Source: Desulfovibrio piger (GTDB lineage: Bacteria; Desulfobacterota; Desulfovibrionia; Desulfovibrionales; Desulfovibrionaceae). Taken from it: 64,000 nucleotides of DNA. Made by a program: the position numbers and the translations under genes. A model generated the notes under the pieces. The model was given only the letters and a program-made list of their open reading frames with translations. It was not told where the DNA came from and searched no databases. The stretch is taken from positions 1,199,001 to 1,263,000 of the forward strand of contig NZ_OX636706.1 in NCBI RefSeq assembly GCF_951793255.1, given 5' to 3'. Below, piece after piece: positions 1 to 64,000 of this stretch (its first letter is position 1; the number at the start of each line of letters is the position of its first letter).

Positions 1-1239
1 TTCGAAGCCCTGCTGCTGGGCAAAAAAGTCCATTGTTTCGGCATGCCTTTCTATGCCGGATGGGGACTGACGCACGACAGGCAGCATTGCCCCCGCCGTA
101 CGGCAGTCCGCAGTCTGGAAGAAGTTGTTGCCGCTGCCTATATCCTGTACAGCCGCTACGTCCACCCTGTAACGGGACGTCGCTGTGGCATCATGGACAT
201 CATCCGTCTGCTGGCGGAACAGCGCCGCCGCAACGAACTGAACCGGGGATTCCATGCCTGCCTGGGGTTCCGGCTCTGGAAGCACGAACAGGCCCATGCC
301 TTCCTCGCCTCCACAGGAGGGACCCAGGCCTTCTTCACTGATGAAGGAAAAGCCGTGGCCGCAGCCAAGGCCCGACAGGGGCGAGTCGTCGTCTGGTCGT
401 CCAAGGAGAGCCCCACACTGTCTGCCCTCTGCCGACAGCAGCAAGTGCCCCTCCTGCGCATGGAAGACGGCTTCATCCGCTCCAAAGGGCTAGGGTCGGA
501 CTTTATCCGTCCGGGTTCCCTGGTACTTGACGATCTGGGGATCTATTATGACCCGCGCCAGCCCAGCCGCCTGGAGCTGCTGATCCGCAACGGCATCGAA
601 GACCGCGGCCTTCTGAAGCAGGCACGCGCCCTGCGGGAAGAATTGTGCCGCAGCGGCATCACCAAATATAACGTCGGTTCGATGGCAGACCTGCCCGCTC
701 TGCCAGCCGACAGGACCGTCGTCCTCGTGCCCGGTCAGGTCGAAGACGACGCTTCCGTACGTACGGGAGGCTCCGGTATCCACTCCAATCTGGAGCTCCT
801 GCAGGCCGTCCGCAAAGCCAGGCCCCAGTCCTTCATCATTTACAAGGAACATCCCGATGTCAGCAGCGGCAACAGGAAAGGAGCCCTGCAGGACAGTGAT
901 GTGGCAGGCCTGGCAGATGCCTTCGTGCGCAAGACCGCCATCAGCCAGCTTTACCGGCGCTGCCACGAAGTCCATACCCTGACCTCACAGTCCGGTTTCG
1001 AAGCCCTGCTGCGCGGTATCCCGGTCTTCACCTACGGCGGGCCCTTCTATGCGGGCTGGGGGCTGACCACGGACAGGTTGTTCTTCCCAAGACGCAGACC
1101 TATTGCCTCCGTGGATGTCCTTGTCGCTGCCGTTCTTCTGTGCTATCCGGCCTATTATGACTGGGAACATCGTTGTTTCACTGACTGTGCGGCGTTCCTT
1201 GCAAAGCTGAAATCACGGATCCAACCACCCAAGGTGTGA
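1..1239 (+). CDS. kpsC: KpsC-type capsule Kdo transferase, 5'-truncated by window edge
   Basis: The frame is open from base 1 with no start, so the gene begins upstream. KpsC proteins are cytoplasmic dual-module beta-Kdo glycosyltransferases that extend the Kdo linker on lysophosphatidylglycerol for ABC-exported capsule. Two homologous modules are visible: the signature PFYAGWGLT occurs near base 46 (end of module 1) and again near base 1042 (end of module 2), each preceded by FEALL(L/R)G. Module 2 (about bases 370-1239) contains VVWSSKESP, EDGFIRSKGLGSDF and the IYKEHPDV block typical of the family. The next gene, a KpsS homologue, starts 6 bp after the stop, so the two are co-transcribed. 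Recognition of the family is firm; acceptor and linkage are taken from the family. Confidence 0.88.
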   Translation, partial: FEALLLGKKVHCFGMPFYAGWGLTHDRQHCPRRTAVRSLEEVVAAAYILYSRYVHPVTGRRCGIMDIIRLLAEQRRRNELNRGFHACLGFRLWKHEQAHAFLASTGGTQAFFTDEGKAVAAAKARQGRVVVWSSKESPTLSALCRQQQVPLLRMEDGFIRSKGLGSDFIRPGSLVLDDLGIYYDPRQPSRLELLIRNGIEDRGLLKQARALREELCRSGITKYNVGSMADLPALPADRTVVLVPGQVEDDASVRTGGSGIHSNLELLQAVRKARPQSFIIYKEHPDVSSGNRKGALQDSDVAGLADAFVRKTAISQLYRRCHEVHTLTSQSGFEALLRGIPVFTYGGPFYAGWGLTTDRLFFPRRRPIASVDVLVAAVLLCYPAYYDWEHRCFTDCAAFLAKLKSRIQPPKV

Positions 1240-1245
1240 TGGTGC

Positions 1246-2484
1246 ATGTCTGGCACACGCAGTTTTCTTTTTTTGCAGGGCCCGTATGGCCCTTTTTTCT
1301 ATCGTTTGGGCACAGAGCTGGAGAAACACGGCTGCCAGGTACGCAAAGTCGTGACCAACGGCGGTGAATGGATCTTCTGGCCCAGGCGGCGTAATATATG
1401 CCTTTGGCGAGGTCATGACTACGACTGGCCGTGCTGGATCAGTCAGCGCATGGCGGAAAACCATACGACGGATATCGTCCTGATGGGGGACTGGCGTCCC
1501 CTGCACCGTGAGGCCATCCTGCTGGCACGGCAACGGGGCATCCGGGTCTGGGTCTATGAGGAAGGCTACTTACGTCCCCGCTTCATCACGCTGGAAGAAG
1601 GCGGGGTCAACGGCGCATCTCCCCTGCCGAAGACCGGAGAAGAGATCCGGCAGCGTTCACGGACATACAGTTCGGAATATCCCTACGCTCTTTCCACGGC
1701 AAGCAATCCCCAAAACAACCGTGTCTGGCAGATCATCAAGCACTTTGCCGGATTTCTGCTCTGCTGGCTGTTTTTTCCGCACTACAAGACCCACCGTCCG
1801 GATGGAGCCATAAAGGAACTGACGGGCATCATCCCCCGATACTTTATGCGTCACCGGCGGCGTAAGGACTCCCTTAAGGTTTTACGGACCTTTATGCGCC
1901 AGAAGGTTCCCTTCTATTTCATGCCCCTGCAGCTGGACTCGGACTCCCAAATCCGCCGGCATTCTCCCTTCACCGGTATCCTGGAGTCCATGGCCCTGGT
2001 CATCACCAGTTTTGCACGTCACGCGCCCAAGAACAGCTACCTGCTCATCAAGAACCATCCGTTCGATAACGGTCTCATCAACTATCGTCGTTACATGCGT
2101 TCTCTCGGCAAGGCTTGCGGCTGTGCCAACCGGCTGCGCTTCGTCGAGGCCGGAAAGGTAGATATGATCATCCAGGGATGCAAAGCTGTCGTGCTTTGCA
2201 ACAGTACGGTCGGCCTGAGCGCCTTGCGCCTGAACAAGGCCGTATACTGTCTGGGCAACGCCATCTATGCCATGCCTGGCCTAGCAGTGAACGCGGATCA
2301 GATGTCACTGGATGATTTCTGGCAACAGTATGTCCCGCCAGATGAAGAACTGCTTTCCGATTTCCTGCACCTGCTCAAAAATGAAGCCCTTCTCCCGGGG
2401 GACTTCTATTCATGTGAAGGTATCAGCGATGCGATCAAAGCCTCTCTGCAACGCATGAGAGTAGTCCCCAATACAGGAAAATGA
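1246..2484 (+). CDS. kpsS: KpsS-type capsule Kdo transferase
   Basis: This 412-residue protein matches KpsS, the cytoplasmic enzyme that adds the first Kdo residue to the lysophosphatidylglycerol anchor of group 2-like capsules, before KpsC extends it. Visible family signatures are FLFLQGPYGPFFYRLG at the N terminus, GDWRPLHREA, VYEEGYLRP, LLIKNHPFDNG and the C-terminal NSTVGLSAL segment. AAGGTG overlapping the kpsC stop serves as the ribosome site and supports this start. It is the last gene of the capsule locus in the window; just downstream lies an inverted GA/CT-rich repeat and then a nest of insertion sequences, so further capsule genes may have been displaced or lie to the left. Confidence 0.88.
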   Translation: MSGTRSFLFLQGPYGPFFYRLGTELEKHGCQVRKVVTNGGEWIFWPRRRNICLWRGHDYDWPCWISQRMAENHTTDIVLMGDWRPLHREAILLARQRGIRVWVYEEGYLRPRFITLEEGGVNGASPLPKTGEEIRQRSRTYSSEYPYALSTASNPQNNRVWQIIKHFAGFLLCWLFFPHYKTHRPDGAIKELTGIIPRYFMRHRRRKDSLKVLRTFMRQKVPFYFMPLQLDSDSQIRRHSPFTGILESMALVITSFARHAPKNSYLLIKNHPFDNGLINYRRYMRSLGKACGCANRLRFVEAGKVDMIIQGCKAVVLCNSTVGLSALRLNKAVYCLGNAIYAMPGLAVNADQMSLDDFWQQYVPPDEELLSDFLHLLKNEALLPGDFYSCEGISDAIKASLQRMRVVPNTGK

Positions 2485-3415
2485 TATGACGACTCTCCTG
2501 AAGGGGAAGGGTTACGGAAAAGGATTTCATCGACTTCGCCATCATGTCAACTTCTCCTTTCCCCCTGAAGGGGGAAGTCTCAAGCCACAAAGGAATTTTT
2601 GATGAGCATTATGGAAGAGGTTTAACGCCTCCCCTGCGGCCGAGACGGAAGCCGACACGGTACAGATCCGGCATATTGAAACGTCCGTCTCCTAGATAGT
2701 GTCGTCAAATTCAAAAGTATGTTATAATCTCTTCACTTACAATGAGGAGAGACCATATGGCGGCACATCGGAGGCATGATATTTCCGACAAGGTATGGGC
2801 AAATATTGAAAAACTTCTTCCCGGTTCCAAAGGCTCTGTCGGTCGTCCTTCCGCCGATAACCGATTGTTTATCAACGCCGTCTTCTGGATACTGAGAACC
2901 GGGGCTCCGTGGCGGGATTTACCCCCCGATCTTGGCGACTGGAAAAATACACATCGCCGCTTCTGCCGATGGCGAGATCGGGGAGTTTGGGAGAAAATAC
3001 TCGAAGCTCTCATTGTCGAACCTGATTTTGAATGGCTCATCATTGATGCCAGTCATTGCAAAGTGCATCCCCATGCGGCGGGCGCTGCGGGAGGTAATGA
3101 GGCCATGAGCCGCACAAAAGGGGGCTCAACTCAAAAATACATCTGGCCGTGGATGCGCATGGTATGCCGGTCAGAGTTATTGTTACAGAAGGTACCCGAG
3201 CTGATTGCAAAGAGGCCTGTGCGTTGATTGACGGGTTGAGTGCCGGGGCACTTTTGGCTGATAGAGGCTACGATACGGAGAGTATTCTCCGCAAAGCAGG
3301 TGAATCCGGTTTCCAGGTTGTCATCCCGCCAAAGAGAAGTCGTAAAATATCGCGCAACTATGACAGAGAGCTCTACAAAGTCAGACATCTTGTCGAAAAT
3401 GCTTTTGGCTCTTGA

Positions 3416-4096
3416 CTAGCTGAGAGGATTTTCTCTGAGCAGTTTTAGCACCAGAAGGTAAATGTCCTCTTGTCTATGATTAAACCGAAACTCACATTCT
3501 TTCAAATGGAGATAAAACGTTTGTTTTTGAAGGCCTCTAAAACGAACCAGCCGGGTTTTTGCATAGCTCCAAAAACTTTCTATCCCATTGATATGTGAGT
3601 GCTTATTGGAAAATTCATTGTGCGAATGCTGGACGCGGAAGTGTTTTTGGTATCCCAAATCGACGAGCCCGTCATAACCTCGCCAACCATCGGAATGAAT
3701 GACGCTTTCAAGGTCTACACGTCCACGTATGATGCCCTGGAGAGTGGCTCTGGAGCAATCAGGAACGATCTCCGTATAGACGTTATCATTGCGTTTGAAC
3801 AGGCCGAAAACAATGGTTTTTCCGCGTGCTCCACGGCCTCTGATGCCCCTGACCCGGCGAGCGCCGAAGTAGCTTTCATCAACCTCGACTTCCCCTTTGA
3901 CGGGAGACTCCGCCTCGCAATAACGGGCAATTCTTTCCCGGAAAGCCGTCACATACCGGTTGACGGTGTTTCGGTTAACACCGGACAATTCCGCAATCTG
4001 TGAAGCTGTCAAATCAACGGAAAAAAGCTTCACAAGTTGCCGAATTTTTGCCTCGGAAATTCTTGAACGATATGCGTATTTGTTTTTCATTGCCAT
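3416..4096 (-). CDS. IS1595-family transposase (ISXO2-like)
   Basis: A 226-residue transposase, apparently intact. Residues 1-60 form an HTH (RQLVKLFSVDLTASQIAELS); the ISXO2-like DDE domain begins near EVEVDESYFGARR and contains IHSDGWRGYDGL and NGIESFWSYAKTRL. These are the D, D and E/N positions that coordinate metal for cut-and-paste transposition in this family. The stop lies 9 bp inside the left terminal repeat, normal for compact ISs. The gene is intact, but the element's right repeat is split by IS5-B, so this copy is probably no longer mobile unless IS5-B excises precisely. An alternative start is the ATG two codons later. Confidence 0.88.
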   Translation of the reverse strand: MAMKNKYAYRSRISEAKIRQLVKLFSVDLTASQIAELSGVNRNTVNRYVTAFRERIARYCEAESPVKGEVEVDESYFGARRVRGIRGRGARGKTIVFGLFKRNDNVYTEIVPDCSRATLQGIIRGRVDLESVIHSDGWRGYDGLVDLGYQKHFRVQHSHNEFSNKHSHINGIESFWSYAKTRLVRFRGLQKQTFYLHLKECEFRFNHRQEDIYLLVLKLLRENPLS

Positions 4097-4133
4097 GACT
4101 ACCTGGATAACCTTTTTAGGATATCTCAGCTAG

Positions 4134-4990
4134 AACTCATTTCATAATTAATGGGCAATTTTTATAACTCTTCTCAACAAAATCATAGAAAAAGCAAGGT
4201 GGACAAGAGCCGTAAAACGTTCAACGCACCTTTCCCAACGAGTTATTGCCTTTTTAAATTTGTTAAGCCACGCAAAAAGGCGTTCAATTTTCCATCTTCT
4301 TTTGTAACGGCGCAAGAGCCGTCCGTCTTGCGTCGCCGGCTTTTTACGATTCTTGCGGTGCGGCGCGATGAGTTCAATTCCCTGAGAAGCAAGGGCTTCA
4401 TCAAGCGGATCGCTGTCATAGGCACGATCCCCAATAATTCTTCGGGGTCGTCCCAACGTGACAATTTCATTGATTGTAGCCTGGACAAGTCTGACTTCAT
4501 GAGGGTTAGCAGAATCCGTGTACACGGCGATAGGTAAACCAGAAGCGTCAGCAATAACCATGAGCTTCGTACCTTTGCCCCGCTTGGTCTTTCCCACTTT
4601 TGGGCCCCTTTTTTTGCGACAACGAATGTGCCGTCAATGAAGCATTCTTCCAGATTTATCAGGCCATTATCTTCAAGATGCCGGGCCAGAGACTCCAGAA
4701 TTTTTCGAAGCCTTCCATCTTTTACCCATTTGCTGAATCTCCGATAGCAAGTTGCGGAAGATGGAAACCTGTCCGGTAAGTCCGCCCATGCCGCGCCTGT
4801 ACGCAAGACCCAGAGGACGCCATTTAAAACTTCTCTGTCAGAATGAATTTGTGGACGTCCTGCGCCTGTGCGCTCTTTCTGAAAAAGAGGTTCCAGGACA
4901 GACCATTGATCATCAGTTAGCATTTCGGCTTTGCTCATTTTTTGAGGCTAACCGAAACCTTAAATTTTCTCCAGAATTATGAAATGACTT
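4134..4990 (-). mobile_element. IS5-family element B (innermost)
   Basis: An 857-bp element with 16-bp inverted ends, AACTCATTTCATAATT at 4134-4149 and the complement of AAGTCATTTCATAATT at 4975-4990 (one mismatch). It is flanked by CTAG at 4130-4133 and 4991-4994. The CTAG it duplicated belongs to the terminal repeat of the surrounding IS1595. It is a different IS5 subtype from element A, with unrelated ends and transposase, but the same CTAG target preference. Confidence 0.88.
4148..4938 (-). CDS. IS5-family transposase made by programmed -1 frameshift
   Basis: Two overlapping frames together make one IS5 transposase. The first (from 4938) gives LTDDQWSVLEPLF, RTGAAWADLPDRFPS and ECFIDGTFVVAKKG. 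At the A7-G4 run (complement of 4605-4615) a -1 slip leads to GPKVGKTKRGKGTKLMVIAD, then IIGDRAYDSDPLD and RRRWKIERLFAW-like residues to the stop at 4148. The join restores the family's uninterrupted order, so this is very likely natural recoding rather than a mutation. The DDE residues (FIDGTF, GDRAYDSD, the E of the WKIERLFAW block) are all present. This is the only IS of the three with both ends and the gene intact. Confidence 0.85.
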
Positions 4991-5135
4991 CTAGTCAAGA
5001 GCCATGCTTTTTTGCATCTCAAGCGCTGGCGGGGAATTGCCACACGATATGCCAAAAGATGCGCCTCTTTTCTTGCCGCCGTTCAAATTAGATGCATCTC
5101 TTTGTGGGCAAACATAATTTGACGACACTATCTAG

Positions 5136-5478
5136 GAGACATGCACGTCAGCGTCCAACGTTGCGGCAGAGGCCGGAAGCGGATTCCTGTCCTCCTGTGA
5201 TCCAGAATACAGACGGCTGGTTGCGGAGATGGTAGCAGGGGGCTACCGTAAAAACATGCCGGACATCCTCTTAGTCATCCCCCCACGCCCGTGGGGATGA
5301 ACCATAAATCCCGGAATAAAGCAGAGAGCCAGAAATGTATTTTCCCCCCCCCCCACGCTCGTGGGGGAGCTTATGCTATGCCTGAGGCACTGCTTGCCAT
5401 TGCGTCTTCACAATTGGAAATATGGATTGTAAAAAATACAGTGTGTGTACCATCCCTAGCTATGTGTTCGGCGACATG
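5136..5478. other. Gene-free stretch with CRISPR-like palindromic repeats
   Basis: Between the IS nest and the polymerase gene there is no convincing coding frame. It holds a small hairpin (GGTAGC/GCTACC near 5230), a 29-bp unit at 5275-5303 that resembles type I-E CRISPR repeats, and a C-run followed by a related palindrome at 5350-5371. No cas gene is near. The left boundary of integrative element 1 should lie here or further left, but no copy of the tRNA-Ser attachment core is visible. Confidence 0.6.
5275..5371 (+). repeat. Two type I-E-CRISPR-like repeat relics
   Basis: The unit at 5275-5303 contains CCCCACGCCCGTGGGGATGA followed by ACC, very close to common type I-E repeats that end in GGGGATGAACCG. 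A second, degenerate palindrome CCCCCACGCTCGTGGGGG lies with its centre 70 bp further on, where a true type I-E unit would repeat every 61 bp. With one good and one poor copy and no cas genes, this is either the decayed remnant of an array or an unrelated hairpin pair. Confidence 0.35.
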
Positions 5479-7956
5479 TTACTTCGCTTCTGCCCATGTT
5501 TTTCCTATGCCACAGTCGATTAGGTTGTTGGTATAATTACTATTGAATATAAACTGAAAAGATTCAGTCATGGTTTCAGTTAAGATTTTACATGCTTTAT
5601 CTGCATCTTTTTCTGCTACCTCAAGTAGAAATTCATCATGTATGCAATGGACTATTTTAGCGTCAATATCTGATAGTTTTTTGGGTAAAATGTTCAGTAC
5701 ATACAGCATCATTTCTGATGCTGACCCTTGGACTATATAGTTGACGATTTTTGATTTGAATGACCAATTTAATATATTGATAGGTATGAATCTATTCAAT
5801 GACGTAGTTATCCCGGTTTGGGGAAATGTCATAATATCTTTTTGTAAATCCATGCACAGATGTTTTTGCTCATCTTTCCATTTTACTAAATTGGGATAGT
5901 TTTTTCCAAATTCATGGAATAGACGTTGACAATCTTCGAATGATATATCTAGTCCATGTTCATGAAGAGATTTAAATAGTCCTTTTGCAGTCTGTCCATA
6001 AAGAAAGCTAAAATTGACAGCTTTACAGACTTGCCGACATCTAGGTGTTACCTCTTGAGGACTAATTTTAAAAATCCGTGCAGCTGTCTCTCTGTGGATA
6101 TCAAGGCCAGCATTCATTGCTTCGAGCATGGCAGTATCTTGAGCAAGTGTGGCAGCAATTCGTAGCTCAGACTGGCGATAATCGGCATCAACAAATACAT
6201 ATCCTTCTGGGGCAATCACTGTATGCTTTAGCTCATTAGGAAAACTGTGCAGATTGGGACTCGAGCACGATAGCCGTCCGGTTATGACTGTGCAGGGGCT
6301 AAACCATGCACGGACACGTCCGTCATCATCCCGATGGTGCAGGATATTTGCACACTGCTGCTCTCCACCTGCTTCTTTAAAAGCCTCCCAGTTGATTGTC
6401 AGGCCATGTCGCATCATGTCGGCCAAGCTCTGCTGAGCATCGCGCAGTAATGTGTAGTAGGATCTTTGTGCGTCTTTCATGGGGACGGAATCGAAATGTT
6501 TCGCTAATTGCGCCACTGCACGCGCATCTCCTGCCACCACTTTTTCCTCAGATAGTTGATGGGGAGCAAATAAATCATCTTGGCCCCCCCGGTGCCCTAA
6601 AAGTAGTCTGCTCAAAGATGCAATGCTCTGTCCCTCCCCCTTCCCTGTTAAAGCATGGTACCAGAAGAGGATACTTTCTATAGCAGGGAAGTTGGCCATT
6701 TCAGGAATATCACGGCGTAAGATCGTGGGGTCAAAGGCATACAGTTTCAATGGCGCCAGACTTGAAAGCCATGTATCGGACATATCCTCGAACCGGCCTA
6801 TAGCTGTATGAGTTCCACCATCTGAGAAGGCAAGCAGGCCGTGAGCAGAATCGTATTCTATTGCGACTGTTTTCTGTTCGTCTATTTTTGACAACGAATG
6901 TATAAAATTTGTGAGATCGTTACTATCCCTTATTTTTGTAAATGAAAATCTTTGTTCAAGGCTCCATTGAGTTGATACTTGTGTCGTGCGTAATTTCAAT
7001 GCCCATTCTTTAATGTCAACGCTATTTTGTATTGCCTCTGTCGGATCTTTACACTTTGGTAATACTGCAAGGTGTATCTTTTTAAATTGTTCCTTCCAAC
7101 GACTAAAGGCAGCAAATCCAGGCTCATCGTAGTCAGGACAGAAGAAAACTTTTGATGACTTTTCAATCATTTCAGCTATCTCTATATCTATTTTTGCAGA
7201 TGCAGATCCTAGAGCTATGTAATTGAACAGGGGGCCAGCCTCTTGGGCTAAAAGGATAGCATCCAATTCTGATTCAACGATAATAATAGGAGCTCCTTTT
7301 TTAGGATCTTCCTTAATAATAAACGGGAGCTGTTGGCATCCCCTCATGATGGTATATTTGGCATGATTGTCGTCAATAGTTCTTATTTTTATGCTGCGTA
7401 GTTTATTGTCTCGATATGTAGGGATGACAATGCCAACAGGTAATTTGAACACGTCACTACGATTTGTATCTGGAGAAAATGGGATTGACTTGTCAAAGAT
7501 TCCAAGATGATATTTGATGGCTGTGGCCTCTTTTATGTGCCGGAACTGCAAAAAATGTTTAAATACTTCTTTGTGTTCGACGTTTTTCATGCCTGTACTC
7601 AGTTTATACTGAGCTCTTTGAAGAGTAGTAATGAAGCCTCGATCAGTAATTTCATTAGGTACGGAAACAATACTTTGCTGTGTCCAGCGTCGCATCTTCG
7701 GTGTGCAGAATGTTGTTTTTTGCTGTATTATCGAGGTACTGTTTCGCAGAAGTTGGAGCAATTTTTCTGCGCCACCCCCTATACCACATTGGCGGCAGTA
7801 GAAATTGCCGTAATGCTGTCGCGGATCACGGCTCGTCTGCCACATGATCAGGCGATCATGTCCGCCGCAAGACGGGCATGCCCCAGCGTATTCGTTATTA
7901 CTTTTACGAATCATGGGGCGTCCACTTTCCTTATAGATTTCGATGACATTTTTCAT
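5479..7956 (-). CDS. Zinc-ribbon/TOPRIM primase fused to family A DNA polymerase
   Basis: An 825-residue replication protein of integrative element 1. Residues 24-60 form a CHC2-like zinc ribbon (CPSCGGHD, then CRQCGIGG: C27, C30, C54, C57). Residues about 222-300 form a TOPRIM domain (VESELDAILLA; PDYDEPG). Residues about 362-460 look like a decayed 3'-5' exonuclease (AIEYDSAHG where DTET would stand). Residues about 500-825 are a DNA polymerase I palm-fingers module: motif A VDADYRQSELRIAA (D590), motif B RQVCKAVNFSFLYG (641-654), motif C HDE (773-775). One chain could therefore prime and extend. The start is set by GAGGAATCC before ATG 7956. It lies just downstream of the D5-like helicase gene on the same strand, a self-contained replication module. 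Confidence 0.85.
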   Translation of the reverse strand: MKNVIEIYKESGRPMIRKSNNEYAGACPSCGGHDRLIMWQTSRDPRQHYGNFYCRQCGIGGGAEKLLQLLRNSTSIIQQKTTFCTPKMRRWTQQSIVSVPNEITDRGFITTLQRAQYKLSTGMKNVEHKEVFKHFLQFRHIKEATAIKYHLGIFDKSIPFSPDTNRSDVFKLPVGIVIPTYRDNKLRSIKIRTIDDNHAKYTIMRGCQQLPFIIKEDPKKGAPIIIVESELDAILLAQEAGPLFNYIALGSASAKIDIEIAEMIEKSSKVFFCPDYDEPGFAAFSRWKEQFKKIHLAVLPKCKDPTEAIQNSVDIKEWALKLRTTQVSTQWSLEQRFSFTKIRDSNDLTNFIHSLSKIDEQKTVAIEYDSAHGLLAFSDGGTHTAIGRFEDMSDTWLSSLAPLKLYAFDPTILRRDIPEMANFPAIESILFWYHALTGKGEGQSIASLSRLLLGHRGGQDDLFAPHQLSEEKVVAGDARAVAQLAKHFDSVPMKDAQRSYYTLLRDAQQSLADMMRHGLTINWEAFKEAGGEQQCANILHHRDDDGRVRAWFSPCTVITGRLSCSSPNLHSFPNELKHTVIAPEGYVFVDADYRQSELRIAATLAQDTAMLEAMNAGLDIHRETAARIFKISPQEVTPRCRQVCKAVNFSFLYGQTAKGLFKSLHEHGLDISFEDCQRLFHEFGKNYPNLVKWKDEQKHLCMDLQKDIMTFPQTGITTSLNRFIPINILNWSFKSKIVNYIVQGSASEMMLYVLNILPKKLSDIDAKIVHCIHDEFLLEVAEKDADKACKILTETMTESFQFIFNSNYTNNLIDCGIGKTWAEAK

Positions 7957-8260
7957 GGATTCCTCGGAGGCTTCCGTTTTTGACTCTTCTATTCCTGGGT
8001 ACTCTTCCCAAACGGTGGAGTGGCTATTTTGAGTTTGTCAATAATAATAGCAAGTTGCTGGCATTGGAGGATGGGAGGATTTTATGAGAAAAGTTGTATG
8101 TTTTTTTAGCCCACTCCCTGTATAGAACAGATGTTTTTTGGGAGTATTTTTTTATATAAAATCCTCCCATCCTCCCAGAAAAGCCTTTAGGTCGTAATTA
8201 GCAAGGAGAATTATAAAAGTAGGGGGGAGACGGCTGGGGAGACCTCCTCCCTCTCTCCTG
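7957..8260. repeat. Gene-free stretch with a perfect 20-bp inverted repeat
   Basis: GGAGGATGGGAGGATTTTAT at 8066-8085 is repeated exactly in inverted orientation at 8156-8175, with 70 bp between. The spacer is T-rich with CCCACTCCC and GGGAGT elements that can pair inside the arms. No gene is visible. It separates the helicase and polymerase genes. An origin, an operator for the replication genes or an RNA stem in their mRNA are all possible; nothing decides between them here. Confidence 0.7.
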
Positions 8261-10096
8261 CTAAAGCTGAAAGCTATGATCATCCTGAATCTTATCCTTG
8301 CCTTCTTTATCCAAGCCTCTGACATGTTTTGTCAGGGCCGTTCCAGGGGTTGACCTGTCAGACCCGGGACGCTTTCTATTGTTGTAGAAATCAATCAGAT
8401 CCCAAATCTCTGCATCATCATTCAGGGTGAGCCCATGGATAACCATCGTGTTGCTTTTTTGATATCTAAATCCCTTGCTTGTCATTCTGTCTTTAAATAC
8501 TTGGCGGCTATAAGTTGTATTGCCAGCCTCATGCGCCCATTGGGCATACGCAGCATAGAGGTTGCTAGAGCTTATTTTGTATTTATCAGATACCTTACAG
8601 CACTCATCAATAAAAGCCCCTAGTGTATCTTTGCTTTTTCTGTATTCATTAGTATACCTATTGATGTATTCAGGGATTTTAAGCCTGCCTTCATTGGAAT
8701 AATATACTGCCCCGTCTACAAGCCATGATAAAATGTATTGGTATTCATCTCGTAGCTTGTCTTCTAGATTATAGTCAATTTCTCCTTCATAGAAATTATT
8801 AGGATCAGGATTTTCTTTGAATGTCCTCATAAACGGGATGCAAATACAGCGCCTCAGTAAAGCTGTATCTTCGGAGTCAAAATAGGGAAAGAAGTTTGTC
8901 AAAATAATGGGAACAGCTGTCGGCATAAATTCCCTTTCATTTTGATACAGGGCTCGACCAGAGAGTTTATCACCACCAGTGATTCGCTTAAGAAATGTAG
9001 CATTGAGAGAATCTCCTCGATCGTTCTCACTACCTATCATCAGTCTCTTCCCCTCAGTAGCCATGATATCGGAAGTGGCATCTCCGCTACTTTTTTGTCT
9101 ACCCTTCATGAACATTTCTGAGCGTACCTCACAGGCATAATCATTTAGAATTTCACGTAAGACATGGCAGATGACCCCTTTGCCGTTACGCCCCTTATGT
9201 CCGACGAAGATAATAAATTTCTGTTCGGGATTGCTTCCAATTAGACAGTATCCTAAAAGCCTCTGAATGAATCCGATCAGCTGTGTAAAGTGCTCTTCAA
9301 GTTGTTCATCTGAAGCAGAGGGGAAAGCCTCTTTGACAACTGGATATAGACATTCACGCAATGTCTTTAGCCAGATCTCCGGGGCTTTTTGATATGCTTC
9401 TGGTAATAAGTCGCAGGAAGTATGCCTTCGACGATAATCCGTAGGGAGGGTGTCACGAATATCTCCAGTACGTAAATCGATTATTCCATTTGGTGTTGTA
9501 AGTGTATTTATATCTTTATCAAATATTGATTCACTTACACTACACCCATTCTTTCCATACATCGCTCGACGAATAATTCTATCGTAATTTTTCTTAGCGA
9601 TCAGACTATGCTTTTTTTTGCTTAGAGATTTACGATATTCATCGATAGCTTCTTGCATATACTTGTTATCACAGAGATCTATACTTTTTTCATTAATTTT
9701 CTTTAATGAGTCATCTATCAAATTTATAATCCAATTGTCTGCATCAAGGTATTCTCTTGATGTATCATATACCCATATGTTTCCATCAGAGCACTTTAAT
9801 ACTGGAGTTTTTGAGATGTCGTCAACGATTACGAATTTATCGTGAAGATAATGCTTCGCAATAATGTTTATGATATATATATCTTTATCAACTGGAATAG
9901 TATTCAGATCATATATCGATAAGTCTTCTTTTAATTTAATTTCTTTAAATATTTGATTGGCTTTTTCTGATGCTTGATATAACATGTCTGTATCTTTAAT
10001 TACGTTATTTTTAACTTTGTTACTACGTTTTGATGTAGTAGTTTCCTCTGCTACTTCTATAGGTTGTTCAAGGTGGTTGTTGTCAATTTTAGTCAT
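8261..10096 (-). CDS. SF3/D5-like replicative helicase, P4-type primase C-terminal family
   Basis: A 611-residue helicase for replication of the integrative element. Walker A is GHKGRNGKGV at residues 299-308 and the Walker B/sensor region contains GKRLMIGSEND and PIILTNFFPYF, followed by LLRRCICIPF. These are hallmarks of the D5_N/phage-plasmid primase P4 family. The N-terminal 200 residues lack primase motifs that I can recognise, which fits priming being supplied by the zinc-ribbon/TOPRIM domain encoded next door. The C-terminal tail (about 515-575) resembles the winged-helix end of these proteins (SNLYAAYAQWAHEAG). AGGATAAAGCT precedes ATG 10096. The gene is AT-rich compared with the flanking chromosome. 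Confidence 0.85.
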   Translation of the reverse strand: MTKIDNNHLEQPIEVAEETTTSKRSNKVKNNVIKDTDMLYQASEKANQIFKEIKLKEDLSIYDLNTIPVDKDIYIINIIAKHYLHDKFVIVDDISKTPVLKCSDGNIWVYDTSREYLDADNWIINLIDDSLKKINEKSIDLCDNKYMQEAIDEYRKSLSKKKHSLIAKKNYDRIIRRAMYGKNGCSVSESIFDKDINTLTTPNGIIDLRTGDIRDTLPTDYRRRHTSCDLLPEAYQKAPEIWLKTLRECLYPVVKEAFPSASDEQLEEHFTQLIGFIQRLLGYCLIGSNPEQKFIIFVGHKGRNGKGVICHVLREILNDYACEVRSEMFMKGRQKSSGDATSDIMATEGKRLMIGSENDRGDSLNATFLKRITGGDKLSGRALYQNEREFMPTAVPIILTNFFPYFDSEDTALLRRCICIPFMRTFKENPDPNNFYEGEIDYNLEDKLRDEYQYILSWLVDGAVYYSNEGRLKIPEYINRYTNEYRKSKDTLGAFIDECCKVSDKYKISSSNLYAAYAQWAHEAGNTTYSRQVFKDRMTSKGFRYQKSNTMVIHGLTLNDDAEIWDLIDFYNNRKRPGSDRSTPGTALTKHVRGLDKEGKDKIQDDHSFQL

Positions 10097-10189
10097 AGCT
10101 TTATCCTGATTTTTTGATAATTATATTTAGTGCTTTTACTAAAGTATTTTTAGCCATCCGATAACATTAAACCGGATATCAGATTAGCA

Positions 10190-10405
10190 TCACAACTCCT
10201 GCTCTAATTGCGTTTGCCGTTCGCGCTTCTTAATGAAGGCATTTACTGTTGAGGCACGCCATCGGACACAGTTCGGGCCAAGGCGTAAACCTGGCTCAAA
10301 GAAACCCTCGTCAATCCAGCGATAAAGTGTTGTTTTACTGATGGAAAACATCTTGTATATCTGAGCTGCGGACAAAAGTTGATGGGATGGAGAGACTTCA
10401 ATCAT
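10190..10405 (-). CDS. AlpA-family excisionase/transcription regulator
   Basis: A 71-residue protein with one MerR/AlpA-like helix-turn-helix: LLSAAQIYKMFSISKTTLYRW followed by DEGFFEPGLRLGPNCVRWR, then a basic C-terminal helix. The pattern (hit the HTH, then GFFP..R.G...RW) is characteristic of AlpA regulators of P4-type elements, which activate or repress integrase and act as excisionases. It is the first gene of a minus-strand run alpA-helicase-polymerase. Its DNA targets could be the GGTGGTAC sites upstream of the integrase gene. Confidence 0.82.
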   Translation of the reverse strand: MIEVSPSHQLLSAAQIYKMFSISKTTLYRWIDEGFFEPGLRLGPNCVRWRASTVNAFIKKRERQTQLEQEL

Positions 10406-10827
10406 AATGATGCTCCTGGGTTAAAGGATTGATGGCAGATATGCCCTTTTCGCTGCTATGGCCCTGTTTTCCGCAGATCTGTGGCAGCTACATCGCCTCG
10501 AAATGTCGGTTGGGATAGTCTTTTCCCAGGGAAAAAATGGAGAACATTCCGCGTCTGTTTCTCTTTCGGGGGCATCGCCCCAGCCGGCTAAAGAAAGGTT
10601 GGCCTCTCCTCGGAAGGCGTTCAGTAAAAAACAGCAAATTCGAAAAATATTTTTTCCACTTGGGGCACGCCGCCCCAACCGGCTAAAGAAAGATTGTCCT
10701 CTCCTCGGAAGGCGTTCAGTAAAAAACGAAAGATTTTGCAAATACTTTTCTTCCCGAACCGCGCGACTCCCAAGCGACAACAACATATTGGGGGGCCTCC
10801 GCAAAAACGTTTAGAAAAAAATAAAAA
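10406..10827. repeat. Gene-free region with two 65-bp direct repeats
   Basis: Two copies of a unit lie at 10568-10632 and 10662-10727 (95-bp period). Each has a GC-rich hairpin (GGGGCATCGCCCC; GGGGCACGCCGCCCC), then CCGGCTAAAGAAAG, then CCTCTCCTCGGAAGGCGTTC and AGTAAAAAAC. An open frame crosses both on the minus strand but simply repeats itself in a biased composition, so I do not call it a gene. The position, upstream of alpA and downstream of the integrase, suits an origin, a regulatory RNA pair or iterons. Confidence 0.65.
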
Positions 10828-10864
10828 AAGGCCGTTTTCCTTTACTGGAAGAACGACCTTTTGA
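10828..10864 (-). terminator. Rho-independent terminator of integrase 1
   Basis: On the minus strand AAGGTCGTTCTTCC pairs with GGAAAACGGCCTT (G-U pairs allowed), followed by a run of T residues. It sits about 45 bp after the integrase stop. Confidence 0.75.
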
Positions 10865-10908
10865 GATAAATAGTGTATATTATCAGTTACTTAGTGTGTT
10901 TCTTGGGC

Positions 10909-12132
10909 CTATTTTGTCGATGGTTTGTGGCAAGCGCTGGTCCGCAGCTCATCCAGGTAATCGGCCCAGGACTGCATCATCTTCGCTCTCTCGGGGAGGT
11001 ACTGGGCGTGGTTGTATGCCGCACGTACCGCATTTTTTTCCCTGTGTGCAAGCTGTGCCTCAATGACATCCGCGCGGAAGCCTTGCTCGTTAAGGAGCGT
11101 ACTTGCCATTGCTCGGAATCCATGGATGCAGAGCTCTTCCTTTCCGTACCCTACGCGACGCAAAGCGTTGAGCAGGCATATTTCAGTGATGACCCGTGCT
11201 CTGGATTGAGGGGAGGGGAAGAGGAATTCTCCACCTCCAGTCCATGTGTGAAGCTCTTTGAGCAGGCATTCCACCTGTCTAGCAAGAGGGACAGCATGCA
11301 GCCGCTTCATTTTCATGTGTTCGGCGGGAATCACCCATAGATGCTTTTGAAAATCTATATCTGCCCAGCGAGCACGGCGTAGTTCTTGCGAGCGCACAAA
11401 AACGTAGGGGAGGATTTTCAGCGCGTACTTCGTGACGATACTTCCGGGGTAGTCGTCGATGTCTCGGAGAAGGTAACCGATTTTCTTCGGATCCGTGATC
11501 GTGGCCCTATGCTGAACCGGACCTTTGGGTTCCAGAGCTTCAGTGATCCCCGAAGAAAGGTCATACTCCAGATAGCCTACTACTCTGGCATAGCGGCATA
11601 TTTGCCCTACGATTTGCCCCACACGCCGAGCCATTTCCCGACGTCCCTGACTTTCGATGGCATGGAGGGCAAGGATGATATCCCGGGGCGTGAGCTGCTT
11701 TATGGGAATGTTCCCAAACGAGGGAAAGACGTGTCGTTCCAGCCGTTGCATCTTGAGACGGCGGGTGCTTTCTGTCTGGGTGACCGTGCGCTTTTCATAC
11801 CACTCTTGAGCGACAACGCGGAAGGTAAGGTTGGTCTCCTCGTCCTGTTGCTCCTGTTCAGAACGATATTGCTCGTTGGGGTCAAGGCCTTGCACTAGCA
11901 GCCCATTGACGGCGTCGCGTTTTTCGCGGGCTTCTTTTAGGGAGATGGTAGGATACGGGCCTATGGTGAACTGTTTTTGCGTGTTCCCTTCTTTCCAGAG
12001 CATCCGCCATACTTTGATGCCCGAAGGTGAGACGAAGAGCCAAAGTTTATCACCGTCGCCGATTTTGATCCGCCGTGCTCCGGGCTTGAGATTTTTAATT
12101 TGTCTGTCCGTCAACTTGTTGATTCCGCTCAT
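10909..12132 (-). CDS. int: Tyrosine integrase of element 1 (P4/DUF4102 type)
   Basis: A 407-residue site-specific recombinase when started at ATG 12132, which has GGAGTCTTT just upstream; the frame could be extended to 12282 but without a ribosome site. Residues 1-90 are the DUF4102-like arm-binding domain (LTDRQIKNLKPG, RRIKIGDGDKLWLFV). The SAM-like core-binding domain follows, then the catalytic domain with LPYVFVRSQELRRARWAD (Arg I), HGFRAMASTLLNE (His-x-x-Arg; Ala replaces the usual Thr) and an AQLAHREKNAVRAAYNHAQY block that ends with the nucleophilic Tyr. It ends near the element's replication genes and reads away from the tRNA-Ser fragment at 12318-12379, its attachment site. It probably also serves excision together with AlpA. 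Confidence 0.9.
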   Translation of the reverse strand: MSGINKLTDRQIKNLKPGARRIKIGDGDKLWLFVSPSGIKVWRMLWKEGNTQKQFTIGPYPTISLKEAREKRDAVNGLLVQGLDPNEQYRSEQEQQDEETNLTFRVVAQEWYEKRTVTQTESTRRLKMQRLERHVFPSFGNIPIKQLTPRDIILALHAIESQGRREMARRVGQIVGQICRYARVVGYLEYDLSSGITEALEPKGPVQHRATITDPKKIGYLLRDIDDYPGSIVTKYALKILPYVFVRSQELRRARWADIDFQKHLWVIPAEHMKMKRLHAVPLARQVECLLKELHTWTGGGEFLFPSPQSRARVITEICLLNALRRVGYGKEELCIHGFRAMASTLLNEQGFRADVIEAQLAHREKNAVRAAYNHAQYLPERAKMMQSWADYLDELRTSACHKPSTK

Positions 12133-12144
12133 AAAGACTCCATT

Positions 12145-12206
12145 GGGTGGTACAGGCGAGCGTGGAACGGTGGTACACGAGGCCTGTACCACCCGCTGTA
12201 CCACCC
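12145..12206. promoter_or_regulatory. Cluster of four GGTGGTAC sites between integrase 1 and att
   Basis: GGTGGTAC occurs at 12146-12153 and 12169-12176, and its complement GTACCACC at 12186-12193 and 12198-12205, so two sites face two others. They fall just upstream of the integrase start and close to the attachment core, where arm-type integrase sites or excisionase/AlpA operators are usually found. A single GTACCACC occurs at 19624-19631, in the same relative place near the att of element 2. Confidence 0.6.
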
Positions 12207-12268
12207 GTGCGCTGAAATCGACAAGGTACGGATAGGAATCGATGGGACTATAGGAAGTAAAAAAACAA

Positions 12269-12300
12269 ATCCCGCCAAGCACTTAGGTACTTGGCGGGAT
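12269..12300. terminator. Strong hairpin between integrase 1 and att
   Basis: ATCCCGCCAAG pairs perfectly over 11 bp with CTTGGCGGGAT, loop 10 nt. There is no clear T-run to the right; on the minus strand a short T stretch follows (TTTGTTTTTTT), so it would stop transcripts entering from the tRNA side. It lies outside the chosen integrase start, which is another reason to prefer ATG 12132. Confidence 0.6.
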
Positions 12301-12315
12301 CGTATAGGTCGCTTT

Positions 12316-12379
<64 letters not shown>

Positions 12380-12506
12380 TCGATTGATTTTGTTTTTAAC
12401 TATCTAGAATGTATGGTGTTTATTTTTCGATTTCAACACGTTCTGCGCGTTATGGCGCTGCGCTACGCAATACGTACCATAAAACTTGAAAAAATACGTC
12501 AGACAA

Positions 12507-13301
12507 TCAGCCCACAAAAGCAAGCGCCAACACATCCAGGCTAGCACTTTGCGGGTTCTTTTCAGCGTCGATTATTATACTGCCATTACATTCAAGTATG
12601 TTTGCCGGGAACTTGAAAGCGTTCTCTACCTCTTTAAATGATACATCATCGCCAACGGAAAGCATAAGACTGAGCTCTTGTAGTTTTTCGCGGTAGCTGG
12701 ATTCTAGCTTTTCGATAGCTTGAACGCATGACTTTATGCCACTGAGATCGCCATTTGCGCTACCATAGCTGAGGATTCCCAAAATATGCTCTTCTTCGGT
12801 ATCGCGAAGGCTGTTCAGAATATGGCTGATAGCTAAGTAAGTTACTTTGAAAATGTTGAAAGATTTATCTCTAACCTGTGAAAGTATGGTTATATTGGCA
12901 TGTTCTGAGATGCTTGTGGCGGTATTTTCGTCTAAGATAGCATTTGGCTTGATTATGAGTATTGTCTGTTTATCTTTTGATAGTTCACATATATTTGCTG
13001 TCTCCTTAGCTACTTCATCAGTACTCATATCAGAGAATATGAAAATATTGTCTACTTTTGATATTCTTTCTATAACGTCATTAATAAAGGCATCTTTGTT
13101 TGACTTCGTATCAGCCAACAGTAGTACTTCGCCAAACTTTGAGTATTGGTTGTCGGAATCTGTGATGATGCTGAAAGGCTGCTGGACGCTGACTTCCCTA
13201 AAATAGCCTATCTCTTCGTTAAAACTATCATTGCCAATGAAAATGAAGTAAGAATTATCTATAACGAGTTCGTAAATATCATCATTTTGCAGCTCTAGCA
13301 T
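12507..13301 (-). CDS. FtsZ/tubulin-fold-like protein lacking GTPase loops
   Basis: A 264-residue protein that I align with FtsZ from end to end by eye. Residues 18-53 (YFIFIGNDSFNEEIG...ITDSDNQY) match the first strand, T1 region and the FF(A/S)xNTD(A/S)QAL block. Residues 70-122 (DAFINDVIERISKVDNIFIF, then EVAKETANICEL and ILIIKPN) match the helix before T4, the AEIAK helix and TVAVVTKPF. Residues 172-200 match AMMGxGxASGE, and 207-264 match the C-terminal domain including ...LDVLALAFVG for RVTVVATG. The GGGTGTG loop is replaced by SDMSTDEV, the GGGGGN loop is gone and the T7 catalytic segment is deleted. It could therefore be a non-hydrolysing FtsZ partner or inhibitor. AAGGAG supports ATG 13301. 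Divergent from the methyltransferase gene. Homology is inferred from pattern only. Confidence 0.55.
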   Translation of the reverse strand: MLELQNDDIYELVIDNSYFIFIGNDSFNEEIGYFREVSVQQPFSIITDSDNQYSKFGEVLLLADTKSNKDAFINDVIERISKVDNIFIFSDMSTDEVAKETANICELSKDKQTILIIKPNAILDENTATSISEHANITILSQVRDKSFNIFKVTYLAISHILNSLRDTEEEHILGILSYGSANGDLSGIKSCVQAIEKLESSYREKLQELSLMLSVGDDVSFKEVENAFKFPANILECNGSIIIDAEKNPQSASLDVLALAFVG

Positions 13302-13430
13302 AAAGGTACTCCTTTTTGAGTGGTATACCAGTAAGCTGCATTTATTTAAAATAAATATTGTGAATAAGATTGCTTATTTTATATTTAGTGTAACTGTAGT
13401 TTTTGAATTAATGCTATTGATAGGGGATGT

Positions 13431-13459
13431 TTGACTTTTGCGATACTATTATGTATATA
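13431..13459 (+). promoter_or_regulatory. Sigma-70-type promoter of the methyltransferase gene
   Basis: TTGACT (13431-13436), a 17-bp spacer and TATATA (13454-13459) lie 18 bp before the ATG at 13477. The same TTGACTTTT start occurs in the two other strong promoters of this element (15549 and 16606). Confidence 0.65.
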
Positions 13460-13476
13460 TATGAAAGGAGAATGTT

Positions 13477-14553
13477 ATGCCTAAAATAAAAAAAATGTTT
13501 GAATACAAAAATCCTTCTCCCCGTACTGTTGGGAGGGGCTGTGCTGTGCCGCCTTTAGTGGGTACAGCAACTAAATCTGTATGGCACAGAAATAGTGTCA
13601 GTGTCTATAATAGCAATAGTATTGATGTGTATAAAGAATGGGACTCTCCAGATGTTATTGTCTCTGACGGGGGATATGGTATTTTAGGTTTTGAAGGAGA
13701 TACATCTAATTATTTAGATTTGCCTAAGTGGTATGAACCTCATATTATCAAATGGTCAAAATATGCAACACCCAAAACTACATTATGGTTTTGGAATTCT
13801 GAAATCGGTTGGGCAGTGATGCATCCAATTTTAGAGAAGTATGGCTGGAAATATGTTAATGCAAATATTTGGAATAAAGGTAAAGGCCATATTGCTGGCA
13901 ATGTAAATACTGCTAAGATTCGTAGATTCCCTGTAGTTTCTGAAGTCTGTGTACAGTACACATTTGAAGCTAAAATTGATGGGTTGGAGCTAAAAGCGTG
14001 GCTTCTTCGAGAATGGAAGAGGAGTGGCCTAGCCATATCGAAAGCAAATGCCGCATGTGGAGTGGCAAGTGCTGCAACAAGAAAATATCTAGATCAGGGA
14101 CACTTATGGTATTTTCCTCCGGCAGATATGTTTACTAAAATGCAGCAGTACGTAAATAGCTATGGAGACCCTGCGGGACGACCTTATTTTTCCATTGATG
14201 GAAAGCATCCTTGTTCATCAGAAGACTGGTTAGCTATGAGAGCTAAATTCTACTGCCCTCATGGGGTTACGAATGTATGGGATCGTCCTGCATTACGTGG
14301 CCCAGAGCGATTTAAAGTAAATGGAAGTAACGGAAAAGCTATTCACCTAAACCAAAAGCCTTTAGATCTTATCTCGCTGATTATCAAATCTTCATCAGAT
14401 ATTGGAGACGTTATCTGGGAACCATTTGGAGGATTATTTACAGCATGTATTGCTGCTAATCATATCAAGCGTAGGGCTTTCGGTGCGGAAATAAATCCTC
14501 TCTACTATGGCTACGCTATACAACGGCTCGAAAAAGAAATACTAGAGAATTAA
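13477..14553 (+). CDS. Beta-class DNA methyltransferase (N4-C or N6-A), type II R-M
   Basis: A 358-residue DNA modification enzyme using S-adenosylmethionine. The target-binding motif IV region precedes motif I, the beta-class order: VIVSDGGYG near residues 61-69 stands where (S/D)PPY is normal, and WEPFGGLFTACIAA near 315 is motif I (DPFxGxGT). KAIHLNQKPLDLI is the conserved block before motif I. The middle third, 120-250, is the probable target recognition domain. The SDGGYG version of motif IV is unusual and keeps Ser/Asp and Tyr but not Pro-Pro. GGAG before ATG 13477 fixes the start. It converges with and overlaps the last 12 bp of the nuclease gene, as a tail-to-tail R-M pair. Confidence 0.82.
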   Translation: MPKIKKMFEYKNPSPRTVGRGCAVPPLVGTATKSVWHRNSVSVYNSNSIDVYKEWDSPDVIVSDGGYGILGFEGDTSNYLDLPKWYEPHIIKWSKYATPKTTLWFWNSEIGWAVMHPILEKYGWKYVNANIWNKGKGHIAGNVNTAKIRRFPVVSEVCVQYTFEAKIDGLELKAWLLREWKRSGLAISKANAACGVASAATRKYLDQGHLWYFPPADMFTKMQQYVNSYGDPAGRPYFSIDGKHPCSSEDWLAMRAKFYCPHGVTNVWDRPALRGPERFKVNGSNGKAIHLNQKPLDLISLIIKSSSDIGDVIWEPFGGLFTACIAANHIKRRAFGAEINPLYYGYAIQRLEKEILEN

Positions 14554-15435
14554 ATTGTCTAAGGTGTTATAAATAGATTCTGGTGAGCCATTGTTGAATA
14601 GTTTTGTCCACTGTTTTATAGTCATGCTGTATATAACTGTATCTAATACTCTTTGTTTGAATCGTTCAATCTCTTCATGTTGAATTCTATCAATTTTTGC
14701 ATAATTTGTATCAATCCTATATGGATATCGTTGCAAAAGCTGCCGCATTTTGTATTGATATTGAGGGATTGGACTGTATTGCCGGGCGTCATTACCCCAG
14801 CTTTCTACTAATTGGTTCGCATCATCAAGTTGTGTAGGAGAGCCTTGCCATTTATATCCATTTGTATTTGTCTGCTGTAAATTTTGAGTTCTTTCAGTAG
14901 TATCTTCGGGTTCGAGTATAATATAATCAGGGGGATTGTGGTAGTGTTGATCTCTTGCCTTCGATATTGATTTGCCAGAAACTACACATATATCTATAAT
15001 CTTAGGTCTTCCGAAGATTATGTGTTCCGGTAGCCATGCAAGTATACAGACATTTGTATTATTATTTATAAAGAATTGTTGACTATCTTTAAAGCGTGCA
15101 GTTATTTCTGTAGAAAGAGGAAACCATGCCTTAATTTCAAAACCTGGGACTGGTGTAATTTCTGCGCTACTAAAGATTGCATCAGGAAATCCTGGGTCTT
15201 GACGTTTCCATATACCTAGCTCTCTGTATTCTTCTTGAGAATTTAGAAAATCAACAGTGCTAAATTCAATCATATTTCCAAGTAATGGGGATAGTTTTGA
15301 TATAATTTTAGTCAGTTGAATTGTAGATTCTCTATTTTGTGGAGGGAAAACTTCGATTAGATCGAAAATATGACCTTGTAACTGTGTAAGGTATAAAGAA
15401 GCTGAAGTTAAAATATTTTCGCAGGACTGTGGCAT
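14542..15435 (-). CDS. Putative PD-(D/E)xK restriction endonuclease
   Basis: A 297-residue protein with a candidate nuclease core: PGFPDAIF, then 11 residues, then FEIKAWFP, which fits the PD...(D/E)xK metal site. It resembles no other family I can name. Its position, tail-to-tail with a methyltransferase and overlapping it by 12 bp, makes a type II restriction role the best explanation. The C-terminal third is Gln/Asn/Tyr-rich with repeated helices. GAGAGAGCT precedes ATG 15435. The gene is strongly AT-rich. Specificity cannot be read from sequence. Confidence 0.62.
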   Translation of the reverse strand: MPQSCENILTSASLYLTQLQGHIFDLIEVFPPQNRESTIQLTKIISKLSPLLGNMIEFSTVDFLNSQEEYRELGIWKRQDPGFPDAIFSSAEITPVPGFEIKAWFPLSTEITARFKDSQQFFINNNTNVCILAWLPEHIIFGRPKIIDICVVSGKSISKARDQHYHNPPDYIILEPEDTTERTQNLQQTNTNGYKWQGSPTQLDDANQLVESWGNDARQYSPIPQYQYKMRQLLQRYPYRIDTNYAKIDRIQHEEIERFKQRVLDTVIYSMTIKQWTKLFNNGSPESIYNTLDNLIL

Positions 15436-15548
15436 AGCTCTCTCACTATTAAAAAGATTATGAAATTTTATTTTCTACTATTACTTTTAAAAAGTCAAGG
15501 TACTGCCATACGATAGTATATAGAATTTTATTTAAATTAATTTTTATA

Positions 15549-15645
15549 TTGACTTTTTTTATAAAATATGATATAATAATATAAAGCCGAAAAATGGCTT
15601 TCGGCTAAAGCCCTCTGCATTCATGCAGGGGGCTTTTCGTTTATT
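15549..15645 (+). ncRNA. Promoter plus two-hairpin leader/terminator unit A
   Basis: TTGACT (15549-15554), 17-bp spacer, TATAAT (15572-15577). The predicted transcript starts near 15584 and immediately forms AGCCGAAA/TTTCGGCT (15585-15606), then AAGCCCTCTGCAT/ATGCAGGGGGCTT (15608-15635) followed by TTTTCGTTTATTT. It would end about 60 nt after the start, just before the ribosome site of the gene at 15663. Either a small RNA or a transcription attenuator for that gene. A second unit with the same plan lies at 16606. Confidence 0.6.
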
Positions 15646-15662
15646 TAAGACAGGAGTTATTT

Positions 15663-16280
15663 ATGTCTTACACGAAAGAAATGTATCTGTACCTTCTCGA
15701 CAACCCCGACAACATTGAAGCCGAATCGCTTACCGAAAGCGTTGAACGGCAAGTCTTCCAAGCCATGAATAAGGCCATATCCATGCGTGTTGGCGACAGA
15801 ACGCCGTGGCGCGGCCAGTACGCGCTTGCGACCGGCGACGACGAGGAGCACGAAGAAACGTGGTTTGCCTGCGCCCACTGGCCGTACAAAGTCAACGGTG
15901 ATCCCCTCGTGTGCTTTCGCTTGTGGGAGAACGAAGGCGACAACGGCTATTGGCTGTCCCAGGCGCTTGGTGTGAACGGCGGTTCCATGTGCTTCGAGTT
16001 CAGGATGGTCGGCAAGACCGGCGGGCCTTCCTTATATAAGGTAAAGAAGGCCATGAAGGAGTTCTACGAGCAGAACGCCCGGCTCAAGGAGGCTGGCTTC
16101 AAGCTGCACGAACGAGGATCCATTTTCATGTCGTTCACGCTGGTTCCCGGTGAAGTCAAAAAGGAGTTCCCCGACCTCAAAATGTCGCTGGCTCCCATGA
16201 AGGCCGTGCTTGAGAAGCTGTTCGAGCTGAAACCGGAGTTTGACAAGCTCGTGAAGGCCGTTTACCCGCCGAAGCAGTAG
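15663..16280 (+). CDS. Hypothetical protein, 205 residues
   Basis: I do not recognise this protein. It is soluble, mixed acidic/basic, without signal peptide or membrane segment. A central part (residues 50-125: WRGQYALATGDDEEHEETWFACAHWPY...) is rich in aromatic residues and Cys; the C-terminal half (about 125-205) is helical and Lys-rich with phased Leu. AGGAG 7 bp before ATG 15663 fixes the start. A terminator-containing leader precedes it, so expression may be controlled by attenuation, and its own terminator follows at 16291-16321. Codon use is closer to the host chromosome than the R-M block to its left. Confidence 0.7.
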   Translation: MSYTKEMYLYLLDNPDNIEAESLTESVERQVFQAMNKAISMRVGDRTPWRGQYALATGDDEEHEETWFACAHWPYKVNGDPLVCFRLWENEGDNGYWLSQALGVNGGSMCFEFRMVGKTGGPSLYKVKKAMKEFYEQNARLKEAGFKLHERGSIFMSFTLVPGEVKKEFPDLKMSLAPMKAVLEKLFELKPEFDKLVKAVYPPKQ

Positions 16281-16290
16281 TAGAGGAAAA

Positions 16291-16321
16291 AGGGGGCGTG
16301 TCGTTTGGTACGCCCCCTTTT
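16291..16321 (+). terminator. Rho-independent terminator after 15663-16280
   Basis: AGGGGGCGT pairs with ACGCCCCCT, loop GTCGTTTGGT, followed by TTTTGTGT. Confidence 0.85.
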
Positions 16322-16605
16322 GTGTCTTCATCGCATGGTAAACGCTTCTGGCAATGTTTTCAGTAAGGCGATGTTTTAGACATTGTTAAGACGGTGTAGA
16401 TGCTCACGGCATCGTTGGTACATCGTACATCTATCAAAGCAGTGCACGAGCACCGTTACATCTACTCGTGCTGTGTATATTCACCGCAGCATTGAAAATA
16501 CACCTTATAAAGAGATGTATATTGGTAAAAAAGATGCTGTTTGAAGCAAGTTTTTTATTAATATGCGATGAAGTTTCATCGTGTTTGTTGTGAAAATAAG
16601 CCATC
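16322..16605. other. Gene-free region, candidate rolling-circle origin
   Basis: No coding frame is convincing. The stretch is dense in short repeats of (T)ACATC and GATG, and contains GCACGAG...CTCGTGC, a 7-bp inverted repeat near 16446-16474. HUH Rep origins are usually hairpins with flanking iterons near the rep gene, and this is the only such region in element 2. Inference only. Confidence 0.4.
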
Positions 16606-16702
16606 TTGACTTTTGATGCATTTTTTCGTATAGTAAATACATGCTCGAAATAGTGCGAGCAGCCATTTTGCCCTCTGCATACGCGGAGGGCTTCGCTTTT
16701 TT
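16606..16702 (+). ncRNA. Promoter plus two-hairpin leader/terminator unit B
   Basis: TTGACT (16606-16611), 17-bp spacer, TATAGT (16629-16634). The transcript would form GCTCG/CGAGC (16643-16660), then GCCCTCTGC/GCGGAGGGC (16670-16691) followed by TTCGCTTTTTT. GCCCTCTGCAT is shared exactly with unit A at 15549. AGAAGGAG (16703-16710) and ATG 16720 follow, but that frame runs antisense into the next gene, so the protein once driven from here seems to be lost or the unit is a free-standing small RNA. Confidence 0.58.
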
Positions 16703-16751
16703 AGAAGGAGTATTGGAAGATGAAACATCATCTTACAGACATCAAAAGAAG

Positions 16752-16780
16752 AAGGGCGTACCCCGAAGGATACGCCCCAA
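16752..16780 (-). terminator. Terminator of 16782-17315
   Basis: GGGCGTA at 16754-16760 pairs with TACGCCC at 16771-16777; read on the minus strand the stem is followed by TTCTTCTTTTG. It lies immediately after the stop of the minus-strand gene. Confidence 0.7.
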
Positions 16781-16781
16781 A

Positions 16782-17315
16782 TCACTTGGTCGTGTTTTTC
16801 CCATCCTTCTTGAACCATCCTTTTTGGACAGCCCAAAAAGCAAGTGCCCAGAGAGGCTTTTCTGGAAACGCGTCGCAGAGGTTGTGCTTTTCAGCAAGGG
16901 TTGAGCAGATCGTTTTGGCTGTGCTCCCTTCCAGCTCGGCGAGGTCCTCAGCCGTTATGCTATTACAGAGTGCTGCAAAGTCCTGTTTGAAGGTTTTTTC
17001 ATCAAGAAGAGCCAAGGCAAGCGCTATGACTACTTCTTTGGGAACCCGGTTTTTGGGCTTGCTAAAGCATTTTAACTTACGCTTGGAAAACGCCTCTCCC
17101 AGCTCTTCCCCAAACTGTGCCATCCCGTATTCAACAATGGCATCGCTGATGAACTGGTTTTTCGTGCCCTTGCCTTGTTTCTTCCACTCTTCAAGCACCG
17201 CACAAGCCGCTTGGGAGTAATAGACGGTCATTTGGTGTCCGTCTTTTTTGGAAGCAAGGAAAAAGTTCTCGGGAACATCATCTTTCTTGGTGTCGAGCTT
17301 GGATTTTTCACTCAT
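16782..17315 (-). CDS. Hypothetical protein, 177 residues
   Basis: I cannot assign a family. The start at 17315 (MSEKSKLDTK) is chosen because AAGGAGG lies 8 bp upstream; a longer frame to 17420 has none. Residues 30-60 (DGHQMTVYYSQAACAVLEEW) followed by KGTKNQFISDAIVEYG resemble the strand-helix-helix layout of a ribbon-helix-helix DNA-binding domain, which would suit a copy-number or partition regulator next to the rep gene. The C-terminal half is helical. It is divergent from rep (about 200 bp between starts). Confidence 0.6.
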   Translation of the reverse strand: MSEKSKLDTKKDDVPENFFLASKKDGHQMTVYYSQAACAVLEEWKKQGKGTKNQFISDAIVEYGMAQFGEELGEAFSKRKLKCFSKPKNRVPKEVVIALALALLDEKTFKQDFAALCNSITAEDLAELEGSTAKTICSTLAEKHNLCDAFPEKPLWALAFWAVQKGWFKKDGKNTTK

Positions 17316-17519
17316 GGCAGCCTCCTTATGAAAGAAGGTACTGCGATGATAGCGCATCGTCAATGCGATTAACAAAGAAAGGAGTCCTTCAAATGAAAGG
17401 TTTTTTTCGTGGGCATCCACCGTAAAAGCATCGTAATTCGGCCCGGTGCCATAGTATACGTATAATTATTCACAAATATTAAGTACTGTTAAGGAGATAT
17501 AAAACTATGAGGAACTACT

Positions 17520-18341
17520 ATGAGGTTCATTACAATACAAGGCATGCAATGCTGGGTTTCAACGAAAAAGCACCGTTACGTTCATCGTAAAAGACGGCAC
17601 AAGCACCAATCCTTACGGAGGTCATGGAAGCAGAGGAATAAAGGTTTACGCCGTGCCCTTTGCTCGTTAGCTACCTCGCCTTATCTGTTCATCTCCCTGA
17701 TGATCCCCGGTGCATGCTGCGATACGCAGCGGTTTGCTAACTGTCAGGACGTGTTCACCAAGTTCGTGAGGAAGCTGGTTTACCGTTTCCCGGACTGCTG
17801 GTTCGTGTACAAGCGCGAATGGACGAAAAAGACAGGCTTCCACTTCCATTTGATGGGGAACCCTTTTGAGTCGAAAAAGCTGAGCTTTAAAGCCTCAAAC
17901 CGTAGAAAAGTTTCCAAACTATGGAATGCCTCGATAACGGCAGTTCATGGGACGGTGCCTCCAGCTGATGTGAAGCCGTGCCTTACCGAAAAGTGCCACC
18001 TTGCCATGCATACTGGCTACCTTCTTAAGGATGGCAAGAAAGGGCAGGATATGGCCTTTATCAAGAAGTCCGGCGGTGCGCAGACGTGGAACTACATCAA
18101 TAAGAAAAACATCCCGTTTGCGCCGAAAATACCGGCAAAGATTACTGAAAAGGCCTACTTCTTGTTCCTCGATATGCTGAAAGAGGAACTGGACGGTACC
18201 GGCTTCAACACCGAATACATTATGCGTATCAGGCCCAAGGGATGCGCCTCGTTGAGCCACATTGATAATGACATCCTGTTGAGGGCTCTCAAAGAAGCTT
18301 GCAAGGAGGCACACGATGGGGCAGCAGTGCATGACATATAA
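17520..18341 (+). CDS. HUH-type rolling-circle replication initiator (Rep)
   Basis: A 273-residue endonuclease that would nick the element's origin and start rolling-circle replication. Motif 1-like LFISLMIPG lies near residues 56-64; the HUH metal motif is GFHFHLMG (H108, H110); the likely nucleophile is Y167 in HTGYLLKDGKK, with the supporting Lys three residues later. The N-terminal 45 residues are very basic. The start is uncertain: the best ribosome site (AAGGAG at about 17491) serves ATG 17507 in another frame, which encodes a 27-residue peptide overlapping this start, so translational coupling or a shifted N terminus is possible. It overlaps the next gene by 26 bp. Confidence 0.72.
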   Translation: MRFITIQGMQCWVSTKKHRYVHRKRRHKHQSLRRSWKQRNKGLRRALCSLATSPYLFISLMIPGACCDTQRFANCQDVFTKFVRKLVYRFPDCWFVYKREWTKKTGFHFHLMGNPFESKKLSFKASNRRKVSKLWNASITAVHGTVPPADVKPCLTEKCHLAMHTGYLLKDGKKGQDMAFIKKSGGAQTWNYINKKNIPFAPKIPAKITEKAYFLFLDMLKEELDGTGFNTEYIMRIRPKGCASLSHIDNDILLRALKEACKEAHDGAAVHDI

Positions 18342-18699
18342 GCAGATAGCCGAGATCTTACAGATAGCACCAAATACGTTTAGGAAGACGTGGCGCCAGT
18401 ATCCCCACTTCTTTGTGACCCCGCCCAGCACAAGGCCGCAAGGGGGAAACCTCAAAAGTGCCCGTTTCGACCCTGTGGAAGTCTTGAACTACGCAAAACA
18501 AGGAAGGTACAGCCGCTATGGCTATCAACAAGATAAAGATGAAGACGTGCAGTCGGTACGAGGCAAGCGTCAAAGTAGGTGGTGTAATACGCAAGAAGCG
18601 CTTTCTGACGCTCCAAGAAGCAAAGATATGGGAGTTGGCGGTGAGGCAAGCCCCAGCGATGGCAGGACAGCCCTGTTTGATGTATTCGCTGGCCTGTAG
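18316..18699 (+). CDS. Small HTH protein, probable regulator/excisionase
   Basis: GGAGG 6 bp before ATG 18316 marks the start, which lies inside the last 26 bp of rep. Residues 6-35 (MTYKQIAEILQIAPNTFRKTW) form a helix-turn-helix like those of phage regulators and excisionases. The frame closes at 18699, 182 bp inside the integrase gene; the last 60 residues lie in that overlap and look like out-of-frame integrase sequence. The functional part is probably the first 65 residues. The order rep-HTH-int and the overlaps suggest one operon. Confidence 0.6.
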   Translation: MGQQCMTYKQIAEILQIAPNTFRKTWRQYPHFFVTPPSTRPQGGNLKSARFDPVEVLNYAKQGRYSRYGYQQDKDEDVQSVRGKRQSRWCNTQEALSDAPRSKDMGVGGEASPSDGRTALFDVFAGL

Positions 18700-19561
18700 C
18701 CAGTACATAGCTGACTGCGAGCTGCGCATAGCTTCCAACACCCTTAGGGAGAAGAAGAAGCACCTGCGGGAGTTCGCCAGCTACATCAGGAAAGACTGCC
18801 GCTTGCAGGACTGCGCTATGGATGACGTTACTTTGAGCATGGCGCGTGCCTTTAGCAACGGCGTCATGGCCCGTAGCGGTGCCAAAACGGCCAACAGGCG
18901 TATACGTACGCTCAAGGCCCTTTGGAACTGGCACAAATCAGAGCTCAACGGCAATCCTTGGCAGGCGGTCAAGCCCTTCCCGGAAGAGGAGTTCGTCAAG
19001 TACGTCCCTTCAAAGGATGACGTTGAGAACGTCTTCGCCGCTGCTACGCAGCAGGAAAGAGATATATTAACGTTCATCAGCTACACTGGGGCACGCCTCA
19101 GTGAAGTGCTCAACCTGAAATGGGAAGACGTTTTGGACAGCTCCATCAGGCTGTGGACGCACAAAAGCCGGAATGGCTCCAAGACTGCCCGTCTGGTTCC
19201 TGTCGGCCATACGCTGCGTGACGTGTTGACGCGGCTTCACCCTCTATCAGAGGGCAGCCCGTATGTTTTCGTCAATCCCGCTACGCATGGGCCGTACAGA
19301 CGGAATCAGCCCTCCATATGCCGCATGCTGAAACGGCTGTGCCGTGAAGCTGGTGTCAGGGAGTTCGGTTTTCATGCGCTGCGGCACTACTTCGCCTCCA
19401 TGCTCGTAAGCACGAACAAGGTGACGCTGTGCGACATTCAGCACATGCTGGGCCACCAGCGCGCCACCACCACGGACACCTACTTGCACAGCTTGTGCCC
19501 CCCAGTAGATCACTTGGCGGGGGTGATTGAAGAAATGAACCAGCCCTTGAAGGCCAGCTAA
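18518..19561 (+). CDS. int: Tyrosine integrase of element 2
   Basis: A 347-residue recombinase of phage-integrase type, distinct from integrase 1 and without its DUF4102 arm. Catalytic residues: Arg in SYTGARLSEVLNLKWEDV, HxxR in FHALRHYFASML, His in LGHQRATTTDTYLH with the nucleophilic Tyr in TDTYLH. The N-terminal SAM-like core-binding domain covers about residues 50-140. GGAAGG lies 9 bp before ATG 18518. The gene is adjacent to and reads toward the intact tRNA-Ser, the usual position for an element that uses the tRNA 3' end. It heavily overlaps the upstream HTH gene. Confidence 0.9.
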   Translation: MAINKIKMKTCSRYEASVKVGGVIRKKRFLTLQEAKIWELAVRQAPAMAGQPCLMYSLACSQYIADCELRIASNTLREKKKHLREFASYIRKDCRLQDCAMDDVTLSMARAFSNGVMARSGAKTANRRIRTLKALWNWHKSELNGNPWQAVKPFPEEEFVKYVPSKDDVENVFAAATQQERDILTFISYTGARLSEVLNLKWEDVLDSSIRLWTHKSRNGSKTARLVPVGHTLRDVLTRLHPLSEGSPYVFVNPATHGPYRRNQPSICRMLKRLCREAGVREFGFHALRHYFASMLVSTNKVTLCDIQHMLGHQRATTTDTYLHSLCPPVDHLAGVIEEMNQPLKAS

Positions 19562-19576
19562 CAACCAGACAACCGA

Positions 19577-19607
19577 AAGGCCGGGGAGACGATCTCCGGC
19601 CTTTTTT
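19577..19607 (+). terminator. Rho-independent terminator of integrase 2
   Basis: AAGGCCGGGGA pairs with TCTCCGGCCTT (one wobble), followed by TTTTTTGTC, 16 bp after the integrase stop. Confidence 0.88.
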
Positions 19608-19781
19608 GTCGGCTTCGCACACCGTACCACCAGCCGAAGCGTTTCCCACGCTCAAAAAGGCCGCCATAAGCAAGGCTGGGCAGCCTGTTTACGTGCCCCC
19701 CTGGAAATGGCTGTTTCGGCACGCCGGTATACTCCTTGGTATACATCTTTGCCGGGGAGGCTATTTTTCAAGCACGAAAAA

Positions 19782-19814
19782 AGCCGGTAAGCTACGTGTT
19801 GTAACCTACCGGCT
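19782..19814. terminator. Hairpin between integrase 2 and tRNA-Ser
   Basis: AGCCGGTA pairs with TACCGGCT; on the minus strand the right arm ends in TTTTTTCGTG after the stem, so it can end the tRNA-Ser transcript. It takes the same place relative to the att site as the hairpin at 12269-12300 beside the other copy. Confidence 0.65.
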
Positions 19815-19826
19815 TTGCTGCCTTAG

Positions 19827-19921
19827 TGGCGGAGAGGGAGGGATTTGAACCCTCGATACAGGTTTAAGCCCGTATACTCGCTTAGCAGGCGAGCTCCTTC
19901 GGCCGACTCGGACACCTCTCC
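19827..19921 (-). tRNA. serX: tRNA-Ser(GCU)
   Basis: On the minus strand GGAGAGG (acceptor) starts at 19921, D-arm GTCCGAGTCGGCCGAAGGAG, anticodon stem-loop CGCCTGCTAAGCG with GCU, the long class II variable arm, T-arm GGGTTCAAATCCC and acceptor end CCTCTCC, discriminator G and encoded CCA (19827-19829). Its 3' 62 bp are the attachment core of both integrative elements; the intact copy kept here stays functional because element 2 restores the same 3' sequence. The serine identity follows from the anticodon and variable arm. Confidence 0.95.
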
Positions 19922-19958
19922 GCTCAGGGAAGACATCGTCATTCCCGCGTGAGGCTGT

Positions 19959-19987
19959 ACATTAGGCGGGAAGGGCCTACTTGTCAA
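19959..19987 (-). promoter_or_regulatory. Promoter of tRNA-Ser
   Basis: On the minus strand TTGACA (complement of 19982-19987), a 17-bp spacer and TAATGT (complement of 19959-19964) lie about 38 bp before the mature 5' end. Confidence 0.7.
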
Positions 19988-20112
19988 GGGAAAATCCGGC
20001 AAAGGCACAAAAAAATCTTCGTCTTTGCCGGGAAGGCCCGGCGGGCGGCGTTGACCCCCGTACCGGCTTGGCGTATCCTACTGCGTTCAATATCTTACGG
20101 AGGAACAACGCC

Positions 20113-21837
20113 ATGAGCGAAAACAAGGCCGAGACCGTGGCCGCTGCCGCGGAAAGCAACGACAATCCCAAAGCCGGTGTGGACTTCATCCGCGCCCGCA
20201 TCATGGACGACAACGCGTCGGGTCGTTTCGGGGGTCAGGTGCACACGCGCTTTCCTCCGGAACCCAACGGTTACCTGCATCTGGGCCATGCCAAGTCCAT
20301 CTGCCTGAACTTCGGCGTGGCGCGCGAGTTCGGCGGCATGTGCAACCTGCGCTTCGACGACACCAACCCCGTCAAGGAAGACACCGAATACGTGGATTCC
20401 ATCCGCGAGGACGTGAAGTGGCTGGGCGGTGAATGGGACGACCGCGAATTCTATGCGTCCAACTATTTCGACAAGCTCTACGAATACGCCGAGCAGCTCA
20501 TCCTCAAGGGCAAGGCCTATGTGGACGACCTGAGCGCCGACGAGATCCGCGAGTACCGCGGCACCCTGACCCGTCCCGGCAAGGAGAGCCCCTGCCGCAA
20601 CCGCAGCGTGGAAGAGAACCTGGACCTGTTCCGCCGCATGCGCGCCGGGGAATTCGCCGACGGCGAGCATGTGCTGCGCGCCAAGATCGACATGGCCTCG
20701 CCCAATCTGGTCATGCGCGACCCCACCCTGTACCGCATCCGCCATGCCGAACATCACCGCACGGGCAACAAGTGGTGCATCTATCCCATGTACGACTTCA
20801 CCCACTGCCTGTCGGACTCGCTGGAAGGCATCACCCACTCCATCTGTACGCTGGAGTTCGAGAACAACCGCGAGCTCTATGACTGGGTGCTGGACGCCCT
20901 GGAAGTGTACCATCCCCAGCAGATCGAGTTCGCGCGCCTCAACCTCACCCACACGGTGCTGTCCAAGCGCAAGCTCATCCAGCTGGTGAAGGAAGGCTAC
21001 GTCAAGGGCTGGGACGACCCGCGCATGCCCACCCTGAGCGGCCTGCGCCGCCGCGGCGTGCCGCCGGAGGCCCTGCGCGAGTTCTGCAGCCGCATCGGCA
21101 TCGCCCGCTCCGACTCCATGGTGGATTACGCCGTGCTGGAATTCTGCATCCGCGAATACCTCAACGCCCACACCCCGCGCGCCATGGCCGTGCTGGATCC
21201 CGTGAAGGTGGTCATCGAGAACTACCCCGAAGACCAGGTGGAAGAATTCGAGATGCCCTGGCATCCCGAAGATGCCGCCTACGGCAGCCGCACCGTGCCC
21301 TTCTCGCGTGAACTGTGGATCGAGCGCGACGACTTCCGTCAGGATCCGCCCAAGAAGTATCACCGCCTGGCGCCCGGCGCGGAAGTGCGTTTGCGTTACG
21401 CCTATTTCATCACCTGCCGCGAAGCCGTGTACGACGATGCCGGCAATCTGGTGGAACTGCGCTGCACCTACGATCCCGAGAGCCGCGGCGGCCAGAGCCC
21501 CGACGGCCGCAAGGTCAAGGGCACCATCCACTGGGTCTCCGCGCGCCATGCCGTGCCCGCCACCGTGCGCCTGTACGAGCATCTGTTCTCGGCCGAGAAC
21601 CCCAATGCCATGCCCGAAGGCCAGACCTTCCTGGATGCCATCAATCCCGACTCCCTGCGCGAAGTGACCGCCATGCTGGAACCGGCCCTGGCTGCCAAGG
21701 AAGTGGGCGCCAAGGTGCAGTTCGAGCGCGTGGGCTACTTCTGCAAGGACAAGGACAGCACCGACGAGCGCCCGGTCTTCAACCGCACCGTGGGCCTGCG
21801 CGATTCCTGGGCCAAGCAGGAAAAGAAGAACGCCTAG
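20113..21837 (+). CDS. glnS: Glutaminyl-tRNA synthetase
   Basis: A 574-residue class I synthetase that charges tRNA-Gln in the cytoplasm. The HIGH-type motif is [15 protein letters not shown] near residues 54-68; FDDTNP(V)KE and VLSKRKL (KMSKS equivalent) follow, then the two anticodon-binding beta-barrels. [16 protein letters not shown] is a typical GlnRS block. GGAGG 8 bp before ATG 20113 decides the start over the longer open frame. Presence of GlnRS means glutamine is charged directly. The gene is GC-rich and marks the return to core chromosome after the integrative elements. Confidence 0.96.
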
Positions 21838-21955
21838 CCCCGGCGAAAGACGTTAGGGTGTCCGGCTGTGGCGGTGCCCCGTACGATGAGGGGGGACAAA
21901 GCCATGCCGTTGTGGCATGGAACGGCCGGAAAAAAGGATTTGTGGAAAATAATCC

Positions 21956-21982
21956 TTGACTTCATGTGGGGATTTGTATATC
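21956..21982 (+). promoter_or_regulatory. Promoter of tRNA-Lys
   Basis: TTGACT (21956-21961) and TATATC (21977-21982), spacer 15 bp (or TATCTG two bases on, spacer 17), end 14 bp before the mature tRNA. Confidence 0.65.
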
Positions 21983-21996
21983 TGAAACGTCTCAAC

Positions 21997-22072
21997 GGGT
22001 CGTTAACTCAGTAGGTAGAGTATCTGCCTTTTAAGCAGAGAGTCGCAGGTTCGACCCCCGCACGACCCACCA
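21997..22072 (+). tRNA. lysT: tRNA-Lys(UUU)
   Basis: A 76-nt cloverleaf: acceptor GGGTCGT with ACGACCC, D-arm CTCAGTAGGTAGAG, anticodon stem TCTGC/GCAGA around CTTTTAA (anticodon UUU), T-arm GCAGGTTCGACCCCCGC-like and an encoded CCA at 22070-22072. A terminator hairpin follows within 10 bp. A class I tRNA with all conserved positions in place. Confidence 0.96.
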
Positions 22073-22080
22073 TTGCATGC

Positions 22081-22113
22081 AAGCCCCTGATGCGAGAGCG
22101 TCAGGGGCTTTTT
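22081..22113 (+). terminator. Terminator after tRNA-Lys
   Basis: AAGCCCCTGA (22081-22090) pairs perfectly with TCAGGGGCTT (22101-22110), followed by TTT. More hairpins follow up to 22300 (AACGGGCCG/CGGCCCGTT; GGGCCCGGGAGG/CCTTCCCGGACCC); the last probably ends the minus-strand transporter transcript. Confidence 0.85.
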
Positions 22114-22311
22114 GCGTCTGTGGGGCCGCTGTGCCCCGCGGATAACGAAACGGGCCGTCTCGAAAGGGGCGGCCCGTTGGTGTTTCGGAGCCAGGCGGCC
22201 GGTACGGAGGCCGGTAAAAAACAAGGGCCCGGGAGGACACGGAGAACATCCTTCCCGGACCCTTGGGAGCTGTCGTCTGCAGCCGACAGTCTCCGGGATC
22301 TTGCCTGTCTA

Positions 22312-23286
22312 TCAGTGCTGGGGGGCACCTTCCCCGCTCAGGGGCCGGGAGGAGGCATGTTCCTCCGTCGGGGGCGTGTTCTCCGTTTTCTTGCCCAGAG
22401 CCAGCAGGGCCACACCGCCGAAAAGCAGGCCCATACCGGCCAGCTCCTGCCCGCCGACAGGCTCATGCAGCAAAAAGATGCCCCAGCAGGCGGCGCCCAG
22501 CGGCTCCACCAGGGCCAGCGTGGCGGCCATGGCCGTGGGGGTGCGGCGCAGCCCGGCCAGGGTAAGGCTGAAGGCCAGGGCGGCGGTCACGACGCCCAGA
22601 TACAGGGCCATCCCCATCCCTTGGGGGTGCAGCAGCCAGAGCGGCGGCGTGCAGAAATGGACGGGCAGCAGCAGGAGCCCGCTGCCCGCGCAGAGCAGGA
22701 GCATGATGTGCTCCGGCGCGTGGGTCCGGCCCAGAGGCTTGCTGAAGACGAAGTAGGCGCCGTAGCAGGCCCCCGCCAGCAGGGGCAGGAGCAGGGCGGC
22801 CGTGCTGGTGTCCTGGCTGCTGCCCAGATTGAGCAGCACGAGCCCGGCCAGGGCCAGGCCCGTGGCCGGGTACCAGATGCGGGCAGGGCGTTCGCCCAGG
22901 ATGATGCGGGCCAGGATGGCGGCCATGACGGGAGAGAAGCCGATGGCCGTCACCGTGCCCACGGCGACGCCCGCCTGCTGGACGCCCCAGAAGAAAAAGA
23001 CCTGGAAGCCCAGCAGGCCCAGCGTGGCGGGGATGAGCCAGCGCAACTGCCAGTGCCGCAGCCCCGCGGGCAGGGAATGCCGGCAGGCGCACCAGGCCCA
23101 GAGGGCCAGCGCCCCGATCTGCATGCGCAGGGCCCCGATGCCCAGAGGATGGCTGCCATCCGGGGCCAGGGCCTGCACGGTGCCGGTGGTGCTGAAGCAC
23201 AGGGCGCCGAGGATGATGCACAAAGGGCCGCCGGCCAGCAGGGAAGAGCCGCAGGAGAGCCGCCCGGGGCTCGCTGAGATGCTCAT
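22312..23286 (-). CDS. EamA/DMT-family transporter
   Basis: A 324-residue inner-membrane protein with about ten hydrophobic segments in two homologous EamA repeats (residues about 20-150 and 165-295). Family signatures are ALCFSTTGTVQAL near the start of repeat 1, GVQQAGVAVGTVTAIGFSPVMAAILA at the end of repeat 1 and LVEPLGAACWGIFLLHEP at the end of repeat 2. DMT proteins usually export amino acids or other metabolites; the substrate cannot be inferred. The C-terminal tail of about 25 residues is hydrophilic. GGAG lies 11 bp before ATG 23286. It stands alone, flanked by terminators on the left. Confidence 0.85.
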   Translation of the reverse strand: MSISASPGRLSCGSSLLAGGPLCIILGALCFSTTGTVQALAPDGSHPLGIGALRMQIGALALWAWCACRHSLPAGLRHWQLRWLIPATLGLLGFQVFFFWGVQQAGVAVGTVTAIGFSPVMAAILARIILGERPARIWYPATGLALAGLVLLNLGSSQDTSTAALLLPLLAGACYGAYFVFSKPLGRTHAPEHIMLLLCAGSGLLLLPVHFCTPPLWLLHPQGMGMALYLGVVTAALAFSLTLAGLRRTPTAMAATLALVEPLGAACWGIFLLHEPVGGQELAGMGLLFGGVALLALGKKTENTPPTEEHASSRPLSGEGAPQH

Positions 23287-23931
23287 GGTACGTCAACTCC
23301 ATCTGTAAGGACGTTCGCCAGTCCGCATGAGCAGGCCGGTGATGTGGGTCACAAGGCTGTGCCGTCAGACACAAGCTAGCCTGAGGGCAGCAATTTCCAT
23401 GCCGCATCAGGGGGATTTTAACGATCTTCAATTATATTGGCTGCGTAAGGTTGTTTTGCCTTTATCTGCGGGCCGGGAGCCCTTGGCTCAGGGCATTCAT
23501 GGCCGGTGACCGATGCCGCTGTCGCGGGTCTGTCTGCAGGGATGGGCTGCATAAGGCAGATAAATCAAGGTGCTGGAGGGGGTGGCCCACTGAAGGAGCT
23601 TCAGGAGGGTACGGTTAGCCAAATAATCACAAGCAGGTCTTTTTTTACAGAATATAATATAAATTTTGATATAAAAATTAAAATTTTTTTATTTTACTTA
23701 TCATTTTTTAAATTAAAATAATGGTTATTATTCCTTTTTTCGTGAGAAAACGGGATATTGTCCGACATAGGGAAGTTTTTCACATATGGCACGCTTATTG
23801 CTGTGTAGGGAGGGACTATAGTTTTCGCCCGGGAGTTCGCCAAAGGGTGCAACGACCAGGCTTCATGTGCATGTATGGCAGCCATAACAAGCGATCCGCA
23901 GCGGTATCAAATTCATAACGGAGAAAATGGT
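23287..23931. other. Long regulatory region before the APC permease
   Basis: No gene is supported in these 645 bp. The left 350 bp are GC-rich and belong to the divergent EamA gene's upstream side. From about 23640 the sequence becomes very AT-rich (poly-A/T tracts, ATAATGGTTATTAT) up to a consensus sigma-54 promoter at 23787. CTGAAG-GAG-CTTCAG near 23591-23605 is a small palindrome that could be an activator site about 190 bp before the promoter. Confidence 0.6.
23787..23802 (+). promoter_or_regulatory. Consensus sigma-54 promoter of the APC permease
   Basis: TGGCACGCTTATTGCT matches TGGCAC-N5-TTGCW at every position. It is followed by a 130-nt leader and the permease ATG at 23932. The sigma-54 activator encoded at 26451-27962 is the obvious regulator. 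Confidence 0.88.
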
Positions 23932-25398
23932 ATGTCGGAACAGGTCAAGTTGGAAAAGTCCCTCTCGCCGTTGCAGGTGTGCGCACTGGCTTTGGGCTCC
24001 ATTGTCGGTTGGGGTTGCTTTGTGCTGCCCGGTGATATGTTCCTGCCCCAGGCCGGTCCTGTGGGTACCCTGCTTGGTTTCTTTGTAGGTGCCTGCCTGA
24101 TCAGCTTCGTTGCTGTATGCCTCAGCTACATGGTCAAATACGCCCCTGTTGCCGGCGGTGCTTTTGCTTATGCGTATATCGGTTTTGGCCCCCGCGCCGC
24201 TTTTGTTTGCGGCTGGGCGCTGGTGATCGCCTATCTTGCCGTTGTTGCTATCGACATCGCAGCCCTTTCGGTCATTTTCCGCTTCCTCTTCCCCGGTGTG
24301 TTCGAGTTCGGAGAGCTCTATTCCATCGCCGGATGGACCGTGTATTCCGGTGAAGTCATATTGATGACGGCCGGTACCCTCTTCTTCGGTTACATCAACT
24401 ATCGCGGTATCGGCTTTGCCGGCGCCCTGCAGCTGATCCTGACCTTCATGCTGACCTTCGGCACCCTGGCCCTGTTCGGCGGCGTGCTGACCCTGGATAC
24501 CGCCAGCGTGGCCAACCTGAGCCCCGCCTTCTCCGACAAGCGCAGCATGCTGGCCTGCGTGCTGCTGGTCTTCGCCATCTCTCCCTTCCTGTTCGCGGGC
24601 TTCGATACCGTGCTCCAGGCTGCTGAAGAATTCGCCTTCGATCCTTCCCGTGCCCGCAACATCATGGTCGTCGCCATCTTCTGCGGCGTGCTCCTGTACG
24701 CCATGGTGATGCTCTCCGTGGGCATGGCCGTGCCGTATCCTGAACTGCTGGCCAAGCTCGACGCCCAGCGCGCCACCGGCGGCGCCGCCTGGGGCACCGG
24801 TGAAGTGGCCACCATGGCCTTCGGCAAGTTCGGCTCCATCGTGCTGGCCGTGGCCGTGTTCGGCGCCGTGTGCACCGGTACCAACGGCTTCTTCATCGCC
24901 ACCAGCCGCCTGCTGCTCAGCATGTCCCGCAGCGGCATCCTGCCCGCCTGGTTCGGTGAGATCCATCCCAAGTACCGCACCCCCTACAAGGCCATCCTGT
25001 TCACCATCATCGTCGTGCTGCTGACTCCCTTCGCCGGCCGCTCCGCCGTGGCCTGGACCGTGGACATGAGCTCCGTGGGTACCGGTATCGGCTACCTGTT
25101 CACCTGCCTGGCCGCCCGCCGCGTGATCATGGGCAGCGAAGGCGTGGACAAGAAGGGCCTCAAGCTGTTCTGCTGCGCCGTGGGTACCATCACCGCCGTC
25201 ATGTGCATCCTGCTCCTGCTGGTGCCCGGTTCCCCCGCCCGCATCGGTACCGCCCCCTTCATCTGCTTGGCCGTGTGGGTCGTGCTGGGCTTCATCTTCT
25301 ACTTCTCCAACAAGAAGCACTGGATCTCCCTGCCTGAAGAAAAGGTCCGTGAGAACGTGCTGGGCCGCAAGGACATCGCGGTCTTCTTCAAGAAGTAA
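23932..25398 (+). CDS. APC-superfamily amino acid/amine permease
   Basis: A 488-residue inner-membrane transporter with 12 predicted hydrophobic helices. The N-terminal signature GSIVGWGCFVLPGDMFLPQAG in helix 1 (broken here: GSIVGWGCF then VLPG) is the APC substrate-binding kink, and FAGFDTVLQAAEEF in the sixth helix region is typical of the amino acid-polyamine-cation group. CGGAG before ATG 23932 sets the start. It is driven by its own sigma-54 promoter and closed by a terminator at 25465, and it belongs by position and regulation to the glycyl-radical-enzyme locus, so it probably imports that pathway's substrate, which by family should be an amino acid or amine. That link is an inference. 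Confidence 0.82.
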   Translation: MSEQVKLEKSLSPLQVCALALGSIVGWGCFVLPGDMFLPQAGPVGTLLGFFVGACLISFVAVCLSYMVKYAPVAGGAFAYAYIGFGPRAAFVCGWALVIAYLAVVAIDIAALSVIFRFLFPGVFEFGELYSIAGWTVYSGEVILMTAGTLFFGYINYRGIGFAGALQLILTFMLTFGTLALFGGVLTLDTASVANLSPAFSDKRSMLACVLLVFAISPFLFAGFDTVLQAAEEFAFDPSRARNIMVVAIFCGVLLYAMVMLSVGMAVPYPELLAKLDAQRATGGAAWGTGEVATMAFGKFGSIVLAVAVFGAVCTGTNGFFIATSRLLLSMSRSGILPAWFGEIHPKYRTPYKAILFTIIVVLLTPFAGRSAVAWTVDMSSVGTGIGYLFTCLAARRVIMGSEGVDKKGLKLFCCAVGTITAVMCILLLLVPGSPARIGTAPFICLAVWVVLGFIFYFSNKKHWISLPEEKVRENVLGRKDIAVFFKK

Positions 25399-25464
25399 CC
25401 TCCGGCGGCTCCCCGCAAGGGGAGCCGGACACTGGCTGTCCGTTCGCCGGACCGCCTTTCATGG

Positions 25465-25495
25465 AAGCCGCCCTGCCCCCCGGGGCGGCTTTTTT
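25465..25495 (+). terminator. Terminator after the APC permease
   Basis: AGCCGCCC pairs with GGGCGGCT around a C-rich loop, followed by TTTTTT. A second hairpin, GGCTCCCC/GGGGAGCC, lies at 25408-25427. Confidence 0.85.
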
Positions 25496-25623
25496 ATCGG
25501 GCTCCCGGCGCCCCTTGCCAAAACGGCATGGGGCCCCTATGCAGGAGCAGCAATCCAGATCATGCGGGACGCCGCGGCCCCGGGAAGACCGGCGGCGGGG
25601 CAGCGTCCACAGGAGGGAAGGTT

Positions 25624-26361
25624 ATGCCCGAAGCTACGGACCTTTTTGTTTTCTTCGCCTGGATCCTGGGCGGTTTCGTCTCCGGCGTGAGCGGCATCGG
25701 CGGGGCCATGGTGGCCTTTCCCCTGCTGGCGCTGGTCATCCCCGTCCACCAGCTCATCGCGCTGACGTGCATCATCAACGTGGTCATGGACGGCTGTCTG
25801 GCCGGCATGCATTTTCGCCATTGCCGGCTTTCTTCCCTTTGGCCCATGCTGGCGGGGTCCGTGCCCGGGTCCTTCGCCGGGCTCTATATCCTGCAGATCT
25901 GTTCCGGCGCCGTCCTGCAGGGGGCCGTGGGCCTGCTGCTGCTTTACTATGTGTACTGGCAGATGACCTACCGCGCCGCACAGGGGCCTGTGTCCCACCC
26001 GCAGATGCTGGGTGCCGCGGCGGGCTTCGGGGCCGGGCTGCTGGGCACGGCCATCTCCTTCGACGGCCCGCCCATCGGCGCCTATGGCCTGTGCATGGGC
26101 TGGGAGCCGCGCGTCTTCCTGGGCACGCTGGGCGTCTTTTTCGTGATCCGCGGTTCCCTCACCGTGATCCTGCAGGCCACGGCCGGCTTCTACACGCCGG
26201 AAGTCCTGGGCTATGCCCTGTACGGGGCGCCCGGTGTCATCCTGGGCACGCTGCTGGCCTTCCCTGTGGCCAAGCGCATCCCGCAGGAGACCTTCCGCAA
26301 GGTCCTGCTGGTCATCATCGGCGTGGCCGGGGCGGTCTGCCTGGTGCGCGCCTTCCTGTAG
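25624..26361 (+). CDS. TauE/SafE-like sulfite/organosulfonate exporter, copy 1
   Basis: A 245-residue inner-membrane protein with 7-8 hydrophobic helices in two repeats. GGFVSGVSGIGGAMVAFPLL (residues 16-35) is the TauE signature and LLGTAISFDGPPIGAYGL begins repeat 2. TauE/SafE proteins move sulfite, sulfoacetate or related anions out of the cytoplasm, though many members are uncharacterised. GGAGG before ATG 25624 fixes the start. A near-identical paralogue lies at 32891-33625 on the other side of the glycyl radical enzyme cluster. A strong terminator separates it from the convergent sigma-54 activator gene. Confidence 0.85.
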   Translation: MPEATDLFVFFAWILGGFVSGVSGIGGAMVAFPLLALVIPVHQLIALTCIINVVMDGCLAGMHFRHCRLSSLWPMLAGSVPGSFAGLYILQICSGAVLQGAVGLLLLYYVYWQMTYRAAQGPVSHPQMLGAAAGFGAGLLGTAISFDGPPIGAYGLCMGWEPRVFLGTLGVFFVIRGSLTVILQATAGFYTPEVLGYALYGAPGVILGTLLAFPVAKRIPQETFRKVLLVIIGVAGAVCLVRAFL

Positions 26362-26387
26362 GTCTCTTTCCAGGGCATGTATGCGGA

Positions 26388-26421
26388 ACGGCCGGCGGAC
26401 ATGTGTCCGCCGGCCGTTTTC
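26388..26421. terminator. Bidirectional terminator between TauE-1 and the activator gene
   Basis: ACGGCCGGCGGACA (26388-26401) pairs perfectly over 14 bp with TGTCCGCCGGCCGT (26404-26417), followed by TTTTC; it serves both convergent genes. Confidence 0.9.
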
Positions 26422-26450
26422 ATCGTTTGCCGGTATACCGGAGAGCAGGC

Positions 26451-27962
26451 TCAGTCTTCGTTTTCGATGTGCAGGACCTTCATGCGGTAGTGCAGGCCCG
26501 CCGGGGTCAGCTCCATGATCCGGGCAGCCTTGGCCACGTTGCCGCCGGTCACGCGCAGTACGTTGCGGATGCAGCTGGATTCGTATTCGTGCAGGCAGGT
26601 CTTGATGGAGACGCTGTCGCCGCGCCGGATGCCGCGGTAGTCGAAGTAGTCCGGCGTCGTGGCCGCGGAGACCGGCATCTGGGGCTCCGCGCGCATCATG
26701 TTCGGCAGGGGCGGGCGCAGGTCGTCATCGGCGGGCTGGAGGTTGCAGGCCTCGCGGAAGTGGCGCGGCAGGTTGTGGACGGTGATGATGTCGCTGCCGT
26801 CCAGCAGGGCCAGGCTGCCTTCGATGACGTGGGCCAGTTCGCGGATGTTGCCGGGCCAGGGGTAACGGCGGAAGATGCCCATGACCTCGTCGTCCAGGGT
26901 GACGCCGGCGGTTTTCATGGCCAGTTCCGAGCGGTTGATGATGTGCCGGACCAGCAGGGGGATGTCGTTCTGGCGCTTGCGCAGGGGCGGTACGGCGATG
27001 CCCACCACGGCCAGACGGTAGAAAAGGTCGCGGCGCAGCAGGCCCTGGTCCACGGCCCGCAGGGGATGCTCGTTGAGGATGCTGATGATGCGCACGTTGA
27101 TGGGGATCTCCGTATGGGAGCCCAGACGGCGCACGCGCTTTTCCTGGATGACGCGCAGCAGCTTGGCCTGCAGGCCCAGGGACATGGAGTTGAGTTCGTC
27201 GAAGAGCAGGGTGCCGCAGTTGGCCTTTTCGAACAGGCCGGGCTTGTCCGGGGCGTCGGTGTAGGCGCCCTTGACGGTACCGAACAGGATGCCTTCCAGC
27301 AGGTTTTCCGGGATGGCGGCGCAGTTGACCGGGATGAACGGATGCCCGGCGCGGCTGCTGGCCGAGTGGATGGCCTGGGCGAACAGTTCCTTGCCGGTGC
27401 CGCTCTCGCCCCAGATCATGACCGGCGAGGAGCTGGTGGCCGCGGAGCGGGCTTCATGGATGCATTCCTGCAGGGCTTCGTCCCGGCCCACGATGCTGGA
27501 GAAAGTATAGTAGTTGTAGGGCGCGTCCGCGTTGCAGGGCTTGAGGGGGCGGCGCGACTCCGAAAAGTGGGCGGTGTTGCCCGTCCAGATGGCGAAGACG
27601 ATGACGCCGTCCTTGCGCCCGTGGTCGAACAGGGGGAAGAAGTCCGCCACCGTGCTGATCAGGAAGTTGGTGGAGGTGGCGTACCAGTAGGCTTTTTTGA
27701 GCAGGGGCTTGCCGGTCTGGAGGCATTCCATGGTGGGGATGACCTCCCGCTCGTGGGGGACGTAGAGGCTGGTGATGTGCTGCCCTTCCACGGGGATGCG
27801 GGTGAAACCGTCGGCACGGCGCTGGATGGGGTTCATGTATTCGCAGATGCCGTCGGCATCGACCACGGCCACACCGATGCACATATTGTCCCAGATGGCC
27901 CGGACCTGCGGCGTCAGTACCGAGGCCCGGTTGACGTTGTAGAACTGGCGGCTGTTGAACAT
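26451..27962 (-). CDS. PAS-domain sigma-54-dependent activator (NtrC/RocR type)
   Basis: A 503-residue regulator. Residues about 15-130 form a PAS sensor (GVAVVDADGICEYMNPIQRR), with no response-regulator receiver, so it likely senses a ligand directly. Residues about 155-390 are the AAA+ domain: Walker A GESGTGKE, Walker B LLFDELNSM, and the sigma-54 contact loop reads GAYTDA instead of GAFTGA. The C terminus carries a Fis-type HTH (GNVAKAARIMELTPAGLHYRM). It is divergent from the glycyl radical enzyme gene and convergent with TauE-1. Two sigma-54 promoters lie in the locus (23787 and 28111), so it should control substrate uptake and breakdown together. Confidence 0.9.
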   Translation of the reverse strand: MFNSRQFYNVNRASVLTPQVRAIWDNMCIGVAVVDADGICEYMNPIQRRADGFTRIPVEGQHITSLYVPHEREVIPTMECLQTGKPLLKKAYWYATSTNFLISTVADFFPLFDHGRKDGVIVFAIWTGNTAHFSESRRPLKPCNADAPYNYYTFSSIVGRDEALQECIHEARSAATSSSPVMIWGESGTGKELFAQAIHSASSRAGHPFIPVNCAAIPENLLEGILFGTVKGAYTDAPDKPGLFEKANCGTLLFDELNSMSLGLQAKLLRVIQEKRVRRLGSHTEIPINVRIISILNEHPLRAVDQGLLRRDLFYRLAVVGIAVPPLRKRQNDIPLLVRHIINRSELAMKTAGVTLDDEVMGIFRRYPWPGNIRELAHVIEGSLALLDGSDIITVHNLPRHFREACNLQPADDDLRPPLPNMMRAEPQMPVSAATTPDYFDYRGIRRGDSVSIKTCLHEYESSCIRNVLRVTGGNVAKAARIMELTPAGLHYRMKVLHIENED

Positions 27963-28110
27963 GCGTTTCCCCCTGGATAAGGGACTTTTATAAAGAGAAA
28001 GTTTTTTTGATTTTCATTAAAATTTCTTTATTTTTTCTTTCCGGTCAAGATGTTTATTTATTTTAATAAAAACAAATAGTTAAATATAAAAAACAGCAAT
28101 TTGTCCATTT

Positions 28111-28126
28111 TGGCACAGCCTATGCT
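28111..28126 (+). promoter_or_regulatory. Sigma-54-like promoter of the glycyl radical enzyme operon
   Basis: TGGCACAGCCTATGCT keeps GG and GC at the required spacing and differs from TGGCAC-N5-TTGCW only in one T of the -12 box. The intergenic stretch upstream (27963-28110) is very AT-rich and probably bears the activator's sites and IHF-type bends. Confidence 0.78.
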
Positions 28127-28207
28127 TTAAACTGGATAGCGGCACGGAGCGCGCCCTGCGCGTCCCTGCCCCGACATGCAAACAACATCGCCTTTCAGGA
28201 GATCGTC

Positions 28208-30652
28208 ATGACCGTACATCAGTTCGAAGACAACGCCGCCAAGGGCGCCCAGGGTTACGCCATCAACTGGGACACCGCCGAAGCCCGCGTGAAAGACCTC
28301 AAGGCCTATCTCATGAACGCCCCTCAGGTTATGGACCCCGAGCGGCTGCAGTTCCTGAACGAGGTGTATGAGGAGTTCCAGGGCGAACCCGTTTTCTACA
28401 TCCGCGCCAAGCTGCTGGAACGCGTGCTGACCAAGAAAAAGATCTTCCTGGACGGCAACCCCATCGTGGGCACCCTGACCGGTACCCGCGCCGGCGTGTA
28501 CGCCTATCCTGAATGGAACGTGGCCTGGATCAAGGAAGAGATGCAGATGGCCAAGATGGCCTCTCTGGGCGAGATGAAGATCCCCCAGGAGACCACCGAG
28601 CTGCTGGAAAAGACCTACAAGAAGTGGAAGGGCCGCACCTGCATCGACCTGAACAACAAGATGTTCAAGGACAAGTACGGCTTCAACCCCGCTCCGTACT
28701 CCAAGGCCGGCGTGTACTATGACAACGTCAGCGTGGCCAGCGGCTCCGGTATCGCCGACTACCCCCTGGCTCTGAACAAGGGCCTGCGCTGGGTCATCGA
28801 CGACATCAAGAAGCGTCTGCTGGAATGCCCCACCACCCTGGCCAACAAGGAAAAGCATGACCTGTACCGCGCCATGATCGTGGCCACGGAAGCCGTCATC
28901 GCCCACTCCCACCGTTACGCCGATCTGGCCGAGAAGACCGCCGAGACCGAGACCGATCCCAAGGCCAAGGCCGAACTGCTGGAGATCGCCGAGATCTGCC
29001 GCCGCGTGCCCGAATTCCCGGCCCGCAACTTCCGTGAAGCCATCCAGTCCTTCTGGTTCATCCACCTGGCCATCGAAGTGGAACAGATGGCCTGCGCCTG
29101 CTCCCCGGGCCGCTACGGTCAGTACATGTACCCCTTCTACAAGAAGGACATCGAAGAGGGCAATCTGACCCGCGAACAGGTGCTGACCCTGCTGAAGTTC
29201 CAGTGGATCAAGCATCTTGAGCTGGCCGAATACCAGGGCGGCTCCTACGCCATGACCCTGTCCGGCCACACCGGCCAGAGCATCACCATCGGCGGCGTGG
29301 ACGCCAACGGCAACGACGCCAGCACCGAGCTGGAAGAACTGCTGCTGGAGACCCAGATCCAGATGAAGAACATCCAGCCCACGCTGACCCTGCTCTACCA
29401 TCCCAAGCTGAAGGAATCCTACATGCAGAAGGTGGTGGAATGCATCCGCGGCGGTTCCGGCCAGCCCCAGATCCTCAACAACAACGTGGTCATCCAGCGC
29501 AACCTGGCCCGCTTCTCCCAGTACGAAGGCGGCATCACCCTGGAAGACGCCCGCAACTGCGGCAACTACGGCTGCGTGTCCACCGGCATCTGCGGCAAGG
29601 GCAGCTTCATCACCCAGGAAGACCAGCCCTGCCTGGCCAAGATCGTGGAACTGATGCTCTACAACGGCAAGGACCCGCTGACCAAGAAGCAGCTGGGCAT
29701 CGAGACCGGCGACCCGACCGAGTTCCAGAGCTTCGACGAAGTGTACGACGCCTACAAGAAGCAGCTGCGCCACATCTTCGGCATCTCCCGCAAGCACTCC
29801 GACCTGAGCCAGATGGCCCGCCTGCAGGTGGTGCCCAGCATCTTCCGCTCGGTCATGTACGACGGCTGCATCGAAAAGGGCATGTGCGAAGAAGCCGGCG
29901 GCACCCGTTATCCCCAGGTCAACCCCATCATGACCGCCGGCGTCGACGCCGCCAACTCCCTGCTGGCCATCAAGCACCTGGTGTTCGACACCAAGAAGAT
30001 CACCATGGCCCAGCTGATGGAAGCCATCAAGGCCAACTTCGAAGGCTATGAGGACATCCGCAAGATGTGCTTCGAAGCCCCCAAGCACGGCAACGACTAC
30101 CCCGAAGTGGAAGGCTTCGTGCAGCAGTACTACCGTGACGTGGACGAGATCCACCACTCCGTGGGCCCGGACTGCTTCGGCCACCGTACGCCCCTGGACG
30201 CCTACTCGCTGTCCTACCACAACTACTTCGGCTCCCTCATGGGCGCCCTGCCCACGGGCCGCAAGGCCGGTGTGGCCCTGACCGACGGCAGCGTGTCCGC
30301 CATGCCCGGCACCGACCATGAAGGCATCACCGCCCTCATCAAGTCCGGCGCCGAAGCCATCGACACCGTGCGCTACGGCGCCAACCACTTCAACGTCAAG
30401 TTCGTGCCCTCCGCTCTGGAAGGTCCCAACGGTGCCCGCACGCTGATCTCGCTCATCAAGACCTACTGCGACTTCGGCGGCTCTCACATCCAGTTCAACT
30501 GCGTGAGCTCCGACACCCTGCGTGACGCCCAGAAGAACCCGCAGGACTACACCGACCTGGTGGTCCGCGTGGCCGGCTTCAGCGCCTACTTCACCCGTCT
30601 GGACAAGGGCGTGCAGAACGAGATCGTCAAGCGTACCGAGTACGCTTCCTAA
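28208..30652 (+). CDS. Glycyl radical enzyme of unassigned substrate
   Basis: An 814-residue member of the pyruvate formate-lyase-like family, made active by a radical on G790 in RVAGFSAYF. The thiyl-radical Cys is C456 in NCGNYGCVSTGICGKG. In eliminases, decarboxylases and the sulfite lyases IslA and HpsG this reads GCVE; here Glu is replaced by Ser-Thr. It also lacks the double Cys of true pyruvate formate-lyase. The usual G-H-x-x-P-x-Y segment reads SGIADYPLALNKGL. So it is neither a standard diol/choline/isethionate enzyme nor PFL. The activase gene follows after 89 bp with a hairpin between. Company of an APC permease and two TauE-like exporters hints at a C-S or other bond cleavage yielding an exported anion. 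Strong codon bias suggests high expression. Confidence 0.85.
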   Translation: MTVHQFEDNAAKGAQGYAINWDTAEARVKDLKAYLMNAPQVMDPERLQFLNEVYEEFQGEPVFYIRAKLLERVLTKKKIFLDGNPIVGTLTGTRAGVYAYPEWNVAWIKEEMQMAKMASLGEMKIPQETTELLEKTYKKWKGRTCIDLNNKMFKDKYGFNPAPYSKAGVYYDNVSVASGSGIADYPLALNKGLRWVIDDIKKRLLECPTTLANKEKHDLYRAMIVATEAVIAHSHRYADLAEKTAETETDPKAKAELLEIAEICRRVPEFPARNFREAIQSFWFIHLAIEVEQMACACSPGRYGQYMYPFYKKDIEEGNLTREQVLTLLKFQWIKHLELAEYQGGSYAMTLSGHTGQSITIGGVDANGNDASTELEELLLETQIQMKNIQPTLTLLYHPKLKESYMQKVVECIRGGSGQPQILNNNVVIQRNLARFSQYEGGITLEDARNCGNYGCVSTGICGKGSFITQEDQPCLAKIVELMLYNGKDPLTKKQLGIETGDPTEFQSFDEVYDAYKKQLRHIFGISRKHSDLSQMARLQVVPSIFRSVMYDGCIEKGMCEEAGGTRYPQVNPIMTAGVDAANSLLAIKHLVFDTKKITMAQLMEAIKANFEGYEDIRKMCFEAPKHGNDYPEVEGFVQQYYRDVDEIHHSVGPDCFGHRTPLDAYSLSYHNYFGSLMGALPTGRKAGVALTDGSVSAMPGTDHEGITALIKSGAEAIDTVRYGANHFNVKFVPSALEGPNGARTLISLIKTYCDFGGSHIQFNCVSSDTLRDAQKNPQDYTDLVVRVAGFSAYFTRLDKGVQNEIVKRTEYAS

Positions 30653-30686
30653 CCAACAGCCAATCCTTATATAACCTCCGGCCTGG

Positions 30687-30712
30687 GGACCGCGTCCGCA
30701 AGGGCGCGGTCC
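30687..30712 (+). other. Intercistronic hairpin in the GRE operon
   Basis: GGACCGCG pairs with CGCGGTCC around TCCGCAAGGG with no T-run after it. Such a stem can protect the upstream mRNA and lower activase expression relative to the enzyme, as is common in glycyl radical operons. Confidence 0.55.
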
Positions 30713-30741
30713 CTCCGGTTGTAAGAACGGGGGAGGACGCC

Positions 30742-31638
30742 ATGAGCCAGGGAATGATCTACAATATCCAGAGGATGTCCGTTCAGGACGGTCCCGGCCT
30801 GCGGACCACGGTCTTTCTGAAAGGCTGTCCTCTGCGCTGCCTGTGGTGCAGCAATCCCGAATCGCAGCAGTTCACGCCGCAGATGCTGCTGTTCGACAAT
30901 CTTTGCGTGGGCTGCGGCGCCTGTATGCGGGTCTGTCCCAGCGGCGCCGTGGTGCCGCTGGAGGGCGGCAAGATGGGCCGCGATACGGAAAGATGCACCC
31001 ATTGCGGCGCCTGTACCGAGGTCTGTCCCAGCAAGGCGCGCGTCATGTCCGGCCGTATCATGACCGTGGAAGACGTCATGGAAGTGGTCCGCAAGGACTG
31101 GCTCTTCTACGAGAACTCCGGCGGCGGCGTGACCTTTGGCGGTGGCGAGCCCACGTCGGGCGGGCAGTTCTTCCTCGATCTGGTGCAGACCGCCCATGAC
31201 GAGGGCCTGCACGTCACCGTGGATACCTGTGGCTTCTGCCCCGAGGACCGCTTCGACAAGACCATCGGCCTGGCCGACCTTTTCCTGTTCGACTGCAAGC
31301 ACATGGACCCGGAACAGCACAAAAAGCTCACCGGGCAGGACAATGCCCTCATCCTGCGCAACCTGGAGGCCGCGCTCGCTTCCTCCACCGAAGTGCGCGT
31401 GCGCATGCCCCTGATGCCGGGCCTCAACGATTCCGACGAGAACCTGGCGGCCATGGCGGCCTTTTTGGGGCGTTTCGGCCGCAGGCAGGTGGAGATCATG
31501 CCCTGCCATGCCTTCGGCAAGAGCAAGTACGCCGCCCTGGGCAAGCCCTACCCCGATGTGCAGCAATACACCCCTGAGGGTCTCAAGGCCGCGGAAGAGC
31601 GCTTTGCCCGCCACGGTCTTGTCCCTGTCATCGTATAA
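30742..31638 (+). CDS. Glycyl radical enzyme activating enzyme (radical SAM)
   Basis: A 298-residue activase that abstracts a hydrogen from G790 of the adjacent enzyme with the 5'-deoxyadenosyl radical. The radical SAM cluster motif is GCPLRCLWCSNPES (Cys-x3-Cys-x2-Cys). An inserted ferredoxin-like domain has two 4Fe-4S sets, CVGCGACMRVCPSGAV and CTHCGACTEVCPSKA, typical of activases for non-PFL glycyl radical enzymes. GGEPTSGG is the SAM-binding GGE motif. GGGGGAGG before ATG 30742 sets the start. The short spacing and shared strand place it in one operon with the enzyme and the HesB-like genes. Confidence 0.93.
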   Translation: MSQGMIYNIQRMSVQDGPGLRTTVFLKGCPLRCLWCSNPESQQFTPQMLLFDNLCVGCGACMRVCPSGAVVPLEGGKMGRDTERCTHCGACTEVCPSKARVMSGRIMTVEDVMEVVRKDWLFYENSGGGVTFGGGEPTSGGQFFLDLVQTAHDEGLHVTVDTCGFCPEDRFDKTIGLADLFLFDCKHMDPEQHKKLTGQDNALILRNLEAALASSTEVRVRMPLMPGLNDSDENLAAMAAFLGRFGRRQVEIMPCHAFGKSKYAALGKPYPDVQQYTPEGLKAAEERFARHGLVPVIV

Positions 31639-31656
31639 CCCTTGATGGAGAAAACA

Positions 31657-31950
31657 ATGTTCACTGTTACTGTTGACGAGAGCATGCTGGAAAAGCTCCG
31701 CGGCATGCTGGAAGACGAGGATGAAGGTACTTGTGTGCGCCTGCGCGAATACAAGGTCGGCGGTGGCTGACATGCCAAGATCGTGCTCGGTCTGGGCATG
31801 GACGAATTTGACGAAGACGAAGACGAGCAGATCGACATCGACGGCGTTCCTTTCGCCGCGGAGAAGGATTTTCTGGAAAAGTACGGGACGGCCTTCACGC
31901 TGAGCTACGGCGAGAACAAGGAAGTGGTCCTGACCGCCAACCAGGCCTAA
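31657..31950 (+). CDS. HesB/IscA-like selenoprotein (Sec at TGA 31768-31770)
   Basis: A 97-residue HesB-like protein read through an in-frame TGA at codon 38. The next gene (32083-32376) is its paralogue with exactly the same length and the same frame register, and carries TGC (Cys38) at that position in GGG(C/U)HAK. The fold matches A-type Fe-S carriers, where this Cys is the first cluster ligand. A downstream hairpin fits a bacterial SECIS, and selB lies in the same window (63497-64000). HesB-like proteins are a recognised prokaryotic selenoprotein family. It starts 18 bp after the activase stop behind GGAG, so it is part of the GRE operon. It has only one of the Cys ligands found in classical IscA, so a redox or metal-trafficking role is as likely as scaffold work. 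Confidence 0.87.
31768..31800 (+). promoter_or_regulatory. UGA-Sec codon and candidate SECIS hairpin
   Basis: After TGA (31768-31770) CATGCC (31771-31776) pairs with GGCATG (31795-31800) and AGATC (31778-31782) with GGTCT (31789-31793), with one A-G mismatch between stems and a six-base loop GTGCTC starting with G-U. The Cys paralogue keeps the outer stem but not the inner one. The loop begins 12 nt after UGA, a little closer than most described bacterial SECIS elements. Confidence 0.65.
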
Positions 31951-32082
31951 TCTCCCGGGGAGGGAGCTCCGGCCATGACCGCCGTTCGTCTGCACCATAC
32001 TCCATGCCTGCTGTCCCGGGCCGTGGAGCGCGTGCTGCCGCGGTCCTGCCCGTTCACCCCCAACCCCTGAGGAGAAAAGACC

Positions 32083-32376
32083 ATGTTCACCGTGACTGTT
32101 GATGATGCCATGCTGGCCCGCCTGCGCGAGATGCTGGAAGACGAGGACGACGGTGTGCGCGTGCGCCTGCGTGAATACAAGCACGGCGGTGGCTGCCATG
32201 CCAAGTTCATCCTGGGCCTGGGCATGGACGAGCCCGACGAGGAAGAATACATCTGCATCGACATCGACGGTGTGCCCTTTGTGGCTGCCAGGGATTTTCT
32301 GGACAAGTACGGCAAACGCTTCAGCCTTGGCTACAACGCCAACCGCGAAGTGCTGCTGGAAGCTCTGGATGCCTAG
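32083..32376 (+). CDS. HesB/IscA-like protein, cysteine paralogue
   Basis: A 97-residue cytoplasmic HesB-like protein in tandem with the selenoprotein. Residues 30-60 (VRLREYKHGGGCHAKFILGL) contain Cys38 in the place of Sec; GMDEPDEEEYICIDIDGVPF and DFLDKYGKRFSLGYN follow the IscA pattern (DE..D...... G......D..S...L.G...D). The C-terminal CxC of classical IscA is absent. GAGGAGAAA before ATG 32083 is a good ribosome site. It is the last gene before a strong terminator, so the operon is GRE-activase-HesB(Sec)-HesB(Cys). A backup for selenium-poor conditions or a partner of the Sec form are both possible. Confidence 0.85.
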   Translation: MFTVTVDDAMLARLREMLEDEDDGVRVRLREYKHGGGCHAKFILGLGMDEPDEEEYICIDIDGVPFVAARDFLDKYGKRFSLGYNANREVLLEALDA

Positions 32377-32428
32377 CCTGACGACGCCGTCCTGACCTGG
32401 CGACTGCCGCCATCAGGGCGAATACGCG

Positions 32429-32461
32429 GGGAGCCTGTCCACCGGACAGGCTCCCTTTTTT
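32429..32461 (+). terminator. Terminator of the GRE operon
   Basis: GGGAGCCTGTCC pairs perfectly over 12 bp with GGACAGGCTCCC, loop ACC, followed by TTTTTT. Confidence 0.93.
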
Positions 32462-32890
32462 CATGCTTTTTTCCTCTTTCCCCTGTTGCCAAAAGGCCGC
32501 TCCCTCCCTAAGCATGGACTGCGCGGCCCGTGCTGCAGGCGTGCAGGGGCGGGCAGGGGAGGAGCCGTGGCGCGAAAGGCCCCGCAGGCAAGGCCAGCCT
32601 CGCGGGGAGCGATGCCGCATGGTGCGGCAGGCTGCCGCACGCTCGTGCCGCCCCCTGTGGAGCGGGAAGTCCCATGTGGCGCAGGCCCGGCGGCACAGGC
32701 CGTCTTGCTGCGGATGGACGGGGAAACGCTCCACGGCAGGTCCCTGGCGGGAGCGGTCATCACCGTACGGATGGAGGATGGCCTCGCCCGTGCGCTGTCG
32801 GCACGCCACCGGCTGTCCGCTGGCGGAGCGGCAAGCGGCTGAAGTTTGATTTCATCCACTGATGGGCGGCCGTGGCCGCAGGAGGGGCGT
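32462..32890. other. Gene-free GC-rich stretch before TauE-2
   Basis: All frames here are open by composition, but none has a ribosome site and conserved-looking protein together. I see no sigma-54 box and no clear sigma-70 promoter. Several short GGC/GCC inverted repeats are present. Confidence 0.5.
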
Positions 32891-33625
32891 ATGCCCGGGA
32901 TGACAGAGATCTGTGTGTTCCTCGCCTGGATCGCGGGCGGTTTCGTGTCCGGCGTCAGCGGCATCGGCGGCGCCATGGTGGCCTTTCCCTTCCTGGCCAT
33001 GCTCCTGCCGGTGCACGAAGCCATCGCCCTGACCTGCATCGTCAACATGGTCATGGACATCTGTCTGGCCAGCCTGCATTTCCGCTTCTGCCGCGTCAGC
33101 GCCCTGTGGCCCATGCTGCTGGCCTCGGTGCCCGGGTCCTTTGCCGGGCTCTACATCCTCCAGATCTGTTCCGGCCCCGTGCTGCAAGGCGCCGTGGGCC
33201 TGCTCCTGCTCTATTACGTCTACTGGCAGAAGACCTTCCGCGCCCGCGGTACCATCGCCCATCCCCGGGCGCTGGGCGCCGTGGCCGGTTTCGGCTCCGG
33301 CCTGCTGGGCACGGCCATCGCCTTCGACGGCCCGCCCGTGGGGGCCTACGGCCTGTGCATGGGCTGGGAACCGCGCGTGCTGCTGGGCACGCTGGGCGTC
33401 TTCTTCGTGCTGCGCGCCACCGTGACCCTGGTGCTGCAGGGCATGGCCGGTTTCTACACGCCCACGGTGCTCACCTGCGCCATGTACGGTGCGCCCGGCG
33501 TCATCCTGGGTACCTGCATCGCCTTCCCCGTGGTCAAGCACATCTCCCAGCAGGCCTTCCGCAAGGTGCTGCTCTGCGTCATCGCCGTGGCGGGCCTGGT
33601 CTGCCTGGTGCGGGCGCTGGGCTAG
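32891..33625 (+). CDS. TauE/SafE-like exporter, copy 2
   Basis: A 244-residue membrane protein, a close paralogue of 25624-26361: long blocks are identical or nearly so (GGFVSGVSGIGGAMVAFP, VPGSFAGLYILQICSG, MGWEPRV(F/L)LGTLGVFFV). Seven to eight helices in two repeats as in other TauE/SafE proteins. GGAGG before ATG 32891 decides the start over an upstream ATG at 32846. It follows the GRE operon after its terminator, so it probably has its own promoter. Two such exporters around one enzyme suggest that disposal of a toxic anion matters, or that each serves a different anion. Substrate inferred only from the family. Confidence 0.85.
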   Translation: MPGMTEICVFLAWIAGGFVSGVSGIGGAMVAFPFLAMLLPVHEAIALTCIVNMVMDICLASLHFRFCRVSALWPMLLASVPGSFAGLYILQICSGPVLQGAVGLLLLYYVYWQKTFRARGTIAHPRALGAVAGFGSGLLGTAIAFDGPPVGAYGLCMGWEPRVLLGTLGVFFVLRATVTLVLQGMAGFYTPTVLTCAMYGAPGVILGTCIAFPVVKHISQQAFRKVLLCVIAVAGLVCLVRALG

Positions 33626-33836
33626 GCGCTCCTGCACGGACACACGGCAGGTTCCCTTCCTTTGGGGCCTGCTGCCCAGCATCACGGGCTGGGCAAGCGC
33701 GGCGATGCGGCAAAGGGCCGGGGCTTGCGCAGCCCCAGGCCTCCTGCACTCCGCATTGCGGCCCGCCGTCAAAGCGGCTATCCTGCGAAAAGATGCGAAG
33801 AGCATCCTTTCCGCACTCCAGCAGTGAGGCCGCGTC

Positions 33837-35615
33837 ATGAATCCCGTCACCGACATCCTTGCCCGCGCCGTGGTCCCCGAGCATTCCGCGCCCTTCATGC
33901 AGGCCGTTTCCGGGGGCCGGGTGCTGATGGTGGATAACTTCGTCTTTTACGCCGCCGAAGACTGGCTCATGGCCATCGCCTACCCCTTGCGGGATGGCGG
34001 CGAGTACAGCCACCAGCGTTTCGAGGCCGCCTTGGCCGGGGCCCTGCACGAGACCGGGGCCACGGCCTGCTTTGCCGTGGGGCCCGACCTGCCGCCGCGT
34101 CTGGCGGACAATGTGCTGGAGCGGGACGAATTCTATACCCTTCCGGCCGATGCGCCCGTGCCGCCGCGTCTGCGTTCGCCCGTGCGCAAGGCCCGGGAAC
34201 GTCTGCGCATCGACGAGACGCGGGAGTTCGGTCCGCAGCATCGCCGCCTGTGGGCCGAGTTCATGGGCCGGGCCGTGCTGCGGGCCAACGTGCGCGAGCT
34301 CTTTGCCCGCACGCCGCAGATGCTGGCCGCCGAAGGCGCCGACGTGCGCCTGCTCAACGCCTGGGGCGGCGACCGGCTGGTGGCCTGTCTGGTGCTGGAT
34401 TACAGCACGCCCGCCTTCGTCAGCTATATCGTGGGCGCCCGTTCGCGCAGCCATCCCGTGCCCCATGCCGGGGACGCGCTCTTTGCCGTCATGCTGGAAA
34501 AGGCCCGTGCGGCGGGCTGTGATTTCGTCCAGCTGGGCCTGGGCGTCAACGAGGGCATCACCCGCTTCAAGCGCAAGTGGGGCGGAGCGCCGCAGCTTCC
34601 CTACGTCATGGCCCAGTGGCAGGAGCGGCCGCGTGCGGACGTGCATAAGGTGGTGCTGGACGAGCTCATGCAGGCTCTGGTGGAGCGCAGTGACGAGGGC
34701 CTTTCCAAGCGCCAGATACTGGACAGGCTGCCCGACCAGCGCCCCTTTGCCATGCTCTGGGAGCTGGAGAAGCAGGGCCGCCGCTCCTGGATCTGCGGCA
34801 CGGCGCATTTCTTCTGCTATTCCTTTGCCGACTCGTTCCGCCGCCTGTTCCGCAAGGTGGATACCGTCATCTTTGAAGGCCCGCTGGATGCCGAAAGTCT
34901 GGCGCAGGTGGAGGCCTGCGGCAAATCCCCCGATCCCGGGGCCGTGCCGCTGGACGCCCTGATGACCGAGGCCGAGATCCGGCGGCTGGAGCGCGTGGTC
35001 TGCGGCGTGCGCGGGCCGGTGGTGCGTTTTCTGAACATGGAGTGGGAGGACGCGCCGGACGTGCGGGAGCGCCTGCATACCACCCGGCACTGGTACGCCT
35101 TCTTCTCCCTCTGGACGGCCTTTCTGGAGCGGCAGGGCTGGCGCGATTCCGTGGATCTGGAAGCCTGGCATCTGGCCCGCGACATGGGCAAGACCGTGCT
35201 GGGCATGGAGACCATGGAAGAGCAGCTCCATTCCCTGGAAGTGGTGCCCGTGCCGCGCGTGCTGGATTTCTTCCGCCACTGCGGCCAGTGGCGCTCCTAC
35301 ATGAAGCGCAATATCTACCACTACTTGCGTGGCGAGCTGGAACCCATGATGGGCACCAGCACGGAATTCCCCACGCGCACGCAGCAGGTCATCGACTTCC
35401 GTGACCAGCGCTTCCGCGAGCGCATGCGGCCCTTCATCGAAAAGGGCGGGGTCGCGGTCTTCGTGGGCGCGGCCCACATGCTGCGCCTGCGCCGCATGCT
35501 CACCGAGGACGGTTTCACCGTGCGGCAGGTGCGGCCCACCTGGATCCACAGGATGCGCGCCCGCCTGCGCGGCGAGGACGATCTTTACCGCATCCCCGCT
35601 GACGGGGATCGCTGA
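33837..35615 (+). CDS. GNAT-like domain fused to TraB/GumN-family domain
   Basis: A 592-residue two-domain protein. Residues about 80-260 resemble a FemAB/GNAT-like acyltransferase (LGLGVNEGITRFKRKWGG is the acyl-CoA-site-like end). Residues about 300-580 are a TraB/PrgY/GumN domain: ICGTAHFFCYSFADSFRRLF (GxxH motif), VIFEGPLD, GKTVLGMETMEEQLHSLE and VAVFVGAAHMLRLRRML (second GxxH). TraB-type proteins are metallopeptidase-like and act on peptides or signals, but most are uncharacterised. No signal peptide, so cytoplasmic. The next two genes, a GNAT paralogue and a radical SAM protein, follow on the same strand. The fusion is unusual; function unknown. Confidence 0.72.
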   Translation: MNPVTDILARAVVPEHSAPFMQAVSGGRVLMVDNFVFYAAEDWLMAIAYPLRDGGEYSHQRFEAALAGALHETGATACFAVGPDLPPRLADNVLERDEFYTLPADAPVPPRLRSPVRKARERLRIDETREFGPQHRRLWAEFMGRAVLRANVRELFARTPQMLAAEGADVRLLNAWGGDRLVACLVLDYSTPAFVSYIVGARSRSHPVPHAGDALFAVMLEKARAAGCDFVQLGLGVNEGITRFKRKWGGAPQLPYVMAQWQERPRADVHKVVLDELMQALVERSDEGLSKRQILDRLPDQRPFAMLWELEKQGRRSWICGTAHFFCYSFADSFRRLFRKVDTVIFEGPLDAESLAQVEACGKSPDPGAVPLDALMTEAEIRRLERVVCGVRGPVVRFLNMEWEDAPDVRERLHTTRHWYAFFSLWTAFLERQGWRDSVDLEAWHLARDMGKTVLGMETMEEQLHSLEVVPVPRVLDFFRHCGQWRSYMKRNIYHYLRGELEPMMGTSTEFPTRTQQVIDFRDQRFRERMRPFIEKGGVAVFVGAAHMLRLRRMLTEDGFTVRQVRPTWIHRMRARLRGEDDLYRIPADGDR

Positions 35616-35692
35616 CAGCCGGGGGCGTCCCGCCGGTCCGTATCCCGTTGGGGACAGGCGTGGCCCGGGCGCTCCGCCACAAGGAGACCATC

Positions 35693-36697
35693 ATGTTTTC
35701 ACAGGGATTGCAGCATTTCACGGCCGAGGCCGTGGTCCCGGAACAGCTGCTGCACTATGTGACGGCCGTGGCCGGTTCCCGGCCGCTGGCCTGCGCCGGT
35801 TTTCCCGCCTATCTTCTGGAAGGGCATCTGGTGCTGGTGGCCTACGACGCGGCCATGCTGGAGACCTTTGCCGGAGGGCCGGATCTGGAAGCGGCCGCCG
35901 CCAGAGTGAAGGAGGCCACGGATGCCGCCGCCCGTCTGGAGGCCGTGAGCGTGCGCCAGAGCGCCGAGGCCGCCACGGCGGAGGGCGTGCAGCTGCGTGT
36001 GGATGCCGCTGTGGATGCGGCCCTTGCCCTGCCGGAGGTGCGCCAGATCACCGTCCTGGCCCCGGTGCGCCCCACGCGTGCCCCGCAGGATGCCGGCACG
36101 GGCACGCCGGATGCCTACTGGGATCTTGAGCTGCCCCTGCTGCGCGAGGACGGCTCCCTGCCGTGGCAGAAGCTGCGCAACATGGAGCGCCGCGCCCTGC
36201 GCGAGGTAGAGGTAGTGCGCGAGGCCTGGCAGCCGGATCACGCCGCGCTGGTGCAGGACTTTTTGCGCCGCAAGCCTTTCGAACCCGGCACGGTGCACAT
36301 CTTCAGTCATCTGGAAAGCTATGTGGGCTCCCATCCCGACGTGCAGCTCTGGGCCGCCCGCCACCGGGAGGACAACAGCCTTCAGGCCTTTGCCGTGGGT
36401 GATTACGCCTCCCTGACCACGGCTTTCTACATGTTCGCCTTCCGGCGGCAGGGGGCCGTGCCCGGCTGCGCCGACGCCCTGCTGGCCGGGCTGGTCAGCG
36501 AGGCCGAGGCCCGCGGGCATATGCGTTTCTGTCTGGGGCTGGGCATCGATCCCGGCATCCGCTTCTTCAAGCGCAAGTGGCATGCCCGTCCGGCGCTGCC
36601 TTGTCTGGAGACCGGCTGGAGCACCCGCGCCACCACCTCGGGCGGCGGCTGGTTTGCCCGCCTGCGCCGCCTGCTGGGCGGAGAGGAGGCCGCATGA
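35693..36697 (+). CDS. GNAT-like protein, paralogue of the upstream N-terminal domain
   Basis: A 334-residue protein similar to the N-terminal part of 33837-35615: both start with an AVVPE(H/Q) segment, and both end the domain with LGLG(V/I)(N/D)xGIxxFKRKW. It lacks the TraB domain and ends in a short basic tail. The start at 35693 follows AAGGAG by 6 bp. Its stop overlaps the start of the radical SAM gene as ATGA, so the two are translationally coupled. The Ala/Arg-rich region of residues 65-140 is poorly conserved. Acyl or aminoacyl transfer is suggested by the fold, with no substrate visible. Confidence 0.68.
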   Translation: MFSQGLQHFTAEAVVPEQLLHYVTAVAGSRPLACAGFPAYLLEGHLVLVAYDAAMLETFAGGPDLEAAAARVKEATDAAARLEAVSVRQSAEAATAEGVQLRVDAAVDAALALPEVRQITVLAPVRPTRAPQDAGTGTPDAYWDLELPLLREDGSLPWQKLRNMERRALREVEVVREAWQPDHAALVQDFLRRKPFEPGTVHIFSHLESYVGSHPDVQLWAARHREDNSLQAFAVGDYASLTTAFYMFAFRRQGAVPGCADALLAGLVSEAEARGHMRFCLGLGIDPGIRFFKRKWHARPALPCLETGWSTRATTSGGGWFARLRRLLGGEEAA

Positions 36698-37764
36698 GCA
36701 CGCCCGATCCCCTGAGCCCCAAGGCCCTGCCCGGGCCGGGACTGCGCCAGTGGCTGCGCGAGGCCTTCACCGGGCGGCCCACGCCCCTGCTTTGCATGCA
36801 GGTGGAGGTCTCGTCCGTTTGCGCCTGCCGCTGCACCTACTGCCCGCACACCACCAAAAAAGACGTTTGGCAGTCGCGCCTCATGAGCGCCGAGACCTTC
36901 GCCGCCCTTTGGCCGCTCATGCGCCAGTGCGGCCGCGTCCATCTGCAGGGCTGGGGCGAGCCCTTCCTGCATCCCCGCTTCATGGATTTCGTCAGCGTGG
37001 CCCGGCGGGCGGGCTGTGCCGTGTCCACCACCACCTGCGGCCAGCACATGGACGAGTCCCTGGCCGCCGCCATCGTGGACAGCGGCATGGACGTGGTGGC
37101 CTTTTCCCTGGCCGGTACCGACGAGGCCAGCAACGCCAGCCGCCAGGGCATCCCTTTCAGCCGGGTCTGCGAGGCCATCCGCTGCCTGCAGGAGGTGCAC
37201 CGCAAAAAGCAGGGCGTCCATCTGGAAGTGCATCTGGCCTATCTGCTCCTGCCTTCGCAGCTGGAAGCCGTGAAGCGTCTGCCCGAACTCATGGAAGAGC
37301 TGGACGTGCACTGTGCGGTGGTCAGCACCATGGATTACATCGCTTCGCCGGAGCTGGCCGTGGAGGCCTACAGCCCCGAAGAGGCGGACAAGGTGGCCGC
37401 AGCGTCCGCCGTGCTGGCGCCTGTGGCGGCCCGGGTGCGCCAGAGCGGCCGGGAGCTGTGGTACGCCCTGCCTGATCCCGAGGCCGTGGGCCGCGTGCGC
37501 AACGGCTGCCGGGAAAACGTGGACCGCACCATCTATGTGGACACGCAGGGCAATCTTTCGCCCTGTGTGTACGTCAACCTGCCCACCAGCGAGGATGACC
37601 CCAAGCGGCGTATCTTCGCCCGCGCCGAATACGGCCGCCCCGCCGGGGAGCTGGCCGAGCTGTGGCGCACCAGGGGCTTCAGGGATTTCCGCGCCGCTCT
37701 GGCAGGGCCCTGGCCCGACCTGCCCTGTGCGGGCTGCTCCAAGCGTTTCGAGAAGATCTGGTAG
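36694..37764 (+). CDS. Radical SAM protein with SPASM-like C-terminal cysteines
   Basis: A 356-residue enzyme. The radical SAM cluster is C43-x3-C47-x2-C50 in SVCACRCTYCPHT; LQGWGEPFLHP is the GGE-like SAM motif. The C terminus has NGCREN, LSPCVYV and PCAGCSKRF, a set of Cys that can hold an extra Fe-S cluster as in SPASM/twitch proteins that modify peptides. It overlaps the preceding GNAT gene by 4 bp (ATGA). I see no small precursor peptide gene next to it, so a RiPP role is not supported by context, but a peptide or cofactor modification together with two GNAT proteins and a TraB domain is a fair hypothesis. A terminator-like hairpin follows at 37795-37830. Confidence 0.8.
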   Translation: MSTPDPLSPKALPGPGLRQWLREAFTGRPTPLLCMQVEVSSVCACRCTYCPHTTKKDVWQSRLMSAETFAALWPLMRQCGRVHLQGWGEPFLHPRFMDFVSVARRAGCAVSTTTCGQHMDESLAAAIVDSGMDVVAFSLAGTDEASNASRQGIPFSRVCEAIRCLQEVHRKKQGVHLEVHLAYLLLPSQLEAVKRLPELMEELDVHCAVVSTMDYIASPELAVEAYSPEEADKVAAASAVLAPVAARVRQSGRELWYALPDPEAVGRVRNGCRENVDRTIYVDTQGNLSPCVYVNLPTSEDDPKRRIFARAEYGRPAGELAELWRTRGFRDFRAALAGPWPDLPCAGCSKRFEKIW

Positions 37765-37769
37765 GGCTG

Positions 37770-38295
37770 GTGGAAGTTTTGGGATGAGGGGGGAAGGGAA
37801 ACCTTTTTGGAAAAAGGTTTCCCTTCCCCCCTCAAGCTCCCCCCATCCTTTCCAAAAACTTTTATTGGGGAGGATGACAGGGCAGGGGACATTGATGGCT
37901 TTTCGCTGGCTGACGGTCCCCTCCGTTGTTCGTGCGGGAGAGGTTGCGGCACGGGAGACGGATGCAAGACCGGGCACAGGAGGATTTCCTGCTCCCGGTC
38001 TTTTTTTCTGCGGGCTTCAGGCTGTCGCGCGCCACGATGCGAGGCGGGAAACCATGAGCCTTGGAGATGGTTTCGATTCTTGGTCGGCAGACGGGGGCGT
38101 GTCCGTGAGTCTTTGATGGAAAACGGATTCCCCTGATGCCGGACGGACGCTGGCTGCGCACCATATGCCTTGTGCTTCATTTGCCTGGGGCAGTGATACG
38201 TCATCGTCTCCGTCCGGTCAGAGCAAAAGTTTTTTCGGGCTGGGGAGAGCACGCGAGCGGAGGGGGGGACCCCGAAAGGCCCCTCTCCCTCGCGC
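37770..38295 (+). repeat. Left copy of a ~500-bp diverged direct repeat
   Basis: This stretch and 41577-42120 share the same order of blocks: GGGAAGGGAAACCTTTTTGG hairpin, ATCCTTTCCAAAAACTTTTA, GGCAGGGGACATTG-like, CCGTTGTTCGTGCGGGAGAG, a CTCCCGGTC/GACC terminator with T-run, GGATTCCCCTGATGCCGGAC, GGTCAGAGCAAAAGTTTTTT and a final GA-rich hairpin. No protein-coding frame is shared. The copies flank the autotransporter. Several terminators are inside; the rest of this 750-bp intergenic region (38300-38518) is AT-rich and holds the autotransporter promoter area (TATAAT near 38467). Confidence 0.85.
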
Positions 38296-38518
38296 TTTTT
38301 GCTGTCTGGAAGGCAGAAAAGATATGTCCTGTCGGTAGATTTTGCCCATTTACCCTTGTCCATCAAGATTATTGCACTCGCAACTATTTGTAATATTATG
38401 AAATATTAGAAAATAAAGTTGATAAAAATATATAATTTTATCTAAACAAAAACGAAATTCATTTTCTATAATACCATGATGATAGGGAGCAGTGGGGCGG
38501 CTCAAAAAAGGAGGAAAC

Positions 38519-41500
38519 ATGAAAGAGACCCAAGGTGCACTGAGCATGCTGCTGCGCCGCTACCGTCTGATCCTGGGCAAATGCCGGTTGCGAAACGCAC
38601 TGGCAGGGCTGCTGTTGGGGGCTGTCCTGCTGGCTCCCGCCGTTTCGCCGGCCGACAGCGGCGGCAAGGTCGGCCGCCCCGGATATCCTGAGGGCAGCCA
38701 TTACACGGGCACCACGGATGGCGCTTCCGGTCCGTACACGGCGGACAAGGGGCATGTCATCATCTCCAACCAGGCAGGGGATCTGGACGCCAAGTCGTTT
38801 TACGGTGGCCATGCTGACGGCAAGGGCGATGTGACGGACAACAAGGTCGAGATGCGGGGCGAGAGATCCCGGGCTGCCAATATCTACGGCGGCCTTACGG
38901 AAAACGGGCAGGCATCCGGCAACAGGGTGAGCGTGGAAAATGGCCGTATCGGCGGTGTCTGGGCCGGTGGCCGCATCTACGCAGGCTTCAGTGAGGCCGG
39001 TAACGCGCGTGACAATACGCTGGAGATCCGCAACGGCTACATCGAGGGCTCCCACACCGAGGTGTCTGCCGGGTATGCGGTAAAAGGCGACAGCACGGGC
39101 AACGGGCTCACCATCAGCGGCGGCAGCATCAGCCGCACGAGCGCTGACCATTTCGTCAGTGCCGGTTTCAGCCATGAAGGCAACGCGCGGGACAATACCC
39201 TGACCGTCACCGGCGGAGAGCTGGGAACAGAAGCCTACGGCGGCTACGTCCGGACCGGGACCGGCGAGGCCTCGGACAACCGGGTGGAATTCTCCGGCAG
39301 TACCAGTGCCGTGACCAAGTTGACCGCAGGCTGGAGCGGCGGAGCCGACGCCCGCGGGAACAGTCTCGTCATGAGCAGCGGTACCGTCAGGGAGTCCCTG
39401 ACCGGCGGAGATTCCCTGACCGGCCTCGCTTCCGGCAACAAGATAGAGATACACGGCGGCGAAGTGGGCAAACACGTCTATGCCGGTCACACCGATCGCG
39501 GCGGCGCTTCTGCCAACGAGCTGCTCATCGATGGCGGCACCATAGCCGGCAGTGCCTATGGCAGCTTTATCGCAGACAACAGCTCCCGGACGGCGGAGGG
39601 CAGCAAAATCAGCTTCGGCGGGACAGCCACTGCAGAGTTCCTGGTCGGTGGCTACAGTGCCCGGGGAGATGCCGTCGGCAATGAGGTGACGGTCAGCGGC
39701 GGTACGGTCCGCATGAATGTCATGGGCGGCGAGAGCCGCAGCGCGGCGGCCCGCAATAATACTGTCCGGGTCACGGGCGAAACCATCGGTACCGAGAGTG
39801 ACGAGGGCTTCGTCCACGGCGGTTACAGCAACACGGGCAGTGCCGACAACAATACCGTCATCATCGAGGGCGGGAACCTGCGCAGCGTCATGGGCGGTTA
39901 CGTGGAAAGCGGCGCCGGTTCGGTAAACGGCAATACCGTACTGTTCGGCGGCGGCAGCATCAGCGGCGCCGATGAAGGCCTGTACGGCGGTTACACGGAC
40001 CAGGGCGATGCCAACGGCAACACGGTCCTCATCAGCGGCGGTACGCCCGGCAACGAGGTCTGCGGCGGTTTCGTCTGGACGGGCACGGGCAGTGCCACCG
40101 GCAATACCGTCATCCTCGAAGGGGCTCCCGACCTGGGCGGCACCCGCCTGTACGGCGGCGCCACGGGGAACGGCCACGGGGACATGCGCACCGGCAATAC
40201 TCTGGAGATCCGGACTTCGGGCCTGAAGGCCGTCAACGTGGGCAACTTTGCCAATTACCGCTTCATCCTGCCGGAAAAGACCACTGCCGGCACGACCGTC
40301 CTGACCCTCACGGATGCCAAGGGCACGGACATCAGCAACAGTTCTGTGGGTGTTGCCGTGGCCGGGGGCAAGCCTCTGCTCCGCAAAGGGGACAGCGTCA
40401 CCCTGCTGGCCAATGAGCATGGCCTGAAGGCCGAAGGCATGACCCAGCAGCGCCTTAGCGGACAGCAGGGGTCTTCGTGGTCTATGACTTCGATCTGAAG
40501 ACCACGGATACCTCGTTGATGGCCACCGTGACCGATAGCGTGCAGCCCCGCGGCCGGGAGGGCGGGCCGTCCGGCGATACGGGGGCCCGTCTGGCGCCGC
40601 AGGCCAAGGCACCGCTGGAAGGCGTGCTGGCCAACGTGGCCCTGGGCAACATCGGCGCCGACCTCGTGGCCGGGCAGGGCATCGACCAGGCCCGCTCTGC
40701 CGCCGTCGCCAGGGGAGAAGGCTCGGCCTGGGGCATCGCCCCCTTTGCCGCCGTCACCGGCACGCGTTCGCGCTATCAGACCGGCTCGCATGTCGATCTG
40801 AGTGGCGTTGCCTTCATGACCGGCTTTGCCAAGCGGGTGGAGACGTCCATGATGGGCATCCTGGCGGGCGTCTTCTTCGAAGCGGGCTTTGCCCGTATGG
40901 ACACACACAACAGTTTCTCCAGCGGTCCTTCCGTGGACGGCGATGGCCGGAGCAGCTACTACGGCGGCGGTCTGCTGGCCCGTCTGGACCTGAAGGAAGA
41001 CCTGCTCAAGGGCCTGTATCTGGAAGGTTCCTTCCGTTACGGCCGCCTCAACAGCCAGTGGCAGAGCGATGACCTGCATGATGCCGTCAGTGGTCGTAAG
41101 GCCGAGTATGACCTTTCTACGCCGTACTACGGCCTGCACGCCGGACTGGGCTATGTGTGGGAGCTGACCGAAAGTCTGACTCTGGATGTCTACGGCAAAT
41201 ACTTCTGGACCCATACCGAAGGCCAGTCCACCCATATCGTGGACGACCCCTGATCGTTCGACGGCGTGGATTCGCAGCGCCTGCGTCTGGGAGCGCGGCT
41301 GGGCCATGAATTCTGCCGACAGGTGACCGGCTATGCCGGGGCGGCCTGGGAACACGAGTTCAACGGCAAGGCCCGCGCCACCACCTACGGCCTTGAGGCC
41401 CCCGCGCCCAGCCTGAAGGGCGACAGCGGTCTGCTGGAAGCCGGTCTGACCCTCACGCCCGTGGAAGGTTCCGGCCTGAGCCTGGACTTCGGCGTCCAGG

Positions 41501-41559
41501 GGCACACCGGCGTGCGGCAGGGCGTCAGCGGCACGGCCCTGGTACGTTATGAGTTCTAG
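38519..41559 (+). pseudogene. Autotransporter (beta-helix passenger, beta-barrel), frameshifted and with a stop
   Basis: AAGGAGG precedes ATG 38519. An extended signal peptide (basic, then LAGLLLGAVLLAPAVSPA) exports the protein; residues about 50-600 are repeats of a GG-Y/A-G...A.-N-x-V motif typical of a parallel beta-helix; the rest is an autotransporter beta-barrel (WGIAPFAAVTGTRSRY to the terminal LVRYEF). The frame is broken twice. At the G4 run before 40470 a -1 shift is needed to pass from ...RLSGQQG to VFVVYDFDLKT, and a TGA at 41251-41253 splits the barrel (VDDP / SFDGVDSQ). As written, the products end at 40498, 41253 and 41559. Decay, phase variation at the short G run, or sequence errors are possible. 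Direct repeats of about 500 bp flank it. Confidence 0.82.
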
Positions 41560-41576
41560 GCCCGCGGACAAGATGT

Positions 41577-42120
41577 GAATGAGGGGGGGAAGGGAAACCT
41601 TTTTGGAAAAAGGTTCTCCCTTCCCCCCTCAAACTCCCCCTATCCTTTCCAAAAACTTTTATCAGGGAGGATGGCAGGGCAGGGGACATTGTCGGCCTGC
41701 CGCAGGCTGTCGGTCTCCGCCGTTGTTCGTGCGGGAGAGGTTTGCGGCACGGGAAAGCGATGAAAGGCCGGGAACAGGAGCATTTCCTGCTCCCGACCTT
41801 TTTGTTGCGGGCCTTAGGCTGTTGAGCGCCACGGCGCGACACGGGAAATTTTCAACTTTGTGATGGCTTCGATTTTTGGGCAGTAGCGGGGCCCTATCCG
41901 CAAGTCTTTGCTGGAAAGCGGATTCCCCTGATGCCGGACGGATGATGGCTGGCACACCATATGCCTTGTGCTCCATGTGCCCGGAGCGCGATCTGTCAGC
42001 GGCCGTCCGGTCAGCGACGGGGACCGGCCATACCGGTCAGAGCAAAAGTTTTTTCGGGGTGGGGGAGAGCACGAGAGGGGGAGGGGCAGTTTTTACCAAA
42101 AAACGCCCCTCCCCCTCTCG
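41577..42120 (+). repeat. Right copy of the ~500-bp direct repeat
   Basis: The partner of 37770-38295. It contains the same hairpins in the same order, ending in GAGGGGGAGGGGC...GCCCCTCCCCCTC (about 42076-42118). It fills the whole 586-bp gap between the autotransporter and the dehydrogenase gene; no gene is visible. The last hairpin probably terminates the minus-strand dehydrogenase transcript. Confidence 0.82.
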
Positions 42121-42145
42121 TCATCATCCCACAAAAAGTTATGGC

Positions 42146-43075
42146 CTATTTCAAGCCAAGATCGCGGAGCAGGTTGCTGACGGCCATATGGCCCATGGTG
42201 GCCACGGCGCCGCTGGTGGAGGACGAGCAGTGGGAGCCCATGACCAGATTGTCCAGGGCGTACCAGCGGGCATCCTGCGGCGGTTCCTGTTCGAAGACGT
42301 CCAGACCGGCGCCGTAGATGCGTTTCTGCTCCAGGGCCTCCAGCAGGGCGGGGCCGTCCACCAGCTCGCCGCGGGCGGTGTTGATGAGAATGGCGGTGGG
42401 CTTCATGAGGGCCAGACGCGGGGCATCCACCAGGTGGCGGGTGCTGTCGTCGAGGCTGGTGTGCAGGCTGATGAAGTCGGCTTCGCGGAAGATGCGTTCC
42501 AGATCGGCGCGCTCCACATGGTTCTCGCTGGCCCAGGCGTCGTCCCAGACGATGTCGTGGCCCAGCACCTTCATGCCGAAGCCCGCGCCGCAGCGGCGGG
42601 CCACCCGCTTGCCGATGGCGCCCAGGCCGATGATGCCCACGGTCTTGCCGTACAGGTCGATGCCGGTGATCTTGCTCCAGTCCCGTTCACGGCAGCGGCG
42701 GTCGATGAGGGCCACCTTGCGGGCCACGCCCAGCATGAGGGCCAGGGCGTAGTCGGCCACGGCCTCGCTGTTGGCGCCCACGGTGCGGGAGACCTTGATG
42801 CCGCGGGCCTCGCAAGCGGCAAGGTCGATATTGTCCAGGCCCACGCCGTACTTGGCGATGGCCCGCAGACGGGGCGCGGCGGCCAGCACCGTGGCATCGA
42901 CGGGGTCCACGCCCACGATCAGGCCGTCGCAGTCGGCCAGCTTTTCGCACATCCGGTCGGCGGAGAGGATGCCGCCGGTATCGTTGCGCACGACGTCCAG
43001 CCCCGCATTGCGGAGGATGTCGAAGAGTTCGGGATTGTTCTTGCCGAAGGATCGCGGGGTGGCGAGGACTTTCAT
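42146..43075 (-). CDS. D-2-hydroxyacid (3-phosphoglycerate-type) dehydrogenase
   Basis: A 309-residue NAD-dependent oxidoreductase. The Rossmann motif is VGIIGLGAIGKRVA near residues 145-158. Catalytic Arg lies in INTARGELVD, Glu in DVFEQEPP and His in GSHCSSST (where TPHxxxxT is usual). Length and LGVARKV / GVGLDNID blocks match short SerA-like enzymes without the ACT regulatory domain. Divergent from cysE by about 290 bp, which suggests a role in serine supply for cysteine synthesis; related enzymes act on other 2-hydroxyacids, so the substrate is not certain. No clear ribosome site beyond GGGGCTCC upstream of ATG 43075 is seen. Confidence 0.82.
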   Translation of the reverse strand: MKVLATPRSFGKNNPELFDILRNAGLDVVRNDTGGILSADRMCEKLADCDGLIVGVDPVDATVLAAAPRLRAIAKYGVGLDNIDLAACEARGIKVSRTVGANSEAVADYALALMLGVARKVALIDRRCRERDWSKITGIDLYGKTVGIIGLGAIGKRVARRCGAGFGMKVLGHDIVWDDAWASENHVERADLERIFREADFISLHTSLDDSTRHLVDAPRLALMKPTAILINTARGELVDGPALLEALEQKRIYGAGLDVFEQEPPQDARWYALDNLVMGSHCSSSTSGAVATMGHMAVSNLLRDLGLK

Positions 43076-43363
43076 GACGGGGCTCCTTGTAGGGAAAGGT
43101 GTGCGGCGGGGCAGGCGTTCCTTGCCCGCAGGATGCCCGGCGGAAAAGGGGCCGGGCAGGCCGGGGAAGAGCCGTTCATGCCCTTGTGGATGTGCTGTGC
43201 GGGCCGGGCCGTTTTTGCGCGGGCGGCAGGGGCCTGCGTCCTGAACCTAGCCCAGCAGGCGGATTTGTCAACGCCGGACGCGGTCGCGGGCAGGTGCCCG
43301 TTTTCCTTTGCCTTGCGGGCGGCTGCCGTGTACAATGCGCGAAAAAATGCAACGCAGGTGACT

Positions 43364-44275
43364 ATGAGCATTCTTCAGGACAATACTTCTTCCGCCGCCA
43401 TGGAGCGGCTGGATTCCGTGGTCGACCGTCTTTGCCATCCCGAATCCCTGGACAAGGTCTGGCATTGTTCGGCCCGCGGCATGGCCATGCCTTCCCTGGA
43501 CAGGCTGAACGAGATCATGGATCGCCTGCGGGCCGCCCTGTTCCCCGGCTATTTCGGGGCCGCGCGCGTCTGGCGGGAATCCATGCGCCATCATCTGGCC
43601 GCCAATCTGGACAGCGTCTACCGTCTGCTGGCCGAGCAGATCCAGCGCGGCATCTCCTTCTCCTGCAAGGGCGAGGGCGAAGGCTGCCAGAACTGTGAGC
43701 GCAACAGCCGCGAGCTGGCGCTGGCCTTCATGGACAAACTGCCGGACATCCGCCACAAGCTGGCCGGGGATGCCCAGGCGGGCTACGAGGGCGACCCCGC
43801 GGCCACCAGCCCCGGCGAGACCATCTTCTGCTATCCCTCCATGTACACCATGGTGCATCACCGCATCGCCCATGAGCTGTACAGCCTCAAGGTGCCGCTG
43901 ATCCCGCGCATCATCTCCGAGATGGCCCACTCCCGTACGGGCATCGACATCCATCCCGGGGCCACCATCGGCAACGACTTTTTCATCGACCACGGCACGG
44001 GCGTGGTCATCGGCGAGACCTGCATCATCGGCAACAGCTGCCGTCTTTACCAGGGCGTGACCCTGGGGGCGCTCTCCTTCCCCAAGAATGCCGACGGGAC
44101 CCTGACCAAGGGCATCCCGCGCCATCCCATCCTGGAAGACAAGGTGACGGTCTACGCGGGCGCCACCATCCTGGGCCGCGTCACCGTGGGCCGGGGCGCG
44201 GTCATCGGCGGTAACGTCTGGATCACCGACGACGTGCCTGCCGGGGCCAAGGTCACGCAGGAGCGTCCGTCATGA
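43364..44275 (+). CDS. cysE: Serine O-acetyltransferase
   Basis: A 303-residue enzyme that makes O-acetylserine from serine and acetyl-CoA, the first step of cysteine synthesis. The C-terminal half is a left-handed beta-helix of hexapeptide repeats: IDIHPGATIGNDFFIDHGTG, VVIGETCIIGNSC and LYQGVTLGALSFPK, with catalytic Asp/His in the DHGTG loop. The N-terminal 150 residues are helical and longer than in E. coli CysE, as in the SatA/EpsC-like forms of Desulfovibrio. ATG 43364 follows AGGTG. Its stop overlaps the next start (ATGA). Confidence 0.93.
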   Translation: MSILQDNTSSAAMERLDSVVDRLCHPESLDKVWHCSARGMAMPSLDRLNEIMDRLRAALFPGYFGAARVWRESMRHHLAANLDSVYRLLAEQIQRGISFSCKGEGEGCQNCERNSRELALAFMDKLPDIRHKLAGDAQAGYEGDPAATSPGETIFCYPSMYTMVHHRIAHELYSLKVPLIPRIISEMAHSRTGIDIHPGATIGNDFFIDHGTGVVIGETCIIGNSCRLYQGVTLGALSFPKNADGTLTKGIPRHPILEDKVTVYAGATILGRVTVGRGAVIGGNVWITDDVPAGAKVTQERPS

Positions 44276-44418
44276 GGCCCGTGCGCAGGGGGCGCCTTTT
44301 CCTGCCGCTGCTCCTGCTGGCGGCGGTGATGCTGGCGGCCTGCCTGAGCGGCTGCGGCACGGAGGTCAAGGCCAAGGGACAGATGATCGGCGGCGTCTCC
44401 ATGGGACGCGGCCTGTAA
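44272..44418 (+). CDS. Small lipoprotein, 48 residues
   Basis: A short gene overlapping the end of cysE by 4 bp (ATGA). The product starts with basic residues, then LFLPLLLLAAVMLAACLSGC: a lipoprotein signal with two candidate lipobox cysteines (LAAC, LSGC). The mature part is about 27 residues, ending GGVSMGRGL. It would be lipid-anchored in the envelope. Function unknown; small lipoproteins of this kind are often overlooked. Confidence 0.7.
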   Translation: MRPVRRGRLFLPLLLLAAVMLAACLSGCGTEVKAKGQMIGGVSMGRGL

Positions 44419-44434
44419 CAGCGAGGTCGGGATC

Positions 44435-45688
44435 ATGCGTACTCTGGTACAGGGTGGTCTTGTGGTGCGCCATGACGGCGTGTGCAGGGCCGATGTCTTG
44501 TTGGAGGACGAGCGTATCGTGGAAGTGGGCGAAGGCCTTTCCGCTTCCGGCGCCTGCGTGGTGGACGCCACGGACTGCTATGTGCTGCCCGGTGGGGTGG
44601 ACGCCCAGGTGCGTCCCGCCGGTGCGGGGCTGGGCGGCCTGGCCCGGGCCGCGCTTCTGGGCGGTACCACCAGCCTGGGCGTGCTGCCGCCGTGCGACGG
44701 CTCCACGCCGGTCACGGACGGCCTGCCCCTGGATGTGGTCGTGCACGCCGATGCCGCCGGTGAACTGCCGGATGCGGCGGCCTGCGCGGCCTTTCCCGCG
44801 TCGCTGCTGACGGCTGCCGACGCCTGCACGCGCCTGCGCGGTCTCAAGAGCCAGGGCATGCTGCCTCTGGCGGCCTGCGGTTTGGAGCCCGTGGTCAGGG
44901 GCATGCGTGCCCGTCTGGAAGCCGAAGGGCAGCGGGACATGCAGATCTGGCCGCAGGTCTTCCCGGCCTATGCCGAAGAAACGGCCGTGCGTCTGGCGCT
45001 GACCCTGGCCCATGCGGCGGAAAGCCCGCTGTGTCTGGGCCCGGTCTCGTCGGCACGCGCCCTGACGGCGCTTTCCGGCGGGCATGATTGCGGCCGTATC
45101 CATGCCTGCACGGCGCCGCGCTATCTGCTGCTGGATGCCGCCAGCTATGGCGAGGGGGCGGCCGAGGGCCTGAAGTATGTCTGCATGCCGCCCCTGCGGG
45201 CCCCGCGTGACGGGCGCCTGCTGTGGGAAGCCCTTGCCCGCGGCCTGCTGGATCATGTGGTCTCCGCCCATGACGAGGTCAGCTATGCCCGCAAGTGGGC
45301 CACCGGCCGGGAATCGGTCTTTGCCTGCCCGCAGGGCATGCCCGGCGTGGAGACGCGCCTGCCCCTGCTGTTCTCGGAAGGCGTGCGCAAAAGCCGCCTG
45401 ACCCTGCCGCGCTTCGTGGAGGTGGCCTGCACCACGCCTGCCGCCCTGCTGGGCCTGGGCGAACGCAAGGGCCGTCTGGAAGCCGGTTTCGACGCCGACG
45501 TGGTGGTGCTGGATCCTGTCTGCTGCCGGGAGCTGAGCGTCCGCGGCCTGCATCAGGGCGACTATACGCCCTATGAAGGCCTTGAGGTGCAGGGCTGGCC
45601 GCGCCATGTCTGGGCGCGGGGCCGCCATGTGGTCACCGAAGGTGTCTGGAGCGGCCCGGAGCAGGGCAGCACCGGCCCGGCCGCCTGA
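44435..45688 (+). CDS. Dihydropyrimidinase/dihydroorotase-like protein lacking metal ligands
   Basis: A 417-residue amidohydrolase-fold protein of the hydantoinase type. The overall order is clear: N-terminal beta sandwich (ADVLLEDERIVEVGEGL), VLPGGVDAQVR where PGGIDxHxH is expected, YVCMPPLRAPRDGRLLWEAL, HVVSAHDEVSYARKW where SDHxPF is expected, and the C-terminal KGRLEAGFDADVVVLDP. The first HxH pair and the Asp ligand are missing, so metal-dependent hydrolysis is unlikely. Start 44435 follows CGAGGTCGG. It lies between cysE and a purine permease. It may be a structural or regulatory homologue, as inactive dihydroorotase homologues are known to be. Confidence 0.75.
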   Translation: MRTLVQGGLVVRHDGVCRADVLLEDERIVEVGEGLSASGACVVDATDCYVLPGGVDAQVRPAGAGLGGLARAALLGGTTSLGVLPPCDGSTPVTDGLPLDVVVHADAAGELPDAAACAAFPASLLTAADACTRLRGLKSQGMLPLAACGLEPVVRGMRARLEAEGQRDMQIWPQVFPAYAEETAVRLALTLAHAAESPLCLGPVSSARALTALSGGHDCGRIHACTAPRYLLLDAASYGEGAAEGLKYVCMPPLRAPRDGRLLWEALARGLLDHVVSAHDEVSYARKWATGRESVFACPQGMPGVETRLPLLFSEGVRKSRLTLPRFVEVACTTPAALLGLGERKGRLEAGFDADVVVLDPVCCRELSVRGLHQGDYTPYEGLEVQGWPRHVWARGRHVVTEGVWSGPEQGSTGPAA

Positions 45689-45963
45689 GGAACGTTTTTG
45701 CCGGCGCGGCATCCCTGAGGGGGTGCCGCGCCTTTTTTGCTTTGGCGGCGCACTTGGCAGAGCGGGCCTTGCCGGGTATAAGAACGCTTCGCACCACTGT
45801 TGCGGAGCGCAGCCGGATGCCGCGCTGCCGCAGGCCAGGGAAGTATGGCCCCGGCCGGTCGGGCGCATGCCCGGGGACCGGCCCCTGGGGGCCTGTCTTT
45901 TTTGCCGGTGCGCCGGGGCCCGCACTCCCACGGCGGCGCCGCTCCGGCCCGAAAGGAGGATGT

Positions 45964-47265
45964 ATGCTGGAAAAGATTTTTGACCTCAAGGCCAACGGGA
46001 CATCGGTCCGGCAGGAATTGCGTGCCGGTCTGACAAGCTTCATGGCCATGTGCTACCTGATCTTCGTGGTGCCTTCCATGCTGGCCGATGCGGGCATGCC
46101 GCGCGAGAGCGCCGTGGCCGCCGTCATCTGGGTGACCATCGCCATCACCCTGCTCATGGGCCTGTGGGCGCGCTTCCCCGTGGGCGTGGCGCCCGGTCTG
46201 GGGATCACGGCCTTTTTTGCCTATTACGTCTGTGGCCCGGCCGGCTACAGCTGGCAGACGGGCCTGGGCGCCGTCTTCATCTCCGGCGTGTTCTTCATGC
46301 TGCTGACCGTGACCCGCGTGCGGCAAATGATCATCGACGCCGTGCCCATGGACCTGAAATACGCCATTGTGGTCGGCATCGGGGCCTTCATCGCCTTCAT
46401 CGGCCTCAAGAACTGCGGCATCGTGGTGGCGGACCCCTCCACCTTCGTCACCCTGGGGCCCCTGACCAAGCCCGAAGCCCTGCTGGCCCTGGGCGGCCTG
46501 GCCCTGATGGCCATGCTCATGTGCCTGCGGGTGCCCGGCTCCATGATCATCGGCATCCTGACCGTCACCGTGGCCGGTGTGTTCTGCGGCGTGACCGCCA
46601 TGCCGGAGCAGGCCTTTTCCGGCTTCAGCCTGCCCCTGCCCACCGAGACCTTCATGCAGATGGACCTCAAGGGCGCTCTGCATCACGGCCTGATCTCCAT
46701 CATCTTCACCCTGACCATGGTGGACCTGTTCGACAACATGGGCGTGCTCATCGGCCTGGCGCGCAAGGCCGGCTTCATGGATGAGGATGGCCACATCCGC
46801 CATCTGGACAGGGCCCTGGTGACCGACTCCATCGGTACCATGTGCAGCGCCGTGCTGGGCGCCACCACGGCCACGTCCTATCTGGAATGCGCCGCCGGTG
46901 TGGCCGAAGGCGGCCGTACCGGCCTGACGGCCGTGACCATCGCGGGCCTGTTCCTGCTGGCCCTGTTCTTCACGCCGCTGGTGGCCATGGTGCCCGCTTA
47001 TGCCACGGCCCCCGTGCTGGTGCTGGTGGGCGCCCTGATGATGCAGGAAGTGGTGCAGATCAAGTTCCGCGATCTGAGCGTGGCCATCCCGGCCTTCCTG
47101 ACCATCATCGCCATGCCCCTGACCTTCAATATCGCTACGGGCTTCGGCTTCGGTTTCATCAGCTTCGTGGTGCTGCGCGTCCTGACCGGGCGCTGGCGCG
47201 AGGTGAGCCCCATCATGTACATTGTTGCCATCTGCTTTGCCGCCAACTTTGCGTTGCGCGGCTAG
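45964..47265 (+). CDS. AzgA-type adenine/guanine/hypoxanthine permease
   Basis: A 433-residue inner-membrane nucleobase transporter of the NCS2/AzgA group with 12-14 helices. Signatures: RAGLTSFMAMCYLIFVVPSM in helix 1, GLWARFPVGVAPGLGITAFFAY and FTLTMVDLFDNMGVLIGLARK near the middle; the AzgA-specific TSYLECAAGVAEGGRTGLTA block follows. AAAGGAGG 4-5 bp before ATG 45964 gives the start, with no basis for the longer open frame upstream. It imports purine bases with protons. The hydantoinase-like gene upstream suggests a nucleobase-related unit. Confidence 0.9.
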   Translation: MLEKIFDLKANGTSVRQELRAGLTSFMAMCYLIFVVPSMLADAGMPRESAVAAVIWVTIAITLLMGLWARFPVGVAPGLGITAFFAYYVCGPAGYSWQTGLGAVFISGVFFMLLTVTRVRQMIIDAVPMDLKYAIVVGIGAFIAFIGLKNCGIVVADPSTFVTLGPLTKPEALLALGGLALMAMLMCLRVPGSMIIGILTVTVAGVFCGVTAMPEQAFSGFSLPLPTETFMQMDLKGALHHGLISIIFTLTMVDLFDNMGVLIGLARKAGFMDEDGHIRHLDRALVTDSIGTMCSAVLGATTATSYLECAAGVAEGGRTGLTAVTIAGLFLLALFFTPLVAMVPAYATAPVLVLVGALMMQEVVQIKFRDLSVAIPAFLTIIAMPLTFNIATGFGFGFISFVVLRVLTGRWREVSPIMYIVAICFAANFALRG

Positions 47266-47308
47266 CAGGGCTGGACCATATCAACTCTCAAAGGATCAAG
47301 GCGGAATT

Positions 47309-48688
47309 ATGTCTGGTAACACACAGCGTGAGATGCTGGGAAGCCGTCTGGGCTTCTTGCTGCTTTCGGCGGGCTGCGCCATCGGCCTCGGGAACGTCTG
47401 GCGTTTCCCCTACATCACCGGCGCGTATGGTGGCGCCATCTTCGTGGGTATCTATCTGCTCTGCCTGTTCGCTGTGGTGCCTACCATGATCATGGAATTC
47501 GCCGTGGGCCGTGCCGCCCGCCGCAATATGGGCCTGGCCTTCCACATCCTTGAGCCCAAGGGCAGCAAGTGGCACTGGGGCGGCAAGGTGGCCCTTATCG
47601 GCAGCTACCTGCTGATGATGTTCTACACCACGGTCACGGGCTGGATGCTCTATTACTGCTGGTACATGGCCAGCGGCGCCCTGAGCGGCCTGGATGCCGC
47701 CGGTGTGGGCAAGTTCTTCGGCGCCACCCTGGGCGACCCCGTGGCCCAGGTGGTGGGCATGACCCTGGTGGTGCTCATGGGCTGCGGCGTGTGCGCCATG
47801 GGCGTGCAGAAGGGCGTGGAGCGCGTGGTCAAGCTGATGATGCTGGGCCTGCTCTTCATCCTCATGGCCCTGGTCATCCGCTCCCTGACCCTGCCCGGCG
47901 CCGAGGCGGGCGTGTCCTTCTACCTGTCGCCCGATCCCTCCAAGCTGGAGAAGACCGGCCTGTTCCCGGTCATCAACGCGGCCATGAACCAGGCTTTCTT
48001 CACCCTGTCCGTGGGCATCGGCGCCATGTGCATCTTCGGCAGCTACCAGGGCAAGGACCGTTCCCTGACCGGTGAGGCCATGTGGATCATGGGCCTGGAT
48101 ACCTTCGTCGCCCTGATGGCCGGCCTGATCATCTTCCCGGCCTGTTTCGCCTTTGGCGTGGAGCCCGGCTCCGGTCCCGGCCTGGTCTTCGTGACCCTGC
48201 CCAACATCTTCAACGTCATGGCCGGCGGCCAGCTGTGGGGCACGCTGTTCTTCATATTCATGAGCTTCGCGGCCCTCTCCACGGTCATCGCCGTGTTCGA
48301 GAACATCATCTCCTACAGCGCCGACGTGTGGGGCATGGAACGCCGCCGCGCCACCTGGCTGCATGCCGTGGGCATCTGGGTCTGCTCGCTGCCCTGCGCC
48401 CTGGGCTTCAACCTGCTGGCCGATTTCCAGCCCCTGGGCGCCGGCACCTGCGTGCTGGATCTGGAAGACTTCCTCATCAGCAACAACATCCTGCCCCTGG
48501 GCGGCCTGTTCTTCCTGCTCTTCTGCTGCCTGCGCCGCGGCTGGGGCTGGGACAACTTCATCGCCGAAGTGGACCAGGGCGTGGGCATGAAGTTCCCCCG
48601 CTGGCTGCGCGGCTATGTGACCTACGTCCTGCCCTGTCTGATCATCTTCGTGTTCGTCATGGGCTACGTGGACAAGTTCTGGAAGTAG
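47309..48688 (+). CDS. Sodium:neurotransmitter-type symporter (NSS), copy 1
   Basis: A 459-residue inner-membrane Na+-coupled transporter of the LeuT/NSS family with about 11-12 helices. The helix 1 signature is SRLGFLLLSAGCAIGLGNVWRFP split around the unwound AIGLGN region, followed by GGAIFVGIYLLCLF and the helix 6 block FFTLSVGIGAMCIFGSY. Such proteins import amino acids (tryptophan, tyrosine, leucine, alanine). The start at 47309 follows AAGGCGGAATT. It follows the purine permease by 43 bp, so they may share a transcript. A second copy lies 330 bp downstream. Confidence 0.9.
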   Translation: MSGNTQREMLGSRLGFLLLSAGCAIGLGNVWRFPYITGAYGGAIFVGIYLLCLFAVVPTMIMEFAVGRAARRNMGLAFHILEPKGSKWHWGGKVALIGSYLLMMFYTTVTGWMLYYCWYMASGALSGLDAAGVGKFFGATLGDPVAQVVGMTLVVLMGCGVCAMGVQKGVERVVKLMMLGLLFILMALVIRSLTLPGAEAGVSFYLSPDPSKLEKTGLFPVINAAMNQAFFTLSVGIGAMCIFGSYQGKDRSLTGEAMWIMGLDTFVALMAGLIIFPACFAFGVEPGSGPGLVFVTLPNIFNVMAGGQLWGTLFFIFMSFAALSTVIAVFENIISYSADVWGMERRRATWLHAVGIWVCSLPCALGFNLLADFQPLGAGTCVLDLEDFLISNNILPLGGLFFLLFCCLRRGWGWDNFIAEVDQGVGMKFPRWLRGYVTYVLPCLIIFVFVMGYVDKFWK

Positions 48689-49017
48689 GCGGGCCCGGCG
48701 GTCCGCAAGGGCCGCTCCCGCTGTCGGGACCGTTCCCCGCGCCGCATGGCGGCCTCCGGGGGGCGGTCCTGTCATGCACGGCCCGGAGCATGAGAGCTCC
48801 GGCCGCATCCACGGATCTTAGGCCGTCCGCGGGACGGCATCATCATGTCCTGCTCCCGGAAGATGACCCGGGCAGCGTCCCCGCAGCAGCCTGACGGCTG
48901 CACGCCTCCGGCCGGGGGCGGCGCGGACCGCAAAGGGCAGGGCGCCGGGCAGAGGCCTCCGGCTCTCTTCCCGTGCACAACGACACATGCCGACCCAGCG
49001 GCCGGCAGGGAGGTTTC
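48689..49017. other. Gene-free GC-rich gap between the two symporters
   Basis: It contains several GC-rich inverted repeats (for example CTCCGGCCG and CGGCATC elements) but no T-run terminator and no coding frame with a ribosome site. It may hold the second symporter's promoter; I cannot point to one. Confidence 0.4.
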
Positions 49018-50391
49018 ATGTCTCAGTCCAGAGAGATGCTGGGCAGCCGTCTGGGCTTTCTGCTGCTTTCGGCGGGCTGCGCCATCGGGCTGGGGAACGT
49101 CTGGCGCTTCCCCTATATCACCGGTGCTTACGGCGGCGCGGTCTTCGTGGGCGTCTACCTGCTCTGCCTGCTGGCCGTCCTGCCGGTGATGATCATGGAA
49201 TTCGCCGTGGGCCGTGCGTCCCGCAGCAACATGGGGCGGGCCCTGAAGGTCCTGCCGCCCGAGGGCACGCGCTGGCACATCTTCAGCAAGATCCCCCTGT
49301 GGGGCAGCTACCTGCTCTCCATGTTCTACACCACGGTCACCGGCTGGATGCTGGCCTATTGCTGGCACAGCTTTTCCGGCAACCTTTCCGGTCTGGACAC
49401 CGCGGGCGTGGCGTCCTTTTTCGGCAGCACCCTGGCCAGCCCCTTCGAACAGGTGCTGGGCATGACCATCGTGGTGGGCGTGGGCTGCCTGGTCTGCGCC
49501 ATGGGCGTGCAGAAGGGCGTGGAGCGCGTGGTCAAGGTCATCATGGTGGGCCTGCTGGCCATCCTGGTGCTGCTGGTGGTCCGCAGCCTGACCCTGCCCG
49601 GTGCGGGCGCGGGCGTGAGCTTCTATCTGGCCCCGGACGTGGAGAAGATGCAGAGCGTGGGCTGGTACGCCGTGCTCAATGCGGCCATGACCCAGGCCTT
49701 CTTCACCCTGTCGGTGGGCATCGGCAACATGACCATTTTCGGCAGCTACCAGAGCAAGGACCGCTCCCTGACCGGTGAGGCCCTGTGGATCATGAGCCTG
49801 GACACCTTCGTGGCCATCATGGCGGGCCTGATCATCTTCCCGGCCTGTTTCGCCTTCAGCGTGGCGCCCAACAGCGGCCCGGGCCTGATCTTCATCACCC
49901 TGCCCAACATCTTCAACGCCATGGACGGCGGCATCCTCTGGGGCACGCTCTTCTTCGTGTTCATGAGCTGCGCGGCGCTCTCCACGGTCATCGGCGTGTT
50001 CGAGAACATCATCTCCTACAGCGTGGACGTCAGCGGCATGCCGCGTCGCCGGGCCTGCGCCGTGCATTTCGTCTGTCTGTGGCTGGCCTCGCTGCCCTGT
50101 GCGCTGGGCTTCAACCTGCTGGCCGACTTCCAGCCTCTGGGCCCCGGCACCTGCGTGCTGGATCTGGAAGACTTCCTGCTCAGCAACAACCTGTTGCCCT
50201 TCGGCTGCCTGCTCTTCCTGCTTTTCTGCAGCTGGCGGCGCGGCTGGGGCTGGGACAACTTCGTGGCCGAGGTCAACCAGGGCCAGGGGGTGCGCTTCCC
50301 GCGCTTCATGAAGTATTATCTGCGTTACGGCCTGCCCTGCATCATCCTGCTGGTCTTCGTCATGGGCTACGTGGACAAGTTCGGCAAATAA
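49018..50391 (+). CDS. Sodium:neurotransmitter-type symporter (NSS), copy 2
   Basis: A 457-residue paralogue of the preceding symporter; most helices align without gaps (REMLGSRLGFLLLSAGCAIG, then LGNVWRFPYITGAYGGA; GVQKGVERVVK; VLDLEDFL(I/L)SNN). GGGAGG before ATG 49018 sets the start. The differences cluster in loops and in helices 3 and 8, so the pair may have split substrates after a tandem duplication. Na+-coupled amino acid import is inferred from the family. It is followed after 85 bp by lepB. Confidence 0.9.
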   Translation: MSQSREMLGSRLGFLLLSAGCAIGLGNVWRFPYITGAYGGAVFVGVYLLCLLAVLPVMIMEFAVGRASRSNMGRALKVLPPEGTRWHIFSKIPLWGSYLLSMFYTTVTGWMLAYCWHSFSGNLSGLDTAGVASFFGSTLASPFEQVLGMTIVVGVGCLVCAMGVQKGVERVVKVIMVGLLAILVLLVVRSLTLPGAGAGVSFYLAPDVEKMQSVGWYAVLNAAMTQAFFTLSVGIGNMTIFGSYQSKDRSLTGEALWIMSLDTFVAIMAGLIIFPACFAFSVAPNSGPGLIFITLPNIFNAMDGGILWGTLFFVFMSCAALSTVIGVFENIISYSVDVSGMPRRRACAVHFVCLWLASLPCALGFNLLADFQPLGPGTCVLDLEDFLLSNNLLPFGCLLFLLFCSWRRGWGWDNFVAEVNQGQGVRFPRFMKYYLRYGLPCIILLVFVMGYVDKFGK

Positions 50392-50476
50392 TCTCCGGGT
50401 ACTTGCCCTCGGCGCCGTGCCGGGGCATAGTGCAAGGGCCGCACGCTTGGGCGGCAATCCCGAAAAAGGAAGATCC

Positions 50477-51097
50477 ATGAGTACTCTGCTGCAGAAATCC
50501 TCCAAGAAATCGCTGATCCGTGAATACGGCGAAGCCCTGCTGGTGGCGCTGGTCCTGGCGTTCGTCATCAGGACCTTCGTGGTCCAGGCCTACAAGATCC
50601 CCTCGGAATCCATGGTCGAGACCCTGCTGGTGGGCGACCACCTGCTGGCCAGCAAGTTCGCCTACGGCATCAAGATCCCCTTCACCCACAGCTACATCTA
50701 CCGTGGCGATGATCCCGCCTACGGTGACATCATCATCTTCGAATACCCCAACGATCCCTCGGTGGACTACATCAAGCGCGTCATCGGCCTGCCCGGCGAC
50801 GTCATCACCGTGCGTGACAAGCGCCTTTACCGCAACGGCATGCCCGTGGAAGAAAAGTACATCCGCTACGAGCAGCCCAACATCATCGAGCCCATCCGCG
50901 ACAACTTCGGGCCCGTGACCGTGCCGCCGGACAAGTACTTTGTCATGGGCGACAACCGCGACAATTCGCTGGACTCCCGCTTCTGGGGCTTTGTGGATCG
51001 CGGTGCCATCCAGGCCAAGGCCTGGCGCATCTACTGGTCCTGGGACGACAAGGACAACAGCCCGCGCTGGAGCCGTATCGGCAAGGCCGTCCGCTAG
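50477..51097 (+). CDS. lepB: Signal peptidase I
   Basis: A 206-residue membrane-anchored serine peptidase that removes signal peptides on the outer face of the inner membrane. One N-terminal transmembrane helix (LLVALVLAFVIRTFVVQAYK) leads to the nucleophile Ser in KIPSESM; the general-base Lys is in DYIKRVIGLPGD; GDNRDNSLDSRFWG is box E. The start follows AAAGGAAG. The gene is short, with a single membrane anchor as in Gram-positive and deltaproteobacterial forms. It stands between the symporters and comM. Confidence 0.95.
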   Translation: MSTLLQKSSKKSLIREYGEALLVALVLAFVIRTFVVQAYKIPSESMVETLLVGDHLLASKFAYGIKIPFTHSYIYRGDDPAYGDIIIFEYPNDPSVDYIKRVIGLPGDVITVRDKRLYRNGMPVEEKYIRYEQPNIIEPIRDNFGPVTVPPDKYFVMGDNRDNSLDSRFWGFVDRGAIQAKAWRIYWSWDDKDNSPRWSRIGKAVR

Positions 51098-51382
51098 GGC
51101 GCGGGACCGGGGAGATCCTGTTGCGGGAAGAGGCATCGTACCGGCAGCGGAAGGACGCTCCTTTCCCGGCCGTGGCCTCTTTCCCGTGCATATTGCCGGA
51201 AGGGCATGACGGGTACGCCCCCTGCCGTGTCCTGCGGGCTTTTTCCACAGAAGCATGATCACAGGCGCTGTCGCAGATGCGGCAGCGCTTTTTTTACAGC
51301 CGCCGTACGGGCCGGAGCGACGGTCATCCCGTACGGGGATGGCCCTTTCCGCAAAGGGGCGACGGCGGCGCGGGGGAGGAGT

Positions 51383-52909
51383 ATGGTCATACGATTGTAC
51401 GGCGCCGGTCTGGAAGGGGTGGATGCCTTCCCGGTGGACGTGGAAGTGGACCTGGTGCGTCAGGGCCTGCCCGGCTTCACGCTGGTGGGCCTGGCCGAGG
51501 CGGCCGTGCGCGAGGCCCGGGAGCGGGTCTTTTCAGCCCTGCGGGCCTGCGGATTTCGCCTGCCGCCCTCGCGCATCACCGTGAACCTGGCCCCGGCCGG
51601 ACGCCGCAAGAGCGGGACCGCCTTCGACCTGCCTCTGGCCCTTGGCCTGCTGGCGGCCAGCGGGCAGATCCCCGTGGAAGCCCTGCAGGGCCGGGTCTTT
51701 GCCGGAGAGCTTTCCCTTTCCGGTGCGCTCCGTCCGGTGCCCGGCATGCTGCCCCTGGCCATCATGGCCCGGCAGCTGGGCCTCGCTTCCGTCATCCTGC
51801 CGCCGGACAACGGCGCCGAGGCGGCTGTGGTCCGGGACGTGGCGGTCTACACGCCCGCGCATCTTTCCCAGTGCGTGGCCTTTCTGCTGGGGCGGGAAGA
51901 GCTCGAAGCCCGGCAGCCCCTGCCCGCGCCTCCGGAGGATGCCGTCCTGTCCGGCATGGATTTCGCCGAGGTCCGCGGCCAGCAGGGCGCGCGACGTGCG
52001 CTGGAAGTGGCGGCCGCCGGTGGGCACAACCTGCTCATGATCGGCCCGCCCGGCAGCGGCAAGACCATGCTGGCCCAGCGTCTGCCCACCATCCTGCCGC
52101 CCCTGGACTTTGAAGAAGCCCTGGAAGTCACCAAGGTCTACAGCGTGGCGGGCAAGCTGGCCCCCGGGCAGGGGCTGGTGCGCGTGCGTCCCTTCCGGGC
52201 GCCGCATCACACGGTCTCGGAGGTGGCCCTGGTGGGCGGCGGCCTGCATCCCCTGCCCGGTGAGGTGAGCCTGGCCCATCGCGGCGTGCTCTTCCTCGAC
52301 GAGCTGCCCGAATTCCGCAAGAACGCGCTGGAAGTGTTGCGCCAGCCCCTGGAGGACGGCCGCGTGACCATCGCCCGTGCCGGGCAGAGCCTCACCTATC
52401 CGGCCGCCTGCATGCTGGTGGCCGCCATGAATCCCTGTCCCTGCGGCTACTACGGGGACCCCGACCACGAATGCACCTGCCGCCCCGACATCCTGCACCG
52501 CTACCGCAACCGGCTGTCCGGGCCCTTGCTGGACCGTATCGACGTCCACGTGGAGGTGCCTGCCGTGCCCTATGAGGACTTGCGCGGGGGCAGCCCTGCC
52601 GAAGACTCGTCCACCATCCGAAAACGCGTCCTGGCGGCTCGTGAGCGCCAAAATGACCGCTATGCCGGGACAGCCTGCCGTTGCAATGCCGATCTGGGCG
52701 GCTTTTTGCTGGAACGCTACTGCGCCCTCGATGCCGCCGGGCACGCGCTCATGGAGCAGGCCGTGCGCGCCCTGGGCCTCTCCGCCCGCGCCTACACCCG
52801 GGTGCTGCGTCTGGCCCGTACCATCGCCGACCTGGAGGGCAAGGACGCCATCGCTCCCGCCCATGTGGCCGAGGCCATCTCCCTGCGCGTGCTGGATCGC
52901 CCGCAGTAG
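51383..52909 (+). CDS. comM: ComM/YifB-type AAA+ ATPase (Mg-chelatase-like)
   Basis: A 508-residue protein. The N-terminal LonC-like ChlI domain (GFTLVGLAEAAVREARERV, RITVNLAPAGRRKSGTAFDL) is followed by Walker A GPPGSGKT near residue 222 and Walker B VLFLDELPEF, then the Cys-bearing zinc block NPCPCGYYGDPDHECTC and the C-terminal lid. ComM is a hexameric helicase that drives branch migration during natural transformation and recombination. GGGGGAGG before ATG 51383 sets the start. No neighbour suggests a competence cluster here. Confidence 0.93.
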   Translation: MVIRLYGAGLEGVDAFPVDVEVDLVRQGLPGFTLVGLAEAAVREARERVFSALRACGFRLPPSRITVNLAPAGRRKSGTAFDLPLALGLLAASGQIPVEALQGRVFAGELSLSGALRPVPGMLPLAIMARQLGLASVILPPDNGAEAAVVRDVAVYTPAHLSQCVAFLLGREELEARQPLPAPPEDAVLSGMDFAEVRGQQGARRALEVAAAGGHNLLMIGPPGSGKTMLAQRLPTILPPLDFEEALEVTKVYSVAGKLAPGQGLVRVRPFRAPHHTVSEVALVGGGLHPLPGEVSLAHRGVLFLDELPEFRKNALEVLRQPLEDGRVTIARAGQSLTYPAACMLVAAMNPCPCGYYGDPDHECTCRPDILHRYRNRLSGPLLDRIDVHVEVPAVPYEDLRGGSPAEDSSTIRKRVLAARERQNDRYAGTACRCNADLGGFLLERYCALDAAGHALMEQAVRALGLSARAYTRVLRLARTIADLEGKDAIAPAHVAEAISLRVLDRPQ

Positions 52910-53660
52910 GCGGAAAGGATAGGTGCGAGGGGGAGGCCCCTCCACGCCAAAAAACTTTATCAGGGCCTGCCTCTGCCGGGAGGGGAAAAGGAAGCACAGG
53001 CCTGCCGGGCAGGCGGAGTTTTTTTCCCGCAGTCCAAATCCCTCCTCCCAGGTTCTCTTTCTCTCTTTAAAAATCGTTGTCCCGGAGCATCGAGCGGGAC
53101 CTATGGCTGTATATGAAGCTTGGCTGGCGGTCTCCGGGATGCACAGCATGATATGGCACGCTGTCCCCGCCGGCAGGCTGCTGGCGAGGCCGGTATGGCG
53201 GACACCCTTCGGGCGACATTTCTGTTGTCGCTTCCCCGCCTTGCGTTTTTTGTCCTGAACGAAGGAAGGCGCGTGGAGCGCGCCTTCCCATGAGCGGTTT
53301 TTGGGGGGAGGGGGAGTTTGAGGGGGAGGGCCCGCTTTTTACCGCAGGAAAAAGGGGCCCTCCCCCTCAAGCCAGCCAGCCCGGCAGATCATCAATGAAA
53401 CAAAAACGGGCCGTCTCCTGAAGAGACGGCCCGTTTCGTATCGTGGGAGCTGTCGTTGACGCCGGGAAGCGAGACACCGGTGCGGCGGGCACAGCTCCGA
53501 ATGCGGCCTTTGTTGCCGCGCCCCGTCCCATGCTGCTCTGCTTTGAACGGAGGAAGGTGCGTAGGCGCCTTTCCAAGAGCGTTTGGGGAGGGGAGTTTGA
53601 GGAGAGGCCCGCTTGTTACCGCAGGCAAAAGGGGCCCTTCCTCCTCAACATATTCGTGCC
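52910..53660. other. Gene-free region rich in terminator-like hairpins
   Basis: I find no gene in these 750 bp. AAACGGGCCGTCTC (53404-53417) pairs with GAGACGGCCCGTTT (53423-53436), a strong symmetrical hairpin. Two related long hairpins, GAGGGGGAGGGCCC...GGGCCCTCCCCCTC near 53317-53374 and a diverged partner at about 53603-53652, each follow a GAAGG(C/T)GCGT...CGCCTTTCC-like stem. The second lies just after the ackA stop and probably terminates the minus-strand ackA transcript. The hairpin with the loop TTTTTACC(G/A) resembles the one that ends the repeat at 42120, so these are a dispersed family. Confidence 0.7.
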
Positions 53661-54869
53661 TTAGGCCAGCACTTCCATGGTGGCCTGGGCGATCTGCAGT
53701 TCCTCGTTGGTGGGGATGATGAGGACCTTGATCTTGCTGTCGGGGGTGGAGATGGTGCGGGCACCGGGCTTGCGGGTGCCGTTTTCTTCCAGGTTCAGAC
53801 GCACGCCCAGTTCTTCCAGGCCTTCGCAGACCTTGGCGCGGACGATGTCGTCGTTTTCACCGATACCGGCGGTGAAGACCAGGGCATCGACCTTGCCGCC
53901 CAGCAGGAAGAAGTAGGCGCCCAGGGTCTTCTTGATGCTGCGGACCAGCATGTTGAGGGCCAGTTCGGCCTTCTTGTTGCCGTTCTCGATCTCCTTGTGC
54001 ACGTCACGCATGTCGGTGAAGCCGCACAGGCCCAGCAGGCCGGACTTCTTGTTCATCAGGGTGTCCATTTCCTCGGGGGTCAGGCCCTTCTTTTCCATGA
54101 TGAAGGGGACGATGGCCGGGTCGATGGAACCGCAGCGGGTGCCCATGATGAGGCCTTCCAGAGGGGTGAGGCCCATGCTGGTGTCAAAGCACTTGCCGTC
54201 TTTCACACAGCTCATGGAAGAGCCGTTGCCGAGGTGCATGGTGATGGAGCGCAGCTCGGACTGGGGCTTGCCCAGGTATTCGGCGGTCTTCTTGGCGATG
54301 TACTTGTGAGAGGTGCCGTGGAAGCCGTAGCGGCGGATGCGCATCTCTTCGTAGATCTCGTAGGGCAGGCCGTACATGTAGGCTTCCTGCGGCATGGCCA
54401 TGCCGAATTCGGTGTCGAACACGGCCACGTTGGGCACGCCGGGGAAGAGCTTTTCGGCCACTTCGATGCCCATGAGGTTGGCGGGGTTGTGCAGGGGGCC
54501 CAGGGGGAAGCAGTCACGGATGATCTGCTTCACGTTTTCGTCCACCTTCACGGTCTCGGTGATGGATTCGCCGCCGTGCAGCACGCGGTGGCCGATGGCG
54601 TAGATTTCGCTCTTGTCCTTGATGACGCCCTTTTCAGGGTCGGTCAGCAGGGAGATGACCAGTTCCATGGCTTCCACGTGGGTGGGGAAGGCGCTTTCGC
54701 GCACAATCTTTTCTTCGTGGTCGCTGTCAGGAGCGATCTTGTGGGTCAGCTTGCCCATGCCCTGGCCGATGCGTTCGGCCAGACCGGAAGCCAGGACGGT
54801 CTCGGTGTCCATTTCCAGCAGCTGATATTTGCAGGAGGAAGAGCCAGCGTTGATAACCAGTACTTTCAT
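53661..54869 (-). CDS. ackA: Acetate kinase
   Basis: A 402-residue ASKHA-fold enzyme that makes ATP and acetate from acetyl phosphate and ADP. VLVINAGSSSCKYQLLEM at the N terminus is the adenosine-binding phosphate-1 region; GHRVLHGGE, VFDTEFGMAMP, RYGFHGTSHKYIA, HLGNGSS and FTAGIGEN are the family motifs, with the catalytic Arg and Asp in place. GAGG lies before ATG 54869. It lies about 100 bp after pta on the same strand and is probably its partner in one transcript. In sulfate reducers this pair recovers ATP from pyruvate- or lactate-derived acetyl-CoA. Confidence 0.97.
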   Translation of the reverse strand: MKVLVINAGSSSCKYQLLEMDTETVLASGLAERIGQGMGKLTHKIAPDSDHEEKIVRESAFPTHVEAMELVISLLTDPEKGVIKDKSEIYAIGHRVLHGGESITETVKVDENVKQIIRDCFPLGPLHNPANLMGIEVAEKLFPGVPNVAVFDTEFGMAMPQEAYMYGLPYEIYEEMRIRRYGFHGTSHKYIAKKTAEYLGKPQSELRSITMHLGNGSSMSCVKDGKCFDTSMGLTPLEGLIMGTRCGSIDPAIVPFIMEKKGLTPEEMDTLMNKKSGLLGLCGFTDMRDVHKEIENGNKKAELALNMLVRSIKKTLGAYFFLLGGKVDALVFTAGIGENDDIVRAKVCEGLEELGVRLNLEENGTRKPGARTISTPDSKIKVLIIPTNEELQIAQATMEVLA

Positions 54870-54970
54870 GAGGATCCTCGTCAGGGGGGAATGGAGGGAC
54901 GGAGCCTAGGCTCCGTCCCTGATATGATGGTTGCGGACAGGATGCCGGGCGAGGCCGGCGCGTGTCCGTA

Positions 54971-57073
54971 CTACTTCTGCTTTTCGGCAGCGGCCTGGAT
55001 GGCGGTGATGGCCACGGTATTCACGATATCGGGCACGGTGCAGCCGCGGGACAGGTCGTTGACGGGCTTGTTGAGGCCCTGAAGGACAGGACCGATGGCC
55101 ACGGCCTCAGCGGCACGCTGCACAGCCTTGTAGGTGTTGTTGCCGGTGTTGAGGTCGGGGAAGATGAAGACGGTCGCCTTGCCGGCCACCTTGCTGTTGG
55201 GCAGCTTGGTCTTGGCCACGGTGGGATCGATGGCGGCGTCGTACTGCAGGGGGCCTTCCAGGGAGAGCTCGGGAGCCTTTTCCTTGGCCAGGGCCGTGGC
55301 TTCCACCACCACATCCACGTCGGCACCCTTGCCGGACGTACCGGTGGAGTAGGAGAGCATGGCCACGCGGGGATCGATGCCGAAGACCTTGGCGGTATCG
55401 GCGGAGGCCACGGCGATCTCGGCCAGCTGCTGGGAGGTGGGGTTGGGGTTGACGGCGCAGTCACCGAAGACCAGCACGCGATCCTTGAGGCACATCAGGA
55501 AGACCGAGGAGACCACGGAGTAGCCGGGCTTGGTCTTGATGAATTCGAAGGCGGGACGGATGGTGTGGGCGGTGGTGTTCACGGCACCGGAGACCATGCC
55601 GTCGGCGTCGTCCTTCTTGACCATCATGGTGGCGTAGTAGGTGGCGTCGCTCATGACGTCGCGGGCGCGTTCGATGGTCACGCCCTTGGCCTTGCGCAGT
55701 TCGGCGTAGGTGGCGGCGTAGTCTTCGAACTTGGGCGAGGTGACGGGATCGATGATGGTGGCCTTGCTGATGTCGAGGTGCAGTTCGCGGGCCAGCTTGT
55801 TGATCTTGTCTGCATTGCCCAGCAGGATGATGTCGGCCACTTCGCGGCGCAGCAGGATGTCGGTGGCCTGCAGGATGCGGGGTTCCTCGCCTTCGGCCAG
55901 GACGATGCGCATCTTGTTGGCCTTGGCGCGTTCGATGAGGTTCAGTTCGAACATCATGGGCGTCATGCGGCCGGGTTTGGTCATGTTCAGGCGGGCGCTG
56001 ATCTCCTTGCCGTTGACGTAGTGGTCATACAGGCCCAGCACGGTGTTGATCTTGCGGGTATCGGTGGGCTCGATGAGGCCGTAGATCTCCTGCAGGGACA
56101 TGAAGGCCTTGGAGGTGTGCTGTTCGGTCAGCAGCACGGGCAGGGGGGCACCGGTCCAGCCTTCGATGAGGCTGCTCACTTCGGCGCTGGGACGGATGCC
56201 GCCGGTCAGCAGCACGCCGGCGATGTCGGGCTTGCTGGAGGACAGGCGGGAGGCGATGGAGGCCAGCAGGATGTCGGTGCGGTCGCCGGGGGTCACGATG
56301 AGCTGGTCCTTGGCCAGGTAGCCCAGGAAGTTGTCCACGTGCATGGCGGCGATGAGGTAGTCGCCCACCAGGGCGTCGAGATGGGCTTCGCCGGAGAGCA
56401 CTTCGGCGTTCAGGCCCTTCTGCAGGTCGCGCATGGTGGCGCGGCCCAGGGCGGGCTCGTCCGGGATGGCGTAGACCAGGCCGGGCTTGTCGTCAGCGGC
56501 AAAGATGTCGCTCAGGTCGTCGGCTTCGGCGCGGGTCAGGCTGGAGCGGTTGACGATGGTGGCGATGACGTCCAGGGAGTAGGGGGCCATGGAGTCGCGG
56601 GTCACCAGCAGGGAGTCGCGCACTTCTTCGGCGTTCTTGCCTTCACCGCTGGTGATGAGCATCACGGGGCAGCCCAGGTTGGAGGCGATCTCGGCGTTCA
56701 GTTCGAATTCGAAGACCGGGTCCTTGCCCAGGAAGTCGGTGCCCACGCAGAGCACGAAATCGTGGCGGCTCTGCAGTTCCTTGAACTTCTGGATGATGTT
56801 CTCGATGACCAGGTTGCGGTCGCCCTGATTGATGATGGTGCGCACTTCCTGGTAGGTGTAGGCGAAGGTGTCGCAGTAGTCCTGCTTGAGCTTGAAGTGT
56901 TCCAGCAGCAGGTTGATGTCCGGGGCGCGGTCATCCAGCTGGGGTTCATTGATGATGGGGCGGAAAATGGCCACATCCTGCATGTTGCGGCTCAGGATGG
57001 ACATGGTGCCCAGGGCGATGGCGCGCTTGCCGGTGCGCGGGCCCGTGGCGGTAAGGTATAGGGCGCGATGCAT
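54971..57073 (-). CDS. pta: Phosphate acetyltransferase (long form)
   Basis: A 700-residue enzyme that converts acetyl-CoA and phosphate to acetyl phosphate. The N-terminal third is a P-loop BioD-like domain with RTGKRAIALG-type start (the P-loop is degenerate, TATGPRTGKRA); a DRTGG domain follows (residues about 215-330); the catalytic PTA_PTB domain is C-terminal (RIVLAEGEEPRILQATDILL, GDCAVNPNPTSQQLAEIA, STGTSGKG, FPDLNTGNNTYKAVQR). GGAGG before ATG 57073. The long form matches that of enteric and Desulfovibrio Pta proteins, whose N-terminal domains tune the activity. Confidence 0.96.
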   Translation of the reverse strand: MHRALYLTATGPRTGKRAIALGTMSILSRNMQDVAIFRPIINEPQLDDRAPDINLLLEHFKLKQDYCDTFAYTYQEVRTIINQGDRNLVIENIIQKFKELQSRHDFVLCVGTDFLGKDPVFEFELNAEIASNLGCPVMLITSGEGKNAEEVRDSLLVTRDSMAPYSLDVIATIVNRSSLTRAEADDLSDIFAADDKPGLVYAIPDEPALGRATMRDLQKGLNAEVLSGEAHLDALVGDYLIAAMHVDNFLGYLAKDQLIVTPGDRTDILLASIASRLSSSKPDIAGVLLTGGIRPSAEVSSLIEGWTGAPLPVLLTEQHTSKAFMSLQEIYGLIEPTDTRKINTVLGLYDHYVNGKEISARLNMTKPGRMTPMMFELNLIERAKANKMRIVLAEGEEPRILQATDILLRREVADIILLGNADKINKLARELHLDISKATIIDPVTSPKFEDYAATYAELRKAKGVTIERARDVMSDATYYATMMVKKDDADGMVSGAVNTTAHTIRPAFEFIKTKPGYSVVSSVFLMCLKDRVLVFGDCAVNPNPTSQQLAEIAVASADTAKVFGIDPRVAMLSYSTGTSGKGADVDVVVEATALAKEKAPELSLEGPLQYDAAIDPTVAKTKLPNSKVAGKATVFIFPDLNTGNNTYKAVQRAAEAVAIGPVLQGLNKPVNDLSRGCTVPDIVNTVAITAIQAAAEKQK

Positions 57074-57366
57074 GGTTTCCTCCAGGACGGGGCGCTGGCC
57101 CCGGTGAATCGATGCCGTTATGTTTGAAGTTTCGCGAGCCGGAAACTTCCCAAGCGCGGGTTGGCTGGTGGCGCGCTGCGCGCCGCGGCCCGAGGGCCGC
57201 GGCCCTTGCGGGCGGAAATATGGTGTTGCGCCATGCGGGTCTGCCGTCCCGGCATGGGCGCGTCCTTGCCGGCGGGCCGGAGGACGCTGGGGCTCGACCC
57301 ACGCTCCAGATAATGGGGGCGCGGCCGTTGCGGCCGCGCCCCTTCATTTATTCAGCGTATGCCGGC

Positions 57367-60933
<3,567 letters not shown>

Positions 60934-61111
60934 CTATCTTGGCGCGCATGTTTTTCCGGAATGGACACACCGGCAAGCGGTGGTCTTGTGCAAACAGAGA
61001 GGATCCATCGCATCATGCCGTGGCATGAGGCCGGAGCGGCCCGGGCGGAAGAAGCCCGAAAAAACGGCCGGGACCGTGCCTGTTCGCAATGGATGAGCCC
61101 TACCACAAAAT

Positions 61112-61125
61112 TGTTTGTTTGAACA
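61112..61125. promoter_or_regulatory. Candidate CRP/FNR-like operator upstream of por
   Basis: TGTTTGTTTGAACA has perfect TGTT/AACA half-sites around a 6-bp centre, about 200 bp before the por start. Desulfovibrio por genes are reported to be under CRP/FNR-type regulators, so a redox- or carbon-responsive site is plausible. Confidence 0.45.
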
Positions 61126-61544
61126 GTCTAATGTGGGCAGGCTGTGAAAAAAAATGCGCAAGCATTTTTACAAGAGAAACAAAGGAGTTAGGAAGATATT
61201 GAGCCGCTGCGGCCCCGCAGGACGCGTGACCGGCGCCTTTGTCTCTCTTCAGGCTGCCTACTAAAAAGGGCGACAAAAGGCAATAACGGAAAATACCATG
61301 AAATATGTCATGTGATCATAGCCCGCAAAACGGCGCTGCGCAAGGCTTTGAAGGTCCTCCCGGCAGGGCTTGGGAAGGGGCGGTGCCCTGCCGGTCGTGG
61401 CACCTTGCCGCGGCAGGCTGCTGACCGGGAAAGCGCAGGGAAGGGAGGCGGGCGAAGAGGCCGTTCCCCGGTCTTCAGGGGCGGTCGGCCGGGTGCCCGG
61501 GGCGACTGCCGTCGTGCCGGACAGGGCACCCGCCGGCAGGCCAT

Positions 61545-61577
61545 GAAAAAAGGGGCCCCTGACGGGAGCCCCTTGAA
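61545..61577 (-). terminator. Terminator of the CoA-disulfide reductase gene
   Basis: On the minus strand AAGGGGCTCCC pairs with GGGGCCCCTT across GTCA (imperfect centre), followed by TTTTTT (61545-61551), about 20 bp after the stop. Confidence 0.82.
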
Positions 61578-61597
61578 CAGGTCACAAGGACAAACAG

Positions 61598-63307
61598 CTA
61601 GATCTTGCCGCCGGTCTTGAGCACGGCCTGCATGCCGCCGGCGGCGTTGACCACGTCGGTGATGCCGTTGCGGGCCAGGATCAGCACGCTGTCATAGGCG
61701 CGCAGGCCGGTGTTGCAGATGATGGCCACAGGACGGTCCTTGGGCACTTCGTTGACCCGGCTGGGCATCTCTTCCAGAGAGATGGAGTGCCATTCGGGAT
61801 GGACGGCTTGCACGGCCTGACCGGCCTTGGCGGGACGGGCGTCAATGAAGAAGATGTTGTTCTCGGCGCGCTTTTCCCACAGCGCCATGAATTCTTCGGA
61901 GGTGATGGGCTTCACACGGCCGGCCAGCACGTTGTCGGCCACGTTGGCCACCACGTTGACCACGTCCATGGCGGAGGCGAAAGGCGGCGCGTAGGAGATC
62001 TCCAGGTTGGAGATGTCTTCCACGGTGGGCTTGCCGTACTGCAGCACGGCGGCCACGGCGTCGATGCGGGCCTTGAGGGCGTCACCGGCGGTGCAGGCGC
62101 CCTGGATGCCCAGCACGCGGCGGTCGCTCTTGTCCACCACCAGTTCCAGGCTCATCATGTTCTTTTCAGGATAGAAGTGGGCGCGGTCCAGCTGTTCCAC
62201 GGCCACGGAGATGGCGTCATAGCCTTCCTTGCGGGCGCGTTCCACAGTGAGGCCGGCGCCGCAGAAGGACATGTCGAACAGTTTCACGGCCCAGGTGCCC
62301 ACGAAGCCGGGGAAGCTGGCATCGCCGCCGGCCAGGTTGGTGCCGATGACGCGGCCCTGGCGGTTGGCCATGCTGCCCAGGGGCAGGTAGCCCAGCTTGC
62401 CGGTGATGAGGTTCTTGATGGCCACGCAGTCGCCGCCGGCATAGATGTCGGGGTCGCTGGTCTGCATCTTTTCATTGACCACGATGGCGCCGAAGGGGGC
62501 CACTTCCAGACCGGCGTCCTTGGCCAGCTGGCCGTTGGGCAGGAAACCGGCGGCAAAGATCACCAGCTGGGCGGGCAGTTCGCGCTTGTCGGTGATGACC
62601 TTGCACACGGCGCCGTCCTTGCCTTCCAGCTTGACGACCTTTTCAGAGGTGTAGACGGACAGGCCGTGGGCCTCGCAGTCGTGGGCGGCCATCTTGCCCA
62701 TGTTGTGGGAGAGCACGCCGGGCAGCATCTGGTCCATCATTTCCACCACGCTGACCTTGACGCCCCACATGTCGGACAGGGCCACGGCAGCTTCCAGACC
62801 GATGAAACCGCCGCCCACGATGACGGCCTCGTTGACCTGGCCGTGTTCGCAGGCTTTGCGGATGACGTCGGCGGCTTCCAGACGGGTGAGGGTCAGGACG
62901 TTCTTCAGGTCGTGACCTTCCACCGGAGGCATGCGCGGGGTGGCACCGGTGGCCAGCACCAGTTTGTCGTAGGGCAGCTTTTCTTCCTCGCCGGTGACCA
63001 CGTTGCGCACCAGCAGGGTCTTGGCGGCGCGGTCGATGGCCATGGCGCGGGTCTGGTTGCGCACGGTGATGCCTTTCATGGTACGGAAGAATTCGGGGTC
63101 ACGCACGGTGTGGTAGGGCGTGGCGCGCAGGTCGTCGAGGTTGTTGACCTCGCCGGACACATAATAGGGGATGCCGCAGCCGCCGTAGGAGATGAAGAGG
63201 TTTTCATCCACCAGGGTGATCTCGGCGTCGGGCATCAGGCGCTTGCAGCGGCAGGCAGCCTTGGGACCCAGGGCAACGCCGCCGATAACCAGGATTTTCT
63301 GTGCCAC
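61598..63307 (-). CDS. CoA-disulfide/persulfide reductase with rhodanese domain
   Basis: A 569-residue FAD enzyme. Residues 1-450 are a class II pyridine-nucleotide disulfide reductase: FAD motif VIGGVALGPKAACR, the single redox Cys in SYGGCGIPYYVSG, NAD motif EAVIVGGGFIGLEAA, and YAGGDCVA. Residues about 470-569 form a rhodanese domain with active Cys in AIICNTGLRAYDS. The architecture is that of CoADR-rhodanese/NADH-dependent persulfide reductases, which reduce CoA-persulfide or polysulfide and are used in sulfur respiration or detoxification. The start is GTG 63307, supported by AAGGAGAG 8 bp upstream; the longer frame from 63472 has no ribosome site. Lies between por and selB on the same strand. 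Confidence 0.88.
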   Translation of the reverse strand: MAQKILVIGGVALGPKAACRCKRLMPDAEITLVDENLFISYGGCGIPYYVSGEVNNLDDLRATPYHTVRDPEFFRTMKGITVRNQTRAMAIDRAAKTLLVRNVVTGEEEKLPYDKLVLATGATPRMPPVEGHDLKNVLTLTRLEAADVIRKACEHGQVNEAVIVGGGFIGLEAAVALSDMWGVKVSVVEMMDQMLPGVLSHNMGKMAAHDCEAHGLSVYTSEKVVKLEGKDGAVCKVITDKRELPAQLVIFAAGFLPNGQLAKDAGLEVAPFGAIVVNEKMQTSDPDIYAGGDCVAIKNLITGKLGYLPLGSMANRQGRVIGTNLAGGDASFPGFVGTWAVKLFDMSFCGAGLTVERARKEGYDAISVAVEQLDRAHFYPEKNMMSLELVVDKSDRRVLGIQGACTAGDALKARIDAVAAVLQYGKPTVEDISNLEISYAPPFASAMDVVNVVANVADNVLAGRVKPITSEEFMALWEKRAENNIFFIDARPAKAGQAVQAVHPEWHSISLEEMPSRVNEVPKDRPVAIICNTGLRAYDSVLILARNGITDVVNAAGGMQAVLKTGGKI

Positions 63308-63496
63308 GATAGACTCTCCTTGTAGAGCATTTGGCGTTTGAAACGCCGGGCGTCTCAAACTTTGTGCCGTCCGGGGACGAGGTCTCTCGCCCGGACACGG
63401 GCGGCCGCGGGCGCGGTCGCCGGAGCATGACGCTGTTGTTGGTCGGGCCTCGGGCGGCGACCCTGCGGTCACCGGACGGGGACAGGATACCTGTCC

Positions 63497-64000
63497 CTAG
63501 CGGCCCCGATACTGCCGGGCGTCTCCCACCCGGACGGTGATCTTTTCCCTGTCCATGAATTCCAGCAGGGCGATGAGGTACTTGCGCGAAAGGTCCAGGA
63601 TCTCCTTGAGGCCGCCCACGTCCAGATCCTCATGGTCGCTGAACCACAGGCGCACCTTGTCCAGGATCTCTTCCACGGCCTCGTTGCCGTAGTAGAGGCC
63701 GTCCTTGACGCGCACCAGCTTCTTCTGTTCGCACAGCAGGCGCAGGACGGGCGCCGCCTCCTTGCTGCTCACGCCCAGTTCCTCGAGCACGTCCTTGAGG
63801 TTGGGCGGGGTCAGGCCCGCGCTGGTGTGGGCCTCCAGCAGCTTGCGGCTCAGGCCCTCCTGGTCGGAAGCCAGCGTGACCTTGTGGCTGGCCAGGCGCA
63901 GGCCGTCGCCTTCGGCCACCAGCAGGCCCTTTTTCTGGGCCGCTTCCAGCACGCGCGCCACCAGACGCTGGGGCAGCTTGTCGCTCCAGCCGGCGCACAG
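63497..64000 (-). CDS. selB: SelB, selenocysteine-specific elongation factor (C-terminal part)
   Basis: The frame is open to the right edge, so only the C-terminal 167 residues are in the window. They are winged-helix repeats, ending in DLSRKYLIALLEFMDREKIT and then VRVGDARQYRGR, the closing pattern of SelB, whose last winged helix binds the SECIS loop of selenoprotein mRNAs. SelB carries Sec-tRNA to the ribosome. Its presence supports reading TGA 31768-31770 as selenocysteine. The next gene downstream is the disulfide reductase, 190 bp on. Confidence 0.85.
   Translation of the reverse strand: MCAGWSDKLPQRLVARVLEAAQKKGLLVAEGDGLRLASHKVTLASDQEGLSRKLLEAHTSAGLTPPNLKDVLEELGVSSKEAAPVLRLLCEQKKLVRVKDGLYYGNEAVEEILDKVRLWFSDHEDLDVGGLKEILDLSRKYLIALLEFMDREKITVRVGDARQYRGR

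Follow-up and report, generated by a model that had tools for sequence, protein, structure and literature searches.

The window (the whole 64-kb stretch of DNA analysed here) is a piece of a complete 3.08-Mb genome, and the locus that concerns us shares 95.7% DNA identity across 9.3 kb with that of a close relative, Desulfovibrio piger ATCC 29098. At this locus the gene of a glycyl radical enzyme (GRE) and the gene of its activating enzyme are followed by two small paralogous genes, one with an in-frame TGA and one with a cysteine (Cys) codon at the same place. The features referred to below, in positions counted from the first letter of the window, are:

23875..25398, + strand: APC-superfamily amino-acid permease, recurrent neighbour (in 8/27 stretches compared)
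25528..26361, + strand: TauE/SafE family permease, recurrent neighbour (PF01925, 108.8 bits; in 10/27 stretches)
26451..27962, - strand: sigma-54-dependent regulator, divergent (homologue in 18/27 stretches compared, window included)
28208..30652, + strand: GRE, 814 aa (PF02901 and PF01228; Cys loop GCVSTG with C456; radical loop RVAGFSAYF)
30742..31638, + strand: GRE-activating radical SAM protein with ferredoxin-type 4Fe-4S motifs (TIGR02494, 363.9 bits, cut-off 174.35)
31657..31950, + strand: selenocysteine (Sec) copy of the ErpA-related protein, 97 aa, U38 (NF033940, 136.4 bits, cut-off 65)
31768..31770, + strand: in-frame TGA read as Sec, codon 38
31783..31799, + strand: conserved bacterial SECIS core GUGCUC-GGUCU-GGGCAU (nt 16-32 from the U of UGA)
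32083..32376, + strand: Cys copy of the ErpA-related protein, 97 aa, C38 (NF033940, 119.3 bits, cut-off 65)
32194..32196, + strand: TGC (Cys) codon at the TGA position, codon 38
32428..32456, + strand: intrinsic-terminator-like hairpin of 13 pairs with a T tail, 3' of the Cys gene
32846..33625, + strand: second TauE/SafE family permease, 3' of the terminator (PF01925, 105 bits)
63506..63895, - strand: selB, 3' part only (the match runs past the window to G000:C1:1264431)

A preliminary description of this DNA had reported two paralogues with TGA and TGC both at codon 38 of 97, placed after a GRE gene and its activase gene. Coordinates, lengths and register proved exact, both enzyme genes lie upstream on the same strand, and we could confirm that this arrangement, a Sec/Cys paralogue pair following a GRE and its activase, goes beyond chance. 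It had also placed selB in the window, which is accurate for the 3' part, but the gene extends past the window end. An Rfam search of the window returned two tRNAs and nothing else. The 13-pair hairpin probably closes the GRE operon, and its sequence is also visible in D. piger; a scan of 5 kb gave four terminator-like sites in all where chance predicts 4.0, and the remaining three have five pairs each. The divergent sigma-54-dependent regulator probably controls the operon.

The two TauE/SafE permease genes (25528-26361 and 32846-33625), which flank the operon, are about 79-80% alike in DNA, as judged from cross-hits with the D. piger region. Elsewhere in the window, genes for a DNA polymerase I-like protein and a P4-family primase (5479-10096, minus strand) suggest an integrated mobile element, and 38492-40498 encodes a long repetitive protein with many short Gly/Asn-rich repeats that looks, by eye, secreted or surface-located.

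The in-frame TGA and its SECIS

For the SECIS comparison, 22 TGA copies (from 21 loci) and 18 Cys copies were aligned without gaps on the recoded codon. The set omits L040, whose product is the same as that of L038; in L046, the second Cys copy, which is nearly identical to the first; in L049 and L050, the third copies with their many cysteines; the copies at L053 and L060; the copies that have neither Sec nor Cys (that of L061, and the third ones at L046 and L092); and duplicate records of loci already included. TGA or a Cys codon stands at the same aligned position in all 22 and 18 copies. Counted from the U of UGA, a 6-bp stem at nt 16-21 and 27-32, enclosing a 5-nt loop, is present in every TGA copy (22/22; 132/132 cells paired), three of its pairs being changed on both sides among these copies, and a G occupies position 1 or 2 of the apical loop in 22/22. 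None of 500 shuffles equalled this stem in the share of cells paired, in covariation score or in the count of doubly changed cells; by two coarser measures, 34 and 24 of 500 reached the observed level. Slid registers in the TGA copies were 20-46% paired. Among the Cys copies, 69/108 cells of the stem (64%) are paired, against 30-44% in slid registers, and the stem is complete in two of the 18, those of L049 and L048, where it looks like a remnant left after a Sec-to-Cys change; a strong tRNA-Sec match is absent from the genome of L048 (G010).

The conserved stem is visible by comparison, and single-sequence folding alone would have missed it. Folding of the sequence after the window TGA yields the hairpin named in the preliminary description, with a weak z of -1.66, and the folding energies of the Sec copies relative to synonymous resampling are mixed (z = -3.2 to +1.2). 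The register conserved in 22/22 Sec copies is the one at 31783-31799; the hairpin from single-sequence folding was rejected as the conserved SECIS, and other copies fold otherwise.

The window's genome contains selA, selB and selC, so that neither selA nor selC is missing, and D. piger ATCC 29098 keeps the TGA, with neither TGC nor TGG in its place. Relative to D. piger, the Sec gene is under purifying selection (dN 0.009, dS 0.199, dN/dS about 0.05). Strong tRNA-Sec matches (E <= 4.5e-15) were found in 16/16 genomes with a TGA copy, counted where this copy lies beside a GRE of the clade described below and also in G061 and G064, where its contig is broken, and in 2/5 Cys-only genomes. In the remaining three (G001, G010 and G031) the best match does not go beyond about 4e-9, which is the level of second matches, taken as other tRNAs, in genomes with a real tRNA-Sec, although the match in G001 (50.3 bits) passes the Rfam gathering score. 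The exact probability of this split, computed by hand, is 0.0075. The weak-hit genomes G008, G086 and G087 were excluded because their genes belong to the HesB-like family. The fully paired SECIS stem, the co-occurrence with tRNA-Sec, the presence of selA, selB and selC and the purifying selection all bear out the earlier reading of the TGA as Sec, and at the level of sequence comparison it is strongly supported that the TGA gene encodes a real selenoprotein.

Family, fold and copy history of the small proteins

Both window proteins score over the cut-off of 65 of NF033940 (ErpA-related iron-sulfur cluster insertion protein) over nearly their full length. By score the window pair belongs to this family, whose name implies Fe-S insertion as a putative function. 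With Pfam PF01521 (Fe-S_biosyn) they reach 19.9 and 18.2 bits, under the gathering score of 26.3, and NF038090 (IscA_HesB_Se) gives a weak match to the Sec protein (23.5 bits, cut-off 85). The pair had initially been taken as HesB-like, which was not borne out: TIGR01911 lists neither window protein at E up to 0.001, and the window motif is UHAK, without the UxGP. HesB-like selenoproteins (TIGR01911), on which there is earlier work (PMC1794560), do resemble the pair in being A-type-like, in carrying Sec in a glycine-rich loop and in forming Sec/Cys tandem arrays, but their loop motif is USGP (UxGP), whereas the family of the pair has UHAK, UKSK or UKSH. The classical HesB-like selenoprotein was rejected as an identity for the pair because its model passes over the pair and picks out three genes in another part of the genome. 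These form an array at G000:C1:2140764-2141992 (L054 8759-9996), with Cys in two genes and a TGA in the last. Mixed HesB-like Sec/Cys arrays also occur in L056, L058 and L059, and no GRE hit was found beside HesB-like arrays in the stretches fetched (L054, L056-L059).

The predicted fold is A-type (pLDDT 89), and the closest structural matches, DsrR (Z 10.4), IscA (10.3) and SufA (10.0), are tied, with differences under 1. A-type carriers have three ligand cysteines, the last two forming a C-terminal CxC. The Sec or Cys of the small proteins aligns with the first ligand Cys of HI1723, in a weak alignment (E = 0.018), and no CxC was found after residue 60 in any of 46 small proteins, of which 45 were read to the stop and one as far as its contig goes. 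The small proteins therefore lack the three-cysteine site that A-type carriers have. One Sec/Cys is conserved among them, without conserved partner cysteines. What is common with IscA, SufA and ErpA is the fold (Z about 10) and, by the weak alignment, the first ligand position, but not the C-terminal CxC. Among 149 relatives, NF033940 has matches in 24 genomes, 19 of them over the cut-off; in an even phylum draw it exceeds the cut-off in 5/395 genomes, of which only G162 lies outside the window's genus. Over-cut-off members are rare beyond the family Desulfovibrionaceae.

A Sec gene followed by a Cys gene was found at 11 loci (the window, L034-L036, L043, L044, L049, L092, L102, L104 and L105), and the Sec copy is nearer the GRE in all of them; several are close kin, so that there are fewer than 11 independent cases. 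The pair thus recurs beside GREs in relatives, where the preliminary description had suggested looking for it. The Sec copy is alone at nine of the fetched loci (L038-L042, L045, L052, L055 and L101), L050 has two Sec copies and a third copy, further loci carry Cys copies only, and neither Sec nor Cys is present in L061 and the third copies of L046 and L092. A tree of the 40 copies needs 11 label changes, at least five of them forced by well-supported branches. The Cys copies do not cluster together, which implies repeated origins of the pair or conversion of copies. The window's Cys copy sits on a long branch (0.40; Sec copy, 0.02). D. piger ATCC 29098 has an intact Sec gene and, at the syntenic place, a 3' remnant of the Cys gene (L042 9226-9310), the rest being missing; the remnant's local score of 57 compares with a maximum of 35 in 500 shuffles. 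From these sequences we infer that the Cys copy is dispensable and the Sec copy the main form. An obligate Sec/Cys hetero-pair is disfavoured, because of the nine lone-Sec loci and because only a remnant of the Cys gene is left in D. piger. The Sec/Cys duplicate, which had been singled out as the notable part of the locus, does recur, but with an apparently dispensable Cys copy it is instead the exclusive pairing with one GRE clade lacking a particular glutamate, described next, that stands out.

Linkage to one glycyl radical enzyme clade

The window GRE scores 526.3 bits with the PFL2-3 subfamily model, under the cut-off of 678.2, and no equivalog model is above its cut-off. Its best sequence match is glycerol dehydratase, with TutD far lower in the ranking. 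A structure predicted from nine close sequences had a mean pLDDT of 40 and was set aside. When the 149 relatives were searched with the window GRE, at least 23 among the matches listed had an identity of 50% or more, the next had 44% (38% on a fuller alignment), and the others among the matches listed had at most 37%; we refer to the first group as the clade. For 20 of the 23 clade GREs listed, an NF033940-type gene shares the contig at a distance of about 1.1 kb or less. In G051 the GRE is split over two contigs and the pair follows the second piece, and contig ends inside the activase of G061 suggest a similar split there. G031 was not scored; its small gene (L047), on a 6.6-kb contig, is the one over-cut-off member without a GRE in sight. 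Wherever a clade GRE has its flank on the same contig, the small gene adjoins it (21/21; 20 among the relatives and G162). The small proteins at three of these 21 (G001, G046:C31 and, as L061, the second GRE of G057) are below the cut-off, and in G001 and G046:C31 the small gene is found between GRE and activase.

As controls, 44 other GREs were chosen by hand from the listed matches of the same relatives, a sample dominated by few enzyme kinds. None of the 44 has the small gene in the DNA fetched around it, the flank being under 1.5 kb on one or both sides in 6/44, and all 44 of their activases have at least six Cys in the ferredoxin stretch. A general service to GRE activases is disfavoured by this absence.

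The clade also differs at the Cys loop. The glutamate two positions after the cysteine (CXE) is absent in 20/20 clade GREs aligned, which read GCVST, GCVGT, GCVAT, GCVAS or SCVGT, and present in 42/44 controls. The two exceptions, L091 and L094 (GCVQS and GCVLH), lack the glutamate and have no small protein either, so that the lack of this residue alone does not bring the partner. According to PMC8473560, a CXE motif with a catalytic Glu defines the GRE eliminases (CutC, HypD, IslA and the like), from which the clade is thus set apart. In the X-succinate synthases of the benzylsuccinate synthase type, which carry out fumarate addition and have Fe-S small subunits, a Glu-less Cys loop occurs too (CMSPG in TutD); in sequence the window GRE best matches a glycerol dehydratase.

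It is mostly in the window's branch that GREs have APC and TauE/SafE permeases as recurrent neighbours; four GREs of other branches (L037, L049, L050 and L053) have TRAP transporter genes nearby. As a guess from these neighbours, the recurrence of the two permeases hints at an amino acid or a sulfonate as the GRE substrate. D. piger is a prevalent sulfate reducer of the human gut and, according to PMC6453916, makes use of a different GRE for isethionate. The genome of D. piger ATCC 29098 has a second clade GRE (L061 5764-9428), whose small protein is without Sec or Cys and has the loop GGDRH.

Proposed role of the small proteins

The exclusive linkage to one clade, with none to the other GREs sampled that have similar activases, favours a role at the GRE over general Fe-S supply. 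We give an even chance to the combined proposal that the Sec and Cys genes encode two versions of a single small A-type-fold protein serving as a dedicated accessory of one GRE clade, the TGA copy being a real selenoprotein. Judged from gene order and sequence, the small proteins are probably a dedicated part of an uncharacterised oxygen-sensitive GRE of gut sulfate reducers; the gene neighbourhood would fit a subunit and a maturation factor alike and cannot tell one from the other. The small subunits of 4-hydroxyphenylacetate decarboxylase are accessory subunits of that GRE, and they and those of benzylsuccinate synthase have a [4Fe-4S] cluster, several cysteines and a fold other than A-type. 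Those of benzylsuccinate synthase are likewise accessory to a particular GRE, as stated in PMC8473560. By analogy with both, the small protein would bind the GRE or the complex of GRE and activase, where its single Sec or Cys would either make a contact for redox or radical chemistry or ligate a cluster that the two halves of a dimer share. The principal version would be the Sec copy, with the Cys copy as a dispensable stand-in that has been derived repeatedly, for example for times when selenium is short. Some copies have lost both Sec and Cys, so the residue is not always needed.

It had been suggested that the pair provides a dedicated Fe-S or redox service to the enzyme. The dedicated link to the GRE holds (21/21 against 0/44), but a plain Fe-S service to the activase fits poorly with 44/44 control activases being similar and with the CxC being found in 0/46 small proteins. 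We still see some possibility, well short of an even one, in a dedicated Fe-S carrier. It would supply or repair clusters, either those of the activase or those of a different Fe-S protein in the pathway, and Sec would be a ligand that is tighter, or else more labile. The A-type fold, the NCBIfam name, the Sec/Cys at the first ligand position of the weak HI1723 alignment and the Fe-S activase in the operon would all suit such a carrier; the absence of the gene beside all 44 other GREs with ferredoxin-type activases, the lack of the CxC and the scores under the Pfam Fe-S_biosyn gathering threshold do not.

It is unlikely, in our view, that the Sec copy is a selenol or thiol reductant or a radical quencher that reduces or repairs the GRE (its glycyl radical, thiyl Cys or an oxidised form), and so either protects it or completes a turnover needing an outside hydrogen donor. 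Selenols release hydrogen atoms more easily than thiols, and the lone conserved Sec/Cys without conserved partner cysteines and the exclusive tie to one GRE clade would agree with this role; against it, there are copies with neither residue, and no redox partner recurs among those neighbours that were identified. Somewhat more doubtful still is the idea that the Sec of a repurposed A-type subunit acts directly in the radical chemistry of the GRE, by relaying the glycyl or thiyl radical, by donating hydrogen or by quenching the radical, in a role filled in other GREs by the CXE glutamate or by nothing.

DsrR, the first of the tied structural matches, is not known to carry Sec or to be linked to a GRE. 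According to PMC11406059, DsrR of Allochromatium vinosum puts its IscA-like fold to a purpose other than Fe-S carriage and takes part in regulating sulfur oxidation. A comparable regulatory role here would draw on that precedent and on the structural match, but we hold it to be quite improbable: the match is common to the whole A-type group, the role of DsrR gives no reason for a conserved Sec, and DsrR belongs to sulfur-oxidation genes (PMC11406059), the small proteins here to a GRE operon. Finally, a true stop in a decayed gene copy would need nothing beyond the standard code and would suit the unremarkable folding energy after the TGA in several copies, but we give it practically no credence: all 22 copies have their TGA at one and the same codon and a SECIS that covaries, dN/dS is about 0.05, and the presence of tRNA-Sec matches.

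Most prokaryotic selenoproteins are of unclear function according to a 2026 inventory (PMC13188914), and in the portions of it available to us, NF033940 is absent from the table of 119 prokaryotic families, which does include the HesB-like one (TIGR01911, UxGP), and the words 'glycyl', 'IscA' and 'ErpA' were not found in the text. A literature search, covering a part of what is in print, returned no report of a GRE with an IscA- or ErpA-related protein or with a selenoprotein in Desulfovibrio. The curators of NF033940 may already be aware of Sec-containing members. A Sec-containing small protein tied to one enzyme clade offers a concrete partner to test. If the small protein is a subunit of the GRE, Sec would enter glycyl radical biochemistry, and a Glu-less GRE clade present in the human-gut D. 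piger would gain a missing component. Furthermore, the repeated pairs with Sec first and Cys second, together with the two Cys copies that fold the SECIS, make up a natural series of Sec-to-Cys conversion within a single type of locus. A cysteine-rich loop (e.g. GCVSCR) marks the third paralogues at L049 8607-8903, L050 8985-9275 and L048 9649-9915, which form a branch of their own in the tree.
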